From: Solirubrobacter soli DSM 22325
Lineage (GTDB): Bacteria; Actinomycetota; Thermoleophilia; Solirubrobacterales; Solirubrobacteraceae
NCBI RefSeq assembly: GCF_000423665.1
Contig: NZ_KE384069.1
Span: 299,588 to 363,587 of the forward strand
Reading direction: 5' to 3'
DNA length: 64,000 nucleotides
Part shown: positions 1 to 64,000 of the stretch, piece after piece
Layout of the letters: every line of letters begins with the position of its first letter
How positions within the stretch are numbered: the first letter of the stretch is position 1
Position numbers and translations under genes: made by a program
The notes under the pieces: generated by a model
The model's input: only the letters and a program-made list of their open reading frames with translations
The model's database searches: none
Told to the model about the DNA's origin: nothing

Positions 1-548
1 GCGGGCGCCTCGGCAGCGGGCGCGGCCTCGGCCGGTGCGGCCTCAGCAGCCGGAGCGTCAGCAGCGGGCGCCTCGGCGGCCGGCGCGGCTTCGGCCTCAG
101 CGGCCGGAGCGTCAGCGGCGGGCGCGGCCTCGGCGGTGGGCGCGGCTTCGGCCGCAGCGGCCTCGGCAGCCGGAGCCTCGGCGGCAGGAGCCTCAGCGGC
201 AGGAGCCTCGACGGCCGGGGTCTCGATCGTGTCGGCCTCGGCGGCCGGCTCGCTCGTCGCGGCCTCGGTGGGCGCCTCGTCCGACGCGGCCGGGGCGGGG
301 GCCTCGGAGGCGACCGGCTCGCTCGTCTCCTCGGCGGCGACGGCGGGCGTCTCCACGGTCTCGGCCTCGGGCGCCACGGCGTCGTCCAGCGCCGGAGCGT
401 CGGCGGCGACCGCGGCCTCGGCGGTCGCGTCCTCCACGCTCACGGGCGGGGCCGAATCGCCGTTCCCTTCGGAGGCCGCCACCGGGGCTTCCGGTTCTGG
501 CGTCGTGGCGGTCTCGTTCTTATCCTCGGGAGAGGGCGTCTCGGTCAT
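1..548 (-). CDS. Acidic Ala/Glu/Pro-rich protein, N-terminal part (cut by window edge)
   Basis: The minus strand reads open from an ATG at 548 to the window edge, so the 3' end is missing. The protein begins MTETPSPEDKNETATTPEPE and continues for about 180 residues of Ala-, Glu- and Pro-rich low complexity with many short repeats of the type EAPAAEA. This matches the disordered acidic extensions that high-GC actinobacteria place in front of a folded domain, and that domain would lie outside the window. An AGAGG lies about 8 nt upstream of the start. The gene is divergent from polA across 178 bp. No function can be assigned from the visible part. The opposite-strand Ala-rich ORF over the same bases is its shadow, since the minus frame has a sensible start and acidic character. 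Confidence 0.7.
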   Translation of the reverse strand, partial: MTETPSPEDKNETATTPEPEAPVAASEGNGDSAPPVSVEDATAEAAVAADAPALDDAVAPEAETVETPAVAAEETSEPVASEAPAPAASDEAPTEAATSEPAAEADTIETPAVEAPAAEAPAAEAPAAEAAAAEAAPTAEAAPAADAPAAEAEAAPAAEAPAADAPAAEAAPAEAAPAAEAP

Positions 549-713
549 GGTGTTGGACCTCTGGCTGCTGGCTTGGCGCGCCGCGAATCGCAGGAAGTTG
601 GAAGGGCGCGCGAGGGCGGGGCGTCCGGGCGCGGCAAAGCACCGGGAAGCCGCGTCGCCAGCATAGCGGTCACAAACGCCTGACTCGGCACTCGTTCCCC
701 GCCTGACGACTAC

Positions 714-719
714 TAACGT
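714..719 (+). promoter_or_regulatory. -10 box (TAACGT) of a leaderless polA promoter
   Basis: TAACGT fits TANNNT and ends 7 nt before the polA ATG at 727. There is no Shine-Dalgarno sequence in the gap, so transcription probably starts at or next to the start codon. No good -35 hexamer is seen. Confidence 0.45.
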
Positions 720-726
720 TCACACC

Positions 727-3324
727 ATGCCGCCCGGCAACGGAGACTCCCCCCGCGAGCTGTTCCTGATCGACGGGAACTCGCTCGCATATCGCGCGTT
801 TTTCGCGCTCCCGGAGTCGATCTCGACCTCCGACGGACGCCCCACGAACGCGATCTTCGGATTTGCGTCCATGCTCGTGAAGATCCTCACGGACTACGGG
901 CAGGTGCCCACGGTCGTCGTGTGGGATGCGGGGATGTCGGGGCGCAAGGAGATCAGCCCCGACTACAAGGCCCAGCGCTCCACCCGCCCGGACCTGCTCA
1001 AGCTCCAGTGGCCGCACCTGCGCCCGCTCGTGGAGGCCTTCGGCTACAGCAACATCTCCGTCGAGGGCTTCGAGGCCGACGACGTGATCGCCGCCCTCAC
1101 CGAGCAGGCCAAGGAGCGCGGCGTGCCCGTGATGGTCGTCACCGGCGACCGCGACGCCTACCAGCTCGTGGACGACGGCGTGCGGATCATGTCGACGTCC
1201 AGGGGCGTGACCGACACGAAGGTCTACGACCGCGAGGCGGTGATCGAGCGCTACGGCATCCCGCCCGAGCTCGTCCCGGACTTCATCGGCCTCAAGGGCG
1301 ACTCCTCGGACAACATCCCGGGCGTCCCCGGCATCGGCGACAAGACCGCCGCGGACCTGCTGCAGAAGTTCGGCGACCTCGAGGGCGTGCTCTCGAACAT
1401 CGACAACATCACGGGCGCCAAGCGCAAGCAGAACCTGACCGAGCACGCCGACAACGCGCGCATGTCCAAGCAGCTGGCGACGATGGTCCGCGACGTCCCG
1501 GTCGACATCGACCTCGAGGTCGAGTTCACGCGCGTCCCGGACCGCTCGAACCTGCGCACGGTCTTCCGCGACTGGGAGCTCCGCGACCCGCTGAGAAGAC
1601 TCGAGGAGGCCCTCGAGGCCGCCGACCTCGAGTCGATCCCGCGCCCCGAGGACGTCGACCGGATCCAGGTCAAGACCGGGCTCGCCCGCCACCCGACCGA
1701 CATCACGCGCATGAAGGGCGACGAGCTCGTCATCACCCTGCAGGCGCCGGAGGTCCCCGAGGGCGAGCTGATCCCGCGCGAGCCGGTCTGGCGCTTCGCG
1801 GCGTACGCGGGCGGCAACATCGCGCTCGCGGGGGAGACGGACGACCCGAGCCTGGTGATCCAGGCCGTGGGCGACCGCCCGGTGGTCACCCACGACGCCA
1901 AGCAGCTCGGCGACGTCCCGGCCAACCTCGTCTTCGACACCGCGGTCGCCGGCTACCTGCTCGACCCGGCCCGCCGCGGCTACCCGCTCGACGAGCTCGC
2001 CGAGGACCGCGGGATCGGCGCGGACGCGGGCGATGAGCTCGCCACCTACGCCGTGCTCATCCACGAGCTGGCGAAGCAGCAGCGGCCGCAGATCGAGGAA
2101 CGCGGGCTGACCGAGCTGATGAACACGGTCGAGCTCCCGCTCGTCCACGTGCTGCGCGAGACCGAGAAGGCGGGCATCAAGCTCGACACCGCCGCGCTGG
2201 AGAAGGTCGCGACCCGGATCAAGGCCGAGGTCATCGATCTCGAGAAGCAGGTCTGGGAGCTGGCGGGCGAGGAGTTCGTGATCGGCTCGCCGCAGCAGCT
2301 CGGGCAGATCCTGTTCGAGAAGCTCAAGCTGTCGCGCAAGCGCCGCGGCAAGACCGGCTACAGCACCGACGCCCGCGTGCTGCAGGCGATCCGCGACGAG
2401 CACCCGATCATCCCCACGATCGAGCGCTACCGCGAGTTGTCCAAGCTCGCCCAGACCTACCTCGACGCGCTGCCGAACTGGCTCGGCGACGACGGCCGCC
2501 TGCACACGACGTTCGAGCAGACCACCGCCGCGACCGGGCGCCTGTCCAGCATCAACCCGAACCTGCAGAACATCCCGATCCGCACCGAGACCGGTCGCGA
2601 GATCCGCGCCTGCTTCATCCCCGAGCCCGGCAATGTCCTGCTCAGCGCCGACTACAGCCAGGTCGAGCTGCGGGTCCTCGCGCACATCGCGAACGAGCAG
2701 GTGCTCAAGGACATCTTCGCCCGCGGCGAGGACGTGCACACCGAGACCGCCTCGTTCGTCTTCGAGCTGCCGCCGGAGGAGCTCGACGTCGGCATGCGCT
2801 CCAAGGCCAAGATGGTCAACTACGGCATCGTCTACGGCCTCTCCGCGTTCGGCCTCGCCGACCGCCTGCAGATCCCGCAGGACGAGGCGCAGGCGTTCAT
2901 CGACCGGTACCTGGAGCGCTTCCCGGCGGTCGCGCAGTACATGAAGGACGCGGTCGAGCAGGCCGAGCAGCACGGTTACGTGAGCACGCTCTTCGGCCGT
3001 CGCCGCCAGATCCCCGAGATCCGCGCCCGCGACTGGCAGATGCGCAGCTTCGGCCGCAGGCTCGCCGTCAACACGCCGATCCAGGGCACCGCGGCGGACA
3101 TCATCAAGATCGCGATGGTCAACTGCCACAACGCGCTGGCCGAGGCCGGGCTCAAAACCAGAACGATCCTCCAGATCCACGACGAGCTGCTGTTCGAGGG
3201 CCCGCCGGAGGAGATGCTCCAGGCGGAGGAGATCGTGATCCGCGAGATGGTCGGCGCGGCCGACATCGACCCGCCGCTGGTGGTCGACGCCGGCGTCGGC
3301 GAGAACTGGCTCAAGGCCAAGTGA
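727..3324 (+). CDS. polA: DNA polymerase I
   Basis: Family A DNA polymerase of 865 residues, for Okazaki-fragment processing and repair gap filling. Residues 1-300 are the 5'-3' exonuclease/flap domain (LIDGNSLAYRAFF, then GDSSDNIPGVPGIGDKTA of the helix-hairpin region). Residues about 310-460 correspond to the 3'-5' exonuclease fold, but the DTET-type metal-binding motif is absent, so proofreading is probably lost, as in many actinobacterial and Thermus enzymes. The polymerase domain carries motif A (DYSQVELRVLAH, about residue 641), motif B (RSKAKMVNYGIVYG, about 691) and motif C (QIHDELLFE, about 816). The ATG at 727 is preceded by a -10-like box rather than a ribosome-binding site. The stop overlaps the GTG of the next gene (GTGA), so the small transporter downstream is probably cotranscribed. 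Confidence 0.97.
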   Translation: MPPGNGDSPRELFLIDGNSLAYRAFFALPESISTSDGRPTNAIFGFASMLVKILTDYGQVPTVVVWDAGMSGRKEISPDYKAQRSTRPDLLKLQWPHLRPLVEAFGYSNISVEGFEADDVIAALTEQAKERGVPVMVVTGDRDAYQLVDDGVRIMSTSRGVTDTKVYDREAVIERYGIPPELVPDFIGLKGDSSDNIPGVPGIGDKTAADLLQKFGDLEGVLSNIDNITGAKRKQNLTEHADNARMSKQLATMVRDVPVDIDLEVEFTRVPDRSNLRTVFRDWELRDPLRRLEEALEAADLESIPRPEDVDRIQVKTGLARHPTDITRMKGDELVITLQAPEVPEGELIPREPVWRFAAYAGGNIALAGETDDPSLVIQAVGDRPVVTHDAKQLGDVPANLVFDTAVAGYLLDPARRGYPLDELAEDRGIGADAGDELATYAVLIHELAKQQRPQIEERGLTELMNTVELPLVHVLRETEKAGIKLDTAALEKVATRIKAEVIDLEKQVWELAGEEFVIGSPQQLGQILFEKLKLSRKRRGKTGYSTDARVLQAIRDEHPIIPTIERYRELSKLAQTYLDALPNWLGDDGRLHTTFEQTTAATGRLSSINPNLQNIPIRTETGREIRACFIPEPGNVLLSADYSQVELRVLAHIANEQVLKDIFARGEDVHTETASFVFELPPEELDVGMRSKAKMVNYGIVYGLSAFGLADRLQIPQDEAQAFIDRYLERFPAVAQYMKDAVEQAEQHGYVSTLFGRRRQIPEIRARDWQMRSFGRRLAVNTPIQGTAADIIKIAMVNCHNALAEAGLKTRTILQIHDELLFEGPPEEMLQAEEIVIREMVGAADIDPPLVVDAGVGENWLKAK

Positions 3325-3764
3325 CGCGCGACACAGCTGTCGTCGCCGCGCTCGCGATCGGCGCCGCGGTCGCCGCTCAGGCGCCCCTGAACTCGCAGCT
3401 CGGGCGCTACGTGGGCGGCCTGCCGGCGACGACGATCGCGCTCGGCACGAGCTTCCTCTGCCTGCTGGGCCTCACGGTGATCGCCGGTGAGCTCGCGGGC
3501 TTGAAGGACATCGGCAAGCCGCCGCTGCACGTCCTGATCGGCGGCGGGATCGTCGGTGCGCTCTACGTGGGCTCCATCGTCTGGACGGTCCGCGCGCTCG
3601 GCGTCACCGGCCTGAGCGTCGTCACGCTGGCCGGCCAGTTCGCGGCGGCGCTCGCGATCGATCACTTCGGCTGGCTCGGGGTAGACAAGTCCCCGATCAC
3701 GCTCGCGAAGCTCGCGGGCGTCGCGTTGGTGGCCGCGGGGACGTGGCTGATCGTGGCCGACTAA
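3321..3764 (+). CDS. Small DMT-superfamily membrane protein (YdcZ/DUF606-like)
   Basis: A 147-residue hydrophobic protein with about five membrane helices. The N-terminal pattern (AAQAPLNSQLGRYVGG) and the paired half-transporter layout resemble the DUF606/YdcZ branch of the drug/metabolite transporter superfamily. These proteins usually work as dimers of roughly 150-residue halves. The GTG start overlaps the polA stop by 4 nt, implying translational coupling. No substrate can be inferred. The link to polA is probably positional only. Confidence 0.75.
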   Translation: MTRDTAVVAALAIGAAVAAQAPLNSQLGRYVGGLPATTIALGTSFLCLLGLTVIAGELAGLKDIGKPPLHVLIGGGIVGALYVGSIVWTVRALGVTGLSVVTLAGQFAAALAIDHFGWLGVDKSPITLAKLAGVALVAAGTWLIVAD

Positions 3765-3797
3765 CCTCACGCACCTGAAACCGAGGAGGACCGCGAG

Positions 3798-4601
3798 ATG
3801 AAGTTGGAGAACGAGTTCACCGTCCCCGCGTCGATCGACCAGGCGTGGGCCATCCTCCTCGACGTCCCCCGCGTCGCGCCCTGCCTGCCCGGAGCCACGG
3901 TCGAGCCCGACCGGGGCGAGGAGGGCGAGTACAAGGGCCAGATGAAGATCAAGATCGGCCCGATCACCGCCGCCTACAAGGGCACGGTCAGGATCCAGGA
4001 GGCCGACGAGGCCAATCACACGGTGGCCATGCGCGCGCAGGCGAAGGACGCGCGCGGCCAGGGCACCGCGGCGGCGACGATCACCTCGACGATGGAGGAA
4101 GTCGCCGACGGGACGAAGATCACCGTCGTCACCGACATGCGCGTGACCGGCCCGGCCGCCCAGTTCGGCCGCGGTGTGATGCAGGACGTCTCGGCCAAGC
4201 TGATGACCCGCTTCGCCGACTGCCTCGCCGCGCAGATGCAGGAAAGCCCGGACGTGGAGACGACGGACGCGGCCCCGCCCGCGGCCGAGACCGGCGAGAC
4301 GCCCGGCGAGGCCTCGGCCACCGTCGAGGCCCCGGCGGCGGCTGCGACCGGCGACGCGCCGGCGCCCGCCGAGAGCACGGCGACCACGCCGGGCGCGTCG
4401 TCCGGCGTCTCGTCGGCCGCCGCCACGGAGCCGCCGTCCGCGTCCTCGGGCACCCCGACCACGGAGCCGCCGAAGCCGCGCCCGACCGACGACGTGCTCG
4501 ATCTCGGCGAGGCGAGCCGCGACGCGGTCCTCAAGCGTCTCGCGCCGATCGCCGCCGGCGTCGTCGCGCTGCTGATCCTGATTCGCATCGTCAAGCGTTG
4601 A
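3798..4601 (+). CDS. CoxG-like SRPBCC protein with C-terminal membrane anchor
   Basis: A 267-residue protein. Residues 1-150 are an SRPBCC fold of the carbon-monoxide dehydrogenase subunit G (CoxG) family, with the typical opening MKLENEFTVPASIDQAW, a PCLPGA segment and GRGVMQDVS. Residues 150-235 are an Ala/Pro/Glu/Thr-rich linker, and the last 20 residues form a hydrophobic segment ending IRIVKR that could anchor it to the membrane. CoxG recruits molybdenum hydroxylase complexes to the membrane in Oligotropha. No cox or other molybdenum hydroxylase genes are visible here, so the partner is unknown. A GAGGAGG lies about 8 nt before the ATG. The stop overlaps the TTG start of the esterase. 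Confidence 0.85.
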   Translation: MKLENEFTVPASIDQAWAILLDVPRVAPCLPGATVEPDRGEEGEYKGQMKIKIGPITAAYKGTVRIQEADEANHTVAMRAQAKDARGQGTAAATITSTMEEVADGTKITVVTDMRVTGPAAQFGRGVMQDVSAKLMTRFADCLAAQMQESPDVETTDAAPPAAETGETPGEASATVEAPAAAATGDAPAPAESTATTPGASSGVSSAAATEPPSASSGTPTTEPPKPRPTDDVLDLGEASRDAVLKRLAPIAAGVVALLILIRIVKR

Positions 4602-5461
4602 GCCTGGACGCCGAGCTCCAAGCGGTCCTCGACGGCTGGGCGGCGCTCGACGGCCCGCCCGCCCACGAGGTGCCGGTGGAGCAGGCGCGCGCGGCGCACC
4701 TGTCCGAGACCGAGCACCTCGCGGGGGAGGGGCCCGCGGTCGCGCACGTCGCCGACGACGAGGTGGCGGGGGTGAAGGTCCGCGTCTACACGCCCGACCA
4801 AGCCCGCGGCACGCTCGCCTACCTGCACGGCGGCGGCTGGGTCCTGGGCAACCTCGAGTCCGTCGACGCCGTCTGCCGGGCCCTGGCGAACGAGAGCCGC
4901 GCGCGGGTCGTGAACATCGACTACCGGCTCGCGCCCGAGCACCCGTTCCCCGCGGCGCTGGAAGACGCGATCAACGCCACGCGCGCGGTCGACGCCGACG
5001 TCGTCGCCGGCGACAGCGCCGGCGGCAACCTCGCCGCGGTCGTCGCGCGCCGCCTCAAAGCGCGCCTGAAGCTCCAACTGCTGATCTACCCAGTCACGGA
5101 CGCGGGCCTGAACACGCCGAGCTACCGCGAGCTGGATGAGCGCTACGGGCTGACGGCGGCCGCGATGCGGCGCTTCTGGAACCTCTATCTCGACGGCGCC
5201 GACGGCCTCGACCCCGATGCGTCCCCACTGCGCGCGACGGACCTCGGGGGACTCCCGCCCGCGTACATCCTCACGGCGAGCCACGACGTCCTGCGCGACG
5301 AGGGCGAGGCGTACGCCCACGCCCTGCGGGAAGCGGGCGTGCCGGTGACCGTCAACCGTGTCGAGGGCGCGATCCACGGCTTCTGGCGCTGGCAGACCAA
5401 GGCGATCTCCCGCGCGGCCGTGCGCGAGGCGGGCGCGGCGGTCCGCTCCGCGCTAGGTTGA
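4598..5461 (+). CDS. Alpha/beta-hydrolase, hormone-sensitive lipase-type esterase
   Basis: A 287-residue esterase. It shows the HSL oxyanion-hole motif HGGGW, the nucleophile elbow GDSAGG (catalytic Ser), the Asp of SHDVLRDEGE and the His of IHGFW, so the triad is complete. The best start is a TTG at 4598 that overlaps the CoxG stop (TTGA); it puts MSLDAELQAVL at the N-terminus, where HSL esterases usually begin. Upstream extension in this frame is out-of-frame translation of coxG. Likely a cytoplasmic esterase for short acyl esters; the natural substrate is unknown. Confidence 0.88.
   Translation: MSLDAELQAVLDGWAALDGPPAHEVPVEQARAAHLSETEHLAGEGPAVAHVADDEVAGVKVRVYTPDQARGTLAYLHGGGWVLGNLESVDAVCRALANESRARVVNIDYRLAPEHPFPAALEDAINATRAVDADVVAGDSAGGNLAAVVARRLKARLKLQLLIYPVTDAGLNTPSYRELDERYGLTAAAMRRFWNLYLDGADGLDPDASPLRATDLGGLPPAYILTASHDVLRDEGEAYAHALREAGVPVTVNRVEGAIHGFWRWQTKAISRAAVREAGAAVRSALG
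5454..5459 (+). promoter_or_regulatory. -10-like box (TAGGTT) before the aminotransferase
   Basis: TANNNT hexamer inside the last codons of the esterase, ending 8 nt before the aminotransferase ATG at 5468. It fits the leaderless pattern seen repeatedly in this window. Confidence 0.3.
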
Positions 5462-5467
5462 CGCGCC

Positions 5468-6703
5468 ATGGCCTTCTGGCATCCCTTCGCCGACATGGGC
5501 GCGGTCTCGCGCGACGAGTTCATCATCGACCGCGGCGAGGGTCCGTGGGTCTTCGACGAGGCGGGCACCCGCTACCTCGACGGCACCGCTTCGCTCTGGT
5601 ACGCCAACCTCGGCCACGGCCGGACCGAGATCGCGGACGCGGTCGCCGCCCAGATGAAGCGGATCGAGGCGTACCACACGTTCGCCGACGTCTCCAACCG
5701 CCAGGCCATCACCCTTTGTGAGCGGCTGGCCGGCCACGCGCCGTTCCCCAACGCCAAGGTCTTCCTGACGTCCGGCGGAGGCGACTCGATCGAGGTCGCC
5801 GCCAAGCTCGCGCGGCGCCACTTCGTCAACCAGGGCCAGCCCGAGCGCGTGCACCTGATCAGCCGCACGCAGGGCTACCACGGCACGCACGGCTTCGGGA
5901 CCTCGCTCGGCGGCATCGAGGCCAACGTGACCAACTGGGGTCCGCTGGTCCCGCAGATCTCCAGCGTGCCGCACGACTCGCTGCCCGCGCTGGAGGAGGA
6001 GATCCGCCGCGTCGGCCCGGACAAGGTCGCCGCGTTCTTCTGCGAGCCGGTGATCGGCGCCGGCGGCGTCTTCCCGCCCGCCGACGGCTACATCCAGGGC
6101 GCGGCCGACCTCTGCGCCGAGCACGGGATCCTGTTCGTCATCGACGCCGTGATCTGCGGCTTCGGCCGCCTCGGCACGTGGTTCGGCGTCGAGCGCTGGC
6201 CCGACGTCAAGCCGGCGATGATCACCTTCGCCAAGGGCGTGACCAGCGGCTACCTGCCGCTCGGCGGGGTCGTGGTCGACGAGGAGATCTCGGCGCCGTA
6301 CTTCGAGGCGCCCGGCGGCCCGATGTTCCGCCACGGCGCGACCTACGCGGGCCACCCGTCGGTCTGCGCGGCCGCCAACGCGACGCTCGACATCTACGAG
6401 AGCGAGGACATCATCCGCCGCGGGCAGGACCTCGAGACGCCGCTCTACGAGGCGCTGAAGCCGCTCGCCGACCATGAGGCGGCAAGCGAGGTCCGCGGCG
6501 GGATCGGCTTCCTGGCCGCGGTCGGCGTCAAGGAGCCGAGCGCCGTCGCGACGCTGGCCGCGGGCGCGCGCAAGGCCGGCGTCCTGGTCCGCCCGCTCCT
6601 GGGCGGCGTTGCCGTCTCCCCGCCGTTGATCTGCGAGCAGGAGCACATCGACCTCGTCGCCAAGGCGATCGAGGCCGGGTTGGACCATGTAGCGGCTCGG
6701 TAA
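5468..6703 (+). CDS. Class III PLP-dependent aminotransferase
   Basis: A 411-residue fold-type I aminotransferase of the omega-aminotransferase/acetylornithine-like class III family. Visible motifs are TSGGGDSIEVAAKLARRH (substrate and PLP phosphate region), GYHGTHGFGTSL, the acidic PLP-ring residue in FVIDAVICGFGRLG and the Schiff-base Lys in TFAKGVTSGY (about residue 256). FRHGATYAGHP near residue 290 is typical of the omega-amino acid:pyruvate group. In most relatives the acidic motif reads DEVxxGFGR; here it is DAVICGFGR, so the Glu next to the Asp is replaced. Substrate is not predictable. The gene lies 6 nt after the esterase. Confidence 0.88.
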   Translation: MAFWHPFADMGAVSRDEFIIDRGEGPWVFDEAGTRYLDGTASLWYANLGHGRTEIADAVAAQMKRIEAYHTFADVSNRQAITLCERLAGHAPFPNAKVFLTSGGGDSIEVAAKLARRHFVNQGQPERVHLISRTQGYHGTHGFGTSLGGIEANVTNWGPLVPQISSVPHDSLPALEEEIRRVGPDKVAAFFCEPVIGAGGVFPPADGYIQGAADLCAEHGILFVIDAVICGFGRLGTWFGVERWPDVKPAMITFAKGVTSGYLPLGGVVVDEEISAPYFEAPGGPMFRHGATYAGHPSVCAAANATLDIYESEDIIRRGQDLETPLYEALKPLADHEAASEVRGGIGFLAAVGVKEPSAVATLAAGARKAGVLVRPLLGGVAVSPPLICEQEHIDLVAKAIEAGLDHVAAR

Positions 6704-6727
6704 TCCCTACCGCAGCGGTCGTGATAA

Positions 6728-6743
6728 ATTAGGCCCACCTAAT
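6728..6743. promoter_or_regulatory. Perfect palindrome ATTAGG-N4-CCTAAT upstream of ferritin-like gene
   Basis: Six-base arms ATTAGG and CCTAAT flank CCCA in an AT-rich island of otherwise GC-rich DNA, about 150 bp upstream of the ferritin-like start. TTAGG/CCTAA half sites are those of DtxR/IdeR iron-regulator boxes, but the spacing here is 4 bp instead of 9. Treated as a candidate operator only. Confidence 0.4.
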
Positions 6744-6881
6744 GAGGGCCACCGAAGAACCGATGGACTTTCCACTGGCCGGTTTCCGCGCTCGTCGCTG
6801 GCTCCGGTTCGAACGCGACTTCTACGCGTGGTTGGACACGCCAGAAGGCCGCTTTGCCCGTTGGTGCGCCGCCGAACGGGG

Positions 6882-6887
6882 TAGCGT
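6882..6887 (+). promoter_or_regulatory. -10-like box (TAGCGT) of the ferritin-like gene
   Basis: TANNNT hexamer ending 8 nt before the ATG at 6896, with no Shine-Dalgarno sequence between. It supports the ATG at 6896 over the in-frame ATG at 6854. Confidence 0.4.
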
Positions 6888-6895
6888 CGTGGCAC

Positions 6896-7393
6896 ATGCC
6901 GACCACACGACACGCTTCCGCGGGCATTCTCGCGGACCAGAACAGCGCCAAGCGTGAGGAGATCGTCGCGCTCCTGACACGCGCGTACTGGATGGAGATG
7001 GAGACCGTGATGTCCTATCTCGCCCAGTCCGCCCACCTCGACGGGATCCGTGCCGAGGAGATCGCCGAGGCGCTCGCCGCCGACGTGACCGAGGAGCTCG
7101 GCCACGCCAAGGCCTTCGCGAACCGCATCAAGGACCTCTACGGCACCCCGCCCGGCTCGATGGACTTCACCGCCGAGCAGAGCTACCTGCAGCCGCTCGA
7201 GGACCCGACCGACGTCGCGACCGTGATCAAGGGCGTGATCGAGGCCGAGGCCGGCGCGATCGAGCACTACACCCGGATCATCGAGGCCTGCGACGGCGTC
7301 GACTGGGGCACGCAGGACATGGTGATCGAGATCCTCCGCGACGAGGAGAACCACCTGCGCACGTTCGAGCGCTACCTCTCCGAGTTCGAGTAG
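6896..7393 (+). CDS. Ferritin-like diiron protein
   Basis: A 165-residue all-helical ferritin-like protein. Two diiron half-sites are visible: Glu in WMEMETVMSY with TEELGHA (ExxH) in the first helix pair, and IEAEAGAIEHY with RDEENHL (ExxH) in the second. The overall design resembles bacterioferritin and the short ferritin-like proteins of actinobacteria. No heme-ligating Met is obvious. Start at ATG 6896 (MPTTRHAS) is chosen because a -10-like box sits 8 nt upstream; an in-frame ATG at 6854 would add 14 residues. The role is probably iron storage or peroxide detoxification. The gene converges on the flavoprotein gene, with a strong hairpin between them. Confidence 0.85.
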   Translation: MPTTRHASAGILADQNSAKREEIVALLTRAYWMEMETVMSYLAQSAHLDGIRAEEIAEALAADVTEELGHAKAFANRIKDLYGTPPGSMDFTAEQSYLQPLEDPTDVATVIKGVIEAEAGAIEHYTRIIEACDGVDWGTQDMVIEILRDEENHLRTFERYLSEFE

Positions 7394-7410
7394 TCCTCAC
7401 GCCGCCTGCG

Positions 7411-7429
7411 CGCTCGCGGTCCGCGAGCG
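7411..7429. terminator. Hairpin between convergent genes
   Basis: Perfect 9-bp arms CGCTCGCGG and CCGCGAGCG separated by one base. In RNA the stem would close with a slightly larger loop. It lies in the 48-bp gap between the convergent ferritin-like and flavoprotein genes and could terminate both. There is no U-tract on either strand. Confidence 0.5.
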
Positions 7430-7441
7430 AGGCGCAAGCCG

Positions 7442-8617
7442 CTACGCGGCAGCCTCGCTCGACTCGAGGTCGAGCGGTGGCGAGCCCGCAGGGCGAGACA
7501 GGGGGACCGGGGGCGCGGGCACGGCGTACTGCGGCGGCGCGATCTCCAGGTAGTGCTGGAACGCCCAGGTGGAGATCTTGCGCCGCGCGAAGATCCGCGT
7601 GAGCGTGTCGAGCGGGCGGCCGTGGAGGTGCCTGATCGACTGCTGCGCGGCGTAGATCGCCTCGTACTTCCAGCGGTGCGAGCCGCTGAAGGCGCCGTAG
7701 CGCTTCAGCGCGGCGGCGCGATCCTGGCGACCCTCGACGACGGCGCGCAGCTCGCGCCCCAGGGCGATCCCGAAGTAGAACGCCGTGCGGATGCCCTCGG
7801 CCGTCAGTGGCAGGCAGTGGCCCGCGCTGTCGCCCGCGAAGAACACGCCGTCCTCGACCGCGGGGCGGATGCGGTGCGGGATCCAGTTGCCCTGGTAGCC
7901 GTCCGGCTCCTGCTGGACGTCCTCGACGAGCCGCAGCGTCGGCTGCTTGACGGGGTCGTGCGGGTCGAACGAGCCGACGCCGATCCGCAGCTCGTCGCGC
8001 GCGGGGAACGACCAGCCGTAGCCGGCGTCGACGTAGCGCGGGTCGATCCACAGCTCCAGGTCGGAGCCGACTCCGGCGGGGTGGACCTCCAGCCCGCGCG
8101 ACAGCGGCCCGTCGGGGGGCTGGAAGTTGTCTCCTGGCCCGAGCACCCGCCGCCAGCCGAGTGCATCGACGATCAGCGGGGCGGTGACGGTGCCGCGATC
8201 CGTACGCACCTCCAGGCCCGTCCGGTCAATGACCTTCGCCGTCTCGAACTCCGCATCGCCCGCTTGCTCCCAGAGCAGATCGCACAGCTGGCGGTAATCA
8301 AAGGTCGAGAACGTAAAGGGGAGCGGCCAGCGGGCGCGCTCCACCTGCGGCGTGTGGACGAGCAGCGAGTCGAACGTCTGCCGGATCGAGGCCTCCAGAC
8401 CCATGTTCCGGAGCCATTCCGTGGGGGCCGCGCAGGCCGACGTCTGCCGCTCGCCGATCTCGTAGCGATCCAGGACGAGCACGCGAGCGCCGGTCGAGCG
8501 CAGCTCGCGCGCGACCGTCAGACCGGCGAACGAGGCGCCGCAGATCAGGACATCCGCGTCGGCGCCGGTCGGAAAGGGTACGCGGGCGGCCCCGCGCTTC
8601 GTGGCTCGTACAGGCAT
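7442..8617 (-). CDS. Geranylgeranyl-reductase-type FAD oxidoreductase
   Basis: A 391-residue flavoprotein of the GGR/PHBH family. The dinucleotide-binding motif is near residue 25 (CGASFAGLTVARELRSTG) and the second FAD motif is FFAGDSAGHCLPLTAEGI (about residue 262). WKYEAIYAAQ and the His-rich RHLHGR segment lie in the C-terminal half. GGR relatives reduce isoprenoid chains of quinones or lipids, or hydroxylate aromatics. The substrate here is unknown. The ATG at 8617 is preceded after 7 nt by TACTGT, a -10-like box. The gene is divergent from rpsA across only 24 bp. Confidence 0.82.
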   Translation of the reverse strand: MPVRATKRGAARVPFPTGADADVLICGASFAGLTVARELRSTGARVLVLDRYEIGERQTSACAAPTEWLRNMGLEASIRQTFDSLLVHTPQVERARWPLPFTFSTFDYRQLCDLLWEQAGDAEFETAKVIDRTGLEVRTDRGTVTAPLIVDALGWRRVLGPGDNFQPPDGPLSRGLEVHPAGVGSDLELWIDPRYVDAGYGWSFPARDELRIGVGSFDPHDPVKQPTLRLVEDVQQEPDGYQGNWIPHRIRPAVEDGVFFAGDSAGHCLPLTAEGIRTAFYFGIALGRELRAVVEGRQDRAAALKRYGAFSGSHRWKYEAIYAAQQSIRHLHGRPLDTLTRIFARRKISTWAFQHYLEIAPPQYAVPAPPVPLSRPAGSPPLDLESSEAAA

Positions 8618-8623
8618 TCTCGC

Positions 8624-8630
8624 TACAGTA
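8624..8630. promoter_or_regulatory. Overlapping divergent -10 boxes between flavoprotein gene and rpsA
   Basis: The bases TACAGTA give TACAGT on the plus strand (ending 12 nt before the rpsA ATG) and TACTGT on the minus strand (ending 7 nt before the flavoprotein ATG). Both fit TANNNT, so one AT-rich spot may melt for transcription in both directions. Confidence 0.4.
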
Positions 8631-8641
8631 TCCGGCTGCTA

Positions 8642-10093
8642 ATGGAAGCCACGCTCACTCCCCCTGCCATCCCTGAAGCCCGCGTCGTCGAGGGCTCGGA
8701 CGGGATGCTCCTGGAAATCGACGGCCAGATCGTCCCGAACTACGACGCCACCATCGTCCCCTTCGAGGAGGGCGACGTCGTCACGGGCAAGGTTGTACGG
8801 ATCGACAAGGACGAAGTCCTGGTCGACATCGGATACAAGAGCGAAGGGGTCATCCCCAACAACGAGCTCTCGATCCGCAAGTCGGTGGATCCGAATGAGG
8901 AGGTGGAGCTCGGCGAGGAGGTCGACGCTCTCGTCCTCACCAAGGAGGATCAGGACGGTCGCCTGATCCTGTCCAAGAAGCGCGCCCGCTTCGAGCGCGC
9001 ATGGCGCAAGATCGAGGGTGCCGCCGAGTCCGGCGAGCCCGTCAACGGCGCGGTCATCGAGGTCGTCAAGGGCGGCCTGATCGTCGACCTGGGCGTGCGC
9101 GGCTTCCTGCCCGCCTCGCTCGTCGACATCCGCCGGGTGCCGAACCTGGACGAGTACCTTGGTCAGACAATCCAGACCAAAGTTATAGAGCTTAATCGGT
9201 CGCGCAACAACGTCGTCCTGTCGCGCCGCGCGGTCCTCGAGGAGGAGCGCAAGGAGCAGCGTCAGGCGATCCTGGAGCGCCTGCAGCCGGGCCTCATCAT
9301 CGAGGGCCAGATCTCGAACATCGTCGACTTCGGCGCGTTCGTGGACCTTGATGGCATCGACGGCCTGATCCACATCTCCGAGCTCTCGTGGTCGCACGTC
9401 AACCACCCGAGCGAGGTCCTGTCGATCGGCCAGACCGTCGAGGTCAAGGTCCTGGACATCGACCGCGACCGCCAGCGCATCTCCCTCGGTCTCAAGCAGA
9501 CCCAGGAGGATCCGTGGCAGCGGGTCGTCGACACCTACCACGTGGGTGACGAGCTCGAGGGCGCGGTGACCAAGGTCGTGGCGTTCGGCGCGTTCGTCGA
9601 GATCCTCGAGGGCGTGGAAGGGCTCGTGCACATCTCCGAGCTCGCCCAGCAGCACGTCGAGAACCCGCGCGAGATCGTCCAGCCGGGCGACGAGGTCAAG
9701 GTCAAGATCCTCGAGATCGACTCCGAGCGCCGCCGGCTCTCGCTGTCGATCAAGCGGGTCGAGGGCCAGGTCCTCCCGCGCCGCACCGAGGGCCTGACCG
9801 GCGACGCCGGCGACCTCGAGGACATGCCGGAGCTCGGCCTGTCCGAGGACGTCTTCGCCGAGGCGCCGGCCGCCGTCGAGGGCGAATCGCCCGCAGCGGA
9901 CGCCGCCGAGCCGGTCTACGAGTCCGTGGACCCGGACTTCGAGGGCGAGCCGACGTCGATCACGGTCGAGGACACGCCGGTCGAGGCCGCCGAGGTCCCG
10001 GAGGCCGTCGAGGAGGCCCTGGAGGCGGAAGCCGCCTCCGAGCCCGAGGCTCCCGCGGCCGAGGACGAGGCTCCCGCCGCCGAAGAAGAGTGA
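8642..10093 (+). CDS. rpsA: 30S ribosomal protein S1
   Basis: A 483-residue S1 with four OB-fold S1 repeats at about residues 39-108 (GDVVTGKVVRIDKDEVLVDIG), 125-190 (GGLIVDLGVRGFLPASLVD), 217-286 (GLIHISELSWSH) and 302-372 (GLVHISELAQQH). Four repeats is the usual number in actinobacteria, against six in E. coli. Residues after 373 form an acidic Ala/Glu/Pro tail. The open frame extends far upstream, but the ATG at 8642 gives the expected N-terminus (MEATLTPPAIPEARVVE) and abuts the divergent promoter. There is no clear Shine-Dalgarno sequence. The stop overlaps the coaE GTG. Confidence 0.95.
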   Translation: MEATLTPPAIPEARVVEGSDGMLLEIDGQIVPNYDATIVPFEEGDVVTGKVVRIDKDEVLVDIGYKSEGVIPNNELSIRKSVDPNEEVELGEEVDALVLTKEDQDGRLILSKKRARFERAWRKIEGAAESGEPVNGAVIEVVKGGLIVDLGVRGFLPASLVDIRRVPNLDEYLGQTIQTKVIELNRSRNNVVLSRRAVLEEERKEQRQAILERLQPGLIIEGQISNIVDFGAFVDLDGIDGLIHISELSWSHVNHPSEVLSIGQTVEVKVLDIDRDRQRISLGLKQTQEDPWQRVVDTYHVGDELEGAVTKVVAFGAFVEILEGVEGLVHISELAQQHVENPREIVQPGDEVKVKILEIDSERRRLSLSIKRVEGQVLPRRTEGLTGDAGDLEDMPELGLSEDVFAEAPAAVEGESPAADAAEPVYESVDPDFEGEPTSITVEDTPVEAAEVPEAVEEALEAEAASEPEAPAAEDEAPAAEEE

Positions 10094-10677
10094 CTGCGCC
10101 GCCGTTCGTCGGCCTGACGGGCGGCATCGGCGCAGGGAAGTCCGAGGCGCTTGCGGCACTGGAGCGCCTCGGGGCGTCGGTGATCTCCACCGACAAGGTC
10201 GTCCACGAGCTCTACGCCGATCCTGACGTGATCGCCGCCGTGGTCGAGCGCTGGGGCGAGCAGGTCGCGCCCGGCGGTGTCGTCGATCGCGCCGCGATCG
10301 CCCGCAGCGCGTTCGTCGATGACGACGAGCGCCACTTCCTCGAGCAGCTGCTCTGGCCGCGCGTGGGGGCGCGGGTGGCCGAGTGGCGCGAGCGCGAAGG
10401 TGCCAAGACGCCGCGGGCGCTGGTGGTCGAGACCCCGCTGCTGTTCGAGGCCGGCCTGGACGGGATGTACGACGCCACGATCGCGATCGTGGCGCCGGAG
10501 GCGATCCGCGCCGAGCGCGCCGGGGCGCGTGGTCATGCCGCGCTCGACGAGCGCACCGCGCGCCAGCTGCCGCAAGCGGAGAAAGCGGCACGTGCCACGT
10601 ACGCTGTAGAGAACTCCGGCACTTTGCGCGAATTGGAGCAGGAGCTGTCGGGGGTTCTTGCGAAGCTGTCTTCTTGA
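10090..10677 (+). CDS. coaE: Dephospho-CoA kinase
   Basis: A 195-residue P-loop kinase that phosphorylates dephospho-CoA, the last step of coenzyme A synthesis. Walker A is GLTGGIGAGKSE (residues 8-19), followed by the conserved STDKVVHELY that contains the substrate-binding Asp, and VVETPLLFEAGLD of the CoA lid region. The GTG start overlaps the rpsA stop (GTGA). The rpsA-coaE order is common in actinobacteria and supports both assignments. Confidence 0.95.
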   Translation: MTAPPFVGLTGGIGAGKSEALAALERLGASVISTDKVVHELYADPDVIAAVVERWGEQVAPGGVVDRAAIARSAFVDDDERHFLEQLLWPRVGARVAEWREREGAKTPRALVVETPLLFEAGLDGMYDATIAIVAPEAIRAERAGARGHAALDERTARQLPQAEKAARATYAVENSGTLRELEQELSGVLAKLSS

Positions 10678-10682
10678 AGGTC

Positions 10683-11342
10683 ATGAGCGCTCCTGGGGCA
10701 ACCGCACGCCGGACCGCGGCCCGTTCTCGGGGCAAGTCCCGTGCGCGCCGCATGCAGGTCCTGCGCCGGCGTCTCGCGCTGGGCGCGGGTCTCGCGCTCG
10801 TGATCGTCGCGGTGCTGAGCCTCGTCCGCCCGGCCGACCACGCCTTCAAGGAGACCTTCCAGCTCCCGCTGCGCCATGAGGACATCATCCGCCAGCAGGC
10901 GGCCCAGAAGGACGTCGACGCGTCGCTGATCGCGGGCGTCATCTACACGGAGTCGCGCTTCCGCGACCAGACGTCGCACGCCGGCGCCAAGGGCCTGATG
11001 CAGCTGATGCCCGAGACCGCCGATTACATCGCCCGCAAGTCCGGCGGCACGCGCTTCACCCGCGCCGACCTGGCGACGCCGCAGATCAACATCAGCTACG
11101 GCACCTGGTACCTGCGCTACCTGCTCAACAAGTACAAGGGCAACACGATCCTGACGCTCGCGGCCTACAACGCGGGCGAGGGCAAGGTCGACCAGTGGCG
11201 GGCGATCGCCGCGGCCAAGGGCGAGAAGTTCCGGGTCGCCAGCCACATCCCCTTCAAGGAGACCCGCGACTACGTGCACCGGGTCCTCAACGCGCGCGCC
11301 GGTTACCGCAAGCATTACGCGGCCGAGCTCGGCTTGAAGTAG
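10683..11342 (+). CDS. Membrane-anchored soluble-lytic-transglycosylase-family protein
   Basis: A 219-residue peptidoglycan lytic transglycosylase. A basic N-terminus is followed by one membrane helix (RLALGAGLALVIVAVLSLV, about residues 28-46), then an SLT domain with catalytic Glu90 in YTESRFR, GLMQLMPETA, INISYGTWYLRYLL and AAYNAGEGKVDQW. It would cleave glycan strands outside the membrane. The ATG at 10683 is chosen. An alternative TTG at 10674 overlaps the coaE stop (TTGA) and would add three residues; neither has a well-spaced ribosome-binding site. Confidence 0.9.
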   Translation: MSAPGATARRTAARSRGKSRARRMQVLRRRLALGAGLALVIVAVLSLVRPADHAFKETFQLPLRHEDIIRQQAAQKDVDASLIAGVIYTESRFRDQTSHAGAKGLMQLMPETADYIARKSGGTRFTRADLATPQINISYGTWYLRYLLNKYKGNTILTLAAYNAGEGKVDQWRAIAAAKGEKFRVASHIPFKETRDYVHRVLNARAGYRKHYAAELGLK

Positions 11343-11431
11343 CACCAGGGGGACATCCCCGCCGCCGCACCCCGATCATCCGACCTGGGCACGGACCTCG
11401 GCCGCGGAATAAGCCCACCGGCGGGTGCGTC

Positions 11432-13438
11432 GTGGGGGGTATCAACACCTCAGCCCCCACATTCGCGCCCGGCTCCACCTTCGCCGGTTACCGCATCGAG
11501 GCGGAAGCCGGCCGTGGCGGCATGGGCATTGTCTATAGAGCGACCCAGGTCGCCCTCGGGCGCCCTGTGGCGCTCAAGCTGATCGCCGCCAACTTCGCGG
11601 GCGACCGCTCCTTCCGGGAGCGGTTCAAGCGCGAATGGGAGACCGCGGCCTCCATCGATCACCCCAACGTGATCCCGGTCTATGAGGCCGGCGAGGCCGA
11701 GGAGCACCTCTTCATCGCCATGCGCTACGTCGAGGGCCTCGACCTGGCCAACCTGCTCGCCCGCGAGCCGGAGCTGGACCCCGACCGTGCCGTGCGGATC
11801 ATCGCCCAGGTCGCGTCCGCGCTCGACGCGGCCCACCAGCGCGGCCTCGTGCACCGCGACGTCAAGCCCGCCAACGTCCTGATCGGTGCCGAGGAGCACG
11901 TCTACCTCACCGACTTCGGCCTGACCAAGCACGCCTCCCAGGACGCGCTGACCAAGACCGGCCTGTTCGTGGGAAGCGTCGACTACGCCGCTCCCGAGCA
12001 GATCCGCGGCGAGGCGATGGACGCCCGCACCGACGTCTACTCGCTCGGCTGCGTGCTCTACCAGACGCTCACCAAGCGGATCCCGTACGACAAGCCCGCG
12101 GACGTGGCGAAGATGTACGCGCACGTCTCCGAGCCGCCCCCGCTCGTCTCCGAGGCCCGCCTCGACGGCCTGACGGCCTTCGACGGCGTCATCGCCAAGG
12201 CGATGGCCAAGGAGCCCGACGACCGCTACCAGACGGCCGGGGAACTCGGCCGCGCCGCCCAAGCCGCGCTCACCGGGGGGTCAGACCCCTCAACAAAGTC
12301 GAAGGGCAAAAAGCCCCGCTCAGCGCGAAATCGGATTGTTAAGGGGTCTGACCCCTCTCCGGCGACCGGGAACGCGGAGGTGTCGCGCAAGACGAAGGTC
12401 GCGATCGGCATCGCGCTGCCGGCGGTGCTCGTCGCCGGCCTCGCCGCGGCCGGGCTGGCGGCGACCGGTGTGATCGGCGGGGGCGACGACACGCCCGTCG
12501 CGAAGGCCATCGCGACCCCGACCGCGACCGCGACGGCCGCGGCGACCACGCCGCCGCCCGAGGCCACCGCGGCCCCGACCGGCCAGCCGAAGGCGGTCGC
12601 GACGATCAAGGTGGGCAAGGGCCCGGACGGCGTCGCGGTCAGCGGCGGCCGCGTGTTCGTGGCCAACCAGGAGGCCGGGACGCTCTCGGTCATCGACCCC
12701 GGGACCGACAAGGTCATCGGCGACCCGATCGACGCCGGCGCCCGTCCCGACGGCGTCGTGGCCGGCAAGGGCGTCGTCTGGCTCGCAGGAGCGGGCACGG
12801 ACTCGGTGCGCCGCTTCCAGGCCGCGGGCGAGATCGTCCCCACGGCCAAGGTCCCGGTCGGCGACCGGCCGGAGGCGATCAGCCTCGGCAAGCAGCTCGT
12901 CTGGGTGGCCAACGTCAACGACGACACGGTCAACCGGATCGACCGCGCGACCCCGTCGGTGGTCGGCAGCCCGATCGGCGTCGGCTCCAAGCCCTCGGGC
13001 ATCTTCGTCGGCCGCCGCTCCGTGTGGGTCGCCAACAACGGCGACGACACCGTCACCCGCATCGACCCGTCCACGGCCGAGGTCGTCGGTACCCCGATCG
13101 CGGTCGGCAAGGACCCGCGTGGCGTGATCGAGACCGAGAACTTCGCCTGGGTGGCGAACTCCGGCGACGACACCGTCACCCGCCTGGACCGCAAGACCGG
13201 GCAGGTCGTCGGCACCACCAAGGTGGGCAAGAACCCGCGCCAGCTGGCCTTCGGCAACGGCTTCGTGTGGGTGACCAACAACGGCGACAACACCGTCACC
13301 CGCCTGGACCCGAACACCGGCCGCGTCGTCGGCTCACAGATCGCGGTCGGACAGAAGCCGCTGGGCATCGCGAGCGGCGCCGGCGCCGTCTGGGTGGCCA
13401 ACCACGGCGACCACACGATCACCCGGATCGGCTTCTGA
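11432..13438 (+). CDS. Receptor Ser/Thr protein kinase with extracellular beta-propeller
   Basis: A 668-residue Hanks-type kinase. The kinase domain (about 20-275) has the glycine loop GRGGMGIVYRA, ATP Lys in VALKLIA, the catalytic loop HRDVKPANVLI, DFGLTK and APEQI. Residues 282-309 are encoded by a REPIN-like inverted repeat. One membrane helix lies near 321-350 and a Thr/Ala/Pro stalk runs to about 388. The outside part is a beta-propeller built from repeats such as VWVANNGDDTVTRIDPSTAEVVGTPIAVG (shown here as VWVANNGDDTVTRID), of the YVTN type, instead of the PASTA repeats of PknB. The GTG start at 11432 has GGCGG about 8 nt upstream. Two CNB/redox cassettes follow directly, the first only 2 nt away. 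Confidence 0.9.
   Translation: MGGINTSAPTFAPGSTFAGYRIEAEAGRGGMGIVYRATQVALGRPVALKLIAANFAGDRSFRERFKREWETAASIDHPNVIPVYEAGEAEEHLFIAMRYVEGLDLANLLAREPELDPDRAVRIIAQVASALDAAHQRGLVHRDVKPANVLIGAEEHVYLTDFGLTKHASQDALTKTGLFVGSVDYAAPEQIRGEAMDARTDVYSLGCVLYQTLTKRIPYDKPADVAKMYAHVSEPPPLVSEARLDGLTAFDGVIAKAMAKEPDDRYQTAGELGRAAQAALTGGSDPSTKSKGKKPRSARNRIVKGSDPSPATGNAEVSRKTKVAIGIALPAVLVAGLAAAGLAATGVIGGGDDTPVAKAIATPTATATAAATTPPPEATAAPTGQPKAVATIKVGKGPDGVAVSGGRVFVANQEAGTLSVIDPGTDKVIGDPIDAGARPDGVVAGKGVVWLAGAGTDSVRRFQAAGEIVPTAKVPVGDRPEAISLGKQLVWVANVNDDTVNRIDRATPSVVGSPIGVGSKPSGIFVGRRSVWVANNGDDTVTRIDPSTAEVVGTPIAVGKDPRGVIETENFAWVANSGDDTVTRLDRKTGQVVGTTKVGKNPRQLAFGNGFVWVTNNGDNTVTRLDPNTGRVVGSQIAVGQKPLGIASGAGAVWVANHGDHTITRIGF
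12277..12355. repeat. REPIN-like inverted repeat inserted in frame in the kinase gene
   Basis: The 20-nt arm GGGGTCAGACCCCTCAACAA at 12277-12296 is matched at 19 of 20 positions by the reverse complement at 12336-12355. Each arm begins with an almost self-complementary GGGGTCxGACCCC core. The 39-bp interior is less GC-rich and holds a small GGGC/GCCC hairpin. Paired palindromic arms of this type are the build of REPINs mobilised by RAYT transposases. The element encodes the juxtamembrane residues 282-309, with the tetrapeptide GSDP at both ends, and leaves the reading frame open. Confidence 0.65.
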
Positions 13439-13440
13439 CG

Positions 13441-13893
13441 ATGGACACGACCGGCTTCTTCCAATACCCCGGCGACGCGCTGGTGGCGAGCGAGGACCCG
13501 CCCGGGTTCCTCGAGGACCGCAACGACGAGGACTGGAACCTGTTGCTCGAGCACACCGAGACGCGGCTGTTCCGCGCCGGCCAGGCGGTGCTGACCGCGG
13601 GGGAGCGCGACCGCGCGCTCTACCTGCTGGTCGACGGCCGCCTGCAGGCGCCGAGCGGGCCGGTCGCCCCCGTGAGCACGTTCGGCGAGGTCGCGTTCCT
13701 CGACGGCCGCCCGCGCGCGGTGACGGTCACCGCCACGAGCGACGCCGAGGTGCTGCGCCTCGGCCACGAGGCGTTCCTCGCGCTTTCGGCGAGAAGGCCG
13801 GACCTCGGCCGCGCGGTGCTCTCCGACGTGAGCGCGATCCTCGCCGCCCGGTTCCGCAACGCCTCGGACCAGATCGCGGGGTGGACGGGCTGA
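13441..13893 (+). CDS. Stand-alone cyclic-nucleotide-binding-domain protein, copy 1
   Basis: A 150-residue protein that is essentially one cNMP-binding beta-roll with its C-terminal helices. There is no HTH, kinase or channel domain. The phosphate-binding cassette is about residues 81-96, FGEVAFLDGRPRAVTV, and keeps the Glu and Arg that contact the cyclic nucleotide in Crp/PKA domains. The opening FFQYPGD and the ending IAGWTG recur in copy 2. The ATG lies 2 nt after the kinase stop, and the stop overlaps the redox fusion gene by 13 nt, implying coupled synthesis and a regulatory-subunit role. That role is inference. Confidence 0.82.
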   Translation: MDTTGFFQYPGDALVASEDPPGFLEDRNDEDWNLLLEHTETRLFRAGQAVLTAGERDRALYLLVDGRLQAPSGPVAPVSTFGEVAFLDGRPRAVTVTATSDAEVLRLGHEAFLALSARRPDLGRAVLSDVSAILAARFRNASDQIAGWTG

Positions 13894-16493
13894 TGGCCGC
13901 GATCACCTTTCCCAACTACACGCAGATCCCCTCGCGCCTGAGCCTGACGGCGTGGCGGGCGATCCGCGCGGTCGTGTGGATCGGCGCCCTGATCATCGCG
14001 GGACTGCTGATCGCGGTCCCGGACACCGGCCTGCAGGTCTTCTGGAAGGCCGTGATCCCGACGCTGCCGGTGCTCTTCATGGTCGCGCCCGGCGTCTGGC
14101 GCAACATCTGCCCGCTCGCGACCTCCAACCAGACGCCGCGGCTGCTCGGCATCACCAAGGGCCTGAACCCGCCCGCCTGGCTGAAGGAGTACGGCTACGT
14201 GATCGCCGTCGGCGGGTTCATCGGCTTCGTGATGCTGCGCAAGGTCGGCCTCGACGACTCCGGTCCGCTGACCGCGCTGCTGCTGCTCGGCGCGATGGCC
14301 GGCGCCTTCGCGGGCGGCATGGTCCTCAAGGGCAAGAGCGGCTGGTGCTCGACCGTCTGCCCGCTCCTGCCGGTGCAGCGCATCTACGGCCAGACGCCGT
14401 TCGCGCTGGTCGGCAACAACCACTGCCAGCCCTGCGTCGGCTGCGCCAAGTCCTGCTACGACTTCAATCCGCGCGCCGCCTACCTGGCCGACCTGAACGA
14501 CGCCGACGGCTACTGGAGCGGCTACCGCAAGTTCTTCGTCGGCGCGTTCCCAGGCCTGATCCTCGGCTTCTTCGAGACCGCCGAGGGCGACATCCCGGGG
14601 ATGCTGCTCTACATGGCGGTCAGCACCGCGCTGTTCGCCCTCGCGATCACCTTCGTCAAGGTCTCCACCCACACGATCACCTCCACGTTCGGGGCGATCG
14701 CGTTCTCCATCTTCTACTTCGAGGGCGCCGCGTCCTACGAGCCGGCGACCTGGGGCATCCGCGCCGTCGCGCTCGCGCTCGCCGCGGTCTGGCTGGTGCG
14801 CACGTGGCGCAAGGAGAAGCCGTTCCTGGCCCAGGCCGCGGCACCGGTCGTCGCGGTCAACAACGCCGCCAGCCGCTCGATCGCCAACAATCGCGCGCTG
14901 AAGTCCGGCGCGCCCGAGGTCCACTTCGTCGACGACGACAAGACCGTGCTCGCCAAGGAGGGCCTGAGCCTGCTGGAGATCGCCGAGTCCAACGGGCTGA
15001 CGATCGAGTCCGGCTGCCGGATGGGCATCTGCGGCGCCGACCCGGTGGCGGTCAAGGACGGCATGGACTGCCTGAGCGGGATCTCCGACGACGAGCGGGC
15101 GACGCTCGAGCGGCTCGGCTACGCGCCGAACACCCGCATGGCCTGCTGCGCCCGCGTGCAAGGACCGGTCAGCGTCGCGCTCAAGCCCGACAAGGCCGCG
15201 ACCCCGAGCATCAGCAAGGTCGCCGGGTTCAGTTACGACAAGAGCGTCGCCAACGTCGTCGTGATCGGCAACGGCATCGCGGGCGTGACCGCGGTGGACC
15301 ACATCCGCCGCCGCCACCCGGTGACCCAGATCGACCTGATCGCCGAGGAGCCGCACCACCTCTACAACCGCATGGGCATCGCCCGCCTCGTCTACGGCAA
15401 GTCCGCGATGCAGGGGCTCTACCTGAACCCGGACGCGTGGTACGGCGAGCGTGAGATCGAGGTCTGGCTCAACACCCGCGCACTCCAGATCGACCGCGCC
15501 AACCGCCAGGTGCACCTGGGAACGGGGGAGAAGCTCCCGTACGACAAGCTGATCCTGGCGATGGGCTCGCGCGCGTTCGTCCCGCCGATCGAGGGCTACG
15601 GCCTCGCCGGCACCGGCGTCCTGCGCAAGGCCGACGACGCGATCCGCGTGCGCACCTTCGCCCAGCGCCACGCGGCCAAGCGGGCCACGGTCGCGGGCGG
15701 CGGCCTGCTCGGCCTCGAGGCCGCCTACGCCCTGCACCAGCTCGGCGTGCGGGCGACCGTGCTCGAGCGCTCCGACCGCCTGCTCAAGCGCCAGCTCGAC
15801 GCGCGGGCCGCGGAGCTGCTCCAGCGCTACCTGGAGGGCCTCGGGCTGGAGATCATCACCAGCGCCGAGACCAGGGCGGTGTTCGGCCAGGGCCGGCTGG
15901 ACTCGCTCGAGCTCGTCGACGGCCGCCGCCTGGACACCGAGATCCTGCTCGTCGCCGCGGGCATCCAGCCCAACGCAGAGCTCGCCCGGGCCGCCGGGCT
16001 GGCGACCAATCGCGGCGTGCTCGTCAACGCCCGGATGCAGACCGGCGACCCGCACATCCTCGCGGCCGGCGACGTCGCCGAGTTCGAGGGGCAGGTCCCC
16101 GGCCTGTGGCCGGTGTCGGTCGCGCAGGCCGAGGTGGCGGCGGACGTCGCCGTCGGTGGCTCAAAGCTCTATGACCCGGTCGTCCCCGTGACGATCCTCA
16201 AAGTCGTGGGCATCGAACTCACGTCGATCGGCCGCTTCGAGGCGGCCGGATCGCACGAGGAGGAGATCGCCCTCGAAGACGCCTCCGGGCGTTACCGCAA
16301 GCTCGTGGTGGCGGACGGCCGCATCGTGGGCGCGATCCTCCTTGGGTTCTCCAAGGAGGTCGCGGCCGTCCGCACCGCGATCACCCGCGGCTTCGATGTC
16401 ACTCACGTGCTTCCCACCCTCAGGCAGGGCCGATGGGACGTACTTACGGGCATGAGCGGAGAAATGCCGCTCGCGCCCGCCGTGCCCGCATAA
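13881..16493 (+). CDS. Membrane polyferredoxin - 2Fe-2S ferredoxin - FAD reductase fusion, copy 1
   Basis: An 870-residue three-part redox protein. Residues 1-330 are a membrane domain with several helices and the NapH/NosR-like motif GWCSTVCPLLPVQ (about 154), plus a 4Fe-4S motif CQPCVGCAKSC (CxxCxxCxxxC, about 182). Residues 345-440 are a plant-type 2Fe-2S domain (GCRMGICGADP and TRMACCARV); the usual third Cys is replaced by Asp. Residues 450-870 are a NirB/rubredoxin-reductase-like FAD enzyme (VVVIGNGIAGVTA; ILAAGDVAEFEG). The layout suggests NAD(P)H to FAD to 2Fe-2S to a membrane 4Fe-4S centre; the final acceptor is unknown. The ATG at 13881 is preferred over 13893 because copy 2 starts at the equivalent position. 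Confidence 0.85.
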   Translation: MDGLMAAITFPNYTQIPSRLSLTAWRAIRAVVWIGALIIAGLLIAVPDTGLQVFWKAVIPTLPVLFMVAPGVWRNICPLATSNQTPRLLGITKGLNPPAWLKEYGYVIAVGGFIGFVMLRKVGLDDSGPLTALLLLGAMAGAFAGGMVLKGKSGWCSTVCPLLPVQRIYGQTPFALVGNNHCQPCVGCAKSCYDFNPRAAYLADLNDADGYWSGYRKFFVGAFPGLILGFFETAEGDIPGMLLYMAVSTALFALAITFVKVSTHTITSTFGAIAFSIFYFEGAASYEPATWGIRAVALALAAVWLVRTWRKEKPFLAQAAAPVVAVNNAASRSIANNRALKSGAPEVHFVDDDKTVLAKEGLSLLEIAESNGLTIESGCRMGICGADPVAVKDGMDCLSGISDDERATLERLGYAPNTRMACCARVQGPVSVALKPDKAATPSISKVAGFSYDKSVANVVVIGNGIAGVTAVDHIRRRHPVTQIDLIAEEPHHLYNRMGIARLVYGKSAMQGLYLNPDAWYGEREIEVWLNTRALQIDRANRQVHLGTGEKLPYDKLILAMGSRAFVPPIEGYGLAGTGVLRKADDAIRVRTFAQRHAAKRATVAGGGLLGLEAAYALHQLGVRATVLERSDRLLKRQLDARAAELLQRYLEGLGLEIITSAETRAVFGQGRLDSLELVDGRRLDTEILLVAAGIQPNAELARAAGLATNRGVLVNARMQTGDPHILAAGDVAEFEGQVPGLWPVSVAQAEVAADVAVGGSKLYDPVVPVTILKVVGIELTSIGRFEAAGSHEEEIALEDASGRYRKLVVADGRIVGAILLGFSKEVAAVRTAITRGFDVTHVLPTLRQGRWDVLTGMSGEMPLAPAVPA

Positions 16494-16496
16494 GAT
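16491..16496 (+). promoter_or_regulatory. -10-like box (TAAGAT) before CNB copy 2
   Basis: TANNNT hexamer overlapping the stop of redox copy 1 and ending 6 nt before the ATG at 16503. Copy 2 of the cassette may have its own promoter; copy 1 shows no such box. Confidence 0.3.
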
Positions 16497-16502
16497 CGGC
16501 GG

Positions 16503-16949
16503 ATGCCGGGCTTCTTCGACTACCCCACGGAGGAGCCCGAGCCCGAGCACGGTCTGCCCGGCTTCCTCAACGATCGCGGCGAGGAGGACTGGGCGATGCT
16601 GCTCGACCACGCCGAGACGTTGCTGTTCCGGCCCGGGGACTCCGTGCTGCGGGCCGGGGAGCGCGACCGCGCGCTGTACCTCTTGGTTGACGGCTGGCTG
16701 CGGGCGCCGAGCGGCGTGATCCACCCGATCACGACGCTCGGCGAGGGCGCGTTCCTCGACGGCGGGCCGCGCGCGGTCAGTGTGGAGGCGATGAGCGACG
16801 GCGAGGTGATGCGGCTCAGCTACGAATCGTTCGAAGCGCTGTCGGCGCGCAATCCCGCCCTCGCCCGCCACATCCTGCTCGACCTGGGGCGCATCCTGTC
16901 CGCCCGCCTGCGGGCGGGTGACGACCACACGCCCGGATGGACGGGCTGA
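16503..16949 (+). CDS. Stand-alone cyclic-nucleotide-binding-domain protein, copy 2
   Basis: A 148-residue paralogue of the protein at 13441, colinear over its whole length (PGFLNDRGEEDWAMLL against PGFLEDRNDEDWNLLL). The binding cassette is LGEGAFLDGGPRAVSV at about residue 79: Glu and Arg are kept, while the leading Phe is Leu. It ends in PGWTG and overlaps the downstream fusion gene by 13 nt, exactly as in copy 1. The start lies 9 nt after redox copy 1. Confidence 0.82.
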   Translation: MPGFFDYPTEEPEPEHGLPGFLNDRGEEDWAMLLDHAETLLFRPGDSVLRAGERDRALYLLVDGWLRAPSGVIHPITTLGEGAFLDGGPRAVSVEAMSDGEVMRLSYESFEALSARNPALARHILLDLGRILSARLRAGDDHTPGWTG

Positions 16950-19501
16950 GCTTCCCGAACGCGACGCAGATCCCGTCGCGGCTGCCGCTGCGCTGGTGGC
17001 AGCTGATCCGGTTCGGGAGCATCGTCGTCGCGCTCGTCGTGGCGGCGCTGCTGATCTTCGTGCCCGACACCGGCCTCGTGGTGATGTGGAAGGTCGTCAT
17101 CCCGCTGCTGCCGCTGCTGTTCCTCGTCGCGCCCGGCGTGTGGCGCAACCTGTGCCCGCTGGCGGCGTCCAATCAGACGCCGCGGGCGCTCGGCATCACG
17201 CGGGCGAAGACCGCGCCGGGCTGGCTGAAGGAGTACGGCTACGTGATCGCCTTCAGCCTGTTCATCGGCTTCGTGGTCGCGCGCAAGCTCGGCCTCTCCA
17301 ACAACGGGCCGTTGAGCGCCCTGCTGCTGCTCGGGGCGATGGCGGGCGCATTCACCGGCGGGATGCTCCTGAAGGGCAAGAGCGGCTGGTGCTCGACCGT
17401 CTGCCCGCTGCTGCCGGTGCAGCGCATCTACGGGCAGACGCCGCTGCTGATGGTCGCCAACGCGCACTGCCAGCCGTGCGTCGGCTGCGTCAAGAACTGC
17501 TACGACTTCAACCCCCGCGCCGCCTACCTCGCCGACCTGCACGAGGGCGACAGCTACTGGAGCGGCTACCGCAAGTACTTCGTCGGCGCGTTCCCGGGGC
17601 TGATCGTCGGGTTCTTCGCGACGCCGAACGTCGGCTGGATGGCGGTGGCGGTCGCGATCAGCATCGCGTCCTTCGCGACGCTCGTGACCTTCTGGAAGAC
17701 CTCCGCGCATCGCCTCACGTCTCTGTACGGCGCGGTCGCGTTCAGCCTCTTCTACTGGTACGCGAGCGAGATCCTGCCCGAGCCGCTCACCTGGCTCGCG
17801 CGCGGCTGCGCGATCGCGCTCGCCGGGACCTGGTTCGTCCGCACGCTGCGGATGGAGAAGCCGTTCCTGGAGCGCGCGAGCGGGCCGGTCGCCCCGCCCG
17901 CCGGGACGATCGAGGGCGTCGGGGTCCGCACGATCGCCCGCCGCGCGGCCAACGCGCCCGAGGTCACCTTCGTCCCGGACAACAAGCGCGTCGCGCCCAA
18001 GCCCGGGCAGACCCTGCTCGAGGTCGCCGAGGCCGCGGGGATGACGATCGAGGCCGGCTGCCGGATGGGCGTCTGCGGCGCCGACCCGGTCGCGATCCGC
18101 TCCGGCCTGGAGTGCACGTCGCGGGTCACGGACGACGAGCTGGCGACGCTGAACCGGCTCGGTTACGCGCCCAACACGCGGATGGCGTGCTGCGTGCGCG
18201 TGTCCGGCCCGGTCGAGGTCTCGCTGACGCCGGACAAGGCCGAGGCACCGGCGCTCTCCCGCGTCGACGTCAAGTACGACAAGAGCCTGACCAAGGTGGT
18301 GGTCATCGGGAACGGCATCGCCGGTGTCACCGCCGCCGAGCAGCTGCGCCGGCGCCACCCAGAGGTCGAGATCGACCTGATCGCCGACGAGCCGCATCAC
18401 CTCTACAACCGCATGGGCATCTCGCGCCTGGTCTACGGCCGCAGCGCGATGCAGGGGCTCTACCTGAACCCGGACTCGTGGTACGAGGACCGAAACATCA
18501 CCGCGTGGCTGAACACCCGCGCGCTCGTGATCGACCGCGACGCGCACACCGTCGCGCTGGGCACGGGGGAGACGCTCCCGTACGACCGCGTGATCCTCGC
18601 CACCGGTTCGAGCAGCCACGTGCCGTCGATCGAGGGCTTCGGCGTACCGGGGACGGGCGTCCTGCGCTCGGCCGAGGACGCGATCGGGCTGCGCGCGTTC
18701 GCCCAGCGCCCGGCGACGCGGGTGGCGGCGATCGCGGGCGGCGGCCTGCTCGGCCTCGAGGCCGCCTACGCGCTGCACAAGATCGGGCTGCGGACCGTCG
18801 TGCTCGAGCGCTCCAACCGCCTGCTCAAGCGCCAGCTCGACGCACGCGCGGCGAGGATCCTGCGCGACTACCTCGAAGGGCTCGGGCTGTCGTTCCAGAT
18901 GGAGGCCGAGACGGAGTCCGTCGAGGCCAACGGTCGCCTGCGGGCGGTGAACCTGAGCGACGGCAGGCGTCTGGAGGCGCACATCCTGCTCGTCGCCGCG
19001 GGGATCCGGCCCAACGTGGACCTGGCGCGCGAAGCCGGGCTCGCGATCAAACGCGGCGTGCTGGTCGACGAGCGCATGCGCACCGACGACCCGCAGATCC
19101 TCGCCGCGGGCGACGTCGCGGAGTACGCCGGTCAGCTCCCAGGGCTGTGGCCGACGGCCGTGGCGATGGCGGAGGTCGCCGCCGACACCGTCGCGGGCGG
19201 CGAGAAGACCTACGCCGGGATCGTCCCGGTGACGATCCTCAAGGTCGTCGGCATCGAGCTGACATCGATCGGGACGTTCGAGCCGACATCGCCCGACGAC
19301 GTCGTGATCGCGCTCGAGGACGAGTCGGGCACGAAGTACCGCAAGCTGGTGATCTCGGACGGCCGGATCATCGGCGCGATCCTGCTGGGCTTCCAGGCCG
19401 AGGTGGCGCCGGTACGCTCGGCCATCACCGCGGGAACCGACGTCAGCACGCACCTCGAGGACCTGCGCAGGGGGCGATGGGGGGTGCTGGCGGGGGAATA
19501 G
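16937..19501 (+). CDS. Membrane polyferredoxin - 2Fe-2S ferredoxin - FAD reductase fusion, copy 2
   Basis: An 854-residue paralogue of the 13881 gene with the same order of parts: membrane helices, GWCSTVCPLLPVQ, the 4Fe-4S motif CQPCVGCVKNC, a ferredoxin domain with GCRMGVCGADP and TRMACCVRV, then the FAD reductase (VVVIGNGIAGVTA; ILAAGDVAEYAG). The N-terminus MDGLSFPNATQIPSRL aligns with MDGLMAAITFPNYTQIPSRL of copy 1. Many changes separate the copies, so the duplication is old and both are probably under selection. As in copy 1, Asp stands where the third ferredoxin Cys is expected. The ATG overlaps the CNB stop by 13 nt. Confidence 0.85.
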   Translation: MDGLSFPNATQIPSRLPLRWWQLIRFGSIVVALVVAALLIFVPDTGLVVMWKVVIPLLPLLFLVAPGVWRNLCPLAASNQTPRALGITRAKTAPGWLKEYGYVIAFSLFIGFVVARKLGLSNNGPLSALLLLGAMAGAFTGGMLLKGKSGWCSTVCPLLPVQRIYGQTPLLMVANAHCQPCVGCVKNCYDFNPRAAYLADLHEGDSYWSGYRKYFVGAFPGLIVGFFATPNVGWMAVAVAISIASFATLVTFWKTSAHRLTSLYGAVAFSLFYWYASEILPEPLTWLARGCAIALAGTWFVRTLRMEKPFLERASGPVAPPAGTIEGVGVRTIARRAANAPEVTFVPDNKRVAPKPGQTLLEVAEAAGMTIEAGCRMGVCGADPVAIRSGLECTSRVTDDELATLNRLGYAPNTRMACCVRVSGPVEVSLTPDKAEAPALSRVDVKYDKSLTKVVVIGNGIAGVTAAEQLRRRHPEVEIDLIADEPHHLYNRMGISRLVYGRSAMQGLYLNPDSWYEDRNITAWLNTRALVIDRDAHTVALGTGETLPYDRVILATGSSSHVPSIEGFGVPGTGVLRSAEDAIGLRAFAQRPATRVAAIAGGGLLGLEAAYALHKIGLRTVVLERSNRLLKRQLDARAARILRDYLEGLGLSFQMEAETESVEANGRLRAVNLSDGRRLEAHILLVAAGIRPNVDLAREAGLAIKRGVLVDERMRTDDPQILAAGDVAEYAGQLPGLWPTAVAMAEVAADTVAGGEKTYAGIVPVTILKVVGIELTSIGTFEPTSPDDVVIALEDESGTKYRKLVISDGRIIGAILLGFQAEVAPVRSAITAGTDVSTHLEDLRRGRWGVLAGE

Positions 19502-19529
19502 CGCGCTCCGGCCGGGCGTCTTCGGTGGC

Positions 19530-21119
19530 ATGAAGCCGAAGATCCGACTCGTGACTCCGTTCGCGATCGCCGCCGGGGTCGCGGCGTTCGCTCTTCCCGG
19601 CACCGCCAGCGCCGCGGTGACGTCCACGTTCGCCAACAACACGCTGACCGTGACCTCCGACGACGCGGGCGACAACATCACCATCGGCGTCGCCGGCGCC
19701 AACATCACCGCCCCGGGTACGGCCGGCATCCCGAACGACGGCACGGTCAGCCTCGTCGTCAACGCCGGCGGCGGCAACGACAACATCAACATCTCGGCCC
19801 CGAACTTCGCCGGCTCGCCGGTCGTCAACGGCGGCGACGGTGATGACACGATCGTCGGCTCCGCCCGCACGGACACGATCGACGGCGGCAACGGCAACGA
19901 CCGCATCACCGCCGGCAAGAACACGGTCGCCACCGACCCGGAGACGATCCACGGCGGCGCCGGCAACGACGTCATCATCTGGAACAACGGCGACGGCGAT
20001 GACATCAACGAGGGCGACGCCGGCGTCGACGAGACGCAGATCCTCGAGGCGGGCACGGCCGACGACGGCAACACGATCACCCAGGAGGGCACGACGACGC
20101 GCTTCGAGCGCACGTCGGGCGCGGGTGGCTTCAAGGTCTTCTCCACCAACACGATGGAGAAGCTCTCGCTGCAGTCCTTCTCGGGCAACGACACGGTCGC
20201 GACCGGCCCGGGCGTGCCGATCGCGATGAGCATCGACTCCGGCCCCGGCAATGACACCATCTCCACCGGCGACGGCCCGGACCGCATCGTCGGCGACCGC
20301 GGCGATGACACCATCAACGCCGGCGGCGGCGAGGACACGATGGTGTGGACCAACGGCGATGGCAATGACATCATGAACGGCGACGCTGGCACCGACATCG
20401 TCGAGAACGACCTCGGCAACGCCGACGACGTCTCGACCCTCAAGATGGAGAACGGCCGCGTCCGCTACGACCGCGTCAACGCCCCGTTCAGCCTCAGCAT
20501 CGGCACGAGCGAGGTCATGCTCCTCAACACGTTCGGCGGCAACGACACGCTGACGACCGCGCCGGACGTCGGGATCTGGCTCGACGTCAACGCCGGAGCC
20601 GGGAACGACATCATCCAGGGCGCCGCGGGCAGCGACCGCATCGACGGCGGCGACGGCAACGACGCCATCAACGTCCGCGACGCGCAGGCCGACCTGGTCA
20701 CGGGCGGACCGGGCACCGACTCGGCGACCGTCGACGCCGGCGACGCCGTCGGGGCGGACGTCGAGAACGTCGACCGTGCGGCCGCTCCGCAGCCCCTTCC
20801 GGCCCCGGCCGCCGGCGCGCTCACGCTGCCCAAGACCGCCAAGGTCAGCAAGGGCGTCGCTCAGATCAAGGTCTCGTGCCCGGCCGGCACCGCGGGCTGC
20901 GCGGGCTCGATCGCGCTCTTCTCGGCCAAGACGATCAAGGTCGGCGCGCTGCGCGCCAAGCTCGAGCTCGGCCGCGCCTCGTTCAACGTCGCGGCGGGTC
21001 AGAGCAAGACCGTCAAGATCAAGCTCGCCCCGGGCACCGCGAAGCTCGCCAAGAAGAAGAAGCTGGCCGTGACGGCGCGCGTCGGTGAGAAGACGTCGAA
21101 GCTGACGCTCTCTTTCTGA
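19530..21119 (+). CDS. Secreted RTX-like calcium-binding repeat protein
   Basis: A 529-residue exported protein. A signal peptide (about 1-27, cleavage near ASA-AVT) precedes blocks of RTX-type nonapeptides such as NGGDGDDTI, DGGNGNDRI and HGGAGNDVI at about 95-155, repeated near 240-290 and 365-390. Such GGxGxD repeats form calcium-bound parallel beta-rolls. The final 110 residues are a Cys-containing beta-sandwich (KVSCPAGTAGCAG) ending in a Lys-rich edge, a module often seen at the end of secreted proteins in this group. Acidic composition suits an extracellular site. No catalytic domain is visible. An adhesive or matrix role is a guess. Confidence 0.8.
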   Translation: MKPKIRLVTPFAIAAGVAAFALPGTASAAVTSTFANNTLTVTSDDAGDNITIGVAGANITAPGTAGIPNDGTVSLVVNAGGGNDNINISAPNFAGSPVVNGGDGDDTIVGSARTDTIDGGNGNDRITAGKNTVATDPETIHGGAGNDVIIWNNGDGDDINEGDAGVDETQILEAGTADDGNTITQEGTTTRFERTSGAGGFKVFSTNTMEKLSLQSFSGNDTVATGPGVPIAMSIDSGPGNDTISTGDGPDRIVGDRGDDTINAGGGEDTMVWTNGDGNDIMNGDAGTDIVENDLGNADDVSTLKMENGRVRYDRVNAPFSLSIGTSEVMLLNTFGGNDTLTTAPDVGIWLDVNAGAGNDIIQGAAGSDRIDGGDGNDAINVRDAQADLVTGGPGTDSATVDAGDAVGADVENVDRAAAPQPLPAPAAGALTLPKTAKVSKGVAQIKVSCPAGTAGCAGSIALFSAKTIKVGALRAKLELGRASFNVAAGQSKTVKIKLAPGTAKLAKKKKLAVTARVGEKTSKLTLSF

Positions 21120-21136
21120 GTGCCACCATGTAGCGG

Positions 21137-22357
21137 ATGAAGGACCTCGACCGACGTGGCCTGGCGTTTCTCGCGTCAGGCCACGCGGTCGCGGATCTCT
21201 GCCAGGGCGCCGTGCCCGCGCTGATCCCGTTCCTGATCTCGGAACGCGGATATTCCTACAGCGCGGTCGGCGCCCTTCTGCTGTTCGTGACCGTCGGCTC
21301 GTCGGTCATCCAGCCCGCGTTCGGCGCGTTGAGCGACCGGTTGTCGATGGCGTGGCTGATGCCGGTGGGCGTCGCGCTGGCGGCCATCGGGGTCGGGCTC
21401 GCGGGCGTGGCGCCGAGCTTCGCGCTCACGGCGTTGTCGGTCGGCGTCGGCGGCCTCGGCGTCGCCGCGTTCCACCCGGAGGGCGCGCGCTACGCAAACT
21501 ACGCGAGCGGCTCCCGCCGCGGGACGGGGATGAGCTTCTTCAGCGTCGGCGGCAACGCGGGCTTCGCGCTCGGGCCGATCCTCATCACCCCCGCGGTGCT
21601 GGCCTTCGGGCTGTCCGGGACGCTGCTGGTGGCGGTGCTGCCGCTGGCGATCGCCATCGCGTTGGCGCTGGAACTGCCCAAGCTCAAGGCGCGCACCGCG
21701 GAGGCCGCCGCGGAGAGCGCGGCCCGGATCAAGAGCGGCGACCGCAGCGAGGACGACGTCGGCGCCTTCGGGATGCTGACGGCGGTGATCTCGGTCCGCT
21801 CGGCGATCTACTTCGGGTTGCAGTCCTTCGCGCCGATCTGGTTCATCCACGAGTACGGCATCTCGGAGGCGAGCGCGAACGCGTTCCTCGCGGCGATGCT
21901 GGTGTGCGGCGCCTTGGGGACGCTGGTCGGCGGCCAGCTCGTCGATCGGATCGGGCGTCGGCGCGTGCTCGTCGGCTCGATCGTGGCGCAGGTGCCGCTG
22001 CTGCTCGGGTTCATCCTCGCGCCGAGCGAGGCCGCGGCCGGCGTGCTGCTGTCCGCGATCGGGTTCGTGACCGTGATGTCGTTCAGCGTCTCGGTCGTGA
22101 TGGGGCAGGAGTACCTGCCGAGCCGGCTCGGGATCGCGTCGGGCATCACGCTCGGGCTGGCGATCGGCATGGGCGGCATCGCCGCGGCGCTGCTCGGCGT
22201 CCTCGCCGACGCCACGAGCCTGGAGACGGTGATGTGGACGATCGTCGCGTTGCCGTGGCTCGGCCTGGTGCTCGCCAAGACGTTGCCGCTGACGCCCGTG
22301 GAGGCGCGGACGCTCAGCCGCCCAGTACGCGCTGCGACAGCCAGAACAGACCCATAG
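21137..22357 (+). CDS. MFS transporter, fosmidomycin-resistance-like
   Basis: A 406-residue major facilitator with about 12 membrane helices. The loop motif after helix 2 is GALSDRLSMAW, and GQLVDRIGRRRVL appears at the matching position in the second half. Overall pattern and length resemble the Fsr fosmidomycin-resistance subfamily. A charged loop of about 35 residues joins the halves (RIKSGDRSEDD). The substrate is unknown. The start is 17 nt after the RTX gene. Its last 44 nt overlap the convergent HupE-like gene, so its C-terminal tail RPVRAATARTDP is encoded antisense to that gene. Confidence 0.82.
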   Translation: MKDLDRRGLAFLASGHAVADLCQGAVPALIPFLISERGYSYSAVGALLLFVTVGSSVIQPAFGALSDRLSMAWLMPVGVALAAIGVGLAGVAPSFALTALSVGVGGLGVAAFHPEGARYANYASGSRRGTGMSFFSVGGNAGFALGPILITPAVLAFGLSGTLLVAVLPLAIAIALALELPKLKARTAEAAAESAARIKSGDRSEDDVGAFGMLTAVISVRSAIYFGLQSFAPIWFIHEYGISEASANAFLAAMLVCGALGTLVGGQLVDRIGRRRVLVGSIVAQVPLLLGFILAPSEAAAGVLLSAIGFVTVMSFSVSVVMGQEYLPSRLGIASGITLGLAIGMGGIAAALLGVLADATSLETVMWTIVALPWLGLVLAKTLPLTPVEARTLSRPVRAATARTDP

Positions 22358-23282
22358 CCGCCGCGGCCGACCCCGCGGCGGCGTGGGCGAAGCCGGACCA
22401 CTCGAAGCGCCGCACCGCCAGCAGCAGCGGGAAGACGACGGCGATGATCATCGCCTGCCCGAGCTCGATGCCCAGGTTGAAACCGATCAGCGCGCTGACG
22501 ATCGGCGTGCCGTTGGGGAACGTCACCGCGCCCGCGAACCCGAGGCCGTGGAGCAGCCCGAATCCGAAGACCACGAGCAGCCGCCGTCTGGACTCGACGC
22601 CGAGCACGTTCTCGACCGCGACGTAGACGATCGAGGCCGCGATCAGCGGCTCGACGATCGCGCCAGGCACGTCGACGATGCCGAGGATCGCCAGCCCCAG
22701 CGTGACGCTGTGCGCGACGGTGAAGGCCGTCGCCAGCTCGGCGACCTGGCGCAGCGAGCGCGCCCCGAGGAGCAGGATCACCAGGAACAGCACGTGGTCC
22801 CAGCCGAACACGATGTGCTCCACGCCCTTCTCGACGAAGCGCGGGAAGCCCGGGCTGTCCGCGGTCATCGTCGTGTGGTCGGGGTCGAACAGGAACGTGC
22901 CCTCCGAGCCGCCGAGCTTGTAGTCGACGACGTTCTCCATCGGCAGGTCGTAGTCGACGCGGAACTGCCCCTGCGCCTTCGGGCACTCCATGTCCAGCCA
23001 CACGCGCGTGTAGGGCGCCTCGCGATGTGGCAGCGGCTCGGCGCTGCGCATGCTCGACGTGCACGACTCGCCGTCGACCGTGAGCCGCACGGCGCCGGTC
23101 ATGTACGCCTCGATCTCCGCCTTGCTCTCGCCGGCGACCGCCACCAGCTCCTCGGTCTCCAGGCCCAGCACGTAGTTGACATGGGTCCCGTGCTGGCGCA
23201 CCTCGGCGAAGCCGGGCTTTGTGACATGGGCCTGCGCGGGCGCGGCGAGCAGGAGGAAGAGGAGGATGACCAGTCGCTTCAT
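22314..23282 (-). CDS. HupE/UreJ-like membrane protein
   Basis: A 322-residue protein. A signal peptide (ending AQAHVTKP) leads an external domain of about 140 residues with two Cys (GESCTSS; DMECPKAQ). A C-terminal membrane domain of about six helices follows, carrying the HupE/UreJ pattern GWDHVLFLVILLLG, FTVAHSVTLGLA and FGLLHGLGFAG, with His residues in several helices. HupE/UreJ proteins are linked to nickel or cobalt uptake. The fused N-terminal domain is the form classed as HupE/UreJ_2. No urease or hydrogenase genes are nearby, so the metal is uncertain. Confidence 0.82.
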   Translation of the reverse strand: MKRLVILLFLLLAAPAQAHVTKPGFAEVRQHGTHVNYVLGLETEELVAVAGESKAEIEAYMTGAVRLTVDGESCTSSMRSAEPLPHREAPYTRVWLDMECPKAQGQFRVDYDLPMENVVDYKLGGSEGTFLFDPDHTTMTADSPGFPRFVEKGVEHIVFGWDHVLFLVILLLGARSLRQVAELATAFTVAHSVTLGLAILGIVDVPGAIVEPLIAASIVYVAVENVLGVESRRRLLVVFGFGLLHGLGFAGAVTFPNGTPIVSALIGFNLGIELGQAMIIAVVFPLLLAVRRFEWSGFAHAAAGSAAAAMGLFWLSQRVLGG

Positions 23283-23349
23283 GGCGCGGCCACTGAACCA
23301 GCTGGCCTCGCCTATGAAGTGAACGAGTCGTTACGTCCTCATCCGATGC

Positions 23350-25563
23350 TCATGCGAGCGTGAAGCGGCGGACGAGCGCGTCGAGCTCCTCAGCCGTGCG
23401 GCTCAGCGCCTGCGCGGAGGCCGCGATCTCCTGCGCCGAGGCGGAGCTCTGCTGCGTCGAGGCTGAGACCTCCTCGGCGTTGGCCGACGACTGCTCGCTG
23501 ACCGAGGCGACGTCCACGATCTGCTCCTGCATGCGCTCGGCGTCGGAGGCGATGCCGACGGCCGCGTCGCGGATCTCGACCACGCGGGCGTCGAGCGCGT
23601 CGACCGTGCCGACGATGTCGTCGAACGCGCGGCGCGTGTCGACGACGCGCTCCGAGCCTTCCCGCGACCGTTCGCGGGCCTGCTCGACGGCGTCGACCGC
23701 TGAGCGGGTCCCGGCCTGGATCTGGCGCACCAGCTCCGTGATGTCGCCGGCGGCGGTCTGCGAGCCTTCGGCGAGCTTGCGGACCTCGTCGGCGACGACC
23801 GCGAAGCCCTTGCCCTGCTCGCCGGCACGCGCCGCCTCGATCGCGGCGTTGAGCGCCAGGAGGTTCGTCTGCTCCGCGATGTCCGAGATCGTCTTGACGA
23901 TCGTGTCGATCTCGTCGCTCTTGGCGGCCAGGTCGCCGATCGCGGTGGTGACGGTCGCGGAGGAGTGCTCCACGGCCTCCATCGCTTCGGTCGCGGCGGC
24001 GGCGGTGTCGGCGCCGCCGGCGGCGGCCAAGCGTGCGTGGCCGACGGCCTCGGACGCCTCGCGCGCCCGCTCCGCGCTGGCGGTCGCGGCGGCCGCGGTG
24101 TGCTCCGCGGCCGACCGGATCGCGTCGACCTGGCGCACCTGGCGCTCGGCGCCGGTGGCGACCTCGGTGATCGCGGCGGCGATCTCGCCGACGGCGCGCC
24201 CGGTGTCATCGGAGGTCGCGGCCATCTGCTGCGAGGCGGCGCTCAGCGTGCCGGCGGTTCCCGTGACGTCGCCGAGGATCGAGCGCAGCTCCTGCACCAG
24301 GCGCGCGAAGCTGTGGCCGAGCACGTCGGCGTCGGACTTGGGCGTCACCTCGACGGTCAGGTCGCCGGCGGCGACGCGCTCGGCAGTGTCGGCGAGGTCG
24401 CGCTGGTAGGCGACGATCGCCTCGAACGACGCCGCCATCCGGCCGACCTCGTCCTTGGAGCGCACGTCGAGCGCGATGTCGGTGTCGCCGAGCGCGAGGC
24501 GGTCGGCCGCGGCGGCGACGTCGCGCACCGGCTTGGAGATGCGCTGGGCGATCAGGACGATCGCGGCGACGGTCAGCGCCAGCATAAGCAGCGCGACGAG
24601 CAGGAGCTTGGTGCGCAGCGCGTTGGCATCGGCCAGTACCTCGGACATGGGGGCGACCGTCAGGTAGGCCCACTTGCCGGTGGCGACGGGCGCCGTGCTG
24701 ATCAGGACCTGACGGCCGGTGAACGGGTCGGTGGTCTCGACGTGGGCGCTGCGGCCGGCGCGGACGGCGGCGGCGATCGTGCTCAGGCCGCGGTCGTCGT
24801 GCTTCTTCGCCAGGTCCTGCAGGGTCTTGGTGCCGAGGATCTTCTTGTCCGGCCCGGCGACGACGATGCCGGCGTTGGAGACGAGCATCGAGTAGCCGCT
24901 GTCGAGGACCTTGCGCTTGGCCACGACCGCGTTCTGCTGGTTGAGCGTGGAGTCGACGGTGGCGGAGCCGAGGAAGCGGCCGGCGTGGTACATCGGGATC
25001 GCGTAGCTGGTCCAGATCGTGCCGTCGTAGACGTACGGCTCGACCACGATCGGCTTGCCGGCCCGCTTCGGCCCGTCGTAGTAGGCGTCGTGCTCTGGGT
25101 CGGCGACCAGCGGCGAGAAGGACAGCACGCCCTTGTCGTCGCGGGTGAAATACGGGGTGAAGCGGCCGTCCTTCATCGAGCTCAGCTCCTTCGCGCCGCG
25201 AAAGCGGGCGTCGGCCCCGTCGAACGCATCGCGAGCGAACGTCGCGCCGAACGAGAGCAGGGACGGGTCGCCCTCGCCGATCTGGCGCAGCGTCGCCAGC
25301 ACGTCGTCGCGTGAAGAGCCGGGGGTCGTCTCGAGCACCGACGCCAGCGTGCGCGCGGCAGCCATCTTGTGGGCGACCTGCGCGTCGTAGTCGTTCGCGT
25401 AGGCAGCGGACGCCTGCGCAAGCTGCTCGTACGCGCCCTTGCGGGCCTGGTCCGTGGCGCTGCGAACGGCGAGCAGAGCCAGCCCGCCCATCGCGAGCAC
25501 GACGATCGGGGCCAGCAGGAACAGCATCCGGGATTTCAACGAGGTGTTCAGAAGGTGCGGCAT
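23350..25563 (-). CDS. Methyl-accepting chemotaxis protein with dCache sensor
   Basis: A 737-residue transducer. Helix 1 is at about 12-32, then a periplasmic-type dCache_1 domain (about 40-315; [31 protein letters not shown]), helix 2 (about 318-340), HAMP ([20 protein letters not shown]) and a long coiled coil with the signalling tip [20 protein letters not shown]. The dCache pocket suggests a small organic ligand. No CheA or CheW gene lies in the window. The start at 25563 has an AGGG close to the ATG. It is divergent from the phosphatase gene across a palindrome-rich 139-bp region. Confidence 0.93.
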
Positions 25564-25600
25564 TCCCTCTGTGGTCGGCGGTGACCGTGCGGGCTTGACC

Positions 25601-25624
25601 GCTGTTAACAGCTCGTGACGTCAC
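25601..25624. promoter_or_regulatory. Two adjacent perfect palindromes in the divergent chemoreceptor/phosphatase region
   Basis: GCTGTTAACAGC (25601-25612) and GTGACGTCAC (25615-25624) are perfect palindromes separated by 2 bp, next to a TTGACC at 25595 that could serve as a -35 toward the phosphatase. They look like binding sites for dimeric regulators; the regulators are unknown. Confidence 0.45.
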
Positions 25625-25647
25625 AAGCCGGTAACGGGCTCATGTCT

Positions 25648-25690
25648 CTCTCATCAAATACTCGCGGCGGTCATCTAAAACTCTCATCAA
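25648..25690 (+). promoter_or_regulatory. Direct repeats CTCTCATCAA before the phosphatase gene
   Basis: CTCTCATCAA occurs at 25648-25657 and 25681-25690, with a related GGTCATCTAA at 25669-25678. Repeated TCATC blocks just upstream of a secreted phosphatase recall actinobacterial PhoP boxes (GTTCATC repeats), but the spacing is irregular (20 and 13 bp). The second copy runs into the AAGGAG ribosome-binding site at 25689-25694. Confidence 0.3.
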
Positions 25691-25702
25691 GGAGTTCCAA
25701 CG

Positions 25703-27490
25703 TTGAACGCAGCAAGGTGGCGCCGCACGCCCGCGGCGCACCGTGCGATGCTGGTCGGCGCCCTCACGACGGCGATGTTCGCCGGCGCGTGGAATGTCGC
25801 CCAGAGCCAGAACGAACCGACGCCGGCGTACCCGCAGGCGGACAAGCACAAGCCGTCGACGCTCGCTGACCGCGTCGTCTTGACCTATGAGGGCGACCCC
25901 GCGGCCTCGCAGTCGGTCACGTGGCGCACGGATGCGACGGTCAAGACGGCCCAGGCCCAGATCGCCCTCTCGGGCGAGGGTCCCTCGTTCAAGAACGCGT
26001 CGAGCACGGTGCTCGCGACGCGCAACGTCAGCCACACGACGAACCTCGGGTACGACTCCGTCTACCACACGGTTCGCTTCACGGGCCTGGCGCCGAAGAC
26101 GAAGTACCTCTACCGCCTCGGCGATGGAACCAACTGGAGCGAGTGGTACGAGTTCCAGACGGCGTCGGCCAACGCGGAGCCGTTCTCGTTCGTCTACTAC
26201 GGCGACGCGCAGAACGACATCCAGGAGCACTGGTCACGCGTCGTGCGCCAGTCGTTCAAGGACGCTCCGGACACGAAGCTGTTCGTGCACGCGGGCGACC
26301 TGATCGACTCCTCCACGTCGGACTCGCAGTGGGGCGAGTGGTTCAACGCCGGCCGCTGGGTCAACGGCATGGTCCCGTCCTTCGGCACCACCGGCAATCA
26401 CGAGTACTCGGGCTCGGCGCTCTCGCCGCAGTGGAATCGCGCGTTCGCGTGGCCGGAGAACGGCCCGCAGGGCACCGGCGCGGTCTACGACGCGCTCAAG
26501 GGCACCGCGTTCTACACGGACTTCCAAGGCGTCCGGTTCATCTCGATGAACTCCAACACGGCGGCTGTGGCATCGGCGCAGCGCGCGCAGTTCCTCGACG
26601 TCCAGACCGCGTGGCTCGAGGACCTGCTCAAGAACAACCCGAACAAGTGGACCGTCGTCACGTTCCACCACCCGATGTTCTCCAACGAGCCGGCGCGCAA
26701 CAACCCCGAGCAGCGCAACCGCTGGCTGCCGATCCTCGAGAAGTACGGCGTCGACCTCGTGCTCCAGGGCCACGACCACTCCTACGGGCGCGGCAACGTG
26801 ATCCAGGGCACGACGACGCAGGGCGGCAACGGCACGATGTACGTCGTCTCGGTCTCCGGCCCGAAGATGTACGGCGCCGATGACTCCAACTGGGTCGAGA
26901 ACGGCGCCCGCGTCGTGCGCCAGTTGACCAACACGCAGCTCTACCAGGTGATCTCGGTCGACGGCAGCCGCCTGACCTACAAGGCCAAGACCGCGACGGG
27001 CCGCCTGCACGACCAGTTCACGATCGACAAGCCGGACGGCCAGGCGAAGATCGTCACGGACGACCTCGCCAACGTGCAGCCGGCGGGTGTCGGCGGCTCG
27101 GTGGCGGGCACGCTCTCGCTCGACCTGGCGGCCGCTCCGTCGCTCGGCGCGTTCACGCCGGGCGTCGCGAAGGACTACGAGGCGGGCGTCGCGGCGACGG
27201 TCACGAGCACGGCGGGCGACGCCACGCTCTCGATCGCCGACACCGCGACGACCGCGCCGGGCAAGCTCGTCAACGGCGCGTTCGCGCTCGCGTCGCCGAT
27301 CCAGGCGGCCGTGAGTGGGGCGTTCGGCCCGGTCAGCGGCACGCCGCTGGCGCTGCACAGCTACAGCGGCCCGGTCTCCAAGGACCCGCTGACGATCCGC
27401 TTCAAGCAGTCGATCGCCGTCCAGGAGCCGCTGCGCACGGGCGCCTACAGCAAGGCGCTCACGCTGACGCTGTCGACGACGGCGCCGTAG
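25703..27490 (+). CDS. Secreted purple-acid-phosphatase-like metallophosphoesterase
   Basis: A 595-residue exported phosphoesterase. The TTG start is fixed by AAGGAG 8 nt upstream. After a signal region (about 1-35) comes a fibronectin-like N-domain (about 40-140), then the calcineurin-like core with YYGDAQND, HAGDLIDS, GNHEYSG, TFHHPMF and GHDHSYGR supplying the two-metal ligands. Order and spacing match purple acid phosphatases. Residues about 470-595 are the C-terminal domain shared with the rhamnosidase and the giant protein (GAFTPGVAKDY to LTLTLSTTAP). It probably releases phosphate from organic esters outside the cell. Confidence 0.88.
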   Translation: MNAARWRRTPAAHRAMLVGALTTAMFAGAWNVAQSQNEPTPAYPQADKHKPSTLADRVVLTYEGDPAASQSVTWRTDATVKTAQAQIALSGEGPSFKNASSTVLATRNVSHTTNLGYDSVYHTVRFTGLAPKTKYLYRLGDGTNWSEWYEFQTASANAEPFSFVYYGDAQNDIQEHWSRVVRQSFKDAPDTKLFVHAGDLIDSSTSDSQWGEWFNAGRWVNGMVPSFGTTGNHEYSGSALSPQWNRAFAWPENGPQGTGAVYDALKGTAFYTDFQGVRFISMNSNTAAVASAQRAQFLDVQTAWLEDLLKNNPNKWTVVTFHHPMFSNEPARNNPEQRNRWLPILEKYGVDLVLQGHDHSYGRGNVIQGTTTQGGNGTMYVVSVSGPKMYGADDSNWVENGARVVRQLTNTQLYQVISVDGSRLTYKAKTATGRLHDQFTIDKPDGQAKIVTDDLANVQPAGVGGSVAGTLSLDLAAAPSLGAFTPGVAKDYEAGVAATVTSTAGDATLSIADTATTAPGKLVNGAFALASPIQAAVSGAFGPVSGTPLALHSYSGPVSKDPLTIRFKQSIAVQEPLRTGAYSKALTLTLSTTAP

Positions 27491-27493
27491 TAC

Positions 27494-27518
27494 GCTGGGT
27501 TGCGTGACGCAACCCAGC
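27494..27518. promoter_or_regulatory. 25-bp perfect palindrome over the thioesterase start codon
   Basis: Arm GCTGGGTTGCGT (27494-27505) and its exact reverse complement (27507-27518) flank one central base. The GTG start codon at 27504-27506 is at the centre, and the -10-like TACGCT at 27491-27496 overlaps the left arm. Likely an autoregulatory operator or an mRNA hairpin that hides the start. It may also terminate phosphatase transcripts. Confidence 0.6.
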
Positions 27519-28007
27519 ACGGAAGTCGAGCGGGTCCGCACCTTCACCTGGTCGGACCCGCTCGAGACCGCCACGGCCGCGGCCTCGCTGCCCGGCCTCG
27601 AGGCGATCCGCAAGATCGCGGCGGGCGAGCTCCCGCCGCCGCCGATCGCCGAACTGCTCGACTTCGAGATCTCGCACGTCGAGGAAGGGCGAGTGATCTT
27701 CGCGTTCACGCCCGCGGAGTGGATGTACAACCCGATCGGGTCCGTCCATGGCGGGGTGGCGGCGACGCTGCTCGACTCGTCGCTGGGCTGCGCGATCCAC
27801 ACGACGCTGGCCGCGGGGCAGCGCTACACGACCTCGGACCTGCAGGTCCGCTACGTGCGGGCGCTGAGCGCGGACTCCGGGCGGGTCCTGGCCGACAGCC
27901 ACGTCGTCCACGCGGGGCGCAAGCTGGCGACCGCCGAGGGTCGTCTATACGCCGAGGACGGCGGCAAGTTGTTCGCACACGCGACGACTTCCTGCTTGAT
28001 TCTCTAG
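27504..28007 (+). CDS. PaaI-family hotdog-fold thioesterase
   Basis: A 167-residue hotdog thioesterase. The motif GSVHGGVAATLLDSSLG is the PaaI/YbgC-type catalytic helix region with its His-Gly-Gly and Asp, followed by YTTSDLQVRYVRAL. It would hydrolyse an acyl-CoA, possibly an aromatic or medium-chain one; the substrate is not known. The GTG start at 27504 has TACGCT 7 nt upstream and lies in the middle of a 25-bp palindrome, so initiation is probably leaderless and regulated. The gap to the phosphatase stop is 13 bp. Confidence 0.88.
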   Translation: MTQPSTEVERVRTFTWSDPLETATAAASLPGLEAIRKIAAGELPPPPIAELLDFEISHVEEGRVIFAFTPAEWMYNPIGSVHGGVAATLLDSSLGCAIHTTLAAGQRYTTSDLQVRYVRALSADSGRVLADSHVVHAGRKLATAEGRLYAEDGGKLFAHATTSCLIL

Positions 28008-28034
28008 CGCCTCCGCGAACCGGTTGTGGTCGTG

Positions 28035-28051
28035 CTGGCAATCAGTGCCAG
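28035..28051. promoter_or_regulatory. Inverted repeat CTGGCA-N5-TGCCAG at the start of the ECF sigma gene
   Basis: Six-base arms with a 5-bp spacer at the likely start of the sigma factor gene (GTG 28045 or 28051). It could be an operator or an RNA hairpin over the start. Confidence 0.3.
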
Positions 28052-28596
28052 TGCTTGACCAACAACTGTCCACAGATGCTGCGTGGATCACGGCCTCGCT
28101 GACGGACCCGTCGGCGTTCGCCGCCGTGTTCGACCGCCACTGGCCGGCGATCCATCGCTGGTGCGTGAGCCGTGCCGGCCCGGCGGGGGAGGACCTCGCC
28201 GCCGAGACCTTCCGGATCGCCTTCGACGAGCGGGCCCGCTTCGACCCCCGCTACGACGACGCCCGGCCGTGGCTCTACGGCATCGCCACCAACCAGTTGC
28301 GGCGCCACTTCCGCGAGGCGGGACGGAGCGGTGGGTGGCCGGACGCCTCCGACGCCGACTTCACCGACGACGCGCTCGGCCGCGTCGAGGCCCGCGCGCT
28401 CGGCCCCGCGCTCGCAGCCGCCCTGCGCGAGGTTCCGGGCATCGACCGCGATGCCCTGCTCCTGCACGCCTGGGCCGACCTGACCTACACCGAGATCGCG
28501 CACGCCACCGGCATCCCGGTCGGCACGGTCCGATCCCGCATCCACCGCGCCCGCACCCGCCTGCGCGCCCACCTTGAACAGGAACCGCCACGATGA
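28051..28596 (+). CDS. ECF-type RNA polymerase sigma factor
   Basis: A sigma-70 family factor of about 181 residues. Region 2 is FAAVFDRHWPAIHRW through DPRYDDARPWLYGIATNQLRRH, and region 4 is ALREVPGIDRDALLLHAWADL plus the HTH TYTEIAHATGIPVGTVRSRI. The start is uncertain: GTG 28051 gives MLDQQLSTDAAW, GTG 28045 adds two residues, and TTG 28024 adds nine. No ribosome-binding site decides between them. The ATGA overlap with the next gene couples it to a membrane protein that is probably its anti-sigma factor. Confidence 0.87.
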   Translation: MLDQQLSTDAAWITASLTDPSAFAAVFDRHWPAIHRWCVSRAGPAGEDLAAETFRIAFDERARFDPRYDDARPWLYGIATNQLRRHFREAGRSGGWPDASDADFTDDALGRVEARALGPALAAALREVPGIDRDALLLHAWADLTYTEIAHATGIPVGTVRSRIHRARTRLRAHLEQEPPR

Positions 28597-29753
28597 ACGA
28601 GCTCGACTGGCTCAATGACGCCCGGCCTGAGGTCCCTGCGCCGGATGAAGAGACGACGGCGTGGGCGCGAGCCGCGCTGCTCGCCTACGCCGCGGGCGAG
28701 ACGCGCGACAGCGCGCGGGCCTGGGTCGCGGGCGAAGGCGACGCGCGGGCCGGCGGCGCGACGGATGCTGACGAGGCTTCGCCGGCGGGGCCGGCCCGCT
28801 CGCGGGTCACCGCCGCGGCGGGGCCGGCCCGCTCGCGGGTGACCGCCGCGGCCGGGCCGGCCCGCGAGAAGCGGCGCGGCCGCCGCGGGCCTCGCAAGGC
28901 GCCCCTCTATGCGCTCGCGGTCGTGGTGTTCGGGATCGCGATCGTCGTCGGCGCCGGAGCGCTGCCGTCCGGGGACGACGGCGCCTCGCCGCGGATCGGC
29001 CGGATCGTCGGCGGCCCGGCGCCGGCCGAGGCCGCGTTGGTGAAGTTCGCCCGGCGCATCCAGCAGCAGCCCGCGCCGACCGGGGACGCGACGCTCGTCC
29101 AGCGCTCGCACCACTTCCCGGACGGGTCGAAGGACTTCACCGGCGCCGACCTCTACCTCGACGACGGCCGGTACTTCTACGGGATGACGATGGCCGAGCT
29201 CAAGGCGGCCAAGGACGACATCGGTGAGGGCGTGCCGAAGCTCGAGCGCGAGGCGGCGAAGGCCGCGATCGGCGTTCCGGTCGCCCAGGCGCGGCGCAAG
29301 ATGATCGACGCGACGTTCGGACCGAAGGGCGAGCCCGCCCCGGGGACCGGCGTCGACCAGGCCGCCGAGCAGGCGGCACGGCGCAAGAAGCTCGCGGCGA
29401 AGCTGACCGGCCCGACGCCGACGCCCGCGCCCAAGAGCATCATCGACAACAACCGCGTCTGGATCGGCAGCATGGACGCGCTGATCGCGGGCGCGGGGAA
29501 CATCGAGGTGCGGGCCGGGGTGATGCAGCTGATCAGCACGATCGGCGGCGTCAAGGTGACCGACCACGGCGCGACGCTCGACATCCGCAACACCGAGTTC
29601 CCCGACGGCTACGCCGAGACGCTGACCGTCGACGCGAAGACCGGCGTCATCCAGAAGATGACCGGCGGCGTGCCCGGCAAGACGCCGGAAGTCGTGGTCG
29701 ACTACGAGATCACGCGCGTCGACGCCGAGGACGTGCTGCCGGCGCTCAGGTAG
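28593..29753 (+). CDS. Single-pass membrane protein, probable anti-sigma factor (CU044_5270-like)
   Basis: A 386-residue protein coupled to the ECF sigma gene by an ATGA overlap. Residues 1-60 (MNELDWLNDARPEVPAPDEE) are a short cytoplasmic segment. An Ala/Gly/Arg linker contains 2.4 copies of an 11-residue repeat, AGPARSRVTAA. A membrane helix follows (LYALAVVVFGIAIVVGAGAL, about 108-128), then an external domain of about 250 residues resembling the CU044_5270 family found next to actinobacterial ECF sigma factors. There is no zinc-finger HxxxCxxC. The anti-sigma role rests on gene order. Confidence 0.72.
   Translation: MNELDWLNDARPEVPAPDEETTAWARAALLAYAAGETRDSARAWVAGEGDARAGGATDADEASPAGPARSRVTAAAGPARSRVTAAAGPAREKRRGRRGPRKAPLYALAVVVFGIAIVVGAGALPSGDDGASPRIGRIVGGPAPAEAALVKFARRIQQQPAPTGDATLVQRSHHFPDGSKDFTGADLYLDDGRYFYGMTMAELKAAKDDIGEGVPKLEREAAKAAIGVPVAQARRKMIDATFGPKGEPAPGTGVDQAAEQAARRKKLAAKLTGPTPTPAPKSIIDNNRVWIGSMDALIAGAGNIEVRAGVMQLISTIGGVKVTDHGATLDIRNTEFPDGYAETLTVDAKTGVIQKMTGGVPGKTPEVVVDYEITRVDAEDVLPALR
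28785..28865 (+). repeat. 33-bp tandem repeat, about 2.4 copies
   Basis: In-frame units at 28785-28817 and 28818-28850 and a partial third encode AGPARSRVTAA in the linker of the probable anti-sigma factor. Likely a replication-slippage product. Confidence 0.8.
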
Positions 29754-30018
29754 GCCGCCGCGGCGGGCGGGGGCGCGAGCGACGCGCGGCCTCGCCCGCA
29801 TGCGGGTCCGGCGGTGGGGGAGGCTTGGGCTGCGACGCCTCGCGCTCCCTGTCCTCCGACTGCCCGATCGCCAGGAACACCAGCGACACCGCGATCACGC
29901 ACGCGACCCCGAAGACCGCGAACGCGGTCGCCTTCAGCGCCATCGAGTCGCCCGCGAACACGAGGAACGCGGCGGCGGCGAAGAACAGGACGGAGGTGCC
30001 GAGGGCGGCCACGCGCAT
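29746..30018 (-). CDS. Small two-helix membrane protein with Pro/Arg tail
   Basis: A 90-residue protein with two hydrophobic segments (ALGTSVLFFAAAAFLVFAG and TAFAVFGVACVIAVSLVFLA) followed by a charged tail with a Pro run and Arg-rich end. The family is not recognised. The ATG at 30018 is supported by TAATGT (30026-30031 on the plus strand) ending 7 nt upstream, with GGAGG in the gap. The 3' end overlaps the anti-sigma stop by 8 bp, and the gene is divergent from the GH13 gene with closely packed -10 boxes. Confidence 0.55.
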   Translation of the reverse strand: MRVAALGTSVLFFAAAAFLVFAGDSMALKATAFAVFGVACVIAVSLVFLAIGQSEDREREASQPKPPPPPDPHAGEAARRSRPRPPRRPT

Positions 30019-30047
30019 CGCCTCCACATTACGTGACAATCCCGGCC

Positions 30048-31541
30048 ATGTCTGAGCCGGCCTGGTGGCAGCGGGGTGCCATCTACCAGATCTATCCACG
30101 GTCCTTCGCGGACTCCGACGGCGACGGGGTGGGCGATCTCGCGGGGATCACCGCGCGGTTGGACCACCTCGCGTCGCTGCGGGTGGCAGCGATCTGGCTG
30201 AGCCCGATCTTCACCTCGCCGATGGCCGACTTCGGCTACGACGTCGCCGACTACTGCGACGTCGACCCGGTCTTCGGCACCCTCCAGGATCTCGACGAGT
30301 TGGTGGCGGAGGCGCACGCGCGGGACATCCGGCTGATCCTCGACTGGGTCCCGAACCACAGCTCGGATCAGCACCCCTGGTTCGTCGAGTCGCGCTCGAG
30401 CCGGGAGAACGCCAAGCGCGACTGGTACACGTGGCGCGACGCCCCCAACGACTGGGAGTCGGTCTTCAAGGCGTGCGGCCCCGCGTGGACGCTCGACGAG
30501 ACCACCGGCCAGTACTACCTGCACAGCTTCATGCCGGAGCAGCCCGATCTGAACTGGGAGAACCCGGAGGTCGTGGCCGCGATGCACGACACGATCCGCT
30601 TCTGGTTCGCCCGCGGCGTCGACGGCCTGCGTCTGGACGCGATCGCCAAGATCGCCAAGGACCCGCTCCTGCGTGACCAGACAGGGGCGCCGAAGCGCCA
30701 CGACGAGGACTGGGAGTCGATCCACGGCTTCCTGCGCGGCATCCGCGCCGTCGTCGACGAGTTCGACGACCGGATGATCGTGGGGGAGGTGGCGCTGCAG
30801 AACCTCCACCGCGTCGTCGGGTACCTCGAGTCCGGCGACCAACTGCATATGGCGCACAACTTCGTCTTCATCGACCAGGACTGGGGCGCGGAGGCCTACG
30901 GCGACTGCATTCAGGACTTCGAGCGGCTGGCGGAGGAGACGGCCTGGCCGGCGTGGTTCCTCGCCAACCACGACAAGTCCCGACCGCGCACCCGCTTCGA
31001 CCACGACGGCCTCGGCGCCCAGCGCGCCCGCGCGATCCTCGTGATGCTCTACACGCTGCGCGGCACCCCGTTCATCTACCAGGGGGAGGAGCTCGGGCTG
31101 CCCGACGCGCGGATCCCGCCCGACCGCGTCGTCGACGTCGACGGCCGCGACCCCGAACGCGCGCCGATCCCCTGGACGCGCGGCGACGGGCACGGCTTCA
31201 CCACGGGCTCGCCCTGGCTGCCGTTCGTGGACGACGCCGACGAGCTCAGCGCCCAGGCGCAGGGCGAGGACCCGGATTCGACGCTGAGCCTCACCCGAGC
31301 GCTCGCCCGCCTGCGCGACGAGACGCCCGCGCTCGTCCTCGGCGACCAGGCGCCGGTCGACGCCGGCGAGGGCGTGCTGGCGTGGACGCGCGGGGGCGAG
31401 CTGTTCGTCGCGGTGAACTTCACGGCGGAGCCGAAACCGCTGGACCCCCGCGGCGAGCTCGTCCTCTCGAGCGACCCGGCACGCAAGAGCGCCTCGCCCG
31501 AGCTGGGCCCGAGCGAGGCGATCGTCTTGCGGCTGTCCTAG
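30048..31541 (+). CDS. GH13 alpha-glucosidase / oligo-1,6-glucosidase-like enzyme
   Basis: A 497-residue alpha-amylase superfamily enzyme. It opens with WWQRGAIYQIYPRSFADSDGDGVGDL, typical of alpha-glucosidases (first part WWQRGAIYQIYPRSF), then LDWVPNHSS (region I), GLRLDAIAK with the nucleophile Asp (about 197), VGEVAL with the acid/base Glu (about 247) and NHDKSR with the stabilising Asp (about 307). There is no signal peptide, so it acts in the cytoplasm on imported alpha-glucosides. ATG 30048 has GACAAT ending 7 nt upstream. It could process sugars brought in by the ABC importer at 37.5-41.7 kb; that link is inferred. Confidence 0.92.
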   Translation: MSEPAWWQRGAIYQIYPRSFADSDGDGVGDLAGITARLDHLASLRVAAIWLSPIFTSPMADFGYDVADYCDVDPVFGTLQDLDELVAEAHARDIRLILDWVPNHSSDQHPWFVESRSSRENAKRDWYTWRDAPNDWESVFKACGPAWTLDETTGQYYLHSFMPEQPDLNWENPEVVAAMHDTIRFWFARGVDGLRLDAIAKIAKDPLLRDQTGAPKRHDEDWESIHGFLRGIRAVVDEFDDRMIVGEVALQNLHRVVGYLESGDQLHMAHNFVFIDQDWGAEAYGDCIQDFERLAEETAWPAWFLANHDKSRPRTRFDHDGLGAQRARAILVMLYTLRGTPFIYQGEELGLPDARIPPDRVVDVDGRDPERAPIPWTRGDGHGFTTGSPWLPFVDDADELSAQAQGEDPDSTLSLTRALARLRDETPALVLGDQAPVDAGEGVLAWTRGGELFVAVNFTAEPKPLDPRGELVLSSDPARKSASPELGPSEAIVLRLS

Positions 31542-33781
31542 CGGGTGAAGCGCACACGGCGCGTGGCCGTCGCGCGCTGCCCGGACGCGGTCGTCGCCGT
31601 CACCGTCAGCGTCGTCCGGGCGCGCGGCAGCCGCGCCACCCGCCGCGCGGCGGCCTTGGTCAGCCGGAGGGTCACCGTCGTCGTCGCGTCGACCGCGGCG
31701 TGCCGCCCGCCGGCGATGCGCGTCGCCGTGCGCCCGAGCCCGAGCCGGCGCGCGGTGGCCGCGTCGACCGTGAGGGTGGCCGTCAGCGAGCAGCGCGCCG
31801 TGCACTCGGCGCCGACGCGCAGCCCGCGACGCGCCACGCTCGACGCCCGCACGCTCCCCGCCACGCGGGACAGACGCAGCCCGAACGAGCCACTCGCCGG
31901 CTGCTCGCCCGTGGGCGGCGCGCCCGGACCGGGCGGCGCGGCGGCGGGCGGCGCCGCGGGGCCCCAGTCGGGGTCGCTGCCGCCCGCGACGACGAGCGGG
32001 CGCGCCGCGGCGGCGCACCCCGTGAGATCGGGGAGGTGCGCGACGTGGATGCCGTCGGCCTCCTCCCAGGCCAGGGCGTCGCCGGCCGGAGACCAGGTCG
32101 GGTCGCTCACGTCGCCGTTGAAGCCGGTCATGACGCACTGCAGCACGGGCTCCGGCCCTGCCGCGTAGAACCGCAGGTCGTTGTGCTCGCCGACGGCCAC
32201 GAGCCGGTCGCCGGCCTGGGTGAGCTCGCCATCCGTGAGCAGCGTCTCGACCGCGGGGTCGCCGAACCAGTCGCTGTAGCTGCCGCGCGGCGTGTGGATC
32301 CCGACCTGGCTCGTCCGCTGCGCGGCGAAGAAGACGAGCACGCGGCCGTCCGCGGTCCACGAAGGCGTGAGATAGCTGCCGAGCGAGTCGGCGAACACGC
32401 CGGGCTCGGAGCCGGTGTCCAGGCCGGAGAACGCCACGACCGGCCGGGTCCGGTCGCTCAACGGGCCGGTGTAGAAGTACTGGTAGGCGACCATCGTGCC
32501 GTCCGGCGAGATCTTGGGCGCGAGCGGCCCGATGTAGTACGAGTTGTCGACGCGCACGGTCTCGATCGGCGCGCCGATCCTCGACCCGTCGCGCCCGAAG
32601 CGATGCAGCCGGCGTGGCGTGCGGCCGTTCTCCTGCGTCTGGCGAACGGCCAGGATCGTGCCGTCGTCGGCCTGACTCGGCCACGCGTACCCGCCGTCGG
32701 CGGTGACGCGCGCCTCGCCGGACCCGTCGGGCGCCGCGAGGTACACGTCCCCGCCCTTGGCGTAGACGAGCGAGCCGCCGGCGGCGGGCGCCGCTGCGCG
32801 GGCGGGCGCCGCCGCGGCCTGCGCTCGCGCGCCGCCGCGCCGCGGCGCCCGGAGCGTGAACGCCGCGCGCTCGTCGCCCACCGCCACGACCAGCCGCACC
32901 CGCCGGGCCGGCTTTCGCAGCCGCAACGTCACCCGCCGCGCCGCCCCGCCCTTCACCGCGTAGCTCCGGGCCGCGCCGCCCGCGCGCACGGTCGCCGAGC
33001 ATGCGGCCGGGCACCAGACCGTGGCCTCCGCGGTCTTGCCGTCAGCGGTCAGGCGGGCGCCGGTGACCTCCGGCGTGAGGCGCTCGAGCGTCACCGTTCC
33101 CTCCCACCCGAACGGGCAGGCGACGGTGTGGCCGGGGTCCTCGCGCGGACAACGCTCGAAGGCCCGCTGCGCGGGCGAGGCGCTGACGGGGACGGAGATC
33201 CGGCGGTCGCCGAACCGTCCCGGAGGGACCGCGAACGCGATGTCGACCGGCGCCTGCCCGAGCGGTGGCACCTCCCGCAGCCCGGCGACCTGCAGCAGGT
33301 CGACGGCGATGCTCCAGCGCGTGTACGGGTCCGAGCACTCCATCGTCAGGACCGCGTCGCTCGACGGCCGGAGCACCAGTCCGGAGCCGAGCGAGGCGAT
33401 CGTGCCGCCGCCGGACGCGTCCGCGCGCTGCGGGGCGCAGCGGCCCGAGGTTCCGTAGAAGTCGGTGTACGTGCTCTCGACCTCCTGTGTCAACGTCGTC
33501 TGCGCGACCTGCTCGACGGGTGCCGCGACGCGGCCGTCGCGCAACGACACGTCCGGCATCGCGGCGCGCAGCGCGAAGCGCACGGAGGAGTCGCGCGCGG
33601 CGACGTTCTCGGTGCCGTCGTGGTCGGCGTCGTCGGGGTCGAGGTCGGCGCGGACCGTCTCGGCCCACGTGCCGGCGATGTCGCCGGTGACGCGATAGCG
33701 GATCGTCTCGGCGGCGCCGGCCGGCGCCGCGGCGGTCAGTGCGGCCAGCATCAAGCCGACCGCGAGGGTCTTCGTGTACAT
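31538..33781 (-). CDS. Secreted TolB/PD40-like beta-propeller protein
   Basis: A 747-residue exported protein. ATG 33781 gives a clear signal peptide (MYTKTLAVGLMLAALTAAAPAG is its start; cleavage near AGA-AET) with GGAG about 8 nt upstream. Residues 25-300 are unassigned beta-rich sequence with paired Cys. About 370-620 is a TolB/WD40-like propeller (SLVYAKGGDVYLAAPDGSG, AYQYFYTGPL, DPTWSPAGDALAWEE). After a Pro/Gly linker the last 110 residues are an Ig-like module with ECTARCSL. It is last in the sigma/ABC operon and overlaps the GH13 stop tail-to-tail by 4 bp (CTAG). It may be a target or sensor of that system. Confidence 0.72.
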   Translation of the reverse strand: MYTKTLAVGLMLAALTAAAPAGAAETIRYRVTGDIAGTWAETVRADLDPDDADHDGTENVAARDSSVRFALRAAMPDVSLRDGRVAAPVEQVAQTTLTQEVESTYTDFYGTSGRCAPQRADASGGGTIASLGSGLVLRPSSDAVLTMECSDPYTRWSIAVDLLQVAGLREVPPLGQAPVDIAFAVPPGRFGDRRISVPVSASPAQRAFERCPREDPGHTVACPFGWEGTVTLERLTPEVTGARLTADGKTAEATVWCPAACSATVRAGGAARSYAVKGGAARRVTLRLRKPARRVRLVVAVGDERAAFTLRAPRRGGARAQAAAAPARAAAPAAGGSLVYAKGGDVYLAAPDGSGEARVTADGGYAWPSQADDGTILAVRQTQENGRTPRRLHRFGRDGSRIGAPIETVRVDNSYYIGPLAPKISPDGTMVAYQYFYTGPLSDRTRPVVAFSGLDTGSEPGVFADSLGSYLTPSWTADGRVLVFFAAQRTSQVGIHTPRGSYSDWFGDPAVETLLTDGELTQAGDRLVAVGEHNDLRFYAAGPEPVLQCVMTGFNGDVSDPTWSPAGDALAWEEADGIHVAHLPDLTGCAAAARPLVVAGGSDPDWGPAAPPAAAPPGPGAPPTGEQPASGSFGLRLSRVAGSVRASSVARRGLRVGAECTARCSLTATLTVDAATARRLGLGRTATRIAGGRHAAVDATTTVTLRLTKAAARRVARLPRARTTLTVTATTASGQRATATRRVRFTR

Positions 33782-33803
33782 GTGGAGCTCCGGGTCGGAG
33801 GGT

Positions 33804-34418
33804 CTAGAGGCGGTCGCGGCTGAACGCGGCGAGCGCGAGCAGCCCGGCGGCGGTGGCGGCGAGCCACCAGCCGGCGGAGACATCTGTGCGAAGGAGCGGC
33901 GGGCCGAGCAGGCCGCGCGCGGCGGCGAACGCCAGCGCGACCCCGGCCACGACGGCGACCGGATCGCCGCCGCGCGCGGCCAACCCGAGTGCCAGCGAGG
34001 TCACGGCCGCCAGCTGCAACGTCAGGACGCGCGCGTCGACCCAGGCGGTCGCCGTGAGCGCGAGCAGAGCCAGCCAGAGCGCCGCCAGCGGCACGAGCGC
34101 CGCTCCCAGCAGCAGCACTCGGCGCCGGGCGAGCGTCGTCGGCAGCGCGTCGAGCGCCGGTTCCTGCAGCAACGTGACGGCGACGCCGGCCAAGGGGATC
34201 GTCGCCGCCTGGAGTGCCAGCGACTCGGCGGGAGCCGACCACAGCGCCGACACCACGCCGACGCCCGCGACCGCAGATCCGGCCAACGCCGCCACCGGCC
34301 CACGCGGCACCGCCCGCACGAGCGCGCCGAGCACGACGAGCCGCCGCGGCCCCGCGCCGGGCGCCTCGACGAACCGCACCTGGACGTCGCCACCGGTTGG
34401 CCGCGCGGGCGCGCTCAC
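33804..34418 (-). CDS. Integral membrane protein, second permease-like subunit of the ABC locus
   Basis: A 204-residue protein with about five hydrophobic segments and no soluble domain. The GTG start at 34418 overlaps the upstream permease stop. It has no family-specific motif that I recognise. Its position after an ABC ATPase and an ABC-2 type permease suggests it is a membrane partner of the exporter. An internal segment reads VTLLQEPALDALPTTLARRR, with alternating hydrophobic stretches on either side. Confidence 0.6.
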   Translation of the reverse strand: MSAPARPTGGDVQVRFVEAPGAGPRRLVVLGALVRAVPRGPVAALAGSAVAGVGVVSALWSAPAESLALQAATIPLAGVAVTLLQEPALDALPTTLARRRVLLLGAALVPLAALWLALLALTATAWVDARVLTLQLAAVTSLALGLAARGGDPVAVVAGVALAFAAARGLLGPPLLRTDVSAGWWLAATAAGLLALAAFSRDRL

Positions 34419-35235
34419 GCCGCCACCAACGTGGTCGTCGCGACGACGGCCAGCGCGGTCGCCGCCAGGCCGGCCCGCGCGGCCCGGCCTCGCGCGAGTG
34501 CCGCACCCGCGGCCGTCAGCGCGACCACGGCCAGGGCGAGGAGGTGCCACGCCATCGCGGCCGTGTCGAACCGCGCGATCTCGCCGCACAGGTACCCGCT
34601 GCCCGGCTCGCAGGGGACCCAGGTGTTCGGCACCGCGACGATGTCGTTGACGAGCGGGACCGCCCAGCGCAGTGACGTCTCGGGCGCCCATGCCGCCAAC
34701 GGCACCTCGGCGAACACGATCACGACGACCAGCAGCGCCGCCAGCTGCGCGAACGGGAGCACCCGCCCGAGCAGCACGCCGAACGCGCCCAGCGCCAGCA
34801 CCAGCAGCGGCCCCTGGGCCAGCTCGACGAACGCCGGCACCCGCCGCGTGCCGTGCTGGCTGACGATCAGCCCGTCGCTCGCCTCGAACAGCAGGTAGGC
34901 GAGCGCGACCAACCCCACTGCGAGCGGCACGACCGCGAACAAGGCCAGAAGCTGCGCGCCGGTGCGGACCCGCACGTCCTGGGGGAGCGTGTCGAGCAGC
35001 TCATCGGCACCCGCACGCGTGCTGCGCAGCGCCGCCAGGTTCGCGGCCACGAGCGTGCCGAGCGCCAGCGGCAGCACCGCGACGCCCATCAGCAGGAAGC
35101 TCTGCGCCTGCCGTCACGCTGCGCGCCCGCGGCGATCGCGAGCACGCTCAGCACGACGCCGGCCAGCACCAGCGGGTGCAGCGCCAGCCGTCGCGCCTCG
35201 ACGCCGGCCAGCGCGATCAGGCTGCGGCGCGCCAC
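34415..35235 (-). CDS. ABC-2 type permease, interrupted by a frameshift
   Basis: A membrane protein of about 273 residues if the frame is repaired. The N-terminal part starts at GTG 35235 behind GGAGGGGG, overlaps the ATPase gene by 19 bp and reads MARRSLIALAGVEARRLALH; it stops at 35089. The remainder runs in another frame as AQSFLLMGVAVLPLALGTL, then DELLDTLPQDVRVRTGAQLL and several helices, to 34415. Total length 821 nt is one short of a multiple of three, so one base appears to be missing between 35092 and 35113. Sequencing error, a real mutation or recoding cannot be separated here. An ATG at 35089 could start a 224-residue C-terminal product. Confidence 0.6.
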
Positions 35236-36071
35236 GCGTCCCCCTCCTCGAGCAGCAGCAGATACGCGTCCTCGAGCGTCGGCTCGACCAGCGAGGCGCC
35301 CGCCGGCGGCCGGCCGACCTGACGCAGCCGCCCGTCGGCCGTGCGCCACGCCACCACGGCGCCCGGCGAGCGCTCCGCGCCCACCCACACGCGCCCGCGG
35401 GCCGGGTCCACCAGTTCCGCCGGCGAGCCGCTTGCCAGCACCGCGCCTTCGGCCAGCACGACGACATGCGGGCACAACGCGGCCACGTCCTCGGTCTGAT
35501 GCGTCGACACCACGATCGTGCGCGAGCCGCCCAACTCCGAGATCAGCTCGCGGAACCGCAGCCGCTGCTCGGGATCGAGCCCCGCGGTCGGCTCGTCCAA
35601 CACGAGCAGCTCCGGGTCCCCGAGCAGGGCCTGGGCGAGCGCGAGCCGCCGCCGCATCCCGCCCGACAACGCGCGCGTGCGCCGCTGCGCCACCGACTCC
35701 AGCCCGACGAGCGCCAGGACCCGCCGGACCTCGTCGTGCCGCGGCCGCCGGTCCACGTGCTCCTTCAGGATCGCGACGTAGTCGAGGAACTCGAACGCCG
35801 TGAAGCGCGGATGGAAGCCCGGCTCCTGCGGCATGTAGCCGAGCCGGCGGCGGATCTCGGCGCGCTCGTCCGCCCGCCCCGGGTCGAGATCGAGCAGCCG
35901 CAGCGTCCCCGTGTCGGGCGCCAGCACCGTCGCCAGCACGCGCAGCATCGTCGTCTTGCCCGCGCCGTTCGGGCCCAACAGCCCCGTGATGCCGGCGTCG
36001 AGTCGCAGGTCCACGCCGCGCAGCGCGTGGGTGGACCCGAGCCGCTTGGTGATCTGTCTCGCCGTGACCAT
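35217..36071 (-). CDS. ABC transporter ATP-binding protein (ABC-2 exporter type)
   Basis: A 284-residue ATPase. Walker A is LLGPNGAGKTT, followed by LGYMPQEPGFHPRFTA with the Q-loop, the signature LSGGMRRRLALAQ, Walker B LLVLDEPTAGLDP and the H-loop STHQTED. This is the CcmA/drug-export type, not an importer subunit. The ATG at 36071 forms a TGATG junction with the preceding anti-sigma gene and has GGAG 7 nt upstream. ATG 36083 would add four residues. It is coupled to the permease, whose start lies inside its 3' end. Confidence 0.92.
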   Translation of the reverse strand: MVTARQITKRLGSTHALRGVDLRLDAGITGLLGPNGAGKTTMLRVLATVLAPDTGTLRLLDLDPGRADERAEIRRRLGYMPQEPGFHPRFTAFEFLDYVAILKEHVDRRPRHDEVRRVLALVGLESVAQRRTRALSGGMRRRLALAQALLGDPELLVLDEPTAGLDPEQRLRFRELISELGGSRTIVVSTHQTEDVAALCPHVVVLAEGAVLASGSPAELVDPARGRVWVGAERSPGAVVAWRTADGRLRQVGRPPAGASLVEPTLEDAYLLLLEEGDAWRAAA

Positions 36072-36883
36072 CACGCGCTCCATCCGTCCAGGCGCGAGCC
36101 GCGCCGCACCAACACCACCGTCGCCACCGCCAGCAGCGCCGCGAACGCCAGTTGCGAGCCACCGTCGAAGACCGCCAGCGCGTCGCCCGGACGGGCGGCA
36201 CCGGCGATCGTCCCGGCCACCCACAGGCCCGCGACTGTCCCGAACGCCGTCAGATGCGACACGTACGTCGCCAGCGCGAGGCTGGACAGCGTCAGGGCGA
36301 GCGAGGGCACCAGCCACGCGGACGCCGTCCAGGCCAGGCCCGGCAAGGCCAGTGCGGCGACGGCTGTCACGACGACCGTCGTCGTCACCACGGCCACGGT
36401 GCGCAGGAGCAGCACCCGCACGCTCGACGTCGGCGCGGCCAGGCTCAACTCGTGCGTCGGGTCGATCCCGCGCGCGAAGGTCGCCGCGACCCCCGCCACC
36501 GGCGCCAACGCGGCCACGCACAGGAACACCACCAGCCCGCGTTCGCCCTGGTAGGAGCCGACCACGGCGACCGCCAGCGCGATCGCCACCGCCCCGAACC
36601 ACGAGAGCGTGAACGCCGGCGTCACCGCGATCAGCCGCGCGACGTCCGCCCGGACCCCGAGGCGCTCCAACAACGTCTCGGCCAGTCGCGGCCGCGGCGC
36701 GTCGAGGCGGTCGACGATCTCGTTCCACGCGGCATCGAGGCGAAGCGGCGACACGAGCGTCCCGACCGTCGCCTGACAGCTCTCGCAGCCGACGACGTGC
36801 GCCTCGACCGAGTAGGCGTCGGCGGTGTCGACGTCCCCGCGCGCGTAGGCCGCCAGCAACGCCGGCTCGACATGCCAGCTCAT
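36071..36883 (-). CDS. Zinc-finger anti-sigma factor with multi-helix membrane domain
   Basis: A 270-residue protein. The first 60 residues carry a zf-HC2-type site (HVVGCESCQ, HxxxCxxC) typical of anti-sigma factors that bind ECF sigma factors. A membrane domain of about six helices from residue 95 onward is much larger than the single helix of a usual anti-sigma, so it may also be part of the transporter. ATG 36883 overlaps the sigma stop (ATGA), and the stop overlaps the ATPase start (TGATG), so sigma, anti-sigma and ATPase are translated as a chain. Confidence 0.8.
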   Translation of the reverse strand: MSWHVEPALLAAYARGDVDTADAYSVEAHVVGCESCQATVGTLVSPLRLDAAWNEIVDRLDAPRPRLAETLLERLGVRADVARLIAVTPAFTLSWFGAVAIALAVAVVGSYQGERGLVVFLCVAALAPVAGVAATFARGIDPTHELSLAAPTSSVRVLLLRTVAVVTTTVVVTAVAALALPGLAWTASAWLVPSLALTLSSLALATYVSHLTAFGTVAGLWVAGTIAGAARPGDALAVFDGGSQLAFAALLAVATVVLVRRGSRLDGWSA

Positions 36884-37425
36884 ATCGCCAGCTCCTCTCG
36901 CAATTGGATGCGCGCACGCAGCATGCGCGTCTTGACCGTCCCGGCCGGGATGCCGAGCAGGCGTCCCGCCTCGCGCGTCGTCAAGCCGTCGAGCACCGTC
37001 GCCTGCACGACCGCGCGCAGCTCGGGGGAAAGCCGATCCAGCGCGCGGCCGAGGTCGCCGTGCTGGACGTCGAGCAGGACCTGCTCCTCGGCCGACGGCT
37101 CGTCGGCGGGCCGCTCGAAGGACACGAACTCGCGCGCCGGCCGGCGGCGGATCAGGTCGATCAGGCGACGGACGCCGATGCCCCAGATCCAGGCGCCGAC
37201 CTCGCCGTGGCCGTCGTAGCGGCGCGCCGAGCGCCACACGGCGACGAAGGTGTCCTGGACGGCCTCGTCGACGATGTCGGGGTCACCGCAGCGGCGTGTC
37301 AGCCGCAGCGTCAGCCAGGGCGCGTGTCGCTCGTAGAGCGCGCGAAGCGCGGCGCGATCGCCCTCGGCGATCGCGGCCAACAGCGCTTCGTCATGCGCGG
37401 CCGTGGGGGTCTTCGTCTTCCTCAC
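36880..37425 (-). CDS. ECF-type RNA polymerase sigma factor
   Basis: A 181-residue sigma factor. Region 2 is ALRALYERHAPWLTLRLTRR through VQDTFVAVWRSARRYDG, with WIWGIGVRRLIDLIRRR. Region 4 is ALDRLSPELRAVVQATVLDGL plus the HTH TTREAGRLLGIPAGTVKTRM. The GTG start at 37425 has AGGACGG about 6 nt upstream. It heads the minus-strand operon with anti-sigma, ABC exporter and propeller protein, and probably drives its own transcription as most ECF factors do. No convincing ECF promoter was identified in the 92-bp upstream gap. Confidence 0.9.
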   Translation of the reverse strand: MRKTKTPTAAHDEALLAAIAEGDRAALRALYERHAPWLTLRLTRRCGDPDIVDEAVQDTFVAVWRSARRYDGHGEVGAWIWGIGVRRLIDLIRRRPAREFVSFERPADEPSAEEQVLLDVQHGDLGRALDRLSPELRAVVQATVLDGLTTREAGRLLGIPAGTVKTRMLRARIQLREELAI

Positions 37426-37480
37426 ATCCGTCCTGTCGCGCCGACCGCGCAGAACGGTTCATATAGCGAAGAGGAAGTTC

Positions 37481-37507
37481 GAGCGCCCCGCCCGGTGCGG
37501 GGCGCTC
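37481..37507 (-). terminator. Intrinsic terminator of the sugar ABC operon
   Basis: Perfect 11-bp stem GAGCGCCCCGC / GCGGGGCGCTC with loop CCGGT, starting 11 nt after the stop of the ABC ATPase (minus strand). On that strand a pyrimidine-rich run (AACTTCCTCTT) follows. It also insulates the upstream sigma operon. Confidence 0.75.
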
Positions 37508-37517
37508 GGGTTGGGGC

Positions 37518-38705
37518 TTACTTGGCCGAGAGCGCCCGGCCGGAGTCGGCGTCGAAGAAGTGCAGCTTCGTCGAGTCGATCCAGACCTCGGTCTGCTCGC
37601 CGGTCTTGGCGCGGCTCTCCGCGTCGAGGCGGGCGACGACGACGGCCTCGCCCTCGTCACCGCTCTCGGAGATGCCGCCCTGGTCCTCCATCAGCGCGTC
37701 CATGTGCGAGCTGCCCGTCATCTGGTCGGCCTTGACGCCGAAGTGGACGTAGAACTCCGCGCCCATCGCCTCGACGAGGTCGAACTTCGCCTGGAACGTC
37801 GTCCCGCGAGCGCGAGTCTCGGCCGGCACGCGCGTCGCGTCCTCGAAGTCCTCGGGCCGGATGCCGGCGATCAGCTTCTTGCCCGGCTCCACGCGCCCGA
37901 TCCGCTCGCGGATCTCCTGCGGCAGCTGCACCGAGACCATCGGCAGCTTCGCCGAGTCGCCGTCGATCGTCGCCGGGAGGAAGTTCATGCCCGGTGAGCC
38001 GATGAAGCCGGCCACGAACAGGTTCCTCGGGTTGTTGTAGAGCTCCATCGGCGACGCGACCTGCTGGAGCTCGCCGCTGAGCATGATCGCGACGCGGTCG
38101 CCCAGCGTCATGGCCTCGGTCTGATCGTGGGTCACGTAGACCGTGGTGACGTCCAGGCGGTGCTGGATCCGCGCCACCTCCGCGCGCATCTGCACGCGCA
38201 GCTTCGCGTCGAGGTTCGACAGCGGCTCGTCCATCAGGAACGCCTTCGGCGAGCGCACGATCGCGCGGCCCATCGCGACGCGCTGGCGCTGGCCGCCGGA
38301 CAGGTTCGCCGGTTTGCGCTCGAGGTGGTTCTGCAGGTCGAGGATCTCGGCCGCGTCGTTGACCTTGCGGTCGATCTCCTCCTTCGGCGTCTTCGCCAGC
38401 TTCAGCGCGAACGCGATGTTGTCTCGCACGGTCATGTGCGGGTACAGCGCGTAGCTCTGGAAGACCATCGCGATGTCGCGGTCGCGAGGGGCCTTCTTGT
38501 TGACGACCTCGCCGCCGATCCGCAGCTCGCCGGCGGTGATGTCCTCGAGGCCGGCGATCATGTTCAGCGCGGTCGACTTCCCGCAGCCCGACGGGCCGAC
38601 GAGGATCATGAACTCGCCGTCGGCGATCTCCAGGTTGAGGTCCTTGACGGCCGTGTAGCCGTCGGAGTACGTCTTGTAGACGCCGTCCAGAACGATGTCT
38701 GCCAT
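37518..38705 (-). CDS. Sugar ABC importer ATP-binding protein (MsmK/UgpC type)
   Basis: A 395-residue importer ATPase. Walker A is GPSGCGKST, followed by FQSYALYPHMTV, the signature LSGGQRQRVAMGRA, Walker B LMDEPLSNLDAKLR and VTHDQTEAMTL. A C-terminal TOBE/MOI regulatory domain (GIRPEDFED onward) is typical of MalK/MsmK/UgpC. ATG 38705 opens the protein as MADIVLDGVYKTYSDG. It energises the permease pair encoded just upstream, 2 bp away. Having the ATPase in the cluster suggests a dedicated, not a shared, subunit. Confidence 0.95.
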   Translation of the reverse strand: MADIVLDGVYKTYSDGYTAVKDLNLEIADGEFMILVGPSGCGKSTALNMIAGLEDITAGELRIGGEVVNKKAPRDRDIAMVFQSYALYPHMTVRDNIAFALKLAKTPKEEIDRKVNDAAEILDLQNHLERKPANLSGGQRQRVAMGRAIVRSPKAFLMDEPLSNLDAKLRVQMRAEVARIQHRLDVTTVYVTHDQTEAMTLGDRVAIMLSGELQQVASPMELYNNPRNLFVAGFIGSPGMNFLPATIDGDSAKLPMVSVQLPQEIRERIGRVEPGKKLIAGIRPEDFEDATRVPAETRARGTTFQAKFDLVEAMGAEFYVHFGVKADQMTGSSHMDALMEDQGGISESGDEGEAVVVARLDAESRAKTGEQTEVWIDSTKLHFFDADSGRALSAK

Positions 38706-38707
38706 AT

Positions 38708-39541
38708 CTACCCCTTGACCGCGCCTGACGTGAGGCCGGAGACGATGCGGCGCTGGAAGATCAGCACCATGATGAGGATCGGGATCGTCACGACCACCGC
38801 GCCTGCCGCGATGGCCCCGCTCGGATCGGTGAACTGCGACGCGCCGCGGAAGAACGACAGCGCGACCGGTGCCGTACGGGACGCGTCGGTCGCCGTCAGC
38901 ACGTTGGCGAACAGGAAGTCGTTCCACGCCGAGATGAACACGAGGATGCCCGCGGTGAACACGCCCGGCATCGCCAGCGGCAGGATCACCCGCCGGAACG
39001 CCTGCGCACCCGACGCGCCGTCCATCTGCGCCGCCTTCTCGAGGTCCCACGGGATCTCGCGGAAGAACGCGGACAGGATGTAGATCGACAGCGGCAGCGA
39101 GAACGACAGGTACGGCAGGATCAGGCCCAGCCACGTGTCATACAGGCCGATGTTGCGCCAGACGTTGAACAGGCCGCCCACGATCGAGATCGCGGGGAAC
39201 ATCGAGATCGCGAGCGCGCCGGCGAGGATCGCCGTCTTGCCCGGGAACTGCAGGCGGGTGATGGCGTAGGCCGCCATCGACGCGAACGTGAGCGCGACGA
39301 CGGTCGTGATCATCGCGATGCCGATCGAGTTGACGAGCGCGTGGTTGAAGCCCAGGCCGCCCTGGAAGACGGCGCTGTAGTTGTCGGTCGTCCACTTGGT
39401 CGGGAAGAACTTCTGATCGCCGATCGTCGTCGGGTCCTTCAGCGACAGCGACACGATCCAGAGCACCGGGATCAGCGCGTAGGCGAGGACCACGACGGTC
39501 CCGATCGCCCAGAGGCCCTTCTGCTTGCCAGAGGTTTCCAT
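38708..39541 (-). CDS. Sugar ABC importer permease, MalG type
   Basis: A 277-residue permease of the carbohydrate uptake transporter-1 group with six helices. The cytoplasmic EAA loop reads [20 protein letters not shown] and docks onto the ATPase. The segment [11 protein letters not shown] is characteristic of MalG-like subunits. It ends 2 bp before the ATPase gene and starts 6 bp after the MalF-type gene. Confidence 0.94.
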
Positions 39542-39547
39542 GATCCG

Positions 39548-40471
39548 TTACCTCCGTTCAGGGCTCGCGCCCAGGAAGCGGAAGAAGATGAACGCGATCA
39601 GCATCACGCAGAAGAAGATGAGGATCGCGACCGTTGAGCCGAGGCCGAGGTTGAGGCGGTTGACGAGCTGGTTGTAGCCCAGGATCGACACCGTCTCGGT
39701 GTTGTTCGCGCCGCGGGTGATGATGAAGGCGGCGTCGTAGATCCGGAACGCGTCGAGCGTGCGGAACAGGATCGCGACCATCAGCACCGGCTTGATCAGC
39801 GGCAGCGTGATCTTGGTGAACCGCTGCCAGGAGCTCGCGCCGTCCATCTTGGCCGCCTTGTAGAGGTCGTCCGGCACAAGGGCCAGACCTCCCAACAAGA
39901 GCAGGGCTATGAAGGGCGTGGTCTTCCAGACCTCCGCGAAGATGATCACGAAGAACGAGCCACCCCGTGTGGTCAACGGCGGCGGGTCGAGGTTGAACAG
40001 CGCGACCGCGAAGCCCGTCGCCGGGTCGAACGCGAGCCGCCAGGCGAACGCGGCGACCACCGTGACGGCGCCGTAGGGCACCAGGACGGAGGCGCGGATC
40101 GCCGTGCGGGCGAAGATCGCGCGATACATCGCCTGCGCGATCAGCATGCCGAGCACGACCTCGAGCGCGACCGAGATCACGGTGATGAACAGCGTGTTGC
40201 CGACGTCGGTCCACCAGGTGCTCGAGGTGAGCACGGTCGAGTAGTTGGAGAGCCCGACGAACTCACCGGCGTCCGGGAAGCGCAGGTCTGCGCGGCGCAG
40301 CGAGAGCCAGAACGCGTAGAGGATCGGGAAGCCCGCGACGAGCAGCATCACGGCCACGGCCGGCGCGCACAGCATCCAGGCGAGCTTGCGCTCCTGCTTG
40401 GCGCGGTCGGTGAGGCCGCTGTGCGCGGCGGGCGCGGCAGGCGTCGTGGCCTGCGTAGCGGCGACGGCCAT
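39548..40471 (-). CDS. Sugar ABC importer permease, MalF type
   Basis: A 307-residue permease with six helices and a short N-terminal extension. The EAA loop reads YKAAKMDGASSWQRFTKITL. It pairs with the MalG-type subunit. The ATG at 40471 is joined to the binding-protein stop as TGATG, so translation is coupled. Confidence 0.94.
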   Translation of the reverse strand: MAVAATQATTPAAPAAHSGLTDRAKQERKLAWMLCAPAVAVMLLVAGFPILYAFWLSLRRADLRFPDAGEFVGLSNYSTVLTSSTWWTDVGNTLFITVISVALEVVLGMLIAQAMYRAIFARTAIRASVLVPYGAVTVVAAFAWRLAFDPATGFAVALFNLDPPPLTTRGGSFFVIIFAEVWKTTPFIALLLLGGLALVPDDLYKAAKMDGASSWQRFTKITLPLIKPVLMVAILFRTLDAFRIYDAAFIITRGANNTETVSILGYNQLVNRLNLGLGSTVAILIFFCVMLIAFIFFRFLGASPERR

Positions 40472-41736
40472 CAGTACATCCCTCCGTCGGCGAGGATGTT
40501 CAGCCGGTCACGCAACGTGTTGATCGACTTCTGCGGGTTGATGCTCGCCGGCGGGTGCAGCGAGGACTGGATCGCCAGCGTCACGTCCGAGTACGACGGC
40601 GTCGCGGGGCGGACCACCGAGTCCTTGAGCTGCTCGCGGAGCAGGTCGGCGAACGGGTACACCTTGCGGACCGCGGGATCGTCATACGTCGCGTTCGTGA
40701 CCGGCGGGAGACCCTCGTTGATGGCCTCCTGGGCCTGCCACTTGGCGCTGGTCATGCACAGCGCGGCCTTGGTCGCGAGCGCCGGGTTCTTGCCGGTCTT
40801 CGGGATGCCGAGGTTGGCACCGCCGATCGAGACGCGGCTCGGCTCGCCCTTGTTGACGCCCGGCCAACGCGCGTAGCCCATGTTCTCGAAGACCTTCTTG
40901 GTCTCGGGATTGGACTCGGCGTCGGTGCGCGCCGCAGCGTACACGTACGGCCAGTTCAACAGGAAGGCGCCGTGGCCGGCCTCGAAGGCCAGGCGGGACG
41001 GATCCTCCTGCGCGGTCGACAGCGACGGATCGGACCGGCCGGAGGTCGCGACGTCATGAATGATCTGCGCGGCCTTCACCGCGGGCGCACCCAGCGTCGG
41101 ACGTCCCTCGGCGTTCACGATCGTTCCGCCGGCCGAGGCCACGAGGTTGTTGAACCACACGACGTAGCCTTCGTACTTCTGGCCCTGCTCGAGGATGTTG
41201 CCCTGGCCCGCCGGAAGCTTCTTCGCCATCGCGATCATCTCGTCCCACGTCTCGGGCGGGGTGGGGACGAGGTCCTTGCGGTACCAGAGCAGCTGCACGT
41301 TGGTGTTCAGCGGCACCGCGTACGTCTTGTTCTTCCACTGCACGGACGCCTTCGGGCCGTCCAGGACGTCCTGGAGCGCGTCCTGCTCCTCAGACCCCGT
41401 CAACTGGCGCAGCCATCCGGCCTCCGCGAACTCGGGAGTCCAGATCGTGTCCATGTTGACGATGTCGATGTTCTTGTCGCCGGCCGCGAGGCGGCGGACG
41501 ATCAACTCACGCGACGCATCGGCGGAGTTGGCGACGGGCGTCTGCTTGATGACGTACGCGCCGTTCGACTGGTCGCTGCACTCCTTAGCGGCCTTCGTGT
41601 TCGTCCCCCCGGGATCCAGGGGGCCGAGCAGGTTGAGGGTGACGGGGCCGCCACTCGACCCTCCGCACCCAGCCGCGACTATGGCGCAGGTCGCCGCTAG
41701 AGAAGCGGCTCCCACGCCGATGCCCCTACGCCTCAT
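40471..41736 (-). CDS. Sugar-binding lipoprotein of the ABC importer
   Basis: A 421-residue extracellular solute-binding protein, family 1. The signal sequence ends in the lipobox VAAGC (Cys about 24), so it is lipid-anchored. The mature part has NIDIVNMDTIWTPEFAEAGW and WYRKDLVPTPPETWDEM, as in trehalose/maltose-type binding proteins (LpqY/ThuE-like). The ATG at 41736 is fixed by GAGGAG about 5 nt upstream; the frame stays open further 5' but lacks a signal there. The ligand is probably a disaccharide or oligosaccharide; regulator, glucosidase and debranching neighbours favour an alpha-glucoside. Confidence 0.9.
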   Translation of the reverse strand: MRRRGIGVGAASLAATCAIVAAGCGGSSGGPVTLNLLGPLDPGGTNTKAAKECSDQSNGAYVIKQTPVANSADASRELIVRRLAAGDKNIDIVNMDTIWTPEFAEAGWLRQLTGSEEQDALQDVLDGPKASVQWKNKTYAVPLNTNVQLLWYRKDLVPTPPETWDEMIAMAKKLPAGQGNILEQGQKYEGYVVWFNNLVASAGGTIVNAEGRPTLGAPAVKAAQIIHDVATSGRSDPSLSTAQEDPSRLAFEAGHGAFLLNWPYVYAAARTDAESNPETKKVFENMGYARWPGVNKGEPSRVSIGGANLGIPKTGKNPALATKAALCMTSAKWQAQEAINEGLPPVTNATYDDPAVRKVYPFADLLREQLKDSVVRPATPSYSDVTLAIQSSLHPPASINPQKSINTLRDRLNILADGGMY

Positions 41737-42007
41737 TCTGCTCCTCTCCTCACGACGTCCGGATCTCCCCCTGACGTCTGATCCGACGAGGTTCCGGGAC
41801 GCATGAGCGACACCACATCGCGGCGCCCGGCCCCTCAAGCGAGCCGAGTATGTCCTGCCGTTGTGTGACTTCTGCAACAAGCATGTCACACCCGTCCGCG
41901 TTACTGATCCGCGAACTCGCGGTACCCGCAAGTCGGGCTGGTGAAGCGGTGTGCCACGTGAGAGTGGCGGGTTCGCGTCCCACGAGCCTCCTCGAACTCG
42001 ACCGCGC

Positions 42008-42025
42008 GATGAAACCGGTTACATC
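42008..42025. promoter_or_regulatory. LacI-family operator
   Basis: GATGAAACC/GGTTACATC is an 18-bp palindrome with one mismatched pair and a central CpG (AACCGGTT core), the classic LacI/GalR operator form. It overlaps the predicted transcription start of the sugar ABC operon and lies about 80 bp upstream of the LacI-type gene. Confidence 0.7.
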
Positions 42026-42028
42026 ACG

Positions 42029-42058
42029 ATTGCAACACGGTTCTATGGAGAATGTCAA
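42029..42058 (-). promoter_or_regulatory. Promoter of the sugar ABC operon
   Basis: On the minus strand a consensus -35 TTGACA (42053-42058) is 18 bp from TGCAAT (42029-42034), which matches TATAAT at four of six positions. Start of transcription would fall near 42022, inside the LacI-type operator. Confidence 0.6.
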
Positions 42059-42078
42059 GCCTTTCGTGCGCGTGCGCT

Positions 42079-42104
42079 GGTCAACCGGATTAGGCTTGTT
42101 GACC
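42079..42104. promoter_or_regulatory. Inverted repeat just before the lacI-type start
   Basis: GGTCAAC (42079-42085) and GTTGACC (42098-42104) flank 12 bp that include TAGGCT, a -10-like box 10 nt before the ATG. Possible second operator for autoregulation. Confidence 0.35.
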
Positions 42105-42106
42105 GC

Positions 42107-43105
42107 ATGCGCGGACCGACGATCCGGGACGTTGCCCGACATGCGGGCGTGAGTGCCGCGACCGTGTCGCGGGTGCTCAACGACAGCCCGCTGGTGCTCG
42201 AGCCGACGCGCGAGCGGGTTCAGGCCGCCGTCGACGAGCTCGGCTACCGGCTCAACTCGACCGCGCGCAACCTCTCGATCGGCCGGGCGATGGCGATCGG
42301 CGTCGTCGTGCCCTTCTTCACCGCGCCGTCGGTGATCGAGCGCCTGCGCGGCGTGGTGGAGCGCCTCGGCCGCGGCGAGCGGCGCGAGTACGACCTGATG
42401 CTGTTCGACGTCGAGGCGCCGGAGCAGCGCCCGCTCGAGCATCTCGTGGCGCGCGACCGCGTCGCCGGCCTGCTGATCATCTCGCTGTCGGTCTCGGACG
42501 CGGAGGTCGCGGCGCTGGCCCGCGACGAGCTGCCGACGGTGCTGGTCGACGCGGCGCATCCGAAGCTCTCGCGCGTCGTGATCGACAACCTCCGCGGGGG
42601 CGAGCTCGCGGCCGAGCACCTGCTCGCTCGCGGGCACAGCCGGATCGGGTTCGTCGGAGACCATCCCACGAACGCGTACGGCTTCACGTCGAGCGAGGAT
42701 CGCCGGCGCGGATTCCGGGGTGCGCTGCTCCGCGCCGGGGTGCCGCCGGACCACCGGCTGGAGCGTGTCGGGCCGCACGGCCGCGTGCACGCCGAGGCGA
42801 TGGCCGAGGAGCTGTTGTCGCTGCCCGAGCCGCCGACGGCGATCTTCGCGCCGTCCGATCTACAGGCGATCGGTGTGTTGAAGGCCGCCGAGCGGATGGG
42901 CATGCGGGTCCCCGAGGAGTTGGCCGTGATCGGGTTCGACGACGTCGACCTGGCGGAGATCGTCGGGCTGACGACGATCCGTCAGCCGTTGCGGGAGGGT
43001 GGCGCGCTCGCGGCCGATCTGCTGCTCGCGGCGATCGAGGGCGGCGCTCGCGCGCCGGTCGAGACCCGTCAGACGCTGACCGTGGTCGAGCGCCGGACCA
43101 CGTGA
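42107..43105 (+). CDS. LacI-family transcriptional regulator
   Basis: A 332-residue repressor. The N-terminal HTH is IRDVARHAGVSAATVSRVLN with the hinge LNSTARNLSIGRAMAIGV, then a periplasmic-binding-protein-like sugar domain (VAGLLIISLS, HSRIGFVGDHP, FGFDDVDLAEIVG-type end reading VIGFDDVDLAEI). ATG 42107 puts the HTH at the very N-terminus as expected. It is divergent from the sugar ABC operon, which has a LacI-type operator in its promoter, and overlaps the glycosidase gene by GTGA. It probably represses the importer until the sugar or a derivative binds. Confidence 0.93.
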   Translation: MRGPTIRDVARHAGVSAATVSRVLNDSPLVLEPTRERVQAAVDELGYRLNSTARNLSIGRAMAIGVVVPFFTAPSVIERLRGVVERLGRGERREYDLMLFDVEAPEQRPLEHLVARDRVAGLLIISLSVSDAEVAALARDELPTVLVDAAHPKLSRVVIDNLRGGELAAEHLLARGHSRIGFVGDHPTNAYGFTSSEDRRRGFRGALLRAGVPPDHRLERVGPHGRVHAEAMAEELLSLPEPPTAIFAPSDLQAIGVLKAAERMGMRVPEELAVIGFDDVDLAEIVGLTTIRQPLREGGALAADLLLAAIEGGARAPVETRQTLTVVERRTT

Positions 43106-44220
43106 TCGAGGCCGTCCTCTCGGCCGAGGGGTGGCCCTACGCGTCGGCGCCGCCGGTCGAGCCGGGCGACCCCGGCCGCTTCCACGCCCTGTTCGGCCGC
43201 GACTCGCTGATCACGTCGTTGCAGCTCCTGCCGGCGCGTCCGGACATCGCCCGGGCAACCCTCAAAGCTCTCGCCGTACGTCAAGGAACACGGTTCGACA
43301 GCGAAACGGGCGAGGAGCCCGGCAAGATCGGGCACGAGTTCCGCGACGCGCCGCCGGAGTCGTTCGTGGCTGCCGGATGGCCTTCCGAGGGTCCCTTCGC
43401 CTACTACGGGACGGCCGACGCGACCGCGTGGTTCATCCTCGTGGCTGCGGCGCTCGGTGAGACGAATGCTCCCGCTCTGGAGTGGCTCGCCGGGGCGCTG
43501 GACGCCGGCGGCGGACTCGTCCGGCACGTTCCCACGGCGGCGCTGGTGCAGCAGGGCTGGCGGGACACGATCGACGCGGCCGGGGACGCGGACGGCGGCG
43601 GCTACGTGCGGGCCGACGGCACGAACCCGTCGCCGCCGCTGGCCGACGCCGACACCCAGGCGGTCGTCTACGCCGCGCTTCGCGCCTCCGCGGTCGTCGA
43701 TCCGGCCTGGGGGCGACGGGCGGACGTGCTGCGGGGGTTGCTCTCCGAACGGTTCGGTCCTTCGGTGATGGCACTGGAGGCGGGGGACGTGGTCGTGCCG
43801 GGCGCGGGCTCGCAGCTCGGCTGGCTGCTGTGGGCGGACGCGCTCGAGCCCTCGGTCGCGGCCGCGTGCGCGGAGCGGCTGTGCGAGCCGGACATCCTCA
43901 CCGACCACGGGCTGCGGACGCTCGCCGCCACCGATCCGAACTTCGGTGCCTCGAGCTATCACCGCGGCGCGGTGTGGCCGTTCGACTCCTGGATCGGCTG
44001 GGGCGGGCTTCGCGCGCACGAGCGGGTAGATGAGGCCGAGCGGGTGCGGGCCGGCGTGCCGGCCGCGCTGGACGCGCTCGGTCGCGCCCCGGAGCTCTAC
44101 GCCGTCGAGCCCTTGGCGCCGATCCCGCTCGCGAATCGGGTACAGGCATGGACGATCGGTGCTCGCTGGGCGCTCGAACACCACTGGGACGGTCGATTGA
44201 GGACAGAACCCGACCGCTAA
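43102..44220 (+). CDS. Glycogen-debranching-type (alpha/alpha)6 glycosidase
   Basis: A 372-residue protein of the amylo-alpha-1,6-glucosidase-like (alpha/alpha)6 barrel group. Diagnostic stretches are FHALFGRDSLITSLQLLP, PGKIGHEFRDAPP, YYGTADATAWFI and SYHRGAVWPFDSWIGWGG, which include the likely acidic catalytic residues. It lacks the N-terminal glycan-binding domain of longer debranching proteins (about 650-700 residues), so it is a stand-alone catalytic barrel. Cytoplasmic, cotranslated with the LacI regulator. It probably hydrolyses the imported sugar, but a glucoside other than glycogen is possible. Confidence 0.8.
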   Translation: MIEAVLSAEGWPYASAPPVEPGDPGRFHALFGRDSLITSLQLLPARPDIARATLKALAVRQGTRFDSETGEEPGKIGHEFRDAPPESFVAAGWPSEGPFAYYGTADATAWFILVAAALGETNAPALEWLAGALDAGGGLVRHVPTAALVQQGWRDTIDAAGDADGGGYVRADGTNPSPPLADADTQAVVYAALRASAVVDPAWGRRADVLRGLLSERFGPSVMALEAGDVVVPGAGSQLGWLLWADALEPSVAAACAERLCEPDILTDHGLRTLAATDPNFGASSYHRGAVWPFDSWIGWGGLRAHERVDEAERVRAGVPAALDALGRAPELYAVEPLAPIPLANRVQAWTIGARWALEHHWDGRLRTEPDR

Positions 44221-44226
44221 GCCCTC

Positions 44227-44232
44227 TATCGT
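44227..44232 (+). promoter_or_regulatory. -10-like box (TATCGT) before uvrB
   Basis: TANNNT ending 9 nt before the uvrB ATG, with no Shine-Dalgarno sequence. uvrB may therefore have its own near-leaderless promoter. No SOS box of the uvrA type is present here. Confidence 0.4.
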
Positions 44233-44241
44233 TTCTGCTCT

Positions 44242-46251
44242 ATGCCGCCATTCAAGCTTGACGCCGTCTACTCGCCGACCGCCGATCAGCCGAACGCGAT
44301 CGCGACGCTGGCGCGCGGCATCGAGCGCGGCGACACCGGCCTGACGCTGCTGGGCGCGACGGGCACCGGCAAGACGATGACCATGGCGGCGACGATCGAG
44401 GCCGTGCAGCGCCCGGCGCTGATCATGGCCCACAACAAGACGCTGGCGGCGCAGCTCTGCAACGAGTTCCGGACGTACTTCCCGCACAACTCGGTCGAGT
44501 ACTTCGTCAGCTACTACGACTACTACCAGCCCGAGGCCTACGTCCCGTCCAGGGACCTCTACATCGAGAAGGACTCGGCGATCAACCAGGAGATCGACCG
44601 GCTGCGCCACGCCGCGACGGCGTCGCTGTTCGCGCGCCGGGACGTGATCATCGTCGCCTCGGTCTCGTGCATCTTCGGCCTCGGCTCGCCGGAGACCTAC
44701 AACGCGAACTGCCAGGTCATCGTCAAGAACACCGACATCGACCGCGACGAGCTGCTGCGCAAGCTCGTGTCGCTGCAGTACAACCGCAACGACACGGCGC
44801 TCGGGCGCGGCACGTTCCGCGTGCGCGGGGAGACGCTGGAGGTCTTCCCGGCCTACGAGGAGACGGCGTTCCGGGTCCTGCTGTTCGGCGACGAGGTCGA
44901 GCGCCTGCAGCACTTCGACCCGCTCACGGGCGAGATCATCCGCGACGACCTGGAGCACGTCGCGATCTGGCCGGCGACGCACTACAACGTCAAGGAAGGC
45001 ACGATGGAGCGCGCCGTGCTGGAGATCGGCCAGGAGCTCAACGAGCGCACCGCCGAGCTCGAGGCCGAGGGCAAGCTGCTCGAGGCGCACCGCCTGCGCC
45101 AGCGCACGCAGTACGACATGGAGATGCTCAAGGAGGTCGGGTTCTGCTCGGGCATCGAGAACTACTCGCGCATCCTCGACGGCCGTGAGCCGGGCTCGCG
45201 CCCGTACTGCCTGCTCGACTACTTCCCGAAGGACTTCGTCTGCTTCATCGACGAGTCGCACCAGACCGTCCCGCAGGTCGGCGGCATGTACGAGGGCGAC
45301 CGTTCGCGCAAGAAGACGCTGGTCGAGTACGGCTTCCGCCTGCCGAGCGCGATGGACAACCGCCCGCAGACGTTCGACGAATGGCTCTCGATCACGCCGC
45401 AGATGGTGTTCGTGTCGGCCACGCCCGGCCTGTACGAGAAGGAGCACTCGCAGACGCTCGTCGAGCAGATCGTGCGTCCCACCGGCATCGTGGACCCGGA
45501 GATCGACGTCCGCGAGACCAAGAACCAGATCGACGACCTGATGTCCGAGGTCCGGACGGTGGTGGACCGGGGCGAGCGCGTGCTCGTCACCACGTTGACC
45601 AAGAAGATGTCCGAGGACCTGACGGACTACCTGCTCGAGATGGGCTTCCGGGTGCGCTACCTGCACTCGGAGATCGACACGCTGGAGCGGATCCAGATCA
45701 TCCGCCAGCTGCGGCTCGGCGAGTACGACGTGCTGGTCGGCGTGAACCTGCTGCGCGAGGGCCTGGACATCCCCGAGGTGTCGCTGGTCGCGATCCTGGA
45801 TGCCGACAAGGAGGGCTTCCTCCGCGGCGAGACGTCGCTGATCCAGACGATCGGGCGCGCGGCGCGCAACGTCGGCGGCAAGGTGCTGATGTACGCCGAC
45901 AAGGAGACCGACGCGATGCGCAAGGCGATCTCCGAGACCGACCGCCGCCGCGCGATCCAGATCGCCTACAACGAGAAGCACGGCATCACGCCGGAGACGA
46001 TCGTCAAGGGCATCTCCGACATCACGGAGTTCCTGCAGTCGGACTCCAAGGTCCCCACCAAGGGCCGGCGCCGGCGCGAGAAGAAGGTCGACATGACCCC
46101 CAACGAGATCGAGCAGACGATGCGCGAGCTCGAGGAGGAGATGCTGGCCGCCGCCGAGGAGCTGCGCTTCGAGTACGCGGCGAAGCTCCGCGACGAGATC
46201 CGCGACCTGCGCCGCGAGCTGGACTCGGCGACCGCGCCCGCCGCCGAATAG
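44242..46251 (+). CDS. uvrB: Excinuclease ABC subunit B
   Basis: A 669-residue damage-verification helicase of nucleotide excision repair. Walker A is [14 protein letters not shown], followed by the DNA-clamping beta-hairpin region [16 protein letters not shown], the DEAD-type box DESHQTVPQ, helicase motif [16 protein letters not shown] and QTIGRAARN. The C-terminal UVR coiled coil that binds UvrC/UvrA is [20 protein letters not shown]. Full length with no anomalies. uvrA lies about 18 kb downstream in the same direction. Confidence 0.98.
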
Positions 46252-46254
46252 TCT
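46249..46254 (+). promoter_or_regulatory. -10-like box (TAGTCT) before the PrmA-like gene
   Basis: Overlaps the uvrB stop and ends 7 nt before the GTG at 46262, fitting the leaderless pattern. Confidence 0.35.
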
Positions 46255-46261
46255 TTCGCGG

Positions 46262-47059
46262 GTGTTCCTGACCTCCTTCCGGGTCGCCGACGACGTCGAG
46301 AAGGAGGCGCTCCTCGACAAGCTCCTGCCGCTCTTGCCCGCAGGTGTCCACGAGGATGGCTTCGTGCTGTCGATCTTCACCGGCGTCCCTCTGGAGCGGT
46401 CGGTGATGGAGGCGGCGTGCGGGGTGGCGCTCACGGGGTGGACCGTCGAGGAGGTGCCGGCCGACTGGCGTGCGCGGCGTGCGCGGCTCGGCTCCGGCGG
46501 GGTGATCGTGGGTGGGCGCGTCTCGATCCGCTCGCCGTGGGACCCCTCGCCGCCGGAGGGTGTCATCGACGTCGTGGTCGAGCGGCGCGGCAGCGCGTTC
46601 GGCTCAGGCTCGCATCCGACGACGCAGATGTGCGTCGCGCTGCTGCTGGAGCTGGACGCGTGCGGCGGCGCGGCCGATCTCGGCTGTGGCGTCGGGACGC
46701 TGGCGATCGCGGCGGCGAAGCTCGGCTGGGGGCCGGTCGTGGGGGTGGACCGGGTGCCCGTGGCGATCGACGTCGCGCGCGAGAACGTCGCGCGCAACGG
46801 CGTCGCGGTGGACTGCTGGGTGGCCGATCTGGCTCAGGACGCGGTCCCGCTCGCCCCGCTGCTGCTCGTCAACGCACCGCCTCCGGTGCACGCGCGCGTG
46901 GCGGAGTCGATCACGGGCGAGGTCCGGCACGTGATCGTGTCCGGGATCGTCGCCGAGGAGGTCGAGGCGGTGCTCGCGGGCTACCACGCGGCCGGCTTCG
47001 AGGCGGCGAACGCGCTCGGGACGGAGGACGAGTGGATCGCACTGCGCTTGAGCTGCTGA
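46262..47059 (+). CDS. PrmA-like SAM-dependent methyltransferase
   Basis: A 265-residue class I methyltransferase similar to ribosomal protein L11 methyltransferase. FGSGSHPTTQMC (about 113) corresponds to the PrmA substrate-entry motif FGTGxHxTT, and DLGCGVGTLAIAAAKLG (about 139) is the SAM-binding motif I. The usual post-II motif N(I/V)LA is replaced by VNAPPPVHA, so assignment as true PrmA is uncertain. An N-terminal domain of about 100 residues precedes the fold, as in PrmA. GTG 46262 is chosen from the length and -10 box. Confidence 0.75.
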   Translation: MFLTSFRVADDVEKEALLDKLLPLLPAGVHEDGFVLSIFTGVPLERSVMEAACGVALTGWTVEEVPADWRARRARLGSGGVIVGGRVSIRSPWDPSPPEGVIDVVVERRGSAFGSGSHPTTQMCVALLLELDACGGAADLGCGVGTLAIAAAKLGWGPVVGVDRVPVAIDVARENVARNGVAVDCWVADLAQDAVPLAPLLLVNAPPPVHARVAESITGEVRHVIVSGIVAEEVEAVLAGYHAAGFEAANALGTEDEWIALRLSC

Positions 47060-47454
47060 ACCCGGACCGCGCGGCCGTCGAGGGCGCGGCGCTGGGCCAG
47101 CTGGCGTGCGAGCTGCCGGGCGGTGGGCTGCTGATCACCGCGTCGCGGCTGGTCGAGTTCGGCGCGCGGGCGGCGATCCTGTACGCCCCGGGCCTCTTCC
47201 GCCTGGACTTCACGCCACGCGAGGAGACGCTCGGGCTCTACCCGAAGGCGTTCGTCGAGGACGCCGAGTGGCGCGCGAACGAGCAGACCTGGGACGGCTA
47301 CCGCGATCCCGCGGGCCCGGCCCCGATCGAGCTGATGGGGATCTTCGGCTCGATCGGGCTCCAGGCGTGGATCCACGTGCTCTCATTCACGGAACGGGAC
47401 GCCTTGGCCACGCACTTCGTGGCCAAGGCGGAGATCCGTTCTACGGCGCCGTAG
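47032..47454 (+). CDS. Conserved-looking small protein of unknown function
   Basis: A 140-residue protein starting at GTG 47032 behind a GGAGG 4 nt upstream, overlapping the methyltransferase gene by 28 nt. It reads MDRTALELLNPDRAAVEGAA, later LYAPGLFRLDFTPREETLGL and IELMGIFGSIGLQAWIHVLS. It is mixed alpha/beta by eye, with no signal or membrane segment. The family is not recognised. The 3' end includes a 12-bp hairpin, and its stop falls on a palindrome shared with the convergent rhamnosidase gene. Confidence 0.6.
   Translation: MDRTALELLNPDRAAVEGAALGQLACELPGGGLLITASRLVEFGARAAILYAPGLFRLDFTPREETLGLYPKAFVEDAEWRANEQTWDGYRDPAGPAPIELMGIFGSIGLQAWIHVLSFTERDALATHFVAKAEIRSTAP
47401..47429 (-). terminator. 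Perfect 12-bp hairpin inside a coding end; likely rhamnosidase terminator
   Basis: GCCTTGGCCACG and its exact complement CGTGGCCAAGGC flank the loop CACTT. It is inside the 140-residue gene on the plus strand but begins 11 nt after the rhamnosidase stop on the minus strand, the position of an intrinsic terminator. No U-tract. Confidence 0.5.
47441..47454. other. 14-bp palindrome formed by two overlapping stop regions
   Basis: CTACGGCGCCGTAG is a perfect palindrome. The plus-strand gene and the minus-strand rhamnosidase both end Thr-Ala-Pro-stop on it, so each stop codon lies at one edge. Confidence 0.8.
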
Positions 47455-50400
47455 TGCTCAGTGTGAAGGTGAGCGTCTTGGCGTAGCTGCCGGTGCGTAG
47501 CGCCTCGTTGGCACCGATGCTCTGCGTGGCGGCGAGCGTCAGCGGGTCGTTGCTGATCGGGGCGGCCCAGCTCTTGAGCGGGGTCGGGTTGCTCGCGCCG
47601 CTCACCGGCTTGCCCTCGATCTGCAGCGGCTGCGCGAGGGCGAAGCTGCCGTTGACGAGGCGACCCGTGGCGGTGGCGCTCGGGTCGTGGACCGTGAGTG
47701 TGGCATCGCCGGCGGTACTCGTGACGACGCCGGTGAGCGTTGCCGCGTAGTCCTTGGCGAGCCCGGGGGTGAAGGCGCCGAAGCTCGCCGGGTTCAGGCT
47801 CAGCGCGAGCGTCGCCGGGACGTTGCCGCTGACCGGCGTGTCCACGCTCGTGGCATCGACCGTCGCCGCCAGGAAGCGATACGAGCCGCTGCCGACCTCG
47901 TAGACCGCGTCGCCGTTCGTCGTGCCCTTGTAGGTCACGCCGGGCTGGGTGTTGGCGGGCTTGCCGGACTCGAGTGCCTGCTGTCCGTCGGCGAGCGGGA
48001 CGTGGACCTCGGCGCGCGTGTTGACCGGCAGGTCGACGTCGATGCTCAGGCGGCCGGCGGCGTCACGGCTCCAGCTCGTCTTCGCCTCGCCGTAGCTGGT
48101 CTTGACGGCGCTTCCGGCGCTCCTCAATTCCCCGACGGCGGGGTCGACCAACTGCGTCTTGTAGCCCGGGTCCTTGGGAGCGAGGCCGCCGACGTCGTCG
48201 TAGAGCCAGTCGCCGATCGAGCCGAGCCCGTAGTGGTTGAACGAGTTCATCCCGGCGTCCTGGAGCGAGCCGTCCGGGCGGATGCCGTCCCAGCGCTCCC
48301 AGATCGTCGTCCCGCCACGGCTGAGCATGTAGCCCCAGCTCGGGTAGGAGTCCTGGGTGAGGATCTTGTAGGCGAGGTCGCCGCGGCCTCCGTCCTGCAG
48401 GACATTGAGCAGGAACGGGGTGCCGAGGAAGCCGGTGCTCAGGTGGTTCCCGCGGCCGCTGACATCGAGCGCCAGGCGGTCGAAGGCCTGCTGCTCGAGG
48501 TTGTCCGGGACGAGGCCGAACTTGAGCGCGAGCACGTAGCTGGTCTGGCTGCCGGAGCCGACGGTGCCGTCGGCACGCACCCAGCGGTTCACGAACGCGC
48601 TCTTGATCTGGCTGTAGAGCGATGCATACGTGGCGGCGTCCTCGTCCTTGCCGAGCGCTTGCGCGGTCTGGCGGACGATGTCGGTGCTGTAGGCGAAGAA
48701 CGCGGTGCCGATGAAGTCCAGCGGCGTCGAGCCGTCCGGCGCCAGCCAGTCGCCGTAGCCCTGGTTGGGGCGGATGAGGTTGGAGCTGTTGGCCTTCAGG
48801 TACGCGATCCACTTCGTCATCGCGTCGTAGTTGGCGGTCAGGATGCGCGGGTCGCCGTAGCGGCGGTAGAGCGCCCACGGCAGCACGGTGCCGGCATCGC
48901 CCCAGCCCGCCGTGCCCTCGCCGCAGCAGGTGACGGGGGCGACGTCCGGGAAGGCGCCGTTGGTGTTCTGGGAGTCGCGGAGCGTCTGCAGCCATTGCCC
49001 GAGGTAGTTCGAGGCGTCCTCGTTGAACGCTCCGGTCGAGGCGAACGCCTGGATGTCACCCGTCCAGCCGAGGCGCTCGTCGCGCTGGCTGGCATCGCTC
49101 GGGACGCCGAGGAAGTTCGAGTGCTGGCCCCAGCGGATCGCGGACTGGATGCTGTTGACCAGGGCGTTGGAGGACGTGAACGTGCCGTAGTCCGGCAAGT
49201 CGGAGCTGACGACGCGGCCCTCGAGGCTGTCGACGGTCCCGCCGGTCACCTCCACGTAGCGGAAGCCGTGGTAGGTGAAGCGCGGTTCGTAGGTCTCGGT
49301 GCCGCTTCCTCGGAGCGTGTAGGTGTCGGTCTGCTGCGCGGAGCGGAGGTTGGTCGTGTAGAGCGTGCCGTCGCCGTTGAGGAGCTCGCCGAAGCGCAGC
49401 CGGAGCTTCGTCCCGGCGGCGCCGTGGGTCGTGATCTTCGCCCAGCCGGCGAAGTTCTGGCCGAGGTCATAGATCGTCGTGCCGGCGTTCGGGTGGGTGA
49501 CGGCCTTGAGCTGGAGCGTGTCGATCACGCGGATCGGCGGCGCCTGGCTGGGCTCGACCGCCATCGTCTCGTTGCGCTCGACGGCGCTGGGCCATTGCGC
49601 ATTGAACCCCGGCTGGTCCCAGCCGGGCTTGTCCGCGCGGGCGTCGTAGGTCTCGCCGTCGTAGATGCCGGTGGTCTGCAGGCCGCCGCGGCCGACCTGC
49701 CACGTGCCGTCGGTGGCGATGCGGGTGGAGGTGCCGTCCGCGTACGTGATCTTCAGTTGCGCGAGCAGCGCGGGGTTCGTGCCCCACTTCTTCCCGCCCT
49801 GCAGGCGGGTGCTGTACCAGCCGTCGCCGAGGATCGCGCCGATCGCGTTGTCGCCCTGCTTGACCAGGCTCGTGACGTCGTAGGTCTGTGACGGCACGCG
49901 CTTGGAGTACTCCGTCCAGCCCGGTGCCAGGACGGCGTCGCCGACCTTGGTGCCGTTGATGTGGACCTCGTACATGCCGAGCGCGGAGACGTACAGGCGG
50001 GCACTCGCGATCTGCTTCGCGGCGCTGAAGTCCTTGCGCAGGTACGGGCTGGGCTGGGGCGGGAGGGAAACGTTCGAGCCCCACGGGCCGCTGCCGTACG
50101 TGGCGAGCTCGCGCGCGGGCGTCCACGCGTTGTCATCGAACGCGGGCTGCTCCCAGCCGGCGGGTCCGGTGGTGCTCGTCTTCCAGGAGTTGTTCGTGTC
50201 GAAGGTCGCGCTGTCGGTCTTCAGGCGGGCGATGAAGCCGCCCGGCGTCTGCGCGCCGTTCTGATTGAGGCGGTTCTTGACCTGGACCGCGATCGTGTTC
50301 GCGCCCGGCTTGAGCAGGCTCGTGACATCGAGCTGGATCGCCTTCTGCCAGGCGTTCTCGTCGGCGTCGCGGGTGGCCTTGGTGTCGATCACCTGGGTGC

Positions 50401-51004
50401 CATTGACGAAGATCGCGGCTTCGTCGTCGACCGTGAACAGCAGGCGGGCGTCCTGCGGCGCGTTCGCGAGGGTGAAGGTGGAGCGCAGGTAGCGCGTCAG
50501 CGCCGGCATGTTGTTGACGGCGTCGTCGTTCGTGTACCAGATCCACTTGTCGCCGCTGAAGTTCAGCGTGTCGGCGGGTGCGGCGATCCACTTCGCGGTC
50601 CAGTCCGCGCGCTGCAGCAGGCCGGTCTCGACGGTCGCGGGCGCGCTATAGGCGGAAGGCTGGCCCGTCTCGTCCCACGCGCGGACCTTCCACGTGTACG
50701 CGGTGCCGGAGTCCAGTGCGGGCCCGCCGTAGGGCACGTTCGCCGAGGCGGTCGAGTGCACCTCGCCGCTGTCCCAGATGTCACTCCCGTCCTTGGAGAC
50801 CACGACCTGGTAGGCGGACTGCTCGCGGCCGCGGCCGTCGCCGTGGAGCGTCCAGGCGAACGAGGGCCGCGCGTCTCCCAGGCCCAGGGGGTTGGTTTCA
50901 CGGTCCGCGGTGAGACCGGTGACGGTCAGCGGAGCGGCCGCGGCCGTGGACGGCACGACGAGCGCAGCGACCAGCGCCGCGCCGACGAGTGCGCGTGAGA
51001 ACAA
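47441..51004 (-). CDS. Secreted GH78 alpha-L-rhamnosidase
   Basis: An 1187-residue exported glycosidase. The start is TTG 51004 with GGAGGAG about 6 nt upstream, followed by a signal peptide ending near STAAAAP. N-terminal beta-domains include the typical WTAKWIAAP and LYVSALGMYEVHINGTKVGD. The (alpha/alpha)6 catalytic region has RDERLGWTGD (about 640, acid residues) and TTIWERWDG (about 900, Glu), both hallmarks of GH78. Residues about 1068-1187 are the C-terminal domain shared with the phosphatase and the giant protein (GAFTPGLAKDY to TFTLSTTAP). It removes terminal rhamnose from plant or microbial glycans outside the cell. Confidence 0.94.
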   Translation of the reverse strand: MFSRALVGAALVAALVVPSTAAAAPLTVTGLTADRETNPLGLGDARPSFAWTLHGDGRGREQSAYQVVVSKDGSDIWDSGEVHSTASANVPYGGPALDSGTAYTWKVRAWDETGQPSAYSAPATVETGLLQRADWTAKWIAAPADTLNFSGDKWIWYTNDDAVNNMPALTRYLRSTFTLANAPQDARLLFTVDDEAAIFVNGTQVIDTKATRDADENAWQKAIQLDVTSLLKPGANTIAVQVKNRLNQNGAQTPGGFIARLKTDSATFDTNNSWKTSTTGPAGWEQPAFDDNAWTPARELATYGSGPWGSNVSLPPQPSPYLRKDFSAAKQIASARLYVSALGMYEVHINGTKVGDAVLAPGWTEYSKRVPSQTYDVTSLVKQGDNAIGAILGDGWYSTRLQGGKKWGTNPALLAQLKITYADGTSTRIATDGTWQVGRGGLQTTGIYDGETYDARADKPGWDQPGFNAQWPSAVERNETMAVEPSQAPPIRVIDTLQLKAVTHPNAGTTIYDLGQNFAGWAKITTHGAAGTKLRLRFGELLNGDGTLYTTNLRSAQQTDTYTLRGSGTETYEPRFTYHGFRYVEVTGGTVDSLEGRVVSSDLPDYGTFTSSNALVNSIQSAIRWGQHSNFLGVPSDASQRDERLGWTGDIQAFASTGAFNEDASNYLGQWLQTLRDSQNTNGAFPDVAPVTCCGEGTAGWGDAGTVLPWALYRRYGDPRILTANYDAMTKWIAYLKANSSNLIRPNQGYGDWLAPDGSTPLDFIGTAFFAYSTDIVRQTAQALGKDEDAATYASLYSQIKSAFVNRWVRADGTVGSGSQTSYVLALKFGLVPDNLEQQAFDRLALDVSGRGNHLSTGFLGTPFLLNVLQDGGRGDLAYKILTQDSYPSWGYMLSRGGTTIWERWDGIRPDGSLQDAGMNSFNHYGLGSIGDWLYDDVGGLAPKDPGYKTQLVDPAVGELRSAGSAVKTSYGEAKTSWSRDAAGRLSIDVDLPVNTRAEVHVPLADGQQALESGKPANTQPGVTYKGTTNGDAVYEVGSGSYRFLAATVDATSVDTPVSGNVPATLALSLNPASFGAFTPGLAKDYAATLTGVVTSTAGDATLTVHDPSATATGRLVNGSFALAQPLQIEGKPVSGASNPTPLKSWAAPISNDPLTLAATQSIGANEALRTGSYAKTLTFTLSTTAP

Positions 51005-51043
51005 TTTCTCTCCTCCCTGCGTGAACTAAACGCTTGGAGCGTA

Positions 51044-51071
51044 CAAAACGACCACAAACGAACGCAAACGA
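51044..51071. promoter_or_regulatory. Helically phased direct repeats CAAA(A)CGA in rhamnosidase/mutY region
   Basis: CAAAACGA (51044-51051), CAAACGA (51055-51061) and CAAACGA (51065-51071) recur every 10-11 bp in the 95-bp divergent gap. They lie upstream of the rhamnosidase start, near a minus-strand TACGCT, and could bind an activator. Confidence 0.4.
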
Positions 51072-51086
51072 CAACCGTCGCCGATG

Positions 51087-51092
51087 TACCGT
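51087..51092 (+). promoter_or_regulatory. -10-like box (TACCGT) of mutY
   Basis: TANNNT ending 7 nt before the ATG at 51100, without a Shine-Dalgarno sequence. Confidence 0.45.
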
Positions 51093-51099
51093 CTCTGAC

Positions 51100-51879
51100 A
51101 TGGACGTGGGGGCGCTTCTCGATTGGTACGCGGGCGTGCGGCGGCCGCTGCCGTGGCGGTTCACGCGCGATCCCTACGCGCTGCTCGTGTCGGAGGTGAT
51201 GCTCCAGCAGACCCAGGCGCTGCGGGTCGTGCCGTACTACGAGCGCTGGCTCTCGCGGTTCCCGGACGTGGATGCGTTGGCCTGCGCCCCGGTCCGCGAC
51301 GTGCTCGCGCTGTGGAGTGGGCTCGGCTACAACCGCCGCGCGCTCGCCTTGCAGCGGGCGGCGGGGGTCGTTGCCGAGTCGGGCTGGCCTCCGGATCTGA
51401 CGACGCTGCCGGGCGTCGGGCCGTACACGGCCGCGGCGGTGTCGTCGTTCGCGTGGGACGTACAGGTCGCCGCGGTGGACACCAACGTGCGGCGCGTGCT
51501 CTCGCGCCGCGACGGGGTGGTGCATTCTGATCGCGAGTCGGCGGCGCGCGCCGCTTCGCTGCTGCCGGCCGGGCGGGCGGCGGAGTTCAACCAGGCGATG
51601 ATGGAGCTCGGCGCGACGGTCTGCCGCCCGCGGACGCCCGTGTGCTCTGACTGTCCCGTCGCGGCCGGGTGCCACGGGCCGCTGCCGGATGCGCCGCGCC
51701 GGCGGGCGTCCGTCCGCTTCGAGGACACCGACCGCTGGGCGCGCGGGCGCGTGCTCGCGGCGCTCTTGGAGGGGTCTGAGCCGCCGGTCTCGGGCGCGCG
51801 TCTGGAGCGCGCTCTCGTGGGCCTGGAGCGCGACGGTCTCATCGTCCGCTCCCCCGACGGCTCCGCCCAGCTTCCGTGA
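51100..51879 (+). CDS. mutY: A/G-specific adenine glycosylase
   Basis: A 259-residue base-excision enzyme that removes adenine opposite 8-oxoguanine. Catalytic Glu lies in SEVMLQQTQ, the helix-hairpin-helix is LPGVGPYTAAAV, and the catalytic Asp is in VDTNVRRVL. The 4Fe-4S cluster uses CRPRTPVCSDCPVAAGC (Cx6Cx2Cx5C). Only about 60 residues follow the cluster, so the NUDIX-like 8-oxoG-recognition domain of E. coli MutY is missing or much reduced, as is common in actinobacterial MutY. ATG 51100 agrees with the -10 box 7 nt upstream. Confidence 0.95.
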   Translation: MDVGALLDWYAGVRRPLPWRFTRDPYALLVSEVMLQQTQALRVVPYYERWLSRFPDVDALACAPVRDVLALWSGLGYNRRALALQRAAGVVAESGWPPDLTTLPGVGPYTAAAVSSFAWDVQVAAVDTNVRRVLSRRDGVVHSDRESAARAASLLPAGRAAEFNQAMMELGATVCRPRTPVCSDCPVAAGCHGPLPDAPRRRASVRFEDTDRWARGRVLAALLEGSEPPVSGARLERALVGLERDGLIVRSPDGSAQLP

Positions 51880-51893
51880 GCGCCGACGCTCCC

Positions 51894-51899
51894 TATCCT
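51894..51899 (+). promoter_or_regulatory. -10-like box (TATCCT) of the DivIVA-like gene
   Basis: TANNNT ending 8 nt before the GTG at 51908, supporting that start. Confidence 0.4.
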
Positions 51900-51907
51900 G
51901 AGCGATC

Positions 51908-52789
51908 GTGGACCGGGACCGCATCGAACGCCGCGACTTCCCCACCGGCCGCCGCGGCTACGACCCGGCGGCGGTGGACGAGCACCTCCGCCGCGTCGCC
52001 GACGAGTTCGAGGCGCACGTCCAGGCGCCCGCCCCGTCCCTCGCCGCGAGCACGTCCGAACAGGTCCGCCTGATCCTCGAGGCGGCCGAACGCGGCGCCG
52101 CCGACATGCGTGCCGCCGCCGGCGCCGAGGCCTCCGGCCACGTCACCCGCGTGCAGGACGCCGCCGACGGCATGCTCGCAAAGCTCAACGCGCTCGAGGC
52201 CGAGCTCAACCGCCTCGTCGGCGCGCTGCGCGAGTCGGGCGAGCGCCTCGTCGCCGGCCTCAACGACCTCCAGGAGCAGGCCACCTCGCTCCCCACCGCC
52301 GCCGACACTCCCGCGACGCCCGCACCCGCCGCCGACACGCCGGCCGCGCCCGCCGACGTCGCGCCGCCGCCCGCCGACGTCGCGCCACCGCCCGCCGACG
52401 TCGCGCCACCGCCCGCCGACGTCGCGCCGCCGCCCGCCGACGTCGCGCCGGCGCGCGCCACGCCTGCGGCCGACACTCCCGCCGCGCCCGCCGGCGACTC
52501 GCCGCCGCCGGCCGACGACCCGCCCGCGCCCGCCGGCGACGCGTCTCTCCACGACTCGCCGCCCCTCTCCGCGCCCGACGCGCCCGACTGGCCCGTCCCG
52601 GCGGCCGACACGCTGTTTCCCGAGGAGCCGCAGCCCGAGCCCGAAGACGCGGGCGCGCGCCTCATCGCCCTCAACATGGCCCTCGCCGGCAGTCCACGCA
52701 AGGACACGCGCGCGTACCTCGCCGAGCACTTCGACCTCCCCGATCTCGAGGCGCTCCTCGACGACGTCTATGCGCGGGCCGGCGGATGA
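51908..52789 (+). CDS. DivIVA-domain-like protein with Pro/Ala repeat linker
   Basis: A 293-residue protein. The first 50 residues (IERRDFPTGRRGYDPAAVDE) resemble the membrane-curvature-sensing DivIVA N-domain (FxxxxRGYDxxxVD). A predicted coiled coil (about 55-130) follows, then a disordered linker with 4.7 copies of ADVAPPP encoded by a 21-bp tandem repeat. The C-terminal 50 residues (LIALNMALAGSPRKDTRAYL) form a small helical module of unknown function. DivIVA relatives organise poles and septa; the exact role is unknown. GTG start 51908; the stop overlaps the carboxypeptidase ATG. Confidence 0.75.
   Translation: MDRDRIERRDFPTGRRGYDPAAVDEHLRRVADEFEAHVQAPAPSLAASTSEQVRLILEAAERGAADMRAAAGAEASGHVTRVQDAADGMLAKLNALEAELNRLVGALRESGERLVAGLNDLQEQATSLPTAADTPATPAPAADTPAAPADVAPPPADVAPPPADVAPPPADVAPPPADVAPARATPAADTPAAPAGDSPPPADDPPAPAGDASLHDSPPLSAPDAPDWPVPAADTLFPEEPQPEPEDAGARLIALNMALAGSPRKDTRAYLAEHFDLPDLEALLDDVYARAGG
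52352..52449 (+). repeat. 21-bp tandem repeat, about 4.7 copies
   Basis: Unit GCCGACGTCGCGCCNCCGCC plus C, repeated in frame from 52352 and encoding ADVAPPP. Copies differ only at one third-codon position, so expansion is recent. It is coding sequence, not CRISPR. Confidence 0.85.
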
Positions 52790-54315
52790 AGGAGCTCGAG
52801 GAGCTCCGCAGGCGCGCGGGTGAGATCGCCGACCTGTCCGGGATCGGCGGCCTGCTCCTGTGGGATCAGAACACGATGATGCCCCCGGGCGGCGCCGACG
52901 CGCGGGCGGACCAGTTCGAGGCGCTCGAGCGGATCGTCCACGACCGGATCACCGACCCACGGCTGGGCAAGCTCCTCGACGCCCTGGAGCCGTACGAGGC
53001 CGAGGCGGACCCCGAGTCCGACGACGCCGCGCTGATCCGCAACCTCCGGCGCGACCACCGCAAGGCGGTCAACGTCTCAACGGACCTCGCGGCCGAGATC
53101 GCGACCGCCAACGCGCACGCGCAGCAGGCCTGGATGGCCGCCCGCGAGAAGGGCGACTTCGCGCTCTTCCAGCCGGCGCTCGAGAAGGTCCTCGAGCTCA
53201 GCCACTCCTACATCGCCTGCTTCGACAACGCGGGCTTCGCCCACCCGTACGACGTCCTGCTCGACGACTACGAGCCGAGCCTCACCACCGCGGAACTGCA
53301 AACCCTCTTCAGCACGATCCAGCAGGAACTCGTCCCGCTGGTCTCGGCCGCCGCGGCGGCGGGGGAGGACGGGAGGGTCTTCCCGGGCCACTTCGCGCAG
53401 AACGACCAGAAGGCGCTGGCGACGGAGCTGCTCGCCGCCGTCGGGTTCGACTCCGAGCACTGGCGGCTGGACCCCTCCGTCCACCCGTTCGCGCGCAGCA
53501 TGGCCCACACCGACGTCCGCCTCACCACCCGCTGGGAGGAGGACGACCTCGCGATGGCGCTCTACAGCTGCCTGCACGAGTTCGGCCACGGCCTCTACGA
53601 GGCGCAGATGGACCCCGCGCACTACCGGACGACGCTCAACGAGGCGACCGGTCTCGGCGTCCACGAGTCGCAGTCGCGCCTCTGGGAGAACCTCGTCGGT
53701 CGCTCCCAGCCCTTCTGCGAGTACGCGCTCCCGCTGCTGCGCAAGCATCTCGCCGGCCCGTTCAACGCCATCGAGGTCCCCGAGCTGTACCGCAACGTCA
53801 ACCAGGTCCGGCTCTCCCTGGTGCGGATCGAGGCGGACGAGACGACGTACAACCTCCACATCGCGCTGCGGTTCGAGCTCGAGCTCGCGCTGATCGAAGG
53901 GCGGCTGGCCGTCAAGGACCTGCCCGACGCGTGGAACGAGGCGACCCACCGGCTCCTCGGCCTCGAGACGTCGACCCTCAAGGAGGGCGTCCTGCAGGAC
54001 ATCCACTGGGGCACGGGGATGATCGGCTACTTCCCGACCTACACGATCGGGAACCTGATGGCGGCCCAGCTGTGGCGCGCCCTTGAGACCGACCTCCCGG
54101 ACATCGACGCGACCATCGCCGCCGGCGACTTCGCCCCGCTCCGCGAGTGGCTGCGCGAGAACATCCACCGCCACGGCCGCAAGTTCACGTCGCGCGAGCT
54201 GCTCCAGCGCGTCACGGGGGAGGAGCTCCAGGTGGAGCCCTTTCTGTCGTATCTCGAGACGAAGTTGCTGGACGCCGGGCTGCTTTCTGCGCCCGTACGA
54301 GTTCCTCGCTCGTAA
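52786..54315 (+). CDS. M32-family metallocarboxypeptidase
   Basis: A 509-residue zinc carboxypeptidase of the Taq/Pfu family M32. The zinc motif HEFGH is at about residue 265, with the third ligand Glu in GVHESQSRLWEN. The HPFA, TTRW and GTGMIGYFPTYTIGN stretches are also family hallmarks. Near-standard length. It removes C-terminal residues from peptides in the cytoplasm with broad specificity. The ATG is joined to the DivIVA-like stop (ATGA). Confidence 0.95.
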   Translation: MKELEELRRRAGEIADLSGIGGLLLWDQNTMMPPGGADARADQFEALERIVHDRITDPRLGKLLDALEPYEAEADPESDDAALIRNLRRDHRKAVNVSTDLAAEIATANAHAQQAWMAAREKGDFALFQPALEKVLELSHSYIACFDNAGFAHPYDVLLDDYEPSLTTAELQTLFSTIQQELVPLVSAAAAAGEDGRVFPGHFAQNDQKALATELLAAVGFDSEHWRLDPSVHPFARSMAHTDVRLTTRWEEDDLAMALYSCLHEFGHGLYEAQMDPAHYRTTLNEATGLGVHESQSRLWENLVGRSQPFCEYALPLLRKHLAGPFNAIEVPELYRNVNQVRLSLVRIEADETTYNLHIALRFELELALIEGRLAVKDLPDAWNEATHRLLGLETSTLKEGVLQDIHWGTGMIGYFPTYTIGNLMAAQLWRALETDLPDIDATIAAGDFAPLREWLRENIHRHGRKFTSRELLQRVTGEELQVEPFLSYLETKLLDAGLLSAPVRVPRS

Positions 54316-54397
54316 GTCATAGGACCGTTCCACCGATAGCTCGCGCACTTCTGTGAAGGCGGGCTACACGAAGCACTCATTCACCCGACGTTTGCCG

Positions 54398-54445
54398 TAG
54401 ACTTTCGTCGTGCTGGCTGACATAAGTCGGTTACACGAGGAGAGG
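54398..54445 (+). promoter_or_regulatory. Promoter -10 and ribosome-binding site of the giant gene
   Basis: TAGACT (54398-54403) is a -10-like box, and AGGAGAGG (54438-54445) is a strong Shine-Dalgarno sequence 5 nt before the ATG at 54451, giving a leader of about 40 nt. The remaining 135-bp gap after the carboxypeptidase shows no gene. Confidence 0.45.
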
Positions 54446-54450
54446 AACAC

Positions 54451-57400
54451 ATGCGGGGAGACCGGAGGGTGCGTGTGGCGATCGCCGCTGCGCTGTCGGC
54501 GGGCGCGCTACTCGCGACCGCGGGCGCTGCGCAGGCACAGCGCCCGGCGAACCTGGGCGAAGGTGCGCCCGTAGGCCAGAGCGGCGTTCAGCTCTACAAC
54601 TTCAGGGATTACCTGAGCGGAGGAACCGGAGAGATCCTCTGTCCGGCGTCACCGACGCCGCCGACGCCGTACTGCGTACCGACGCTGCCGGCCAACAACG
54701 TCAACGCCCGCCTGGAGCGGCTGTTCGCGTTCCTGCAGGCGCAGGGCATCAAGAACGTCGAGCTCTACGGCTATCCGGGCAACCCGTTCCCGAGCGGCTC
54801 GAGCCCGCAGGGCAACCGGCAGGGCCTGCTGGACCTGCGCGCGCTCGGCGACAAGTACGGCCTCCGCTTCCCCGCCCGTCACGGCAGCCTCAGCGAGAGC
54901 ACCTGGGACGGGGAGATCGCGGCCGCGAAGATCCTCGGTCAGGAGATGGTCGGCGAGGGCGGCACCGGTGGTGCCGGCAGCCTCGGCAACCTCTCACAGA
55001 CGCTGGCGACCGCGGCCCAGCTGAACAAGCTCGGCAAGCGCTCGGTCGAGGCCGGCGTCGGCCCCGCGTACTTCCACAACCACAACAGCGAGTTCTCCAC
55101 CCGCTTCAACGACTCCAACGGCCAGCTCAAGAGCGCGTGGGAGATCGTGATGGACAACACGGACCCGCGCTACGTCGTGGGGCAGATCGACATCGGCTGG
55201 GCCGTGTGCGGTGCCTCGGGTCACGCGACGCCGTCGGATCCGGCGGTCGGCGCGACCTACGTGAACCAGATGATCCAGAAGTTCGGTCGCCGGGTCATCT
55301 CGTTCCACGTCAAGGACATGGCCGCGGGCGGCATCAAGCCCGACTGCGGCGACGGCGATCAGCGCACGATCGGCAAGGGCGTCATCAACTTCGCCCCGCT
55401 CTTCACGTCCGCCAAGGGCAAGACGAAGTACTACTTCGGCGAGCGCGACCCCGTCGGGCTCGGCGGGGCGACGAACTTCAACCCGTTCACGAACGCCGCC
55501 GAGGGCGCGGCGGCGATGAAGGCCGACCCGGCTCCGTCGCTGAAGGCCTTCCCGCAGCTGTTCTCCTCGGTGCCGAAGGGCACGCCCGCGTCGGCGAACC
55601 AGCAGCCGGTCAAGATCACGAATGACGGCGACGCGCCGCTCGTGATCGCAGGCGGCGCCAACGCGATCCAGATCGAGGCCGACGCCGCGGACGGCGGGGC
55701 CGCCACGGCCGCGGACTTCGCCGTCGTGAGCGAGAACTGCCGCGGCAAGTCGCTCGCCCCCAACGCGAGCTGCACGATCAACGTCGGCTTCAAGCCGACC
55801 CGCACCAACTACACGTCCGTGGCCCGGCTCGTCATCGACTCCAACAGCGACGACGCCGTCGAGCGGGTCCTGCTCACCGGCACTCAGACGCCGCCGAAGG
55901 TGCTCGTGTTCAGCGGTCCGTCGGACGCGACGATCGACGCCGGCGTCAACGCGATCAAGGACCTCGGCACCGCCAACGACTTCGCGGTCGACACCGGCTC
56001 CGACGCATCCGTCTTCACCGCGGCCAACCTCGCGAACTATCGCGCCGTCGTGTTCCTCAACAACGCGGGCGACCGCCTGAACGCGGCGCAGGAGACCGCC
56101 CTGCAGGGCTACATCCAGGGCGGCGGCGGGTTCGTCGGCATCGGCTCGGCGGCCGAGGCCGAACCGAGCAACAGCTTCATCACCGGCCTGATCGGCGCCC
56201 GCCCGGACGCGGCGAGCCCGACCACCGCCTCCGACCAGGTCGTCGTGTTCGGCGACCGCGTCCATCCCGCCACCAAGGGCCTGCCGCTCGAGTGGACGCG
56301 CAACGACATCTACTACCGCTGGACCACCCGCCCCACGGGCACGGTCCACACGCTCGCCCGCCACCGCGCCGTCGGCGCGGCGGCCGGTGACGGCACCACG
56401 ACGGGCGGCACCGACTGGCCGATCTCCTGGTGCCGCGACTACCAGGGCGGCCGTTCCTTCTACACCGGGATGGGCCGCACCGCGGCCGGCTACGGCCAGG
56501 CCGACCTCAAGAAGCACCTGCTGGGCGCGATCCAGTGGGCCGGCGGCCTCGTTCGCGGCGGCTGCAAGGCCACGATCATGTCCAACTACTCGACCGAACG
56601 CCTCGTCAGCGCCGCGTCCGGTGACCTGACCGCCAGCGGTGAGTCGCACGGCGTGTCGCTGGCCAACAACGGCTGGGCGATCTACATCGGCCGTGCCGAC
56701 TGCCGCACGAACGCCGAGCGGGGGAAGATGGTCGGGCTCGCGTCGCAGGCGCAGATCCTGGACTTCGCCAACCGCAACGTCGGCGTCGGCTGCGGCACGA
56801 TCCACATCCTCGATCCGAAGGCCGTCAACGGCACCGTCAACTCCGGGGTGACGCAGGCGGCGGTGCTGCCCGTCTACGGCGATCGCGGCGGCGGAAACGA
56901 GGTCAACGGCAAGATCGAGACGGGCCTGCTCGGCGTCGCCGCGGCGCCGGACTTCGCCACGACGGGGCACATCTACCTGCAGTACGTCCCGACGTTCAAC
57001 CCGGACAACCCGGTGCATCCCGGCATGGCCGACGGCGACCAGCGCCGGATCACGAAGATGGCCCAGGCGCGCATCTCACGCTTCACGGTCAATCTCAACA
57101 CCAAGAAGATCGACCTCGACTCCGAGGTCACGATCTTCAACTACGACCTGCAGATCTGGAGCTGCTGCCATCAGGGCGGCGGCATGGCCTTCGACTCCGA
57201 GGGCAACCTCTATGTGACGGTCGGCGACGACAACTCGTCGCAGTCGACCAACGGCTACTCGGGCAACTACCAGCCGCAGCGCTGCCCGACGGGCGACCCG
57301 ACGCAGGCGACCAACACGCACTGCGGAGCCAACAACGTCGCGTTCAACGACGCGCGCAGAACCGCCGGCAACACCAACGATTACAACGGCAAGATGCTGC

Positions 57401-60400
57401 GCTTCAACCCGATCGACAACCTGGCGGACGGGTCGAAGCCGGCGGTCGGCGTGGGCACCACCTACACGCTGCCGACCGCGAGCTCGCCGAACGGTCCGAA
57501 CCTGTTCGACGGCACCGAGGGCGGCGGCGGCAAGGCCAAGCCCGAGATCTACGCGATGGGTCTGCGCAATCCGTCGCGGATGACGATCGATCCGGTCACC
57601 GACGTGCCGTATGCCGCGTGGGTGGGCCCGGATGCCGGCTCGCCGTCGGCGACGCAGGGTCCGTCGACGTATGAGACCGCCACGCAGCTGCCGACGGCCG
57701 GCAACTATGGCTGGCCGTACTGCATGGGCAACAAGCAGGCCTACCGCGATCGCATCGCGGACGGCTCGCTGCGCACGACCAACACCACCGGCTATGTGAC
57801 CGGCGGTCCGGCGAGCGCGCCCACGAACGGTTGGTATGACTGCAACAACCTCGTCAACGACTCGACCAACAACACCGGTCTGGTCACGCTGCCGCACGTC
57901 ACGGGCACCGGCAAGGACGCGGGCACGGCGCATTCCAACAACGTCTGGTACAGCCGCGGCAACCCGAACAACAGCAACGGCTGCCCGCAGTTCCCGCGCG
58001 AGCAGGGCGCCAACAACGCTCCCAACTACGGCTCGACGTCGCCGACGCAGCTGTGTCCGTACCTGACCGCCTCCGGCGCGACGGTGTTCACGGGCCCGGT
58101 CTACCGGTACAAGGAGGGCGCGGACAACTCCGCGCGCTGGCCGAAGTACTGGGACGGCCGCTGGTTCCTGAACGACTTCGGCAACAACAGCGCCAAGCAC
58201 GCGCTGCTGCTCGATCCGGCGTCCGACCAGGACGGCTCCCAGCCGATCTACGCGGACTCCTTCCGCGGTTCGCTCCCCTGGGGCGCGAACTACATGGACT
58301 CCAAGTTCGGTCCGGACGGCGCCCTCTACGTGCAGGTCTACGAGGGCTTCTTCACGACCGGCTCGGGCGCCGGCCTGTACCGCTTCAAGTACACCGGCGG
58401 CCCGGACACTCCCGGCCCGGACCTGCAGTGGACCTCGACGGCCACGGCGCGGACGGTCCAGTTCTCGGCCGGCGCCTCAGGCGGCGTCGCCTACGAGTGG
58501 GACTTCGGGGACGGTGAGACGGCCGCGGGGACCAACCCGCTGCACGCCTACGCCGCGCCCGGCGCCTACACGGCGAAGCTGACGGTGGTCTATGCCGACG
58601 GTGAGCGCGCGACGCAGACGTTGAGCGTCCCGGTCTCCGACGACACGGCCGCCCCGACCACGACGGTCCAGCTCAACGACGCCACGCCGGCCGCCACCTA
58701 CACGGCCGCCGTGAAGGTCGGCCTGCGGGCCAACGACGGCACCGGCGGCGCCGGCGTCGAGTGGACGGAGTACCGGATCGACGGCGGGTCCTGGACGCGC
58801 AAGGACAACACGGCCAACGCCTCCCCGTTCGTGACCGAGTTCACGGTCGGCGACGAGGGCTACCACACGGTCGAGTTCCGCTCCCGCGACAAGGCGGGCA
58901 ACGTCGAGTCGCCGATCGGGACGGTCACGTTCGCCATCGACCTCCCGGGCGGTGGCAACGGCGGCTGCTCGGCGCAGTCGGATCAGTTCAACGGCTCGGC
59001 CCTGGACCCGAAGTGGCAGATCGTCAACCCGCTCGCCGGCAACCCGCCGACCGTGGGCAGCGGGCGTCTGACGATGCCGATGGTGCAGGGCGACCTGTAC
59101 ACGAACACGGGCAACGCGCAGGCGCTGATGCAGGCCGTGCCGAGTGGCTCGTGGGTCGCGACCGCCAAGGTCGCCCACGCGACGATCAACGCCGACGGCC
59201 GGGCGGCCGGCCTGGCGCTGATCAACACGCTCAACCCGAACTACCTGCTCAAGACGACGGTCCAGTACAAGACCGACACCGATCCGAACACGGCCGGCAA
59301 CCAGCCGGGCAAGTGGACGGAGCGCGTGCTGACGGCCAACAACGCGTCGGTCGTCATCCCGCCGGCCACGGTCCCGTGGCCCAACTCCGGGGCGCTCAAC
59401 ACGAGCGGTGAGTTCATCTGGGTGCGCTTCGTCTACGACGACGCGGCCAAGACGATCACGACCTGGTCCTCGACCAACGGCACGACGTTCAACTCGTTCG
59501 GCGCGCCGATCTCGGTCACGCAGTACCTGTCCCAGCCGGGCGGTCTGCGGGTCGGCGTGTTCACCAAGCACGACGCGGGCGGCACCGACGACATCGCGCA
59601 GTTCGACGCGTTCAACGTGGTCTCGTCCTCGGATCCGCAGATCCCGGGCGACGACTGCGGCGGCGACGGCTCGTGCCCGCAGACGGACGAGTTCACCGGC
59701 TCCACGATCGACCCGAAGTGGTCGCTGGTGAACCCGATCACGGGCGCGAACCCGACGGTGGCCAACGGCCGCCTGGTCGTCCCGCTCCGCCAGGCCGACC
59801 TGTACGCGGCGACGGGCAACGCCCAGCTGCTGCTGCAGCAGGCCCCCGCGACGGGCTCGTGGACCGCGACCGCGAAGGTCGTGCACTCGGGTCTGACCGC
59901 GGATGGCGAGGCGCTCGGGCTCGGGCTGATCAACAGCTTCAGCCCGAACTACTTCGTCAAGGCGACGGTGCAGTACAAGAACGACACCGATCCGAACACC
60001 TCCGGCAACCAGCCGGGCAAGTGGGCGGAGCGGGTGCTGACCGCCAACGGGTCGGCGATCACGCTGCCCCCGGCGACCGTGCCGTACCCGAACTCCGGTG
60101 CGCTCAGCACCTCCGGGGACTACATCTGGGTTCGGCTCGCCTACGACGACGTGGCCAAGACCCTGAACACGGCGACGTCGACGGACGGGGTCACGTTCAC
60201 GACGTTCGGCGCGCCGATCTCGACGACGCAGTACCTCAACCAGCCGGGCGGCTATCGCATCGGCGTGTTCGGCAAGCGCGACGGCAACTCGGCGAACAAG
60301 AACGTCGAGCTCGAGTCGTTCACGCTCGAGACGGCGGACTGCGGCGGCACCGGCGGTGACACGACGGCGCCGAGCACGACGAACGTGCTCGACCCGACGA

Positions 60401-62691
60401 CGCCCAACGGTGACTCCGGCTGGTACAAGGGCGACGTCAAGGTCACGCTCAACGCGACCGACAACAACGGCGGCTCGGGGGTCGACAAGACCGAGTACCG
60501 CACCGCCGGCGCCTCGACCTGGACGGCCTACACGGCCCCGTTCACGGTCAGCACGGCCGGGACGACCACGATCGAGTACCGCTCGACGGACAAGAAGGGC
60601 AACGTCGAGTCGACGCGGACGGTGACGTTCAAGATCGACAAGACGGGCCCGGCGACCTCGGCCAAGCTCAACGGCTCCGATCCGAAGGCGACCTACACCG
60701 GCGACGTCGCGGTCGACCTCGACGCGACGGACGCGACCTCGGGCGTGAAGGCGACCGAGATCCGCGTCGACGGCGGCGACTGGAAGCCGTACGTGGAGGA
60801 GGAGACGATCCTCAACACGGAGGCCGATCTCGCCAAGTGGGCGCAGGCCGGTCCGGGCAAGCTCACCTGGAACGCCGCTGACGGCGGCTTCTTCCGCCCG
60901 TCCGGCGGGCTGGGGATGCCGTGGTATCCGGTCAAGGACTACGGCGACTTCGTGATGAAGTTCCAGTGGCGTGACTCGGCCACGGGTACGAACGGGAACG
61001 GTGGCGCGTTCGTGCGCTTCCCGAACCCGGCCGAGGCCGTGACGCGGACCGCCGCGAACCGGTTCCCGTGCCAGGTCGGTTCGGCCCAGACCGATCAGGC
61101 CTGGGTCGCGATCTACTGCGGTCACGAGATCCAGATCAACGACTACCAGTCCGACGCGCAGAAGACGGGCTCGATCTACAACTTCTCGCCGCTCAACGCC
61201 ACGCAGGCGAAGGTCCAGCCGCGCGGTACCTGGGTGGATTACGAGATCAAGGTCGTCGGTCAGACCTACACGATCAGCCGCAACGGGGAGGTCCTGCAGA
61301 CCTTCCAGAACACGCCGGGCAAGACGTCCTCCCGGTCCGGTGACCCGTCGACGACGGATCGCCAGTTCACGCGCGGCTACATCGGCCTCCAGAACCACTC
61401 GGATGCCGACGTCATCGACTACAAGAACGTCCGCGTGCTCTCGCTCGACGCCGGCTCGGTCCAGGGCCCGGTGAAGGTGACGGGCAACGGCGCGCACACG
61501 GTCGAGTACCGCTCGACGGACGTGGCGGGCAACGTGGAGGCGACCAAGAAGGTCGACTTCACCATCGGCACCGCGGACACCGTCGCGCCGGTGACGACCA
61601 GCGCGCTCACCCCGGCCTCGCCGGGTGCGGGCGGGACCTACAACGGTCCGGTCAGCGTCCAGCTGTCGGCCACCGATCCGGCGCAGGCCGGCGGGGGCGG
61701 GGGCGCGCCGAAGACGGTCGACGCCAACGCGTTCGCCGACCACTGGGAGCCGAACGCGCTGACCGCGACGGTCGGCGACACCGTGCGCTGGAACTTCCCG
61801 ACGGCGACGGCGGGCACGGTCCACGACGTGTGGATCATCAAGCCCGGCGAGTCGGCGACCAGCGACGGCACGCGCCTGAGCAACAACGACACGGGCAACA
61901 TCGTCATCCCGGGCGGCCCGCCGGTGACCTCGGTCGTCGACGCGGCCGGGACGTACACGTTCATGTGCAAGATCCACTCGCACAAGGGCACGGACGGCTG
62001 GGAGGGCATGGTCGGCAAGGTCACCGTCACCGCGGGTGGCGGCTCGACCCCGGGCTCGGGCGTGGACTACACCGAGTACCGCGTCAACACGGGCGGGGCG
62101 ACCGGCGAGTGGGTCCGCAAGGACAACACGAGCTCGGCGAGCCCGTTCGTGACGACCGTCGGCGTGTCCGCGGTCGGTTCGCACGTGGTCGAGTACCGCT
62201 CCAAGGACAAGGCCGGCAACACCGAGGCCACCAAGTCGGTGGCGTTCTCGATCCAGGCGCCGGGGGCGGGTGACTCCGAGGACGCCGACGTCAACGCGGA
62301 CGTGCCGCTGGTGATGTCGCTCGAGTTCACCGGGGCGGCGACCGTCGGCCCGCTGGTCCCGGGCGTCGCGAAGGACTACACCGCGTCGCTGGCGGCGAAG
62401 GTGACGTCCAGCTCGCCCACCACGGCGTTGAGCGCGGTGGATCAGAGCACGAACGCTCCGGGCCGCCTGGTCAACGGCACCACGGCGCTCCCGCAGCCGC
62501 TGCAGGCCGCCGCCGGTGGGGCGTTCGCGCCGATCGGCGGCACGCCCACTGTCCTGAAGTCCTGGACCGGGCCGCTGGCCAACGACCCCGTGACGGTCGA
62601 GTTCAAGCAGCCTGTCGCTGCCACCGACAAGCTGGTCGCGGGTCACTACAGCAAGCGGATCACGTTCACGCTGTCGGCGACCACGCCGTAG
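54451..62691 (+). CDS. Giant secreted multi-domain sugar-oxidation protein (epimerase-ThuA-PQQ dehydrogenase-DUF1080-cupredoxin)
   Basis: A 2746-residue exported protein; signal peptide ends near AAQAQRP. In order: sugar phosphate isomerase/epimerase-type TIM barrel (about 40-370; GVQLYNFRDYL, FHNHNSEF, SFHVKDM); HYDIN/Spd-2-like beta domain (385-480); ThuA-like domain (481-705; KVLVFSGPSD, GGGGFVGIGS); PQQ sugar dehydrogenase propeller (705-1320; GGMAFDSEGNLYVTVGDDN, AMGLRNPSRM, GNYGWPYC); PKD (1324-1400; YEWDFGDG); Ig-like OmpL47-type repeat; two related concanavalin-like domains (1507-1727, 1741-1965); Ig-like repeats, two of them split by insertions of a DUF1080 domain (2116-2335) and a cupredoxin (2417-2530; Cu ligands in VHDVW and FMCKIHSH); shared C-terminal domain (2617-2746). 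Domain calls are by motif; the pathway role is inferred. Confidence 0.88.
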   Translation: MRGDRRVRVAIAAALSAGALLATAGAAQAQRPANLGEGAPVGQSGVQLYNFRDYLSGGTGEILCPASPTPPTPYCVPTLPANNVNARLERLFAFLQAQGIKNVELYGYPGNPFPSGSSPQGNRQGLLDLRALGDKYGLRFPARHGSLSESTWDGEIAAAKILGQEMVGEGGTGGAGSLGNLSQTLATAAQLNKLGKRSVEAGVGPAYFHNHNSEFSTRFNDSNGQLKSAWEIVMDNTDPRYVVGQIDIGWAVCGASGHATPSDPAVGATYVNQMIQKFGRRVISFHVKDMAAGGIKPDCGDGDQRTIGKGVINFAPLFTSAKGKTKYYFGERDPVGLGGATNFNPFTNAAEGAAAMKADPAPSLKAFPQLFSSVPKGTPASANQQPVKITNDGDAPLVIAGGANAIQIEADAADGGAATAADFAVVSENCRGKSLAPNASCTINVGFKPTRTNYTSVARLVIDSNSDDAVERVLLTGTQTPPKVLVFSGPSDATIDAGVNAIKDLGTANDFAVDTGSDASVFTAANLANYRAVVFLNNAGDRLNAAQETALQGYIQGGGGFVGIGSAAEAEPSNSFITGLIGARPDAASPTTASDQVVVFGDRVHPATKGLPLEWTRNDIYYRWTTRPTGTVHTLARHRAVGAAAGDGTTTGGTDWPISWCRDYQGGRSFYTGMGRTAAGYGQADLKKHLLGAIQWAGGLVRGGCKATIMSNYSTERLVSAASGDLTASGESHGVSLANNGWAIYIGRADCRTNAERGKMVGLASQAQILDFANRNVGVGCGTIHILDPKAVNGTVNSGVTQAAVLPVYGDRGGGNEVNGKIETGLLGVAAAPDFATTGHIYLQYVPTFNPDNPVHPGMADGDQRRITKMAQARISRFTVNLNTKKIDLDSEVTIFNYDLQIWSCCHQGGGMAFDSEGNLYVTVGDDNSSQSTNGYSGNYQPQRCPTGDPTQATNTHCGANNVAFNDARRTAGNTNDYNGKMLRFNPIDNLADGSKPAVGVGTTYTLPTASSPNGPNLFDGTEGGGGKAKPEIYAMGLRNPSRMTIDPVTDVPYAAWVGPDAGSPSATQGPSTYETATQLPTAGNYGWPYCMGNKQAYRDRIADGSLRTTNTTGYVTGGPASAPTNGWYDCNNLVNDSTNNTGLVTLPHVTGTGKDAGTAHSNNVWYSRGNPNNSNGCPQFPREQGANNAPNYGSTSPTQLCPYLTASGATVFTGPVYRYKEGADNSARWPKYWDGRWFLNDFGNNSAKHALLLDPASDQDGSQPIYADSFRGSLPWGANYMDSKFGPDGALYVQVYEGFFTTGSGAGLYRFKYTGGPDTPGPDLQWTSTATARTVQFSAGASGGVAYEWDFGDGETAAGTNPLHAYAAPGAYTAKLTVVYADGERATQTLSVPVSDDTAAPTTTVQLNDATPAATYTAAVKVGLRANDGTGGAGVEWTEYRIDGGSWTRKDNTANASPFVTEFTVGDEGYHTVEFRSRDKAGNVESPIGTVTFAIDLPGGGNGGCSAQSDQFNGSALDPKWQIVNPLAGNPPTVGSGRLTMPMVQGDLYTNTGNAQALMQAVPSGSWVATAKVAHATINADGRAAGLALINTLNPNYLLKTTVQYKTDTDPNTAGNQPGKWTERVLTANNASVVIPPATVPWPNSGALNTSGEFIWVRFVYDDAAKTITTWSSTNGTTFNSFGAPISVTQYLSQPGGLRVGVFTKHDAGGTDDIAQFDAFNVVSSSDPQIPGDDCGGDGSCPQTDEFTGSTIDPKWSLVNPITGANPTVANGRLVVPLRQADLYAATGNAQLLLQQAPATGSWTATAKVVHSGLTADGEALGLGLINSFSPNYFVKATVQYKNDTDPNTSGNQPGKWAERVLTANGSAITLPPATVPYPNSGALSTSGDYIWVRLAYDDVAKTLNTATSTDGVTFTTFGAPISTTQYLNQPGGYRIGVFGKRDGNSANKNVELESFTLETADCGGTGGDTTAPSTTNVLDPTTPNGDSGWYKGDVKVTLNATDNNGGSGVDKTEYRTAGASTWTAYTAPFTVSTAGTTTIEYRSTDKKGNVESTRTVTFKIDKTGPATSAKLNGSDPKATYTGDVAVDLDATDATSGVKATEIRVDGGDWKPYVEEETILNTEADLAKWAQAGPGKLTWNAADGGFFRPSGGLGMPWYPVKDYGDFVMKFQWRDSATGTNGNGGAFVRFPNPAEAVTRTAANRFPCQVGSAQTDQAWVAIYCGHEIQINDYQSDAQKTGSIYNFSPLNATQAKVQPRGTWVDYEIKVVGQTYTISRNGEVLQTFQNTPGKTSSRSGDPSTTDRQFTRGYIGLQNHSDADVIDYKNVRVLSLDAGSVQGPVKVTGNGAHTVEYRSTDVAGNVEATKKVDFTIGTADTVAPVTTSALTPASPGAGGTYNGPVSVQLSATDPAQAGGGGGAPKTVDANAFADHWEPNALTATVGDTVRWNFPTATAGTVHDVWIIKPGESATSDGTRLSNNDTGNIVIPGGPPVTSVVDAAGTYTFMCKIHSHKGTDGWEGMVGKVTVTAGGGSTPGSGVDYTEYRVNTGGATGEWVRKDNTSSASPFVTTVGVSAVGSHVVEYRSKDKAGNTEATKSVAFSIQAPGAGDSEDADVNADVPLVMSLEFTGAATVGPLVPGVAKDYTASLAAKVTSSSPTTALSAVDQSTNAPGRLVNGTTALPQPLQAAAGGAFAPIGGTPTVLKSWTGPLANDPVTVEFKQPVAATDKLVAGHYSKRITFTLSATTP

Positions 62692-62706
62692 CTCGCTGAC
62701 GCAATT

Positions 62707-62740
62707 CCCGGTCCCTGCGGGTTTCGCCGCGGGGACCGGG
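62707..62740 (+). terminator. Strong hairpin terminator after the giant gene
   Basis: A 14-bp stem, CCCGGTCCCTGCGG with CCGCGGGGACCGGG, containing one U-G wobble and loop GTTTCG, begins 15 nt after the stop. No U-tract follows; a second hairpin does. Confidence 0.75.
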
Positions 62741-62760
62741 CGTGCGTCTTCGGACGCACG
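62741..62760 (+). terminator. Second hairpin with UUCG tetraloop
   Basis: CGTGCGTC-TTCG-GACGCACG directly abuts the first hairpin. An 8-bp stem closed by C(UUCG)G is exceptionally stable. Its last two bases overlap the SOS box of uvrA. Confidence 0.7.
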
Positions 62761-62772
62761 AACACGCGTTCG
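62759..62772. promoter_or_regulatory. LexA (SOS) box of uvrA
   Basis: CGAACACGCGTTCG fits the Gram-positive/actinobacterial SOS box CGAACRNRYGTTYG at every position and is a near-complete palindrome. It ends 41 nt before the uvrA ATG and overlaps the -35 region of the -10 TAGACT, so LexA would block the promoter. Confidence 0.85.
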
Positions 62773-62794
62773 ACTGTTCCGTCCGCGCTGGTCA

Positions 62795-62800
62795 TAGACT
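62795..62800 (+). promoter_or_regulatory. -10 box (TAGACT) of uvrA
   Basis: TANNNT ending 13 nt before the uvrA ATG, with GAGAGG in the gap as a weak ribosome-binding site. Same hexamer as upstream of the giant gene. Confidence 0.5.
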
Positions 62801-62813
62801 GAGAGGCAGACTT

Positions 62814-64000
62814 ATGTCCTCTCGTCAGAACTCCATCGTCGTCTCGGGCGCCCGGGAGCACAACCTCAAGGACGTCACCGTCGAGCTGCCGCGTGACTCG
62901 CTCGTCGTCATCACCGGGCTGTCCGGCTCCGGCAAGTCCTCGCTCGCGTTCGACACGATCTACGCCGAGGGTCAGCGCCGCTACGTCGAGTCGCTGAGCG
63001 CGTACGCGCGCCAATTCCTGGGGCAGATGGACAAGCCGGATGTGGACTCCATCGAGGGTCTGTCGCCGGCGATCTCGATCGATCAGAAGACGACGTCGCG
63101 CAACCCGCGGTCGACGGTCGGCACGGTCACGGAGATCTACGACTACCTGCGTCTGCTGTGGGCGCGGATCGGCAAGCCGCACTGCTTCAACTGCGGGCGG
63201 CCGATCGCGGCGCAGTCGGCGGAGCAGATCATCGACCAGATCATGGGCCTGGAGGAAGGCACGCGGTTCATGGTCATGGCGCCGATCGTGCGCGGCCGCA
63301 AGGGCGAGTACGGCAAGCAGCTGGCCGAGCTGCGCGGCGAGGGCTTCACGCGCGTCAAGGTGGACGGCGAGCTGCGCCAGCTCGAGGAGGAGATCGTCCT
63401 CGACAAGCGCTACAAGCACGACATCTCGGTGGTCGTGGACCGTCTGGTGATGCGGCCGGAGCTGCGCAAGCGCCTGGCGGATTCCGTGGAGACCGCGGTC
63501 GCGCTGGCCGACGGCATCCTCGAGGTGGAGACCGTTCCTCGCGACGGTGAGCCGGAGATCTTCACGTACTCCGAGCGCTTCGCCTGCCTGCATTGCGGGA
63601 TCTCCATGCCCGAGCTCGAGCCGCGCTCGTTCTCGTTCAACGCGCCGCATGGCGCCTGCCCGCGCTGCACCGGGCTGGGCTCGATGATGGAGATCGACCC
63701 CGAGCTCGTGGTGCCGGACCCGTCGCTCTCGATCAACGAAGGCGCGATCTTGCCGTGGTCCTCAGGGGCGACGGGCTACTACGAGCAGATCGCGCAGGCG
63801 ATCGCCGAGCGCTACGAGGTCGACGTCGACTCGGCGTGGGAGGACCTCCCGGCCGAGGTCCAGAACCTCTTCCTGTACGGCACCAACGGCGACAAGCTGT
63901 ACGTGACGTACCGCAACCGGATGGGTCGCAAGCGGTCGTACATGACGACCTTCGAGGGCATCGTCCCGAACCTCGAGCGCCGCTACAAGGAGACCGACTC
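62814..64000 (+). CDS. uvrA: Excinuclease ABC subunit A, N-terminal part (cut by window edge)
   Basis: The frame is open from ATG 62814 to the window end, giving about 395 residues of a protein usually near 950. It begins [20 protein letters not shown], with Walker [15 protein letters not shown], the UvrA signature [16 protein letters not shown], and the first zinc-binding pairs CFNCG and CLHCG with CPRC following. UvrA recognises DNA lesions and loads UvrB, whose gene lies upstream at 44 kb. An SOS box and -10 box precede it, so it should be DNA-damage inducible. Confidence 0.97.

What the first reader, a model, noticed from the sequence alone, without database searches (positions are those of the whole stretch)
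54451..62691. One secreted polypeptide carrying a whole 3-keto-sugar-type oxidation and cleavage toolkit
Seen: a 2746-residue exported protein containing an isomerase/epimerase barrel, ThuA-like domain, PQQ sugar dehydrogenase propeller, two concanavalin-like domains, a DUF1080 domain and a cupredoxin. Known: DUF1080 proteins include 3-keto-disaccharide hydrolases, and isomerase/epimerase-like and ThuA-like proteins occur with them in 3-keto-glycoside degradation; PQQ dehydrogenases oxidise sugars and can pass electrons to small redox proteins. Inference: the chain could oxidise a glycan, hand electrons to its own cupredoxin, and cleave or rearrange the keto-sugar without releasing it. The built-in electron acceptor is the most unusual part.
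Basis: partly seen in the sequence, partly recalled or inferred. Interest (0 to 1): 0.88.

Follow-up and report, generated by a model that had tools for sequence, protein, structure and literature searches.

The report
Surface-tagged giant keto-sugar enzyme chain
A soil bacterium makes one giant exported protein that strings together several sugar-processing domains and a copper electron carrier and ends in an uncatalogued tail domain; the domains are real, but the idea that they pass one sugar along a relay is unproven and partly contradicted.

Summary
Confirmed: 54451-62691 (+) is one 2746-residue exported protein of a Solirubrobacter species. Four sister genomes carry the same order, one of them 86% identical throughout. 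Order: TIM barrel, Ig-like, ThuA, GSDH propeller, PKD, OmpL47, two ConA-like, OmpL47, DUF1080, cupredoxin, new C-terminal domain; DUF1080 and cupredoxin each sit inside a split OmpL47 repeat.

Corrections: the barrel resembles 3-keto-beta-glucopyranoside-1,2-lyases. The cupredoxin keeps its copper ligands, and cupredoxin genes cluster with GSDH genes (10 of 26 within 10 kb; 1.45 expected). The dehydrogenase claim is weakest: Arg-x-Arg is lost, PqqC is absent here and in 5 of 6 sister genomes, and sGDH oxidises C1. A self-contained C3-oxidation relay is not supported; keto-glycoside cleavage near the cell surface remains my best reading.

Most novel: the last 140 residues match no Pfam/NCBIfam family, look pilin-like and end at least 150 ORFs here, exported by a crude test in a sample of 40; abundant only in Solirubrobacter in the samples searched. 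Probably a sorting or surface tag.

The parts
54451..54537 (+). Signal peptide (residues 1-29, approximate)
   Evidence: basic start, hydrophobic stretch and Ala-rich end in the translation; read by eye, no predictor run
54568..55566 (+). TIM barrel, 3-keto-glycoside 1,2-lyase-like (residues 40-372)
   Evidence: 8tcs/8tcd/8tct at 3e-10 to 5e-10 with the family profile; model pTM 0.78; Foldseek top hits 3obe (generic isomerase/epimerase) and the 3-keto-beta-glucopyranoside-1,2-lyases 8tct, 8tcd
55567..55893 (+). Ig-like spacer that also follows the barrel in stand-alone barrel proteins (residues 373-481)
   Evidence: weak Cep192_D4/DUF1573 matches, E 0.01-0.09, below cut-off; barrel-spacer pairs in L054, L057, L058, L065
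55894..56550 (+). ThuA domain (residues 482-700)
   Evidence: PF06283 2.2e-50; 4jqs 6e-22 and ThuA-like 4e5v 2e-8
56593..58386 (+). GSDH-type beta-propeller (residues 715-1312)
   Evidence: PF07995 5.9e-16; 2ism 2e-13, 3a9g 1e-9, sGDH 1c9u 1e-5; residues
58399..58644 (+). PKD domain (residues 1317-1398)
   Evidence: PF18911 1.6e-13
58645..58926 (+). OmpL47-type Ig-like repeat 1, intact
   Evidence: NF047446, five stretches in the protein; alignment
58942..59670 (+). ConA-like domain 1
   Evidence: PF17851 GH43_C2 3.4e-5, 24.1 bits against a cut-off of 22.7
59674..60348 (+). ConA-like domain 2
   Evidence: 60% identical to domain 1; no Pfam match of its own
60352..60642 (+). OmpL47-type repeat 2, intact
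   Evidence: best NF047446 stretch 1992-2062
60646..60792 (+). OmpL47-type repeat 3, first half
   Evidence: first and second halves put together align end to end with intact repeat 2 (score 140; intact 1 against intact 2: 165; boundaries within 5 residues of those given; no shuffled control)
60802..61452 (+). DUF1080 / 3-keto-disaccharide hydrolase domain nested in repeat 3
   Evidence: PF06439 2e-25; 3imm 2e-13 and 8rr2 '3-keto-disaccharide hydrolase domain-containing protein' 1.5e-4
61456..61584 (+). OmpL47-type repeat 3, second half
61588..61722 (+). OmpL47-type repeat 4, first half
   Evidence: first and second halves put together align with repeat 1 (score 203)
61723..62040 (+). Plastocyanin-type cupredoxin nested in repeat 4
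   Evidence: PF00127 1e-7; plastocyanins 2e-7; H, C, H, M ligands present
62041..62268 (+). OmpL47-type repeat 4, second half
62272..62691 (+). New C-terminal domain (CTD, residues 2608-2746, and stop)
   Evidence: at least 150 copies in the genome; no Pfam or NCBIfam family; pLDDT 92.7; pilin-like in Foldseek
47441..47887 (-). Second copy of the CTD in the window, at the end of the GH78 alpha-L-rhamnosidase gene 47441-51004
   Evidence: alignment A1, last row; GH78 domains

Best explanation
A secreted multi-enzyme of Solirubrobacter that dismantles glycosides through keto-sugar intermediates at or near the cell surface. Shown: one exported-type chain with a 3-keto-glycoside-1,2-lyase-like barrel, ThuA, a GSDH-type propeller, two ConA-like domains, DUF1080 and a copper-ligand-complete cupredoxin, the last two inserted in OmpL47 repeats, ending in a C-terminal domain that is abundant only in this genus. 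Inferred: the barrel eliminates the aglycone from 3-keto-glycosides and DUF1080 hydrolyses or hydrates keto-disaccharides; the propeller is a redox partner whose electrons, if it is active, go to the cupredoxin; ConA-like and PKD modules bind or space the chain; the CTD keeps it at the surface. The oxidant that makes the 3-keto group is not identified; it may be the propeller with a changed cofactor or specificity, or another enzyme.
For: Nearest solved relatives of the barrel include two named 3-keto-beta-glucopyranoside-1,2-lyases, with HNH, the D of QIDIGW and H-x-K-D kept. DUF1080 is intact against solved members, and that family has a 3-ketotrehalose hydrolase and a periplasmic partner of LacABC (PMC9007349). 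All enzyme-type domains are under purifying selection against S. pratensis (dN/dS GSDH 0.16, barrel 0.21, ThuA 0.22, DUF1080 0.24; cupredoxin 0.46, CTD 0.75). The same parts recur as separate or differently fused proteins: strain CPCC 204708 has a barrel-less 2539-aa chain and a separate 1396-aa barrel chain (L053, L059); near the own-genome barrel-less paralogue of 1862 aa lies a 646-aa barrel-CTD gene (L054); a MAG has the 2063-aa chain followed by a separate cupredoxin-OmpL47 ORF (L072); Haloactinopolyspora has ThuA-GSDH-barrel (L079). Cupredoxin ORFs lie within 10 kb of GSDH ORFs in 10 of 26 cases against 1.45 expected, 3 of them in the same ORF.
Against: No activity can be shown by sequence. 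The propeller lacks the Arg-x-Arg of PQQ enzymes and the host lacks PqqC. Known sGDH acts at C1. DUF1080 also includes an endo-xanthanase/lichenase. Constraint is not special to the enzyme domains: short OmpL47 pieces reach 0.12-0.21 against S. pratensis, and GSDH is 0.37-0.41 against the three other species. The gene has no catabolic neighbours next to it (M32 peptidase upstream, uvrA downstream), and its neighbours were not found beside the related chains. Chains rich in OmpL47, PKD and ConA-like modules may be mainly adhesive.
Confidence: 0.45

Rival explanations
1. One reading: the propeller oxidises a glycan at C3 with PQQ, hands electrons to its own cupredoxin, and barrel and DUF1080 cleave the product within the same chain.
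For: All parts in one chain in five Solirubrobacter genomes; catalytic His and Arg-Asn kept, Gly-Pro aligned with sGDH; cupredoxin-GSDH clustering; an engineered ASD-cytochrome b562 fusion transfers electrons internally (PMC12011955 abstract). CcPDH binds PQQ without the Lys377 and Arg408 of sGDH (PMC6881789), so the lost residues need not be fatal.
Against: Arg-x-Arg lost; no PqqC in 6 of 7 genomes of the genus and no PqqE over cut-off in this one; sGDH oxidises C1; no evidence for channelling.
Confidence: 0.13
2. Order reversed: barrel and DUF1080 free a monosaccharide and the propeller then oxidises its C1 to a lactone, passing electrons to the cupredoxin; the 3-keto group comes from another enzyme.
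For: Known C1 chemistry of sGDH (PMC6881810); His and Arg-Asn kept, Gly-Pro aligned with sGDH; cupredoxin association.
Against: No PF13618 (gluconate 2-dehydrogenase subunit 3) match in the genome; other 3-dehydrogenase families were not searched. The same PQQ problems apply.
Confidence: 0.25
3. The propeller no longer oxidises; it is a glycan-binding or scaffolding propeller, and the cupredoxin serves copper binding or another redox partner.
For: No Arg-x-Arg in any of 21 distinct motifs read, 19 of them from chains that also hold ThuA; a canonical GSDH of the same genome has Arg-Ile-Arg there (L118), though a stricter pattern found nothing in the four canonical loci tried. PqqC missing. Hedgehog-interacting protein is among the weak hits; that it is a non-enzymatic member is recalled.
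Against: The propeller is the best conserved long domain against S. pratensis (93% identity, dN/dS 0.16), though it is ordinary (76-79%, 0.37-0.41) against the three other species. His and Arg-Asn are kept; cupredoxin clustering argues for redox.
Confidence: 0.17

Closest known systems
3-Keto-beta-glucopyranoside-1,2-lyases BT1 (8tct) and AL1 (8tcd, 8tcr)
   Same: TIM barrel; HNHxxEF, the D of the D-x-x-W strand and H-x-K-D shared with the window protein
   Different: The solved chains are 286-289 aa; here the barrel is the N-terminal part of a 2746-aa chain, and identity in the structural alignment is 16-18%
DUF1080 / 3-keto-disaccharide hydrolases (BT2157; Caulobacter CCNA_01705)
   Same: PF06439 domain; CCNA_01705 is predicted to be exported
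   Different: Those are single-domain proteins per PMC9007349; here the domain is inserted in an OmpL47 repeat
Soluble PQQ glucose / aldose sugar dehydrogenases (1c9u, 2ism, 3a9g)
   Same: GSDH profile; catalytic His, Arg-Asn, Gly-Pro and NYGWP motif
   Different: Arg-x-Arg replaced by N-Y-M; host lacks PqqC; fused to ThuA
CcPDH, fungal AA8-AA12-CBM1 (PMC6881789)
   Same: Redox carrier, propeller dehydrogenase and carbohydrate-binding module in one chain
   Different: Heme b instead of copper; PQQ binding proven; no lyase or DUF1080 in the domain scheme seen
Other ThuA and/or GSDH-PKD chains of actinobacteria (L080, L081, L082; own-genome paralogues)
   Same: ThuA and/or GSDH-PKD core
   Different: No barrel at the N-terminus; of the own-genome GSDH ORFs only 3 of 29 hold a cupredoxin
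Chaperone-usher pilins (CfaB, CsuA/B, FimI) and TasA
   Same: Fold similarity of the CTD, Foldseek probability up to 1.00
   Different: TM-scores by query 0.29-0.56 among the 50 listed, with large rmsd; no sequence similarity found; attached to enzymes; no chaperone or usher looked for

Membership tests
3-keto-glycoside 1,2-lyase | TIM barrel with sequence similarity to solved lyases | tested here: met
   8tcd 3.6e-10, 8tct 5e-10; model and Foldseek 5e-13; but 3obe, a generic isomerase/epimerase, ranks first by fold
3-keto-glycoside 1,2-lyase | metal/catalytic residues conserved | tested here: inconclusive
   H170-N-H172, D208, H247, K249, D250 and E292 in 10 of 10 rows, E175 in at least 90%; which of them are catalytic in the lyases was not checked
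3-keto-glycoside 1,2-lyase | eliminates 3-keto-glycosides | not testable with these tools
   needs enzyme assay
PQQ-dependent GSDH/sGDH | GSDH profile | tested here: met
   the propeller fold itself was not modelled
PQQ-dependent GSDH/sGDH | His144, Arg228-Asn229, Gly247-Pro248 equivalents | tested here: met
   CCH, GLRN, TQGP in the window protein; Gly-Pro aligned with sGDH 1c9u and with 3a9g, placed differently against 2ism; residue roles from PMC6881810 passages
PQQ-dependent GSDH/sGDH | Arg-x-Arg near the C-terminus of the propeller (Arg408 of sGDH, PMC6881789; Arg406 recalled) | tested here: not met
   NYMDSKFGPDG against 2ism RLREVQVGPDG; absent in 21 of 21 distinct motifs
PQQ-dependent GSDH/sGDH | PQQ supply in the host | tested here: not met
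   PqqC in 1 of 7 genus genomes, not in this one (none of the 14 control genomes rang, but the S. pratensis hit shows the model works); PqqE best 114 bits against a cut-off of 381 (no control over the cut-off either); uptake from outside not excluded
DUF1080 / 3-keto-disaccharide hydrolase | PF06439 over cut-off | tested here: met
   90.4 against 26.8 bits
DUF1080 / 3-keto-disaccharide hydrolase | catalytic residues and activity | not tested
   the phrase search for the family name found no paper; residues not looked for otherwise
ThuA | PF06283 over cut-off | tested here: met
   172 against 33.4 bits; function of the family not established here
Plastocyanin-type cupredoxin | His, Cys, His, Met copper ligands | tested here: met
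   window copy has all four; first His, Cys and second His in 8 of 8 rows; some rows are cut before the Met
WxL, spore coat U, camelysin and other catalogued surface domains (CTD) | match to a Pfam or NCBIfam model | tested here: not met
   31 CTD copies, E up to 5: unrelated families matched by one or two members each, best E 0.03; HMMER's filters drop most matches above about 0.1
Chaperone-usher pilin (CTD) | incomplete Ig fold filled by a donor strand, chaperone and usher | not tested
   fold similarity only; model coordinates not available

The most novel reading that the evidence does not exclude
The last 140 residues belong to an undescribed export-linked C-terminal domain that Solirubrobacter attaches to some 70 to 150 or more proteins per genome, of unrelated catalytic types, to sort or hold them at the cell surface: an analogue, in actinobacteria, of the type IX secretion C-terminal domain, possibly docking through a pilin-like beta-sandwich. 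This chain would then be a surface-displayed keto-sugar machine, with redox supplied by copper instead of NAD.
Probability: 0.45. Interest if true: 0.82.

Novelty: new variant of a known kind. Interest (0 to 1): 0.6.

Why it matters
If the enzymes act together, it would put the oxidation-elimination route for glycosides (as outlined in PMC13273386) outside the cell onto one polypeptide, with a copper acceptor; that known versions of the route use nicotinamide cofactors is recalled. The CTD gives a direct handle on an open question: how a large-genome group of soil actinobacteria sorts and displays its exported enzymes.

Tried and rejected
Epimerase reading of the barrel: set aside because two of the three closest solved relatives by sequence are named 3-keto-glycoside lyases, though a generic isomerase/epimerase (3obe) ranks first by fold.

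Assembly or frame artefact: rejected by full-length relatives in other assemblies and GC3 of 0.95.

Conserved operon: neighbours in the window are uvrB, prmA, GH78, a HhH-GPD (MutY-like) gene, a DivIVA-like gene, M32 peptidase and uvrA. None of the seven was found beside the related chains at E 1e-20 over 120 aa, apart from CTD matches of GH78 (17 loci, two species often held twice). The flanks held are short for some loci, and L050/L051 are cut by contig ends.

LacABC-type source of 3-keto sugars: PF13618 gave 0 matches in this genome, with the control ringing in Caulobacter and Haloferax; that PF13618 is the LacC-type subunit is recalled.

CTD as WxL, spore coat U or camelysin: no Pfam or NCBIfam match. 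CTD against solved sequences: nothing convincing (best E 0.23). Against viral models: one hit below 0.001, unnamed, TM 0.50.

Limits of my counts. The signal-peptide count is a crude regular expression over the first 25 candidate starts, with no control; one of its 39 hits (L150) is plainly false, leaving 38 of 40 whole ORFs. The carriers were a sample: regions at even ranks 2-80 of the 150; rank 24 is cut by its contig end, and rank 33, which lay in the same fetched stretch, took its place among the 40. The cupredoxin-GSDH test treats the genome as one line, and neighbours on contig C7 are not independent; by clusters it is 6 of 19. The genome is rated 8% contaminated. dS is compressed by GC3 of 0.95. 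In multi-genome searches only the best 7 to 150 candidates per genome were scored. The nested-repeat alignment had no shuffled control.

Literature: the keto-sugar paper I looked up by DOI is not held and a search for PDB codes found only unrelated papers; the phrase '3-keto-disaccharide hydrolase' found none. ThuA with sugar dehydrogenase and PKD domain (at least two of three): 2 papers, seen as a listing, neither on such a fusion by title. Cupredoxin with PQQ, fusion and sugar dehydrogenase terms (at least three of four): 16 papers, 12 listed, seen as a listing; none is about a cupredoxin-GSDH fusion by title. Solirubrobacter with 'C-terminal domain': 6 papers, seen as a listing, none on such a domain by title. 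A ThuA/3-keto/trehalose search gave a listing that I did not follow.

Full report
WHAT IS THERE. The ORF is real and exact: 54451-62691, plus strand, 2746 residues, with a signal-peptide-like start. The window is part of a 9.3-Mb, 50-contig genome whose same-genus relatives are Solirubrobacter in a named collection (contig lengths of L068, L069 and L070 equal those of genomes G003, G005 and G004). Profiles give ThuA (2e-50), DUF1080 (2e-25), GSDH (6e-16), PKD (2e-13) and Copper-bind (2e-6), and OmpL47-type repeats in five stretches. A first ConA-like domain passes the GH43_C2 cut-off; the second is 60% identical to it. The barrel is below Pfam's cut-off alone but clear by profile (3e-10) and by model (pLDDT 74, pTM 0.78).

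NESTED INSERTIONS. DUF1080 and the cupredoxin each interrupt an OmpL47-type repeat. When the two flanking halves are put together in a script, they align end to end with the intact repeats of the same protein (scores 140 and 203, against 165 for the two intact repeats; no shuffled control). The order half-repeat, domain, half-repeat recurs in the other full-order chains, although the S. taibaiensis chain is cut in the last half.

RELATIVES. Of the seven genomes of the genus, five carry the full order with the barrel: this one, S. pratensis (2753 aa, 86% identity), S. phytolaccae (2989 aa), unnamed G002 (3011 aa) and S. taibaiensis (2808 aa, cut by a contig end before the CTD); they differ in having two or three ConA-like domains. 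The other two, G001 and G006, match records of S. deserti CPCC 204708 and Solirubrobacter sp. CPCC 204708 and are probably one strain. They have a barrel-less chain of 2539 aa and, separately, a 1396-aa barrel-ConA-CTD protein (L053 and L059 are from G006). In the window's own genome a second locus has a barrel-less 1862-aa chain near a separate 646-aa barrel-CTD gene (L054). A metagenome-assembled relative (L072) has the 2063-aa ThuA-to-DUF1080 chain followed by an ORF with a cupredoxin (8.8e-6) and an OmpL47 repeat behind what looks like its own signal peptide. Haloactinopolyspora alba has ThuA-GSDH-barrel in a different order (barrel segment match 2.4e-8), and Streptomyces niveiscabiei has GSDH-PKD and ThuA-DUF1080 in two ORFs of one locus (L082). 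In a phylum sample the barrel profile matched 18 of 296 genomes, this one included; outside this genome the longest open frame with a match was 565 aa, with at most 7 candidates scored per genome. So the full order was seen only in Solirubrobacter, while its parts keep meeting.

BARREL. The three best solved relatives by sequence are 8tcs, 8tcd and 8tct. The fold search names 8tct a Bacteroides thetaiotaomicron 3-keto-beta-glucopyranoside-1,2-lyase and 8tcd/8tcr the Alistipes enzyme; they rank second, third and sixth, behind or among generic isomerases/epimerases (3obe first). Shared motifs are HNHxxEF, the D of the D-x-x-W strand and H-x-K-D. PMC13273386 (first of three parts of the text read) describes elimination by such lyases and mentions a B. 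thetaiotaomicron 3-keto-O-glycoside lyase.

DUF1080 AND THUA. PMC9007349 (passages) reports BT2157 as a 3-ketotrehalose hydrolase, THTE_1561 as an endo-xanthanase/lichenase, and proposes a periplasmic DUF1080 protein as partner of LacABC in Caulobacter. So keto-sugar chemistry outside the cytoplasm has precedent, and so do other activities in this family. ThuA is intact by profile; its role was not established here.

PROPELLER. Kept: the His after two Cys, the Arg-Asn pair (GLRN), NYGWP, and Gly-Pro in TQGPSTYE, which the profile aligns with the Gly-Pro of sGDH and 3a9g but not of 2ism. Lost: Arg-x-Arg before GPDG. 2ism has RLREVQVGPDG and the window protein has NYMDSKFGPDG. None of 21 distinct C-terminal motifs has it, 19 of them from chains that also hold ThuA (23 rows printed, two of which are an N-terminal motif of the propeller). 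As a control, a canonical GSDH of the same genome has Arg-Ile-Arg at that place (L118), but a stricter pattern found nothing in the four canonical loci tried, so the control rests on one protein. PMC6881789 (passages) names Arg408 and Lys377 of sGDH in PQQ binding and also shows that fungal CcPDH binds PQQ without them. PMC6881810 (passages) gives C1 as the hydride donor and His144 as base. PqqC was found in 1 of 7 genus genomes, S. pratensis only; the best PqqE match here is 114 bits against a cut-off of 381. A PQQ-made 3-keto sugar is therefore the weakest link. PQQ taken up from other microbes, or another cofactor, is not excluded.

CUPREDOXIN. The window copy has all four type-1 copper ligands; the first His, the Cys and the second His are in 8 of 8 rows, and plastocyanins are the best solved hits (2e-7). 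In this genome 30 Copper-bind matches fall in 26 ORFs and GSDH matches in 29 ORFs. Three ORFs hold both, and 10 of 26 cupredoxin ORFs lie within 10 kb of a GSDH ORF against 1.45 expected; by clusters 6 of 19. That supports a redox partnership, not a proven electron path. A built-in acceptor has a precedent in CcPDH, and an engineered aldose dehydrogenase-cytochrome b562 fusion transfers electrons internally (PMC12011955, abstract).

SELECTION. Against S. pratensis dN/dS is 0.16 for GSDH, 0.21 barrel, 0.22 ThuA, 0.24 DUF1080, 0.46 cupredoxin and 0.75 CTD; two short OmpL47 pieces are as low (0.12, 0.21). Against the three other species DUF1080 (0.23-0.31), ThuA (0.28-0.35) and barrel (0.31-0.37) stay low, while GSDH rises to 0.37-0.41 and the cupredoxin to 0.40-0.93. 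GC3 of 0.95 compresses dS, so only the ranking is worth reading.

THE C-TERMINAL DOMAIN. Residues 2608-2746 match at least 150 places in this genome (150 scored of 234 candidates); all 150 alignments reach the last query residue. In 40 fetched regions (a sample), 43 of 43 ORF hits end within 3 residues of the stop, and 38 or 39 of 40 whole ORFs start with a signal-peptide-like stretch by a crude rule. The 40 carriers match 53 Pfam families, among them ThuA (9 of 40), GSDH (6), CBM6 (4), S15 and M14 peptidases (3 each), amidase (2) and alkaline phosphatase (2). All 7 genus genomes have it, with 68 to 150 matches each, where 150 candidates was the scoring cap. In an 81-genome sample of the family, 13 genomes match: 6 Solirubrobacter and 7 others with 1-3 copies. 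In a phylum sample 4 of 296 genomes match, all of this family. No Pfam or NCBIfam family fits. The model is confident (pLDDT 92.7), and its best PDB matches are chaperone-usher pilins (best E 5.5e-4, probability 1.00, but TM-scores of 0.29-0.56 and large rmsd among the 50 listed), with TasA at rank 30. The last residues, with invariant G, Y, K, L and P in 31 copies, look like an edge strand with a fixed end. An exported-protein sorting or attachment tag is the simplest reading; it is inference.

VERDICT. Observation confirmed; interpretation partly supported. As a multi-enzyme it is a new variant built from known families. The part that may be of a new kind is the tail domain.

Noticed in passing
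62272-62691 (+) and 47441-47887 (-): Uncatalogued C-terminal domain with at least 150 copies in the genome; 40 sampled carriers match 53 Pfam families and look exported; abundant only in Solirubrobacter in the samples searched; pilin-like predicted fold.
   Followed up: yes
47441-51004 (-): GH78 alpha-L-rhamnosidase with N-terminal Ig domain that ends in the same C-terminal domain.
   Followed up: partly
44242-46251 (+) and 62742-63998 (+): uvrB and uvrA lie about 16.5 kb apart with the GH78, MutY-like, M32 peptidase and giant genes between them; these neighbours were not found beside the related chains in the fetched stretches of other species.
   Followed up: partly
51908-52789 (+): DivIVA-like protein (below Pfam cut-off) with a perfect-looking tandem PPPADVA repeat in its middle.
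   Followed up: no
L087 (G003:C1:107829-108506): S. pratensis is the only one of seven Solirubrobacter genomes with a PqqC match, so PQQ supply differs between close relatives that share the propeller.
   Followed up: no
G000:C7:213-230 kb and 328-347 kb (L055, L063): Clusters of ThuA-GSDH, cupredoxin and CTD proteins, including a 2570-aa chain that holds GSDH, OmpL47 repeats and a cupredoxin nested between OmpL47 halves.
   Followed up: partly
L048 and L049, downstream of the giant gene: A second ThuA-GSDH-PKD-CTD gene (1045-1061 aa) follows directly in S. phytolaccae and G002; the G002 copy has Arg in place of the catalytic His.
   Followed up: no
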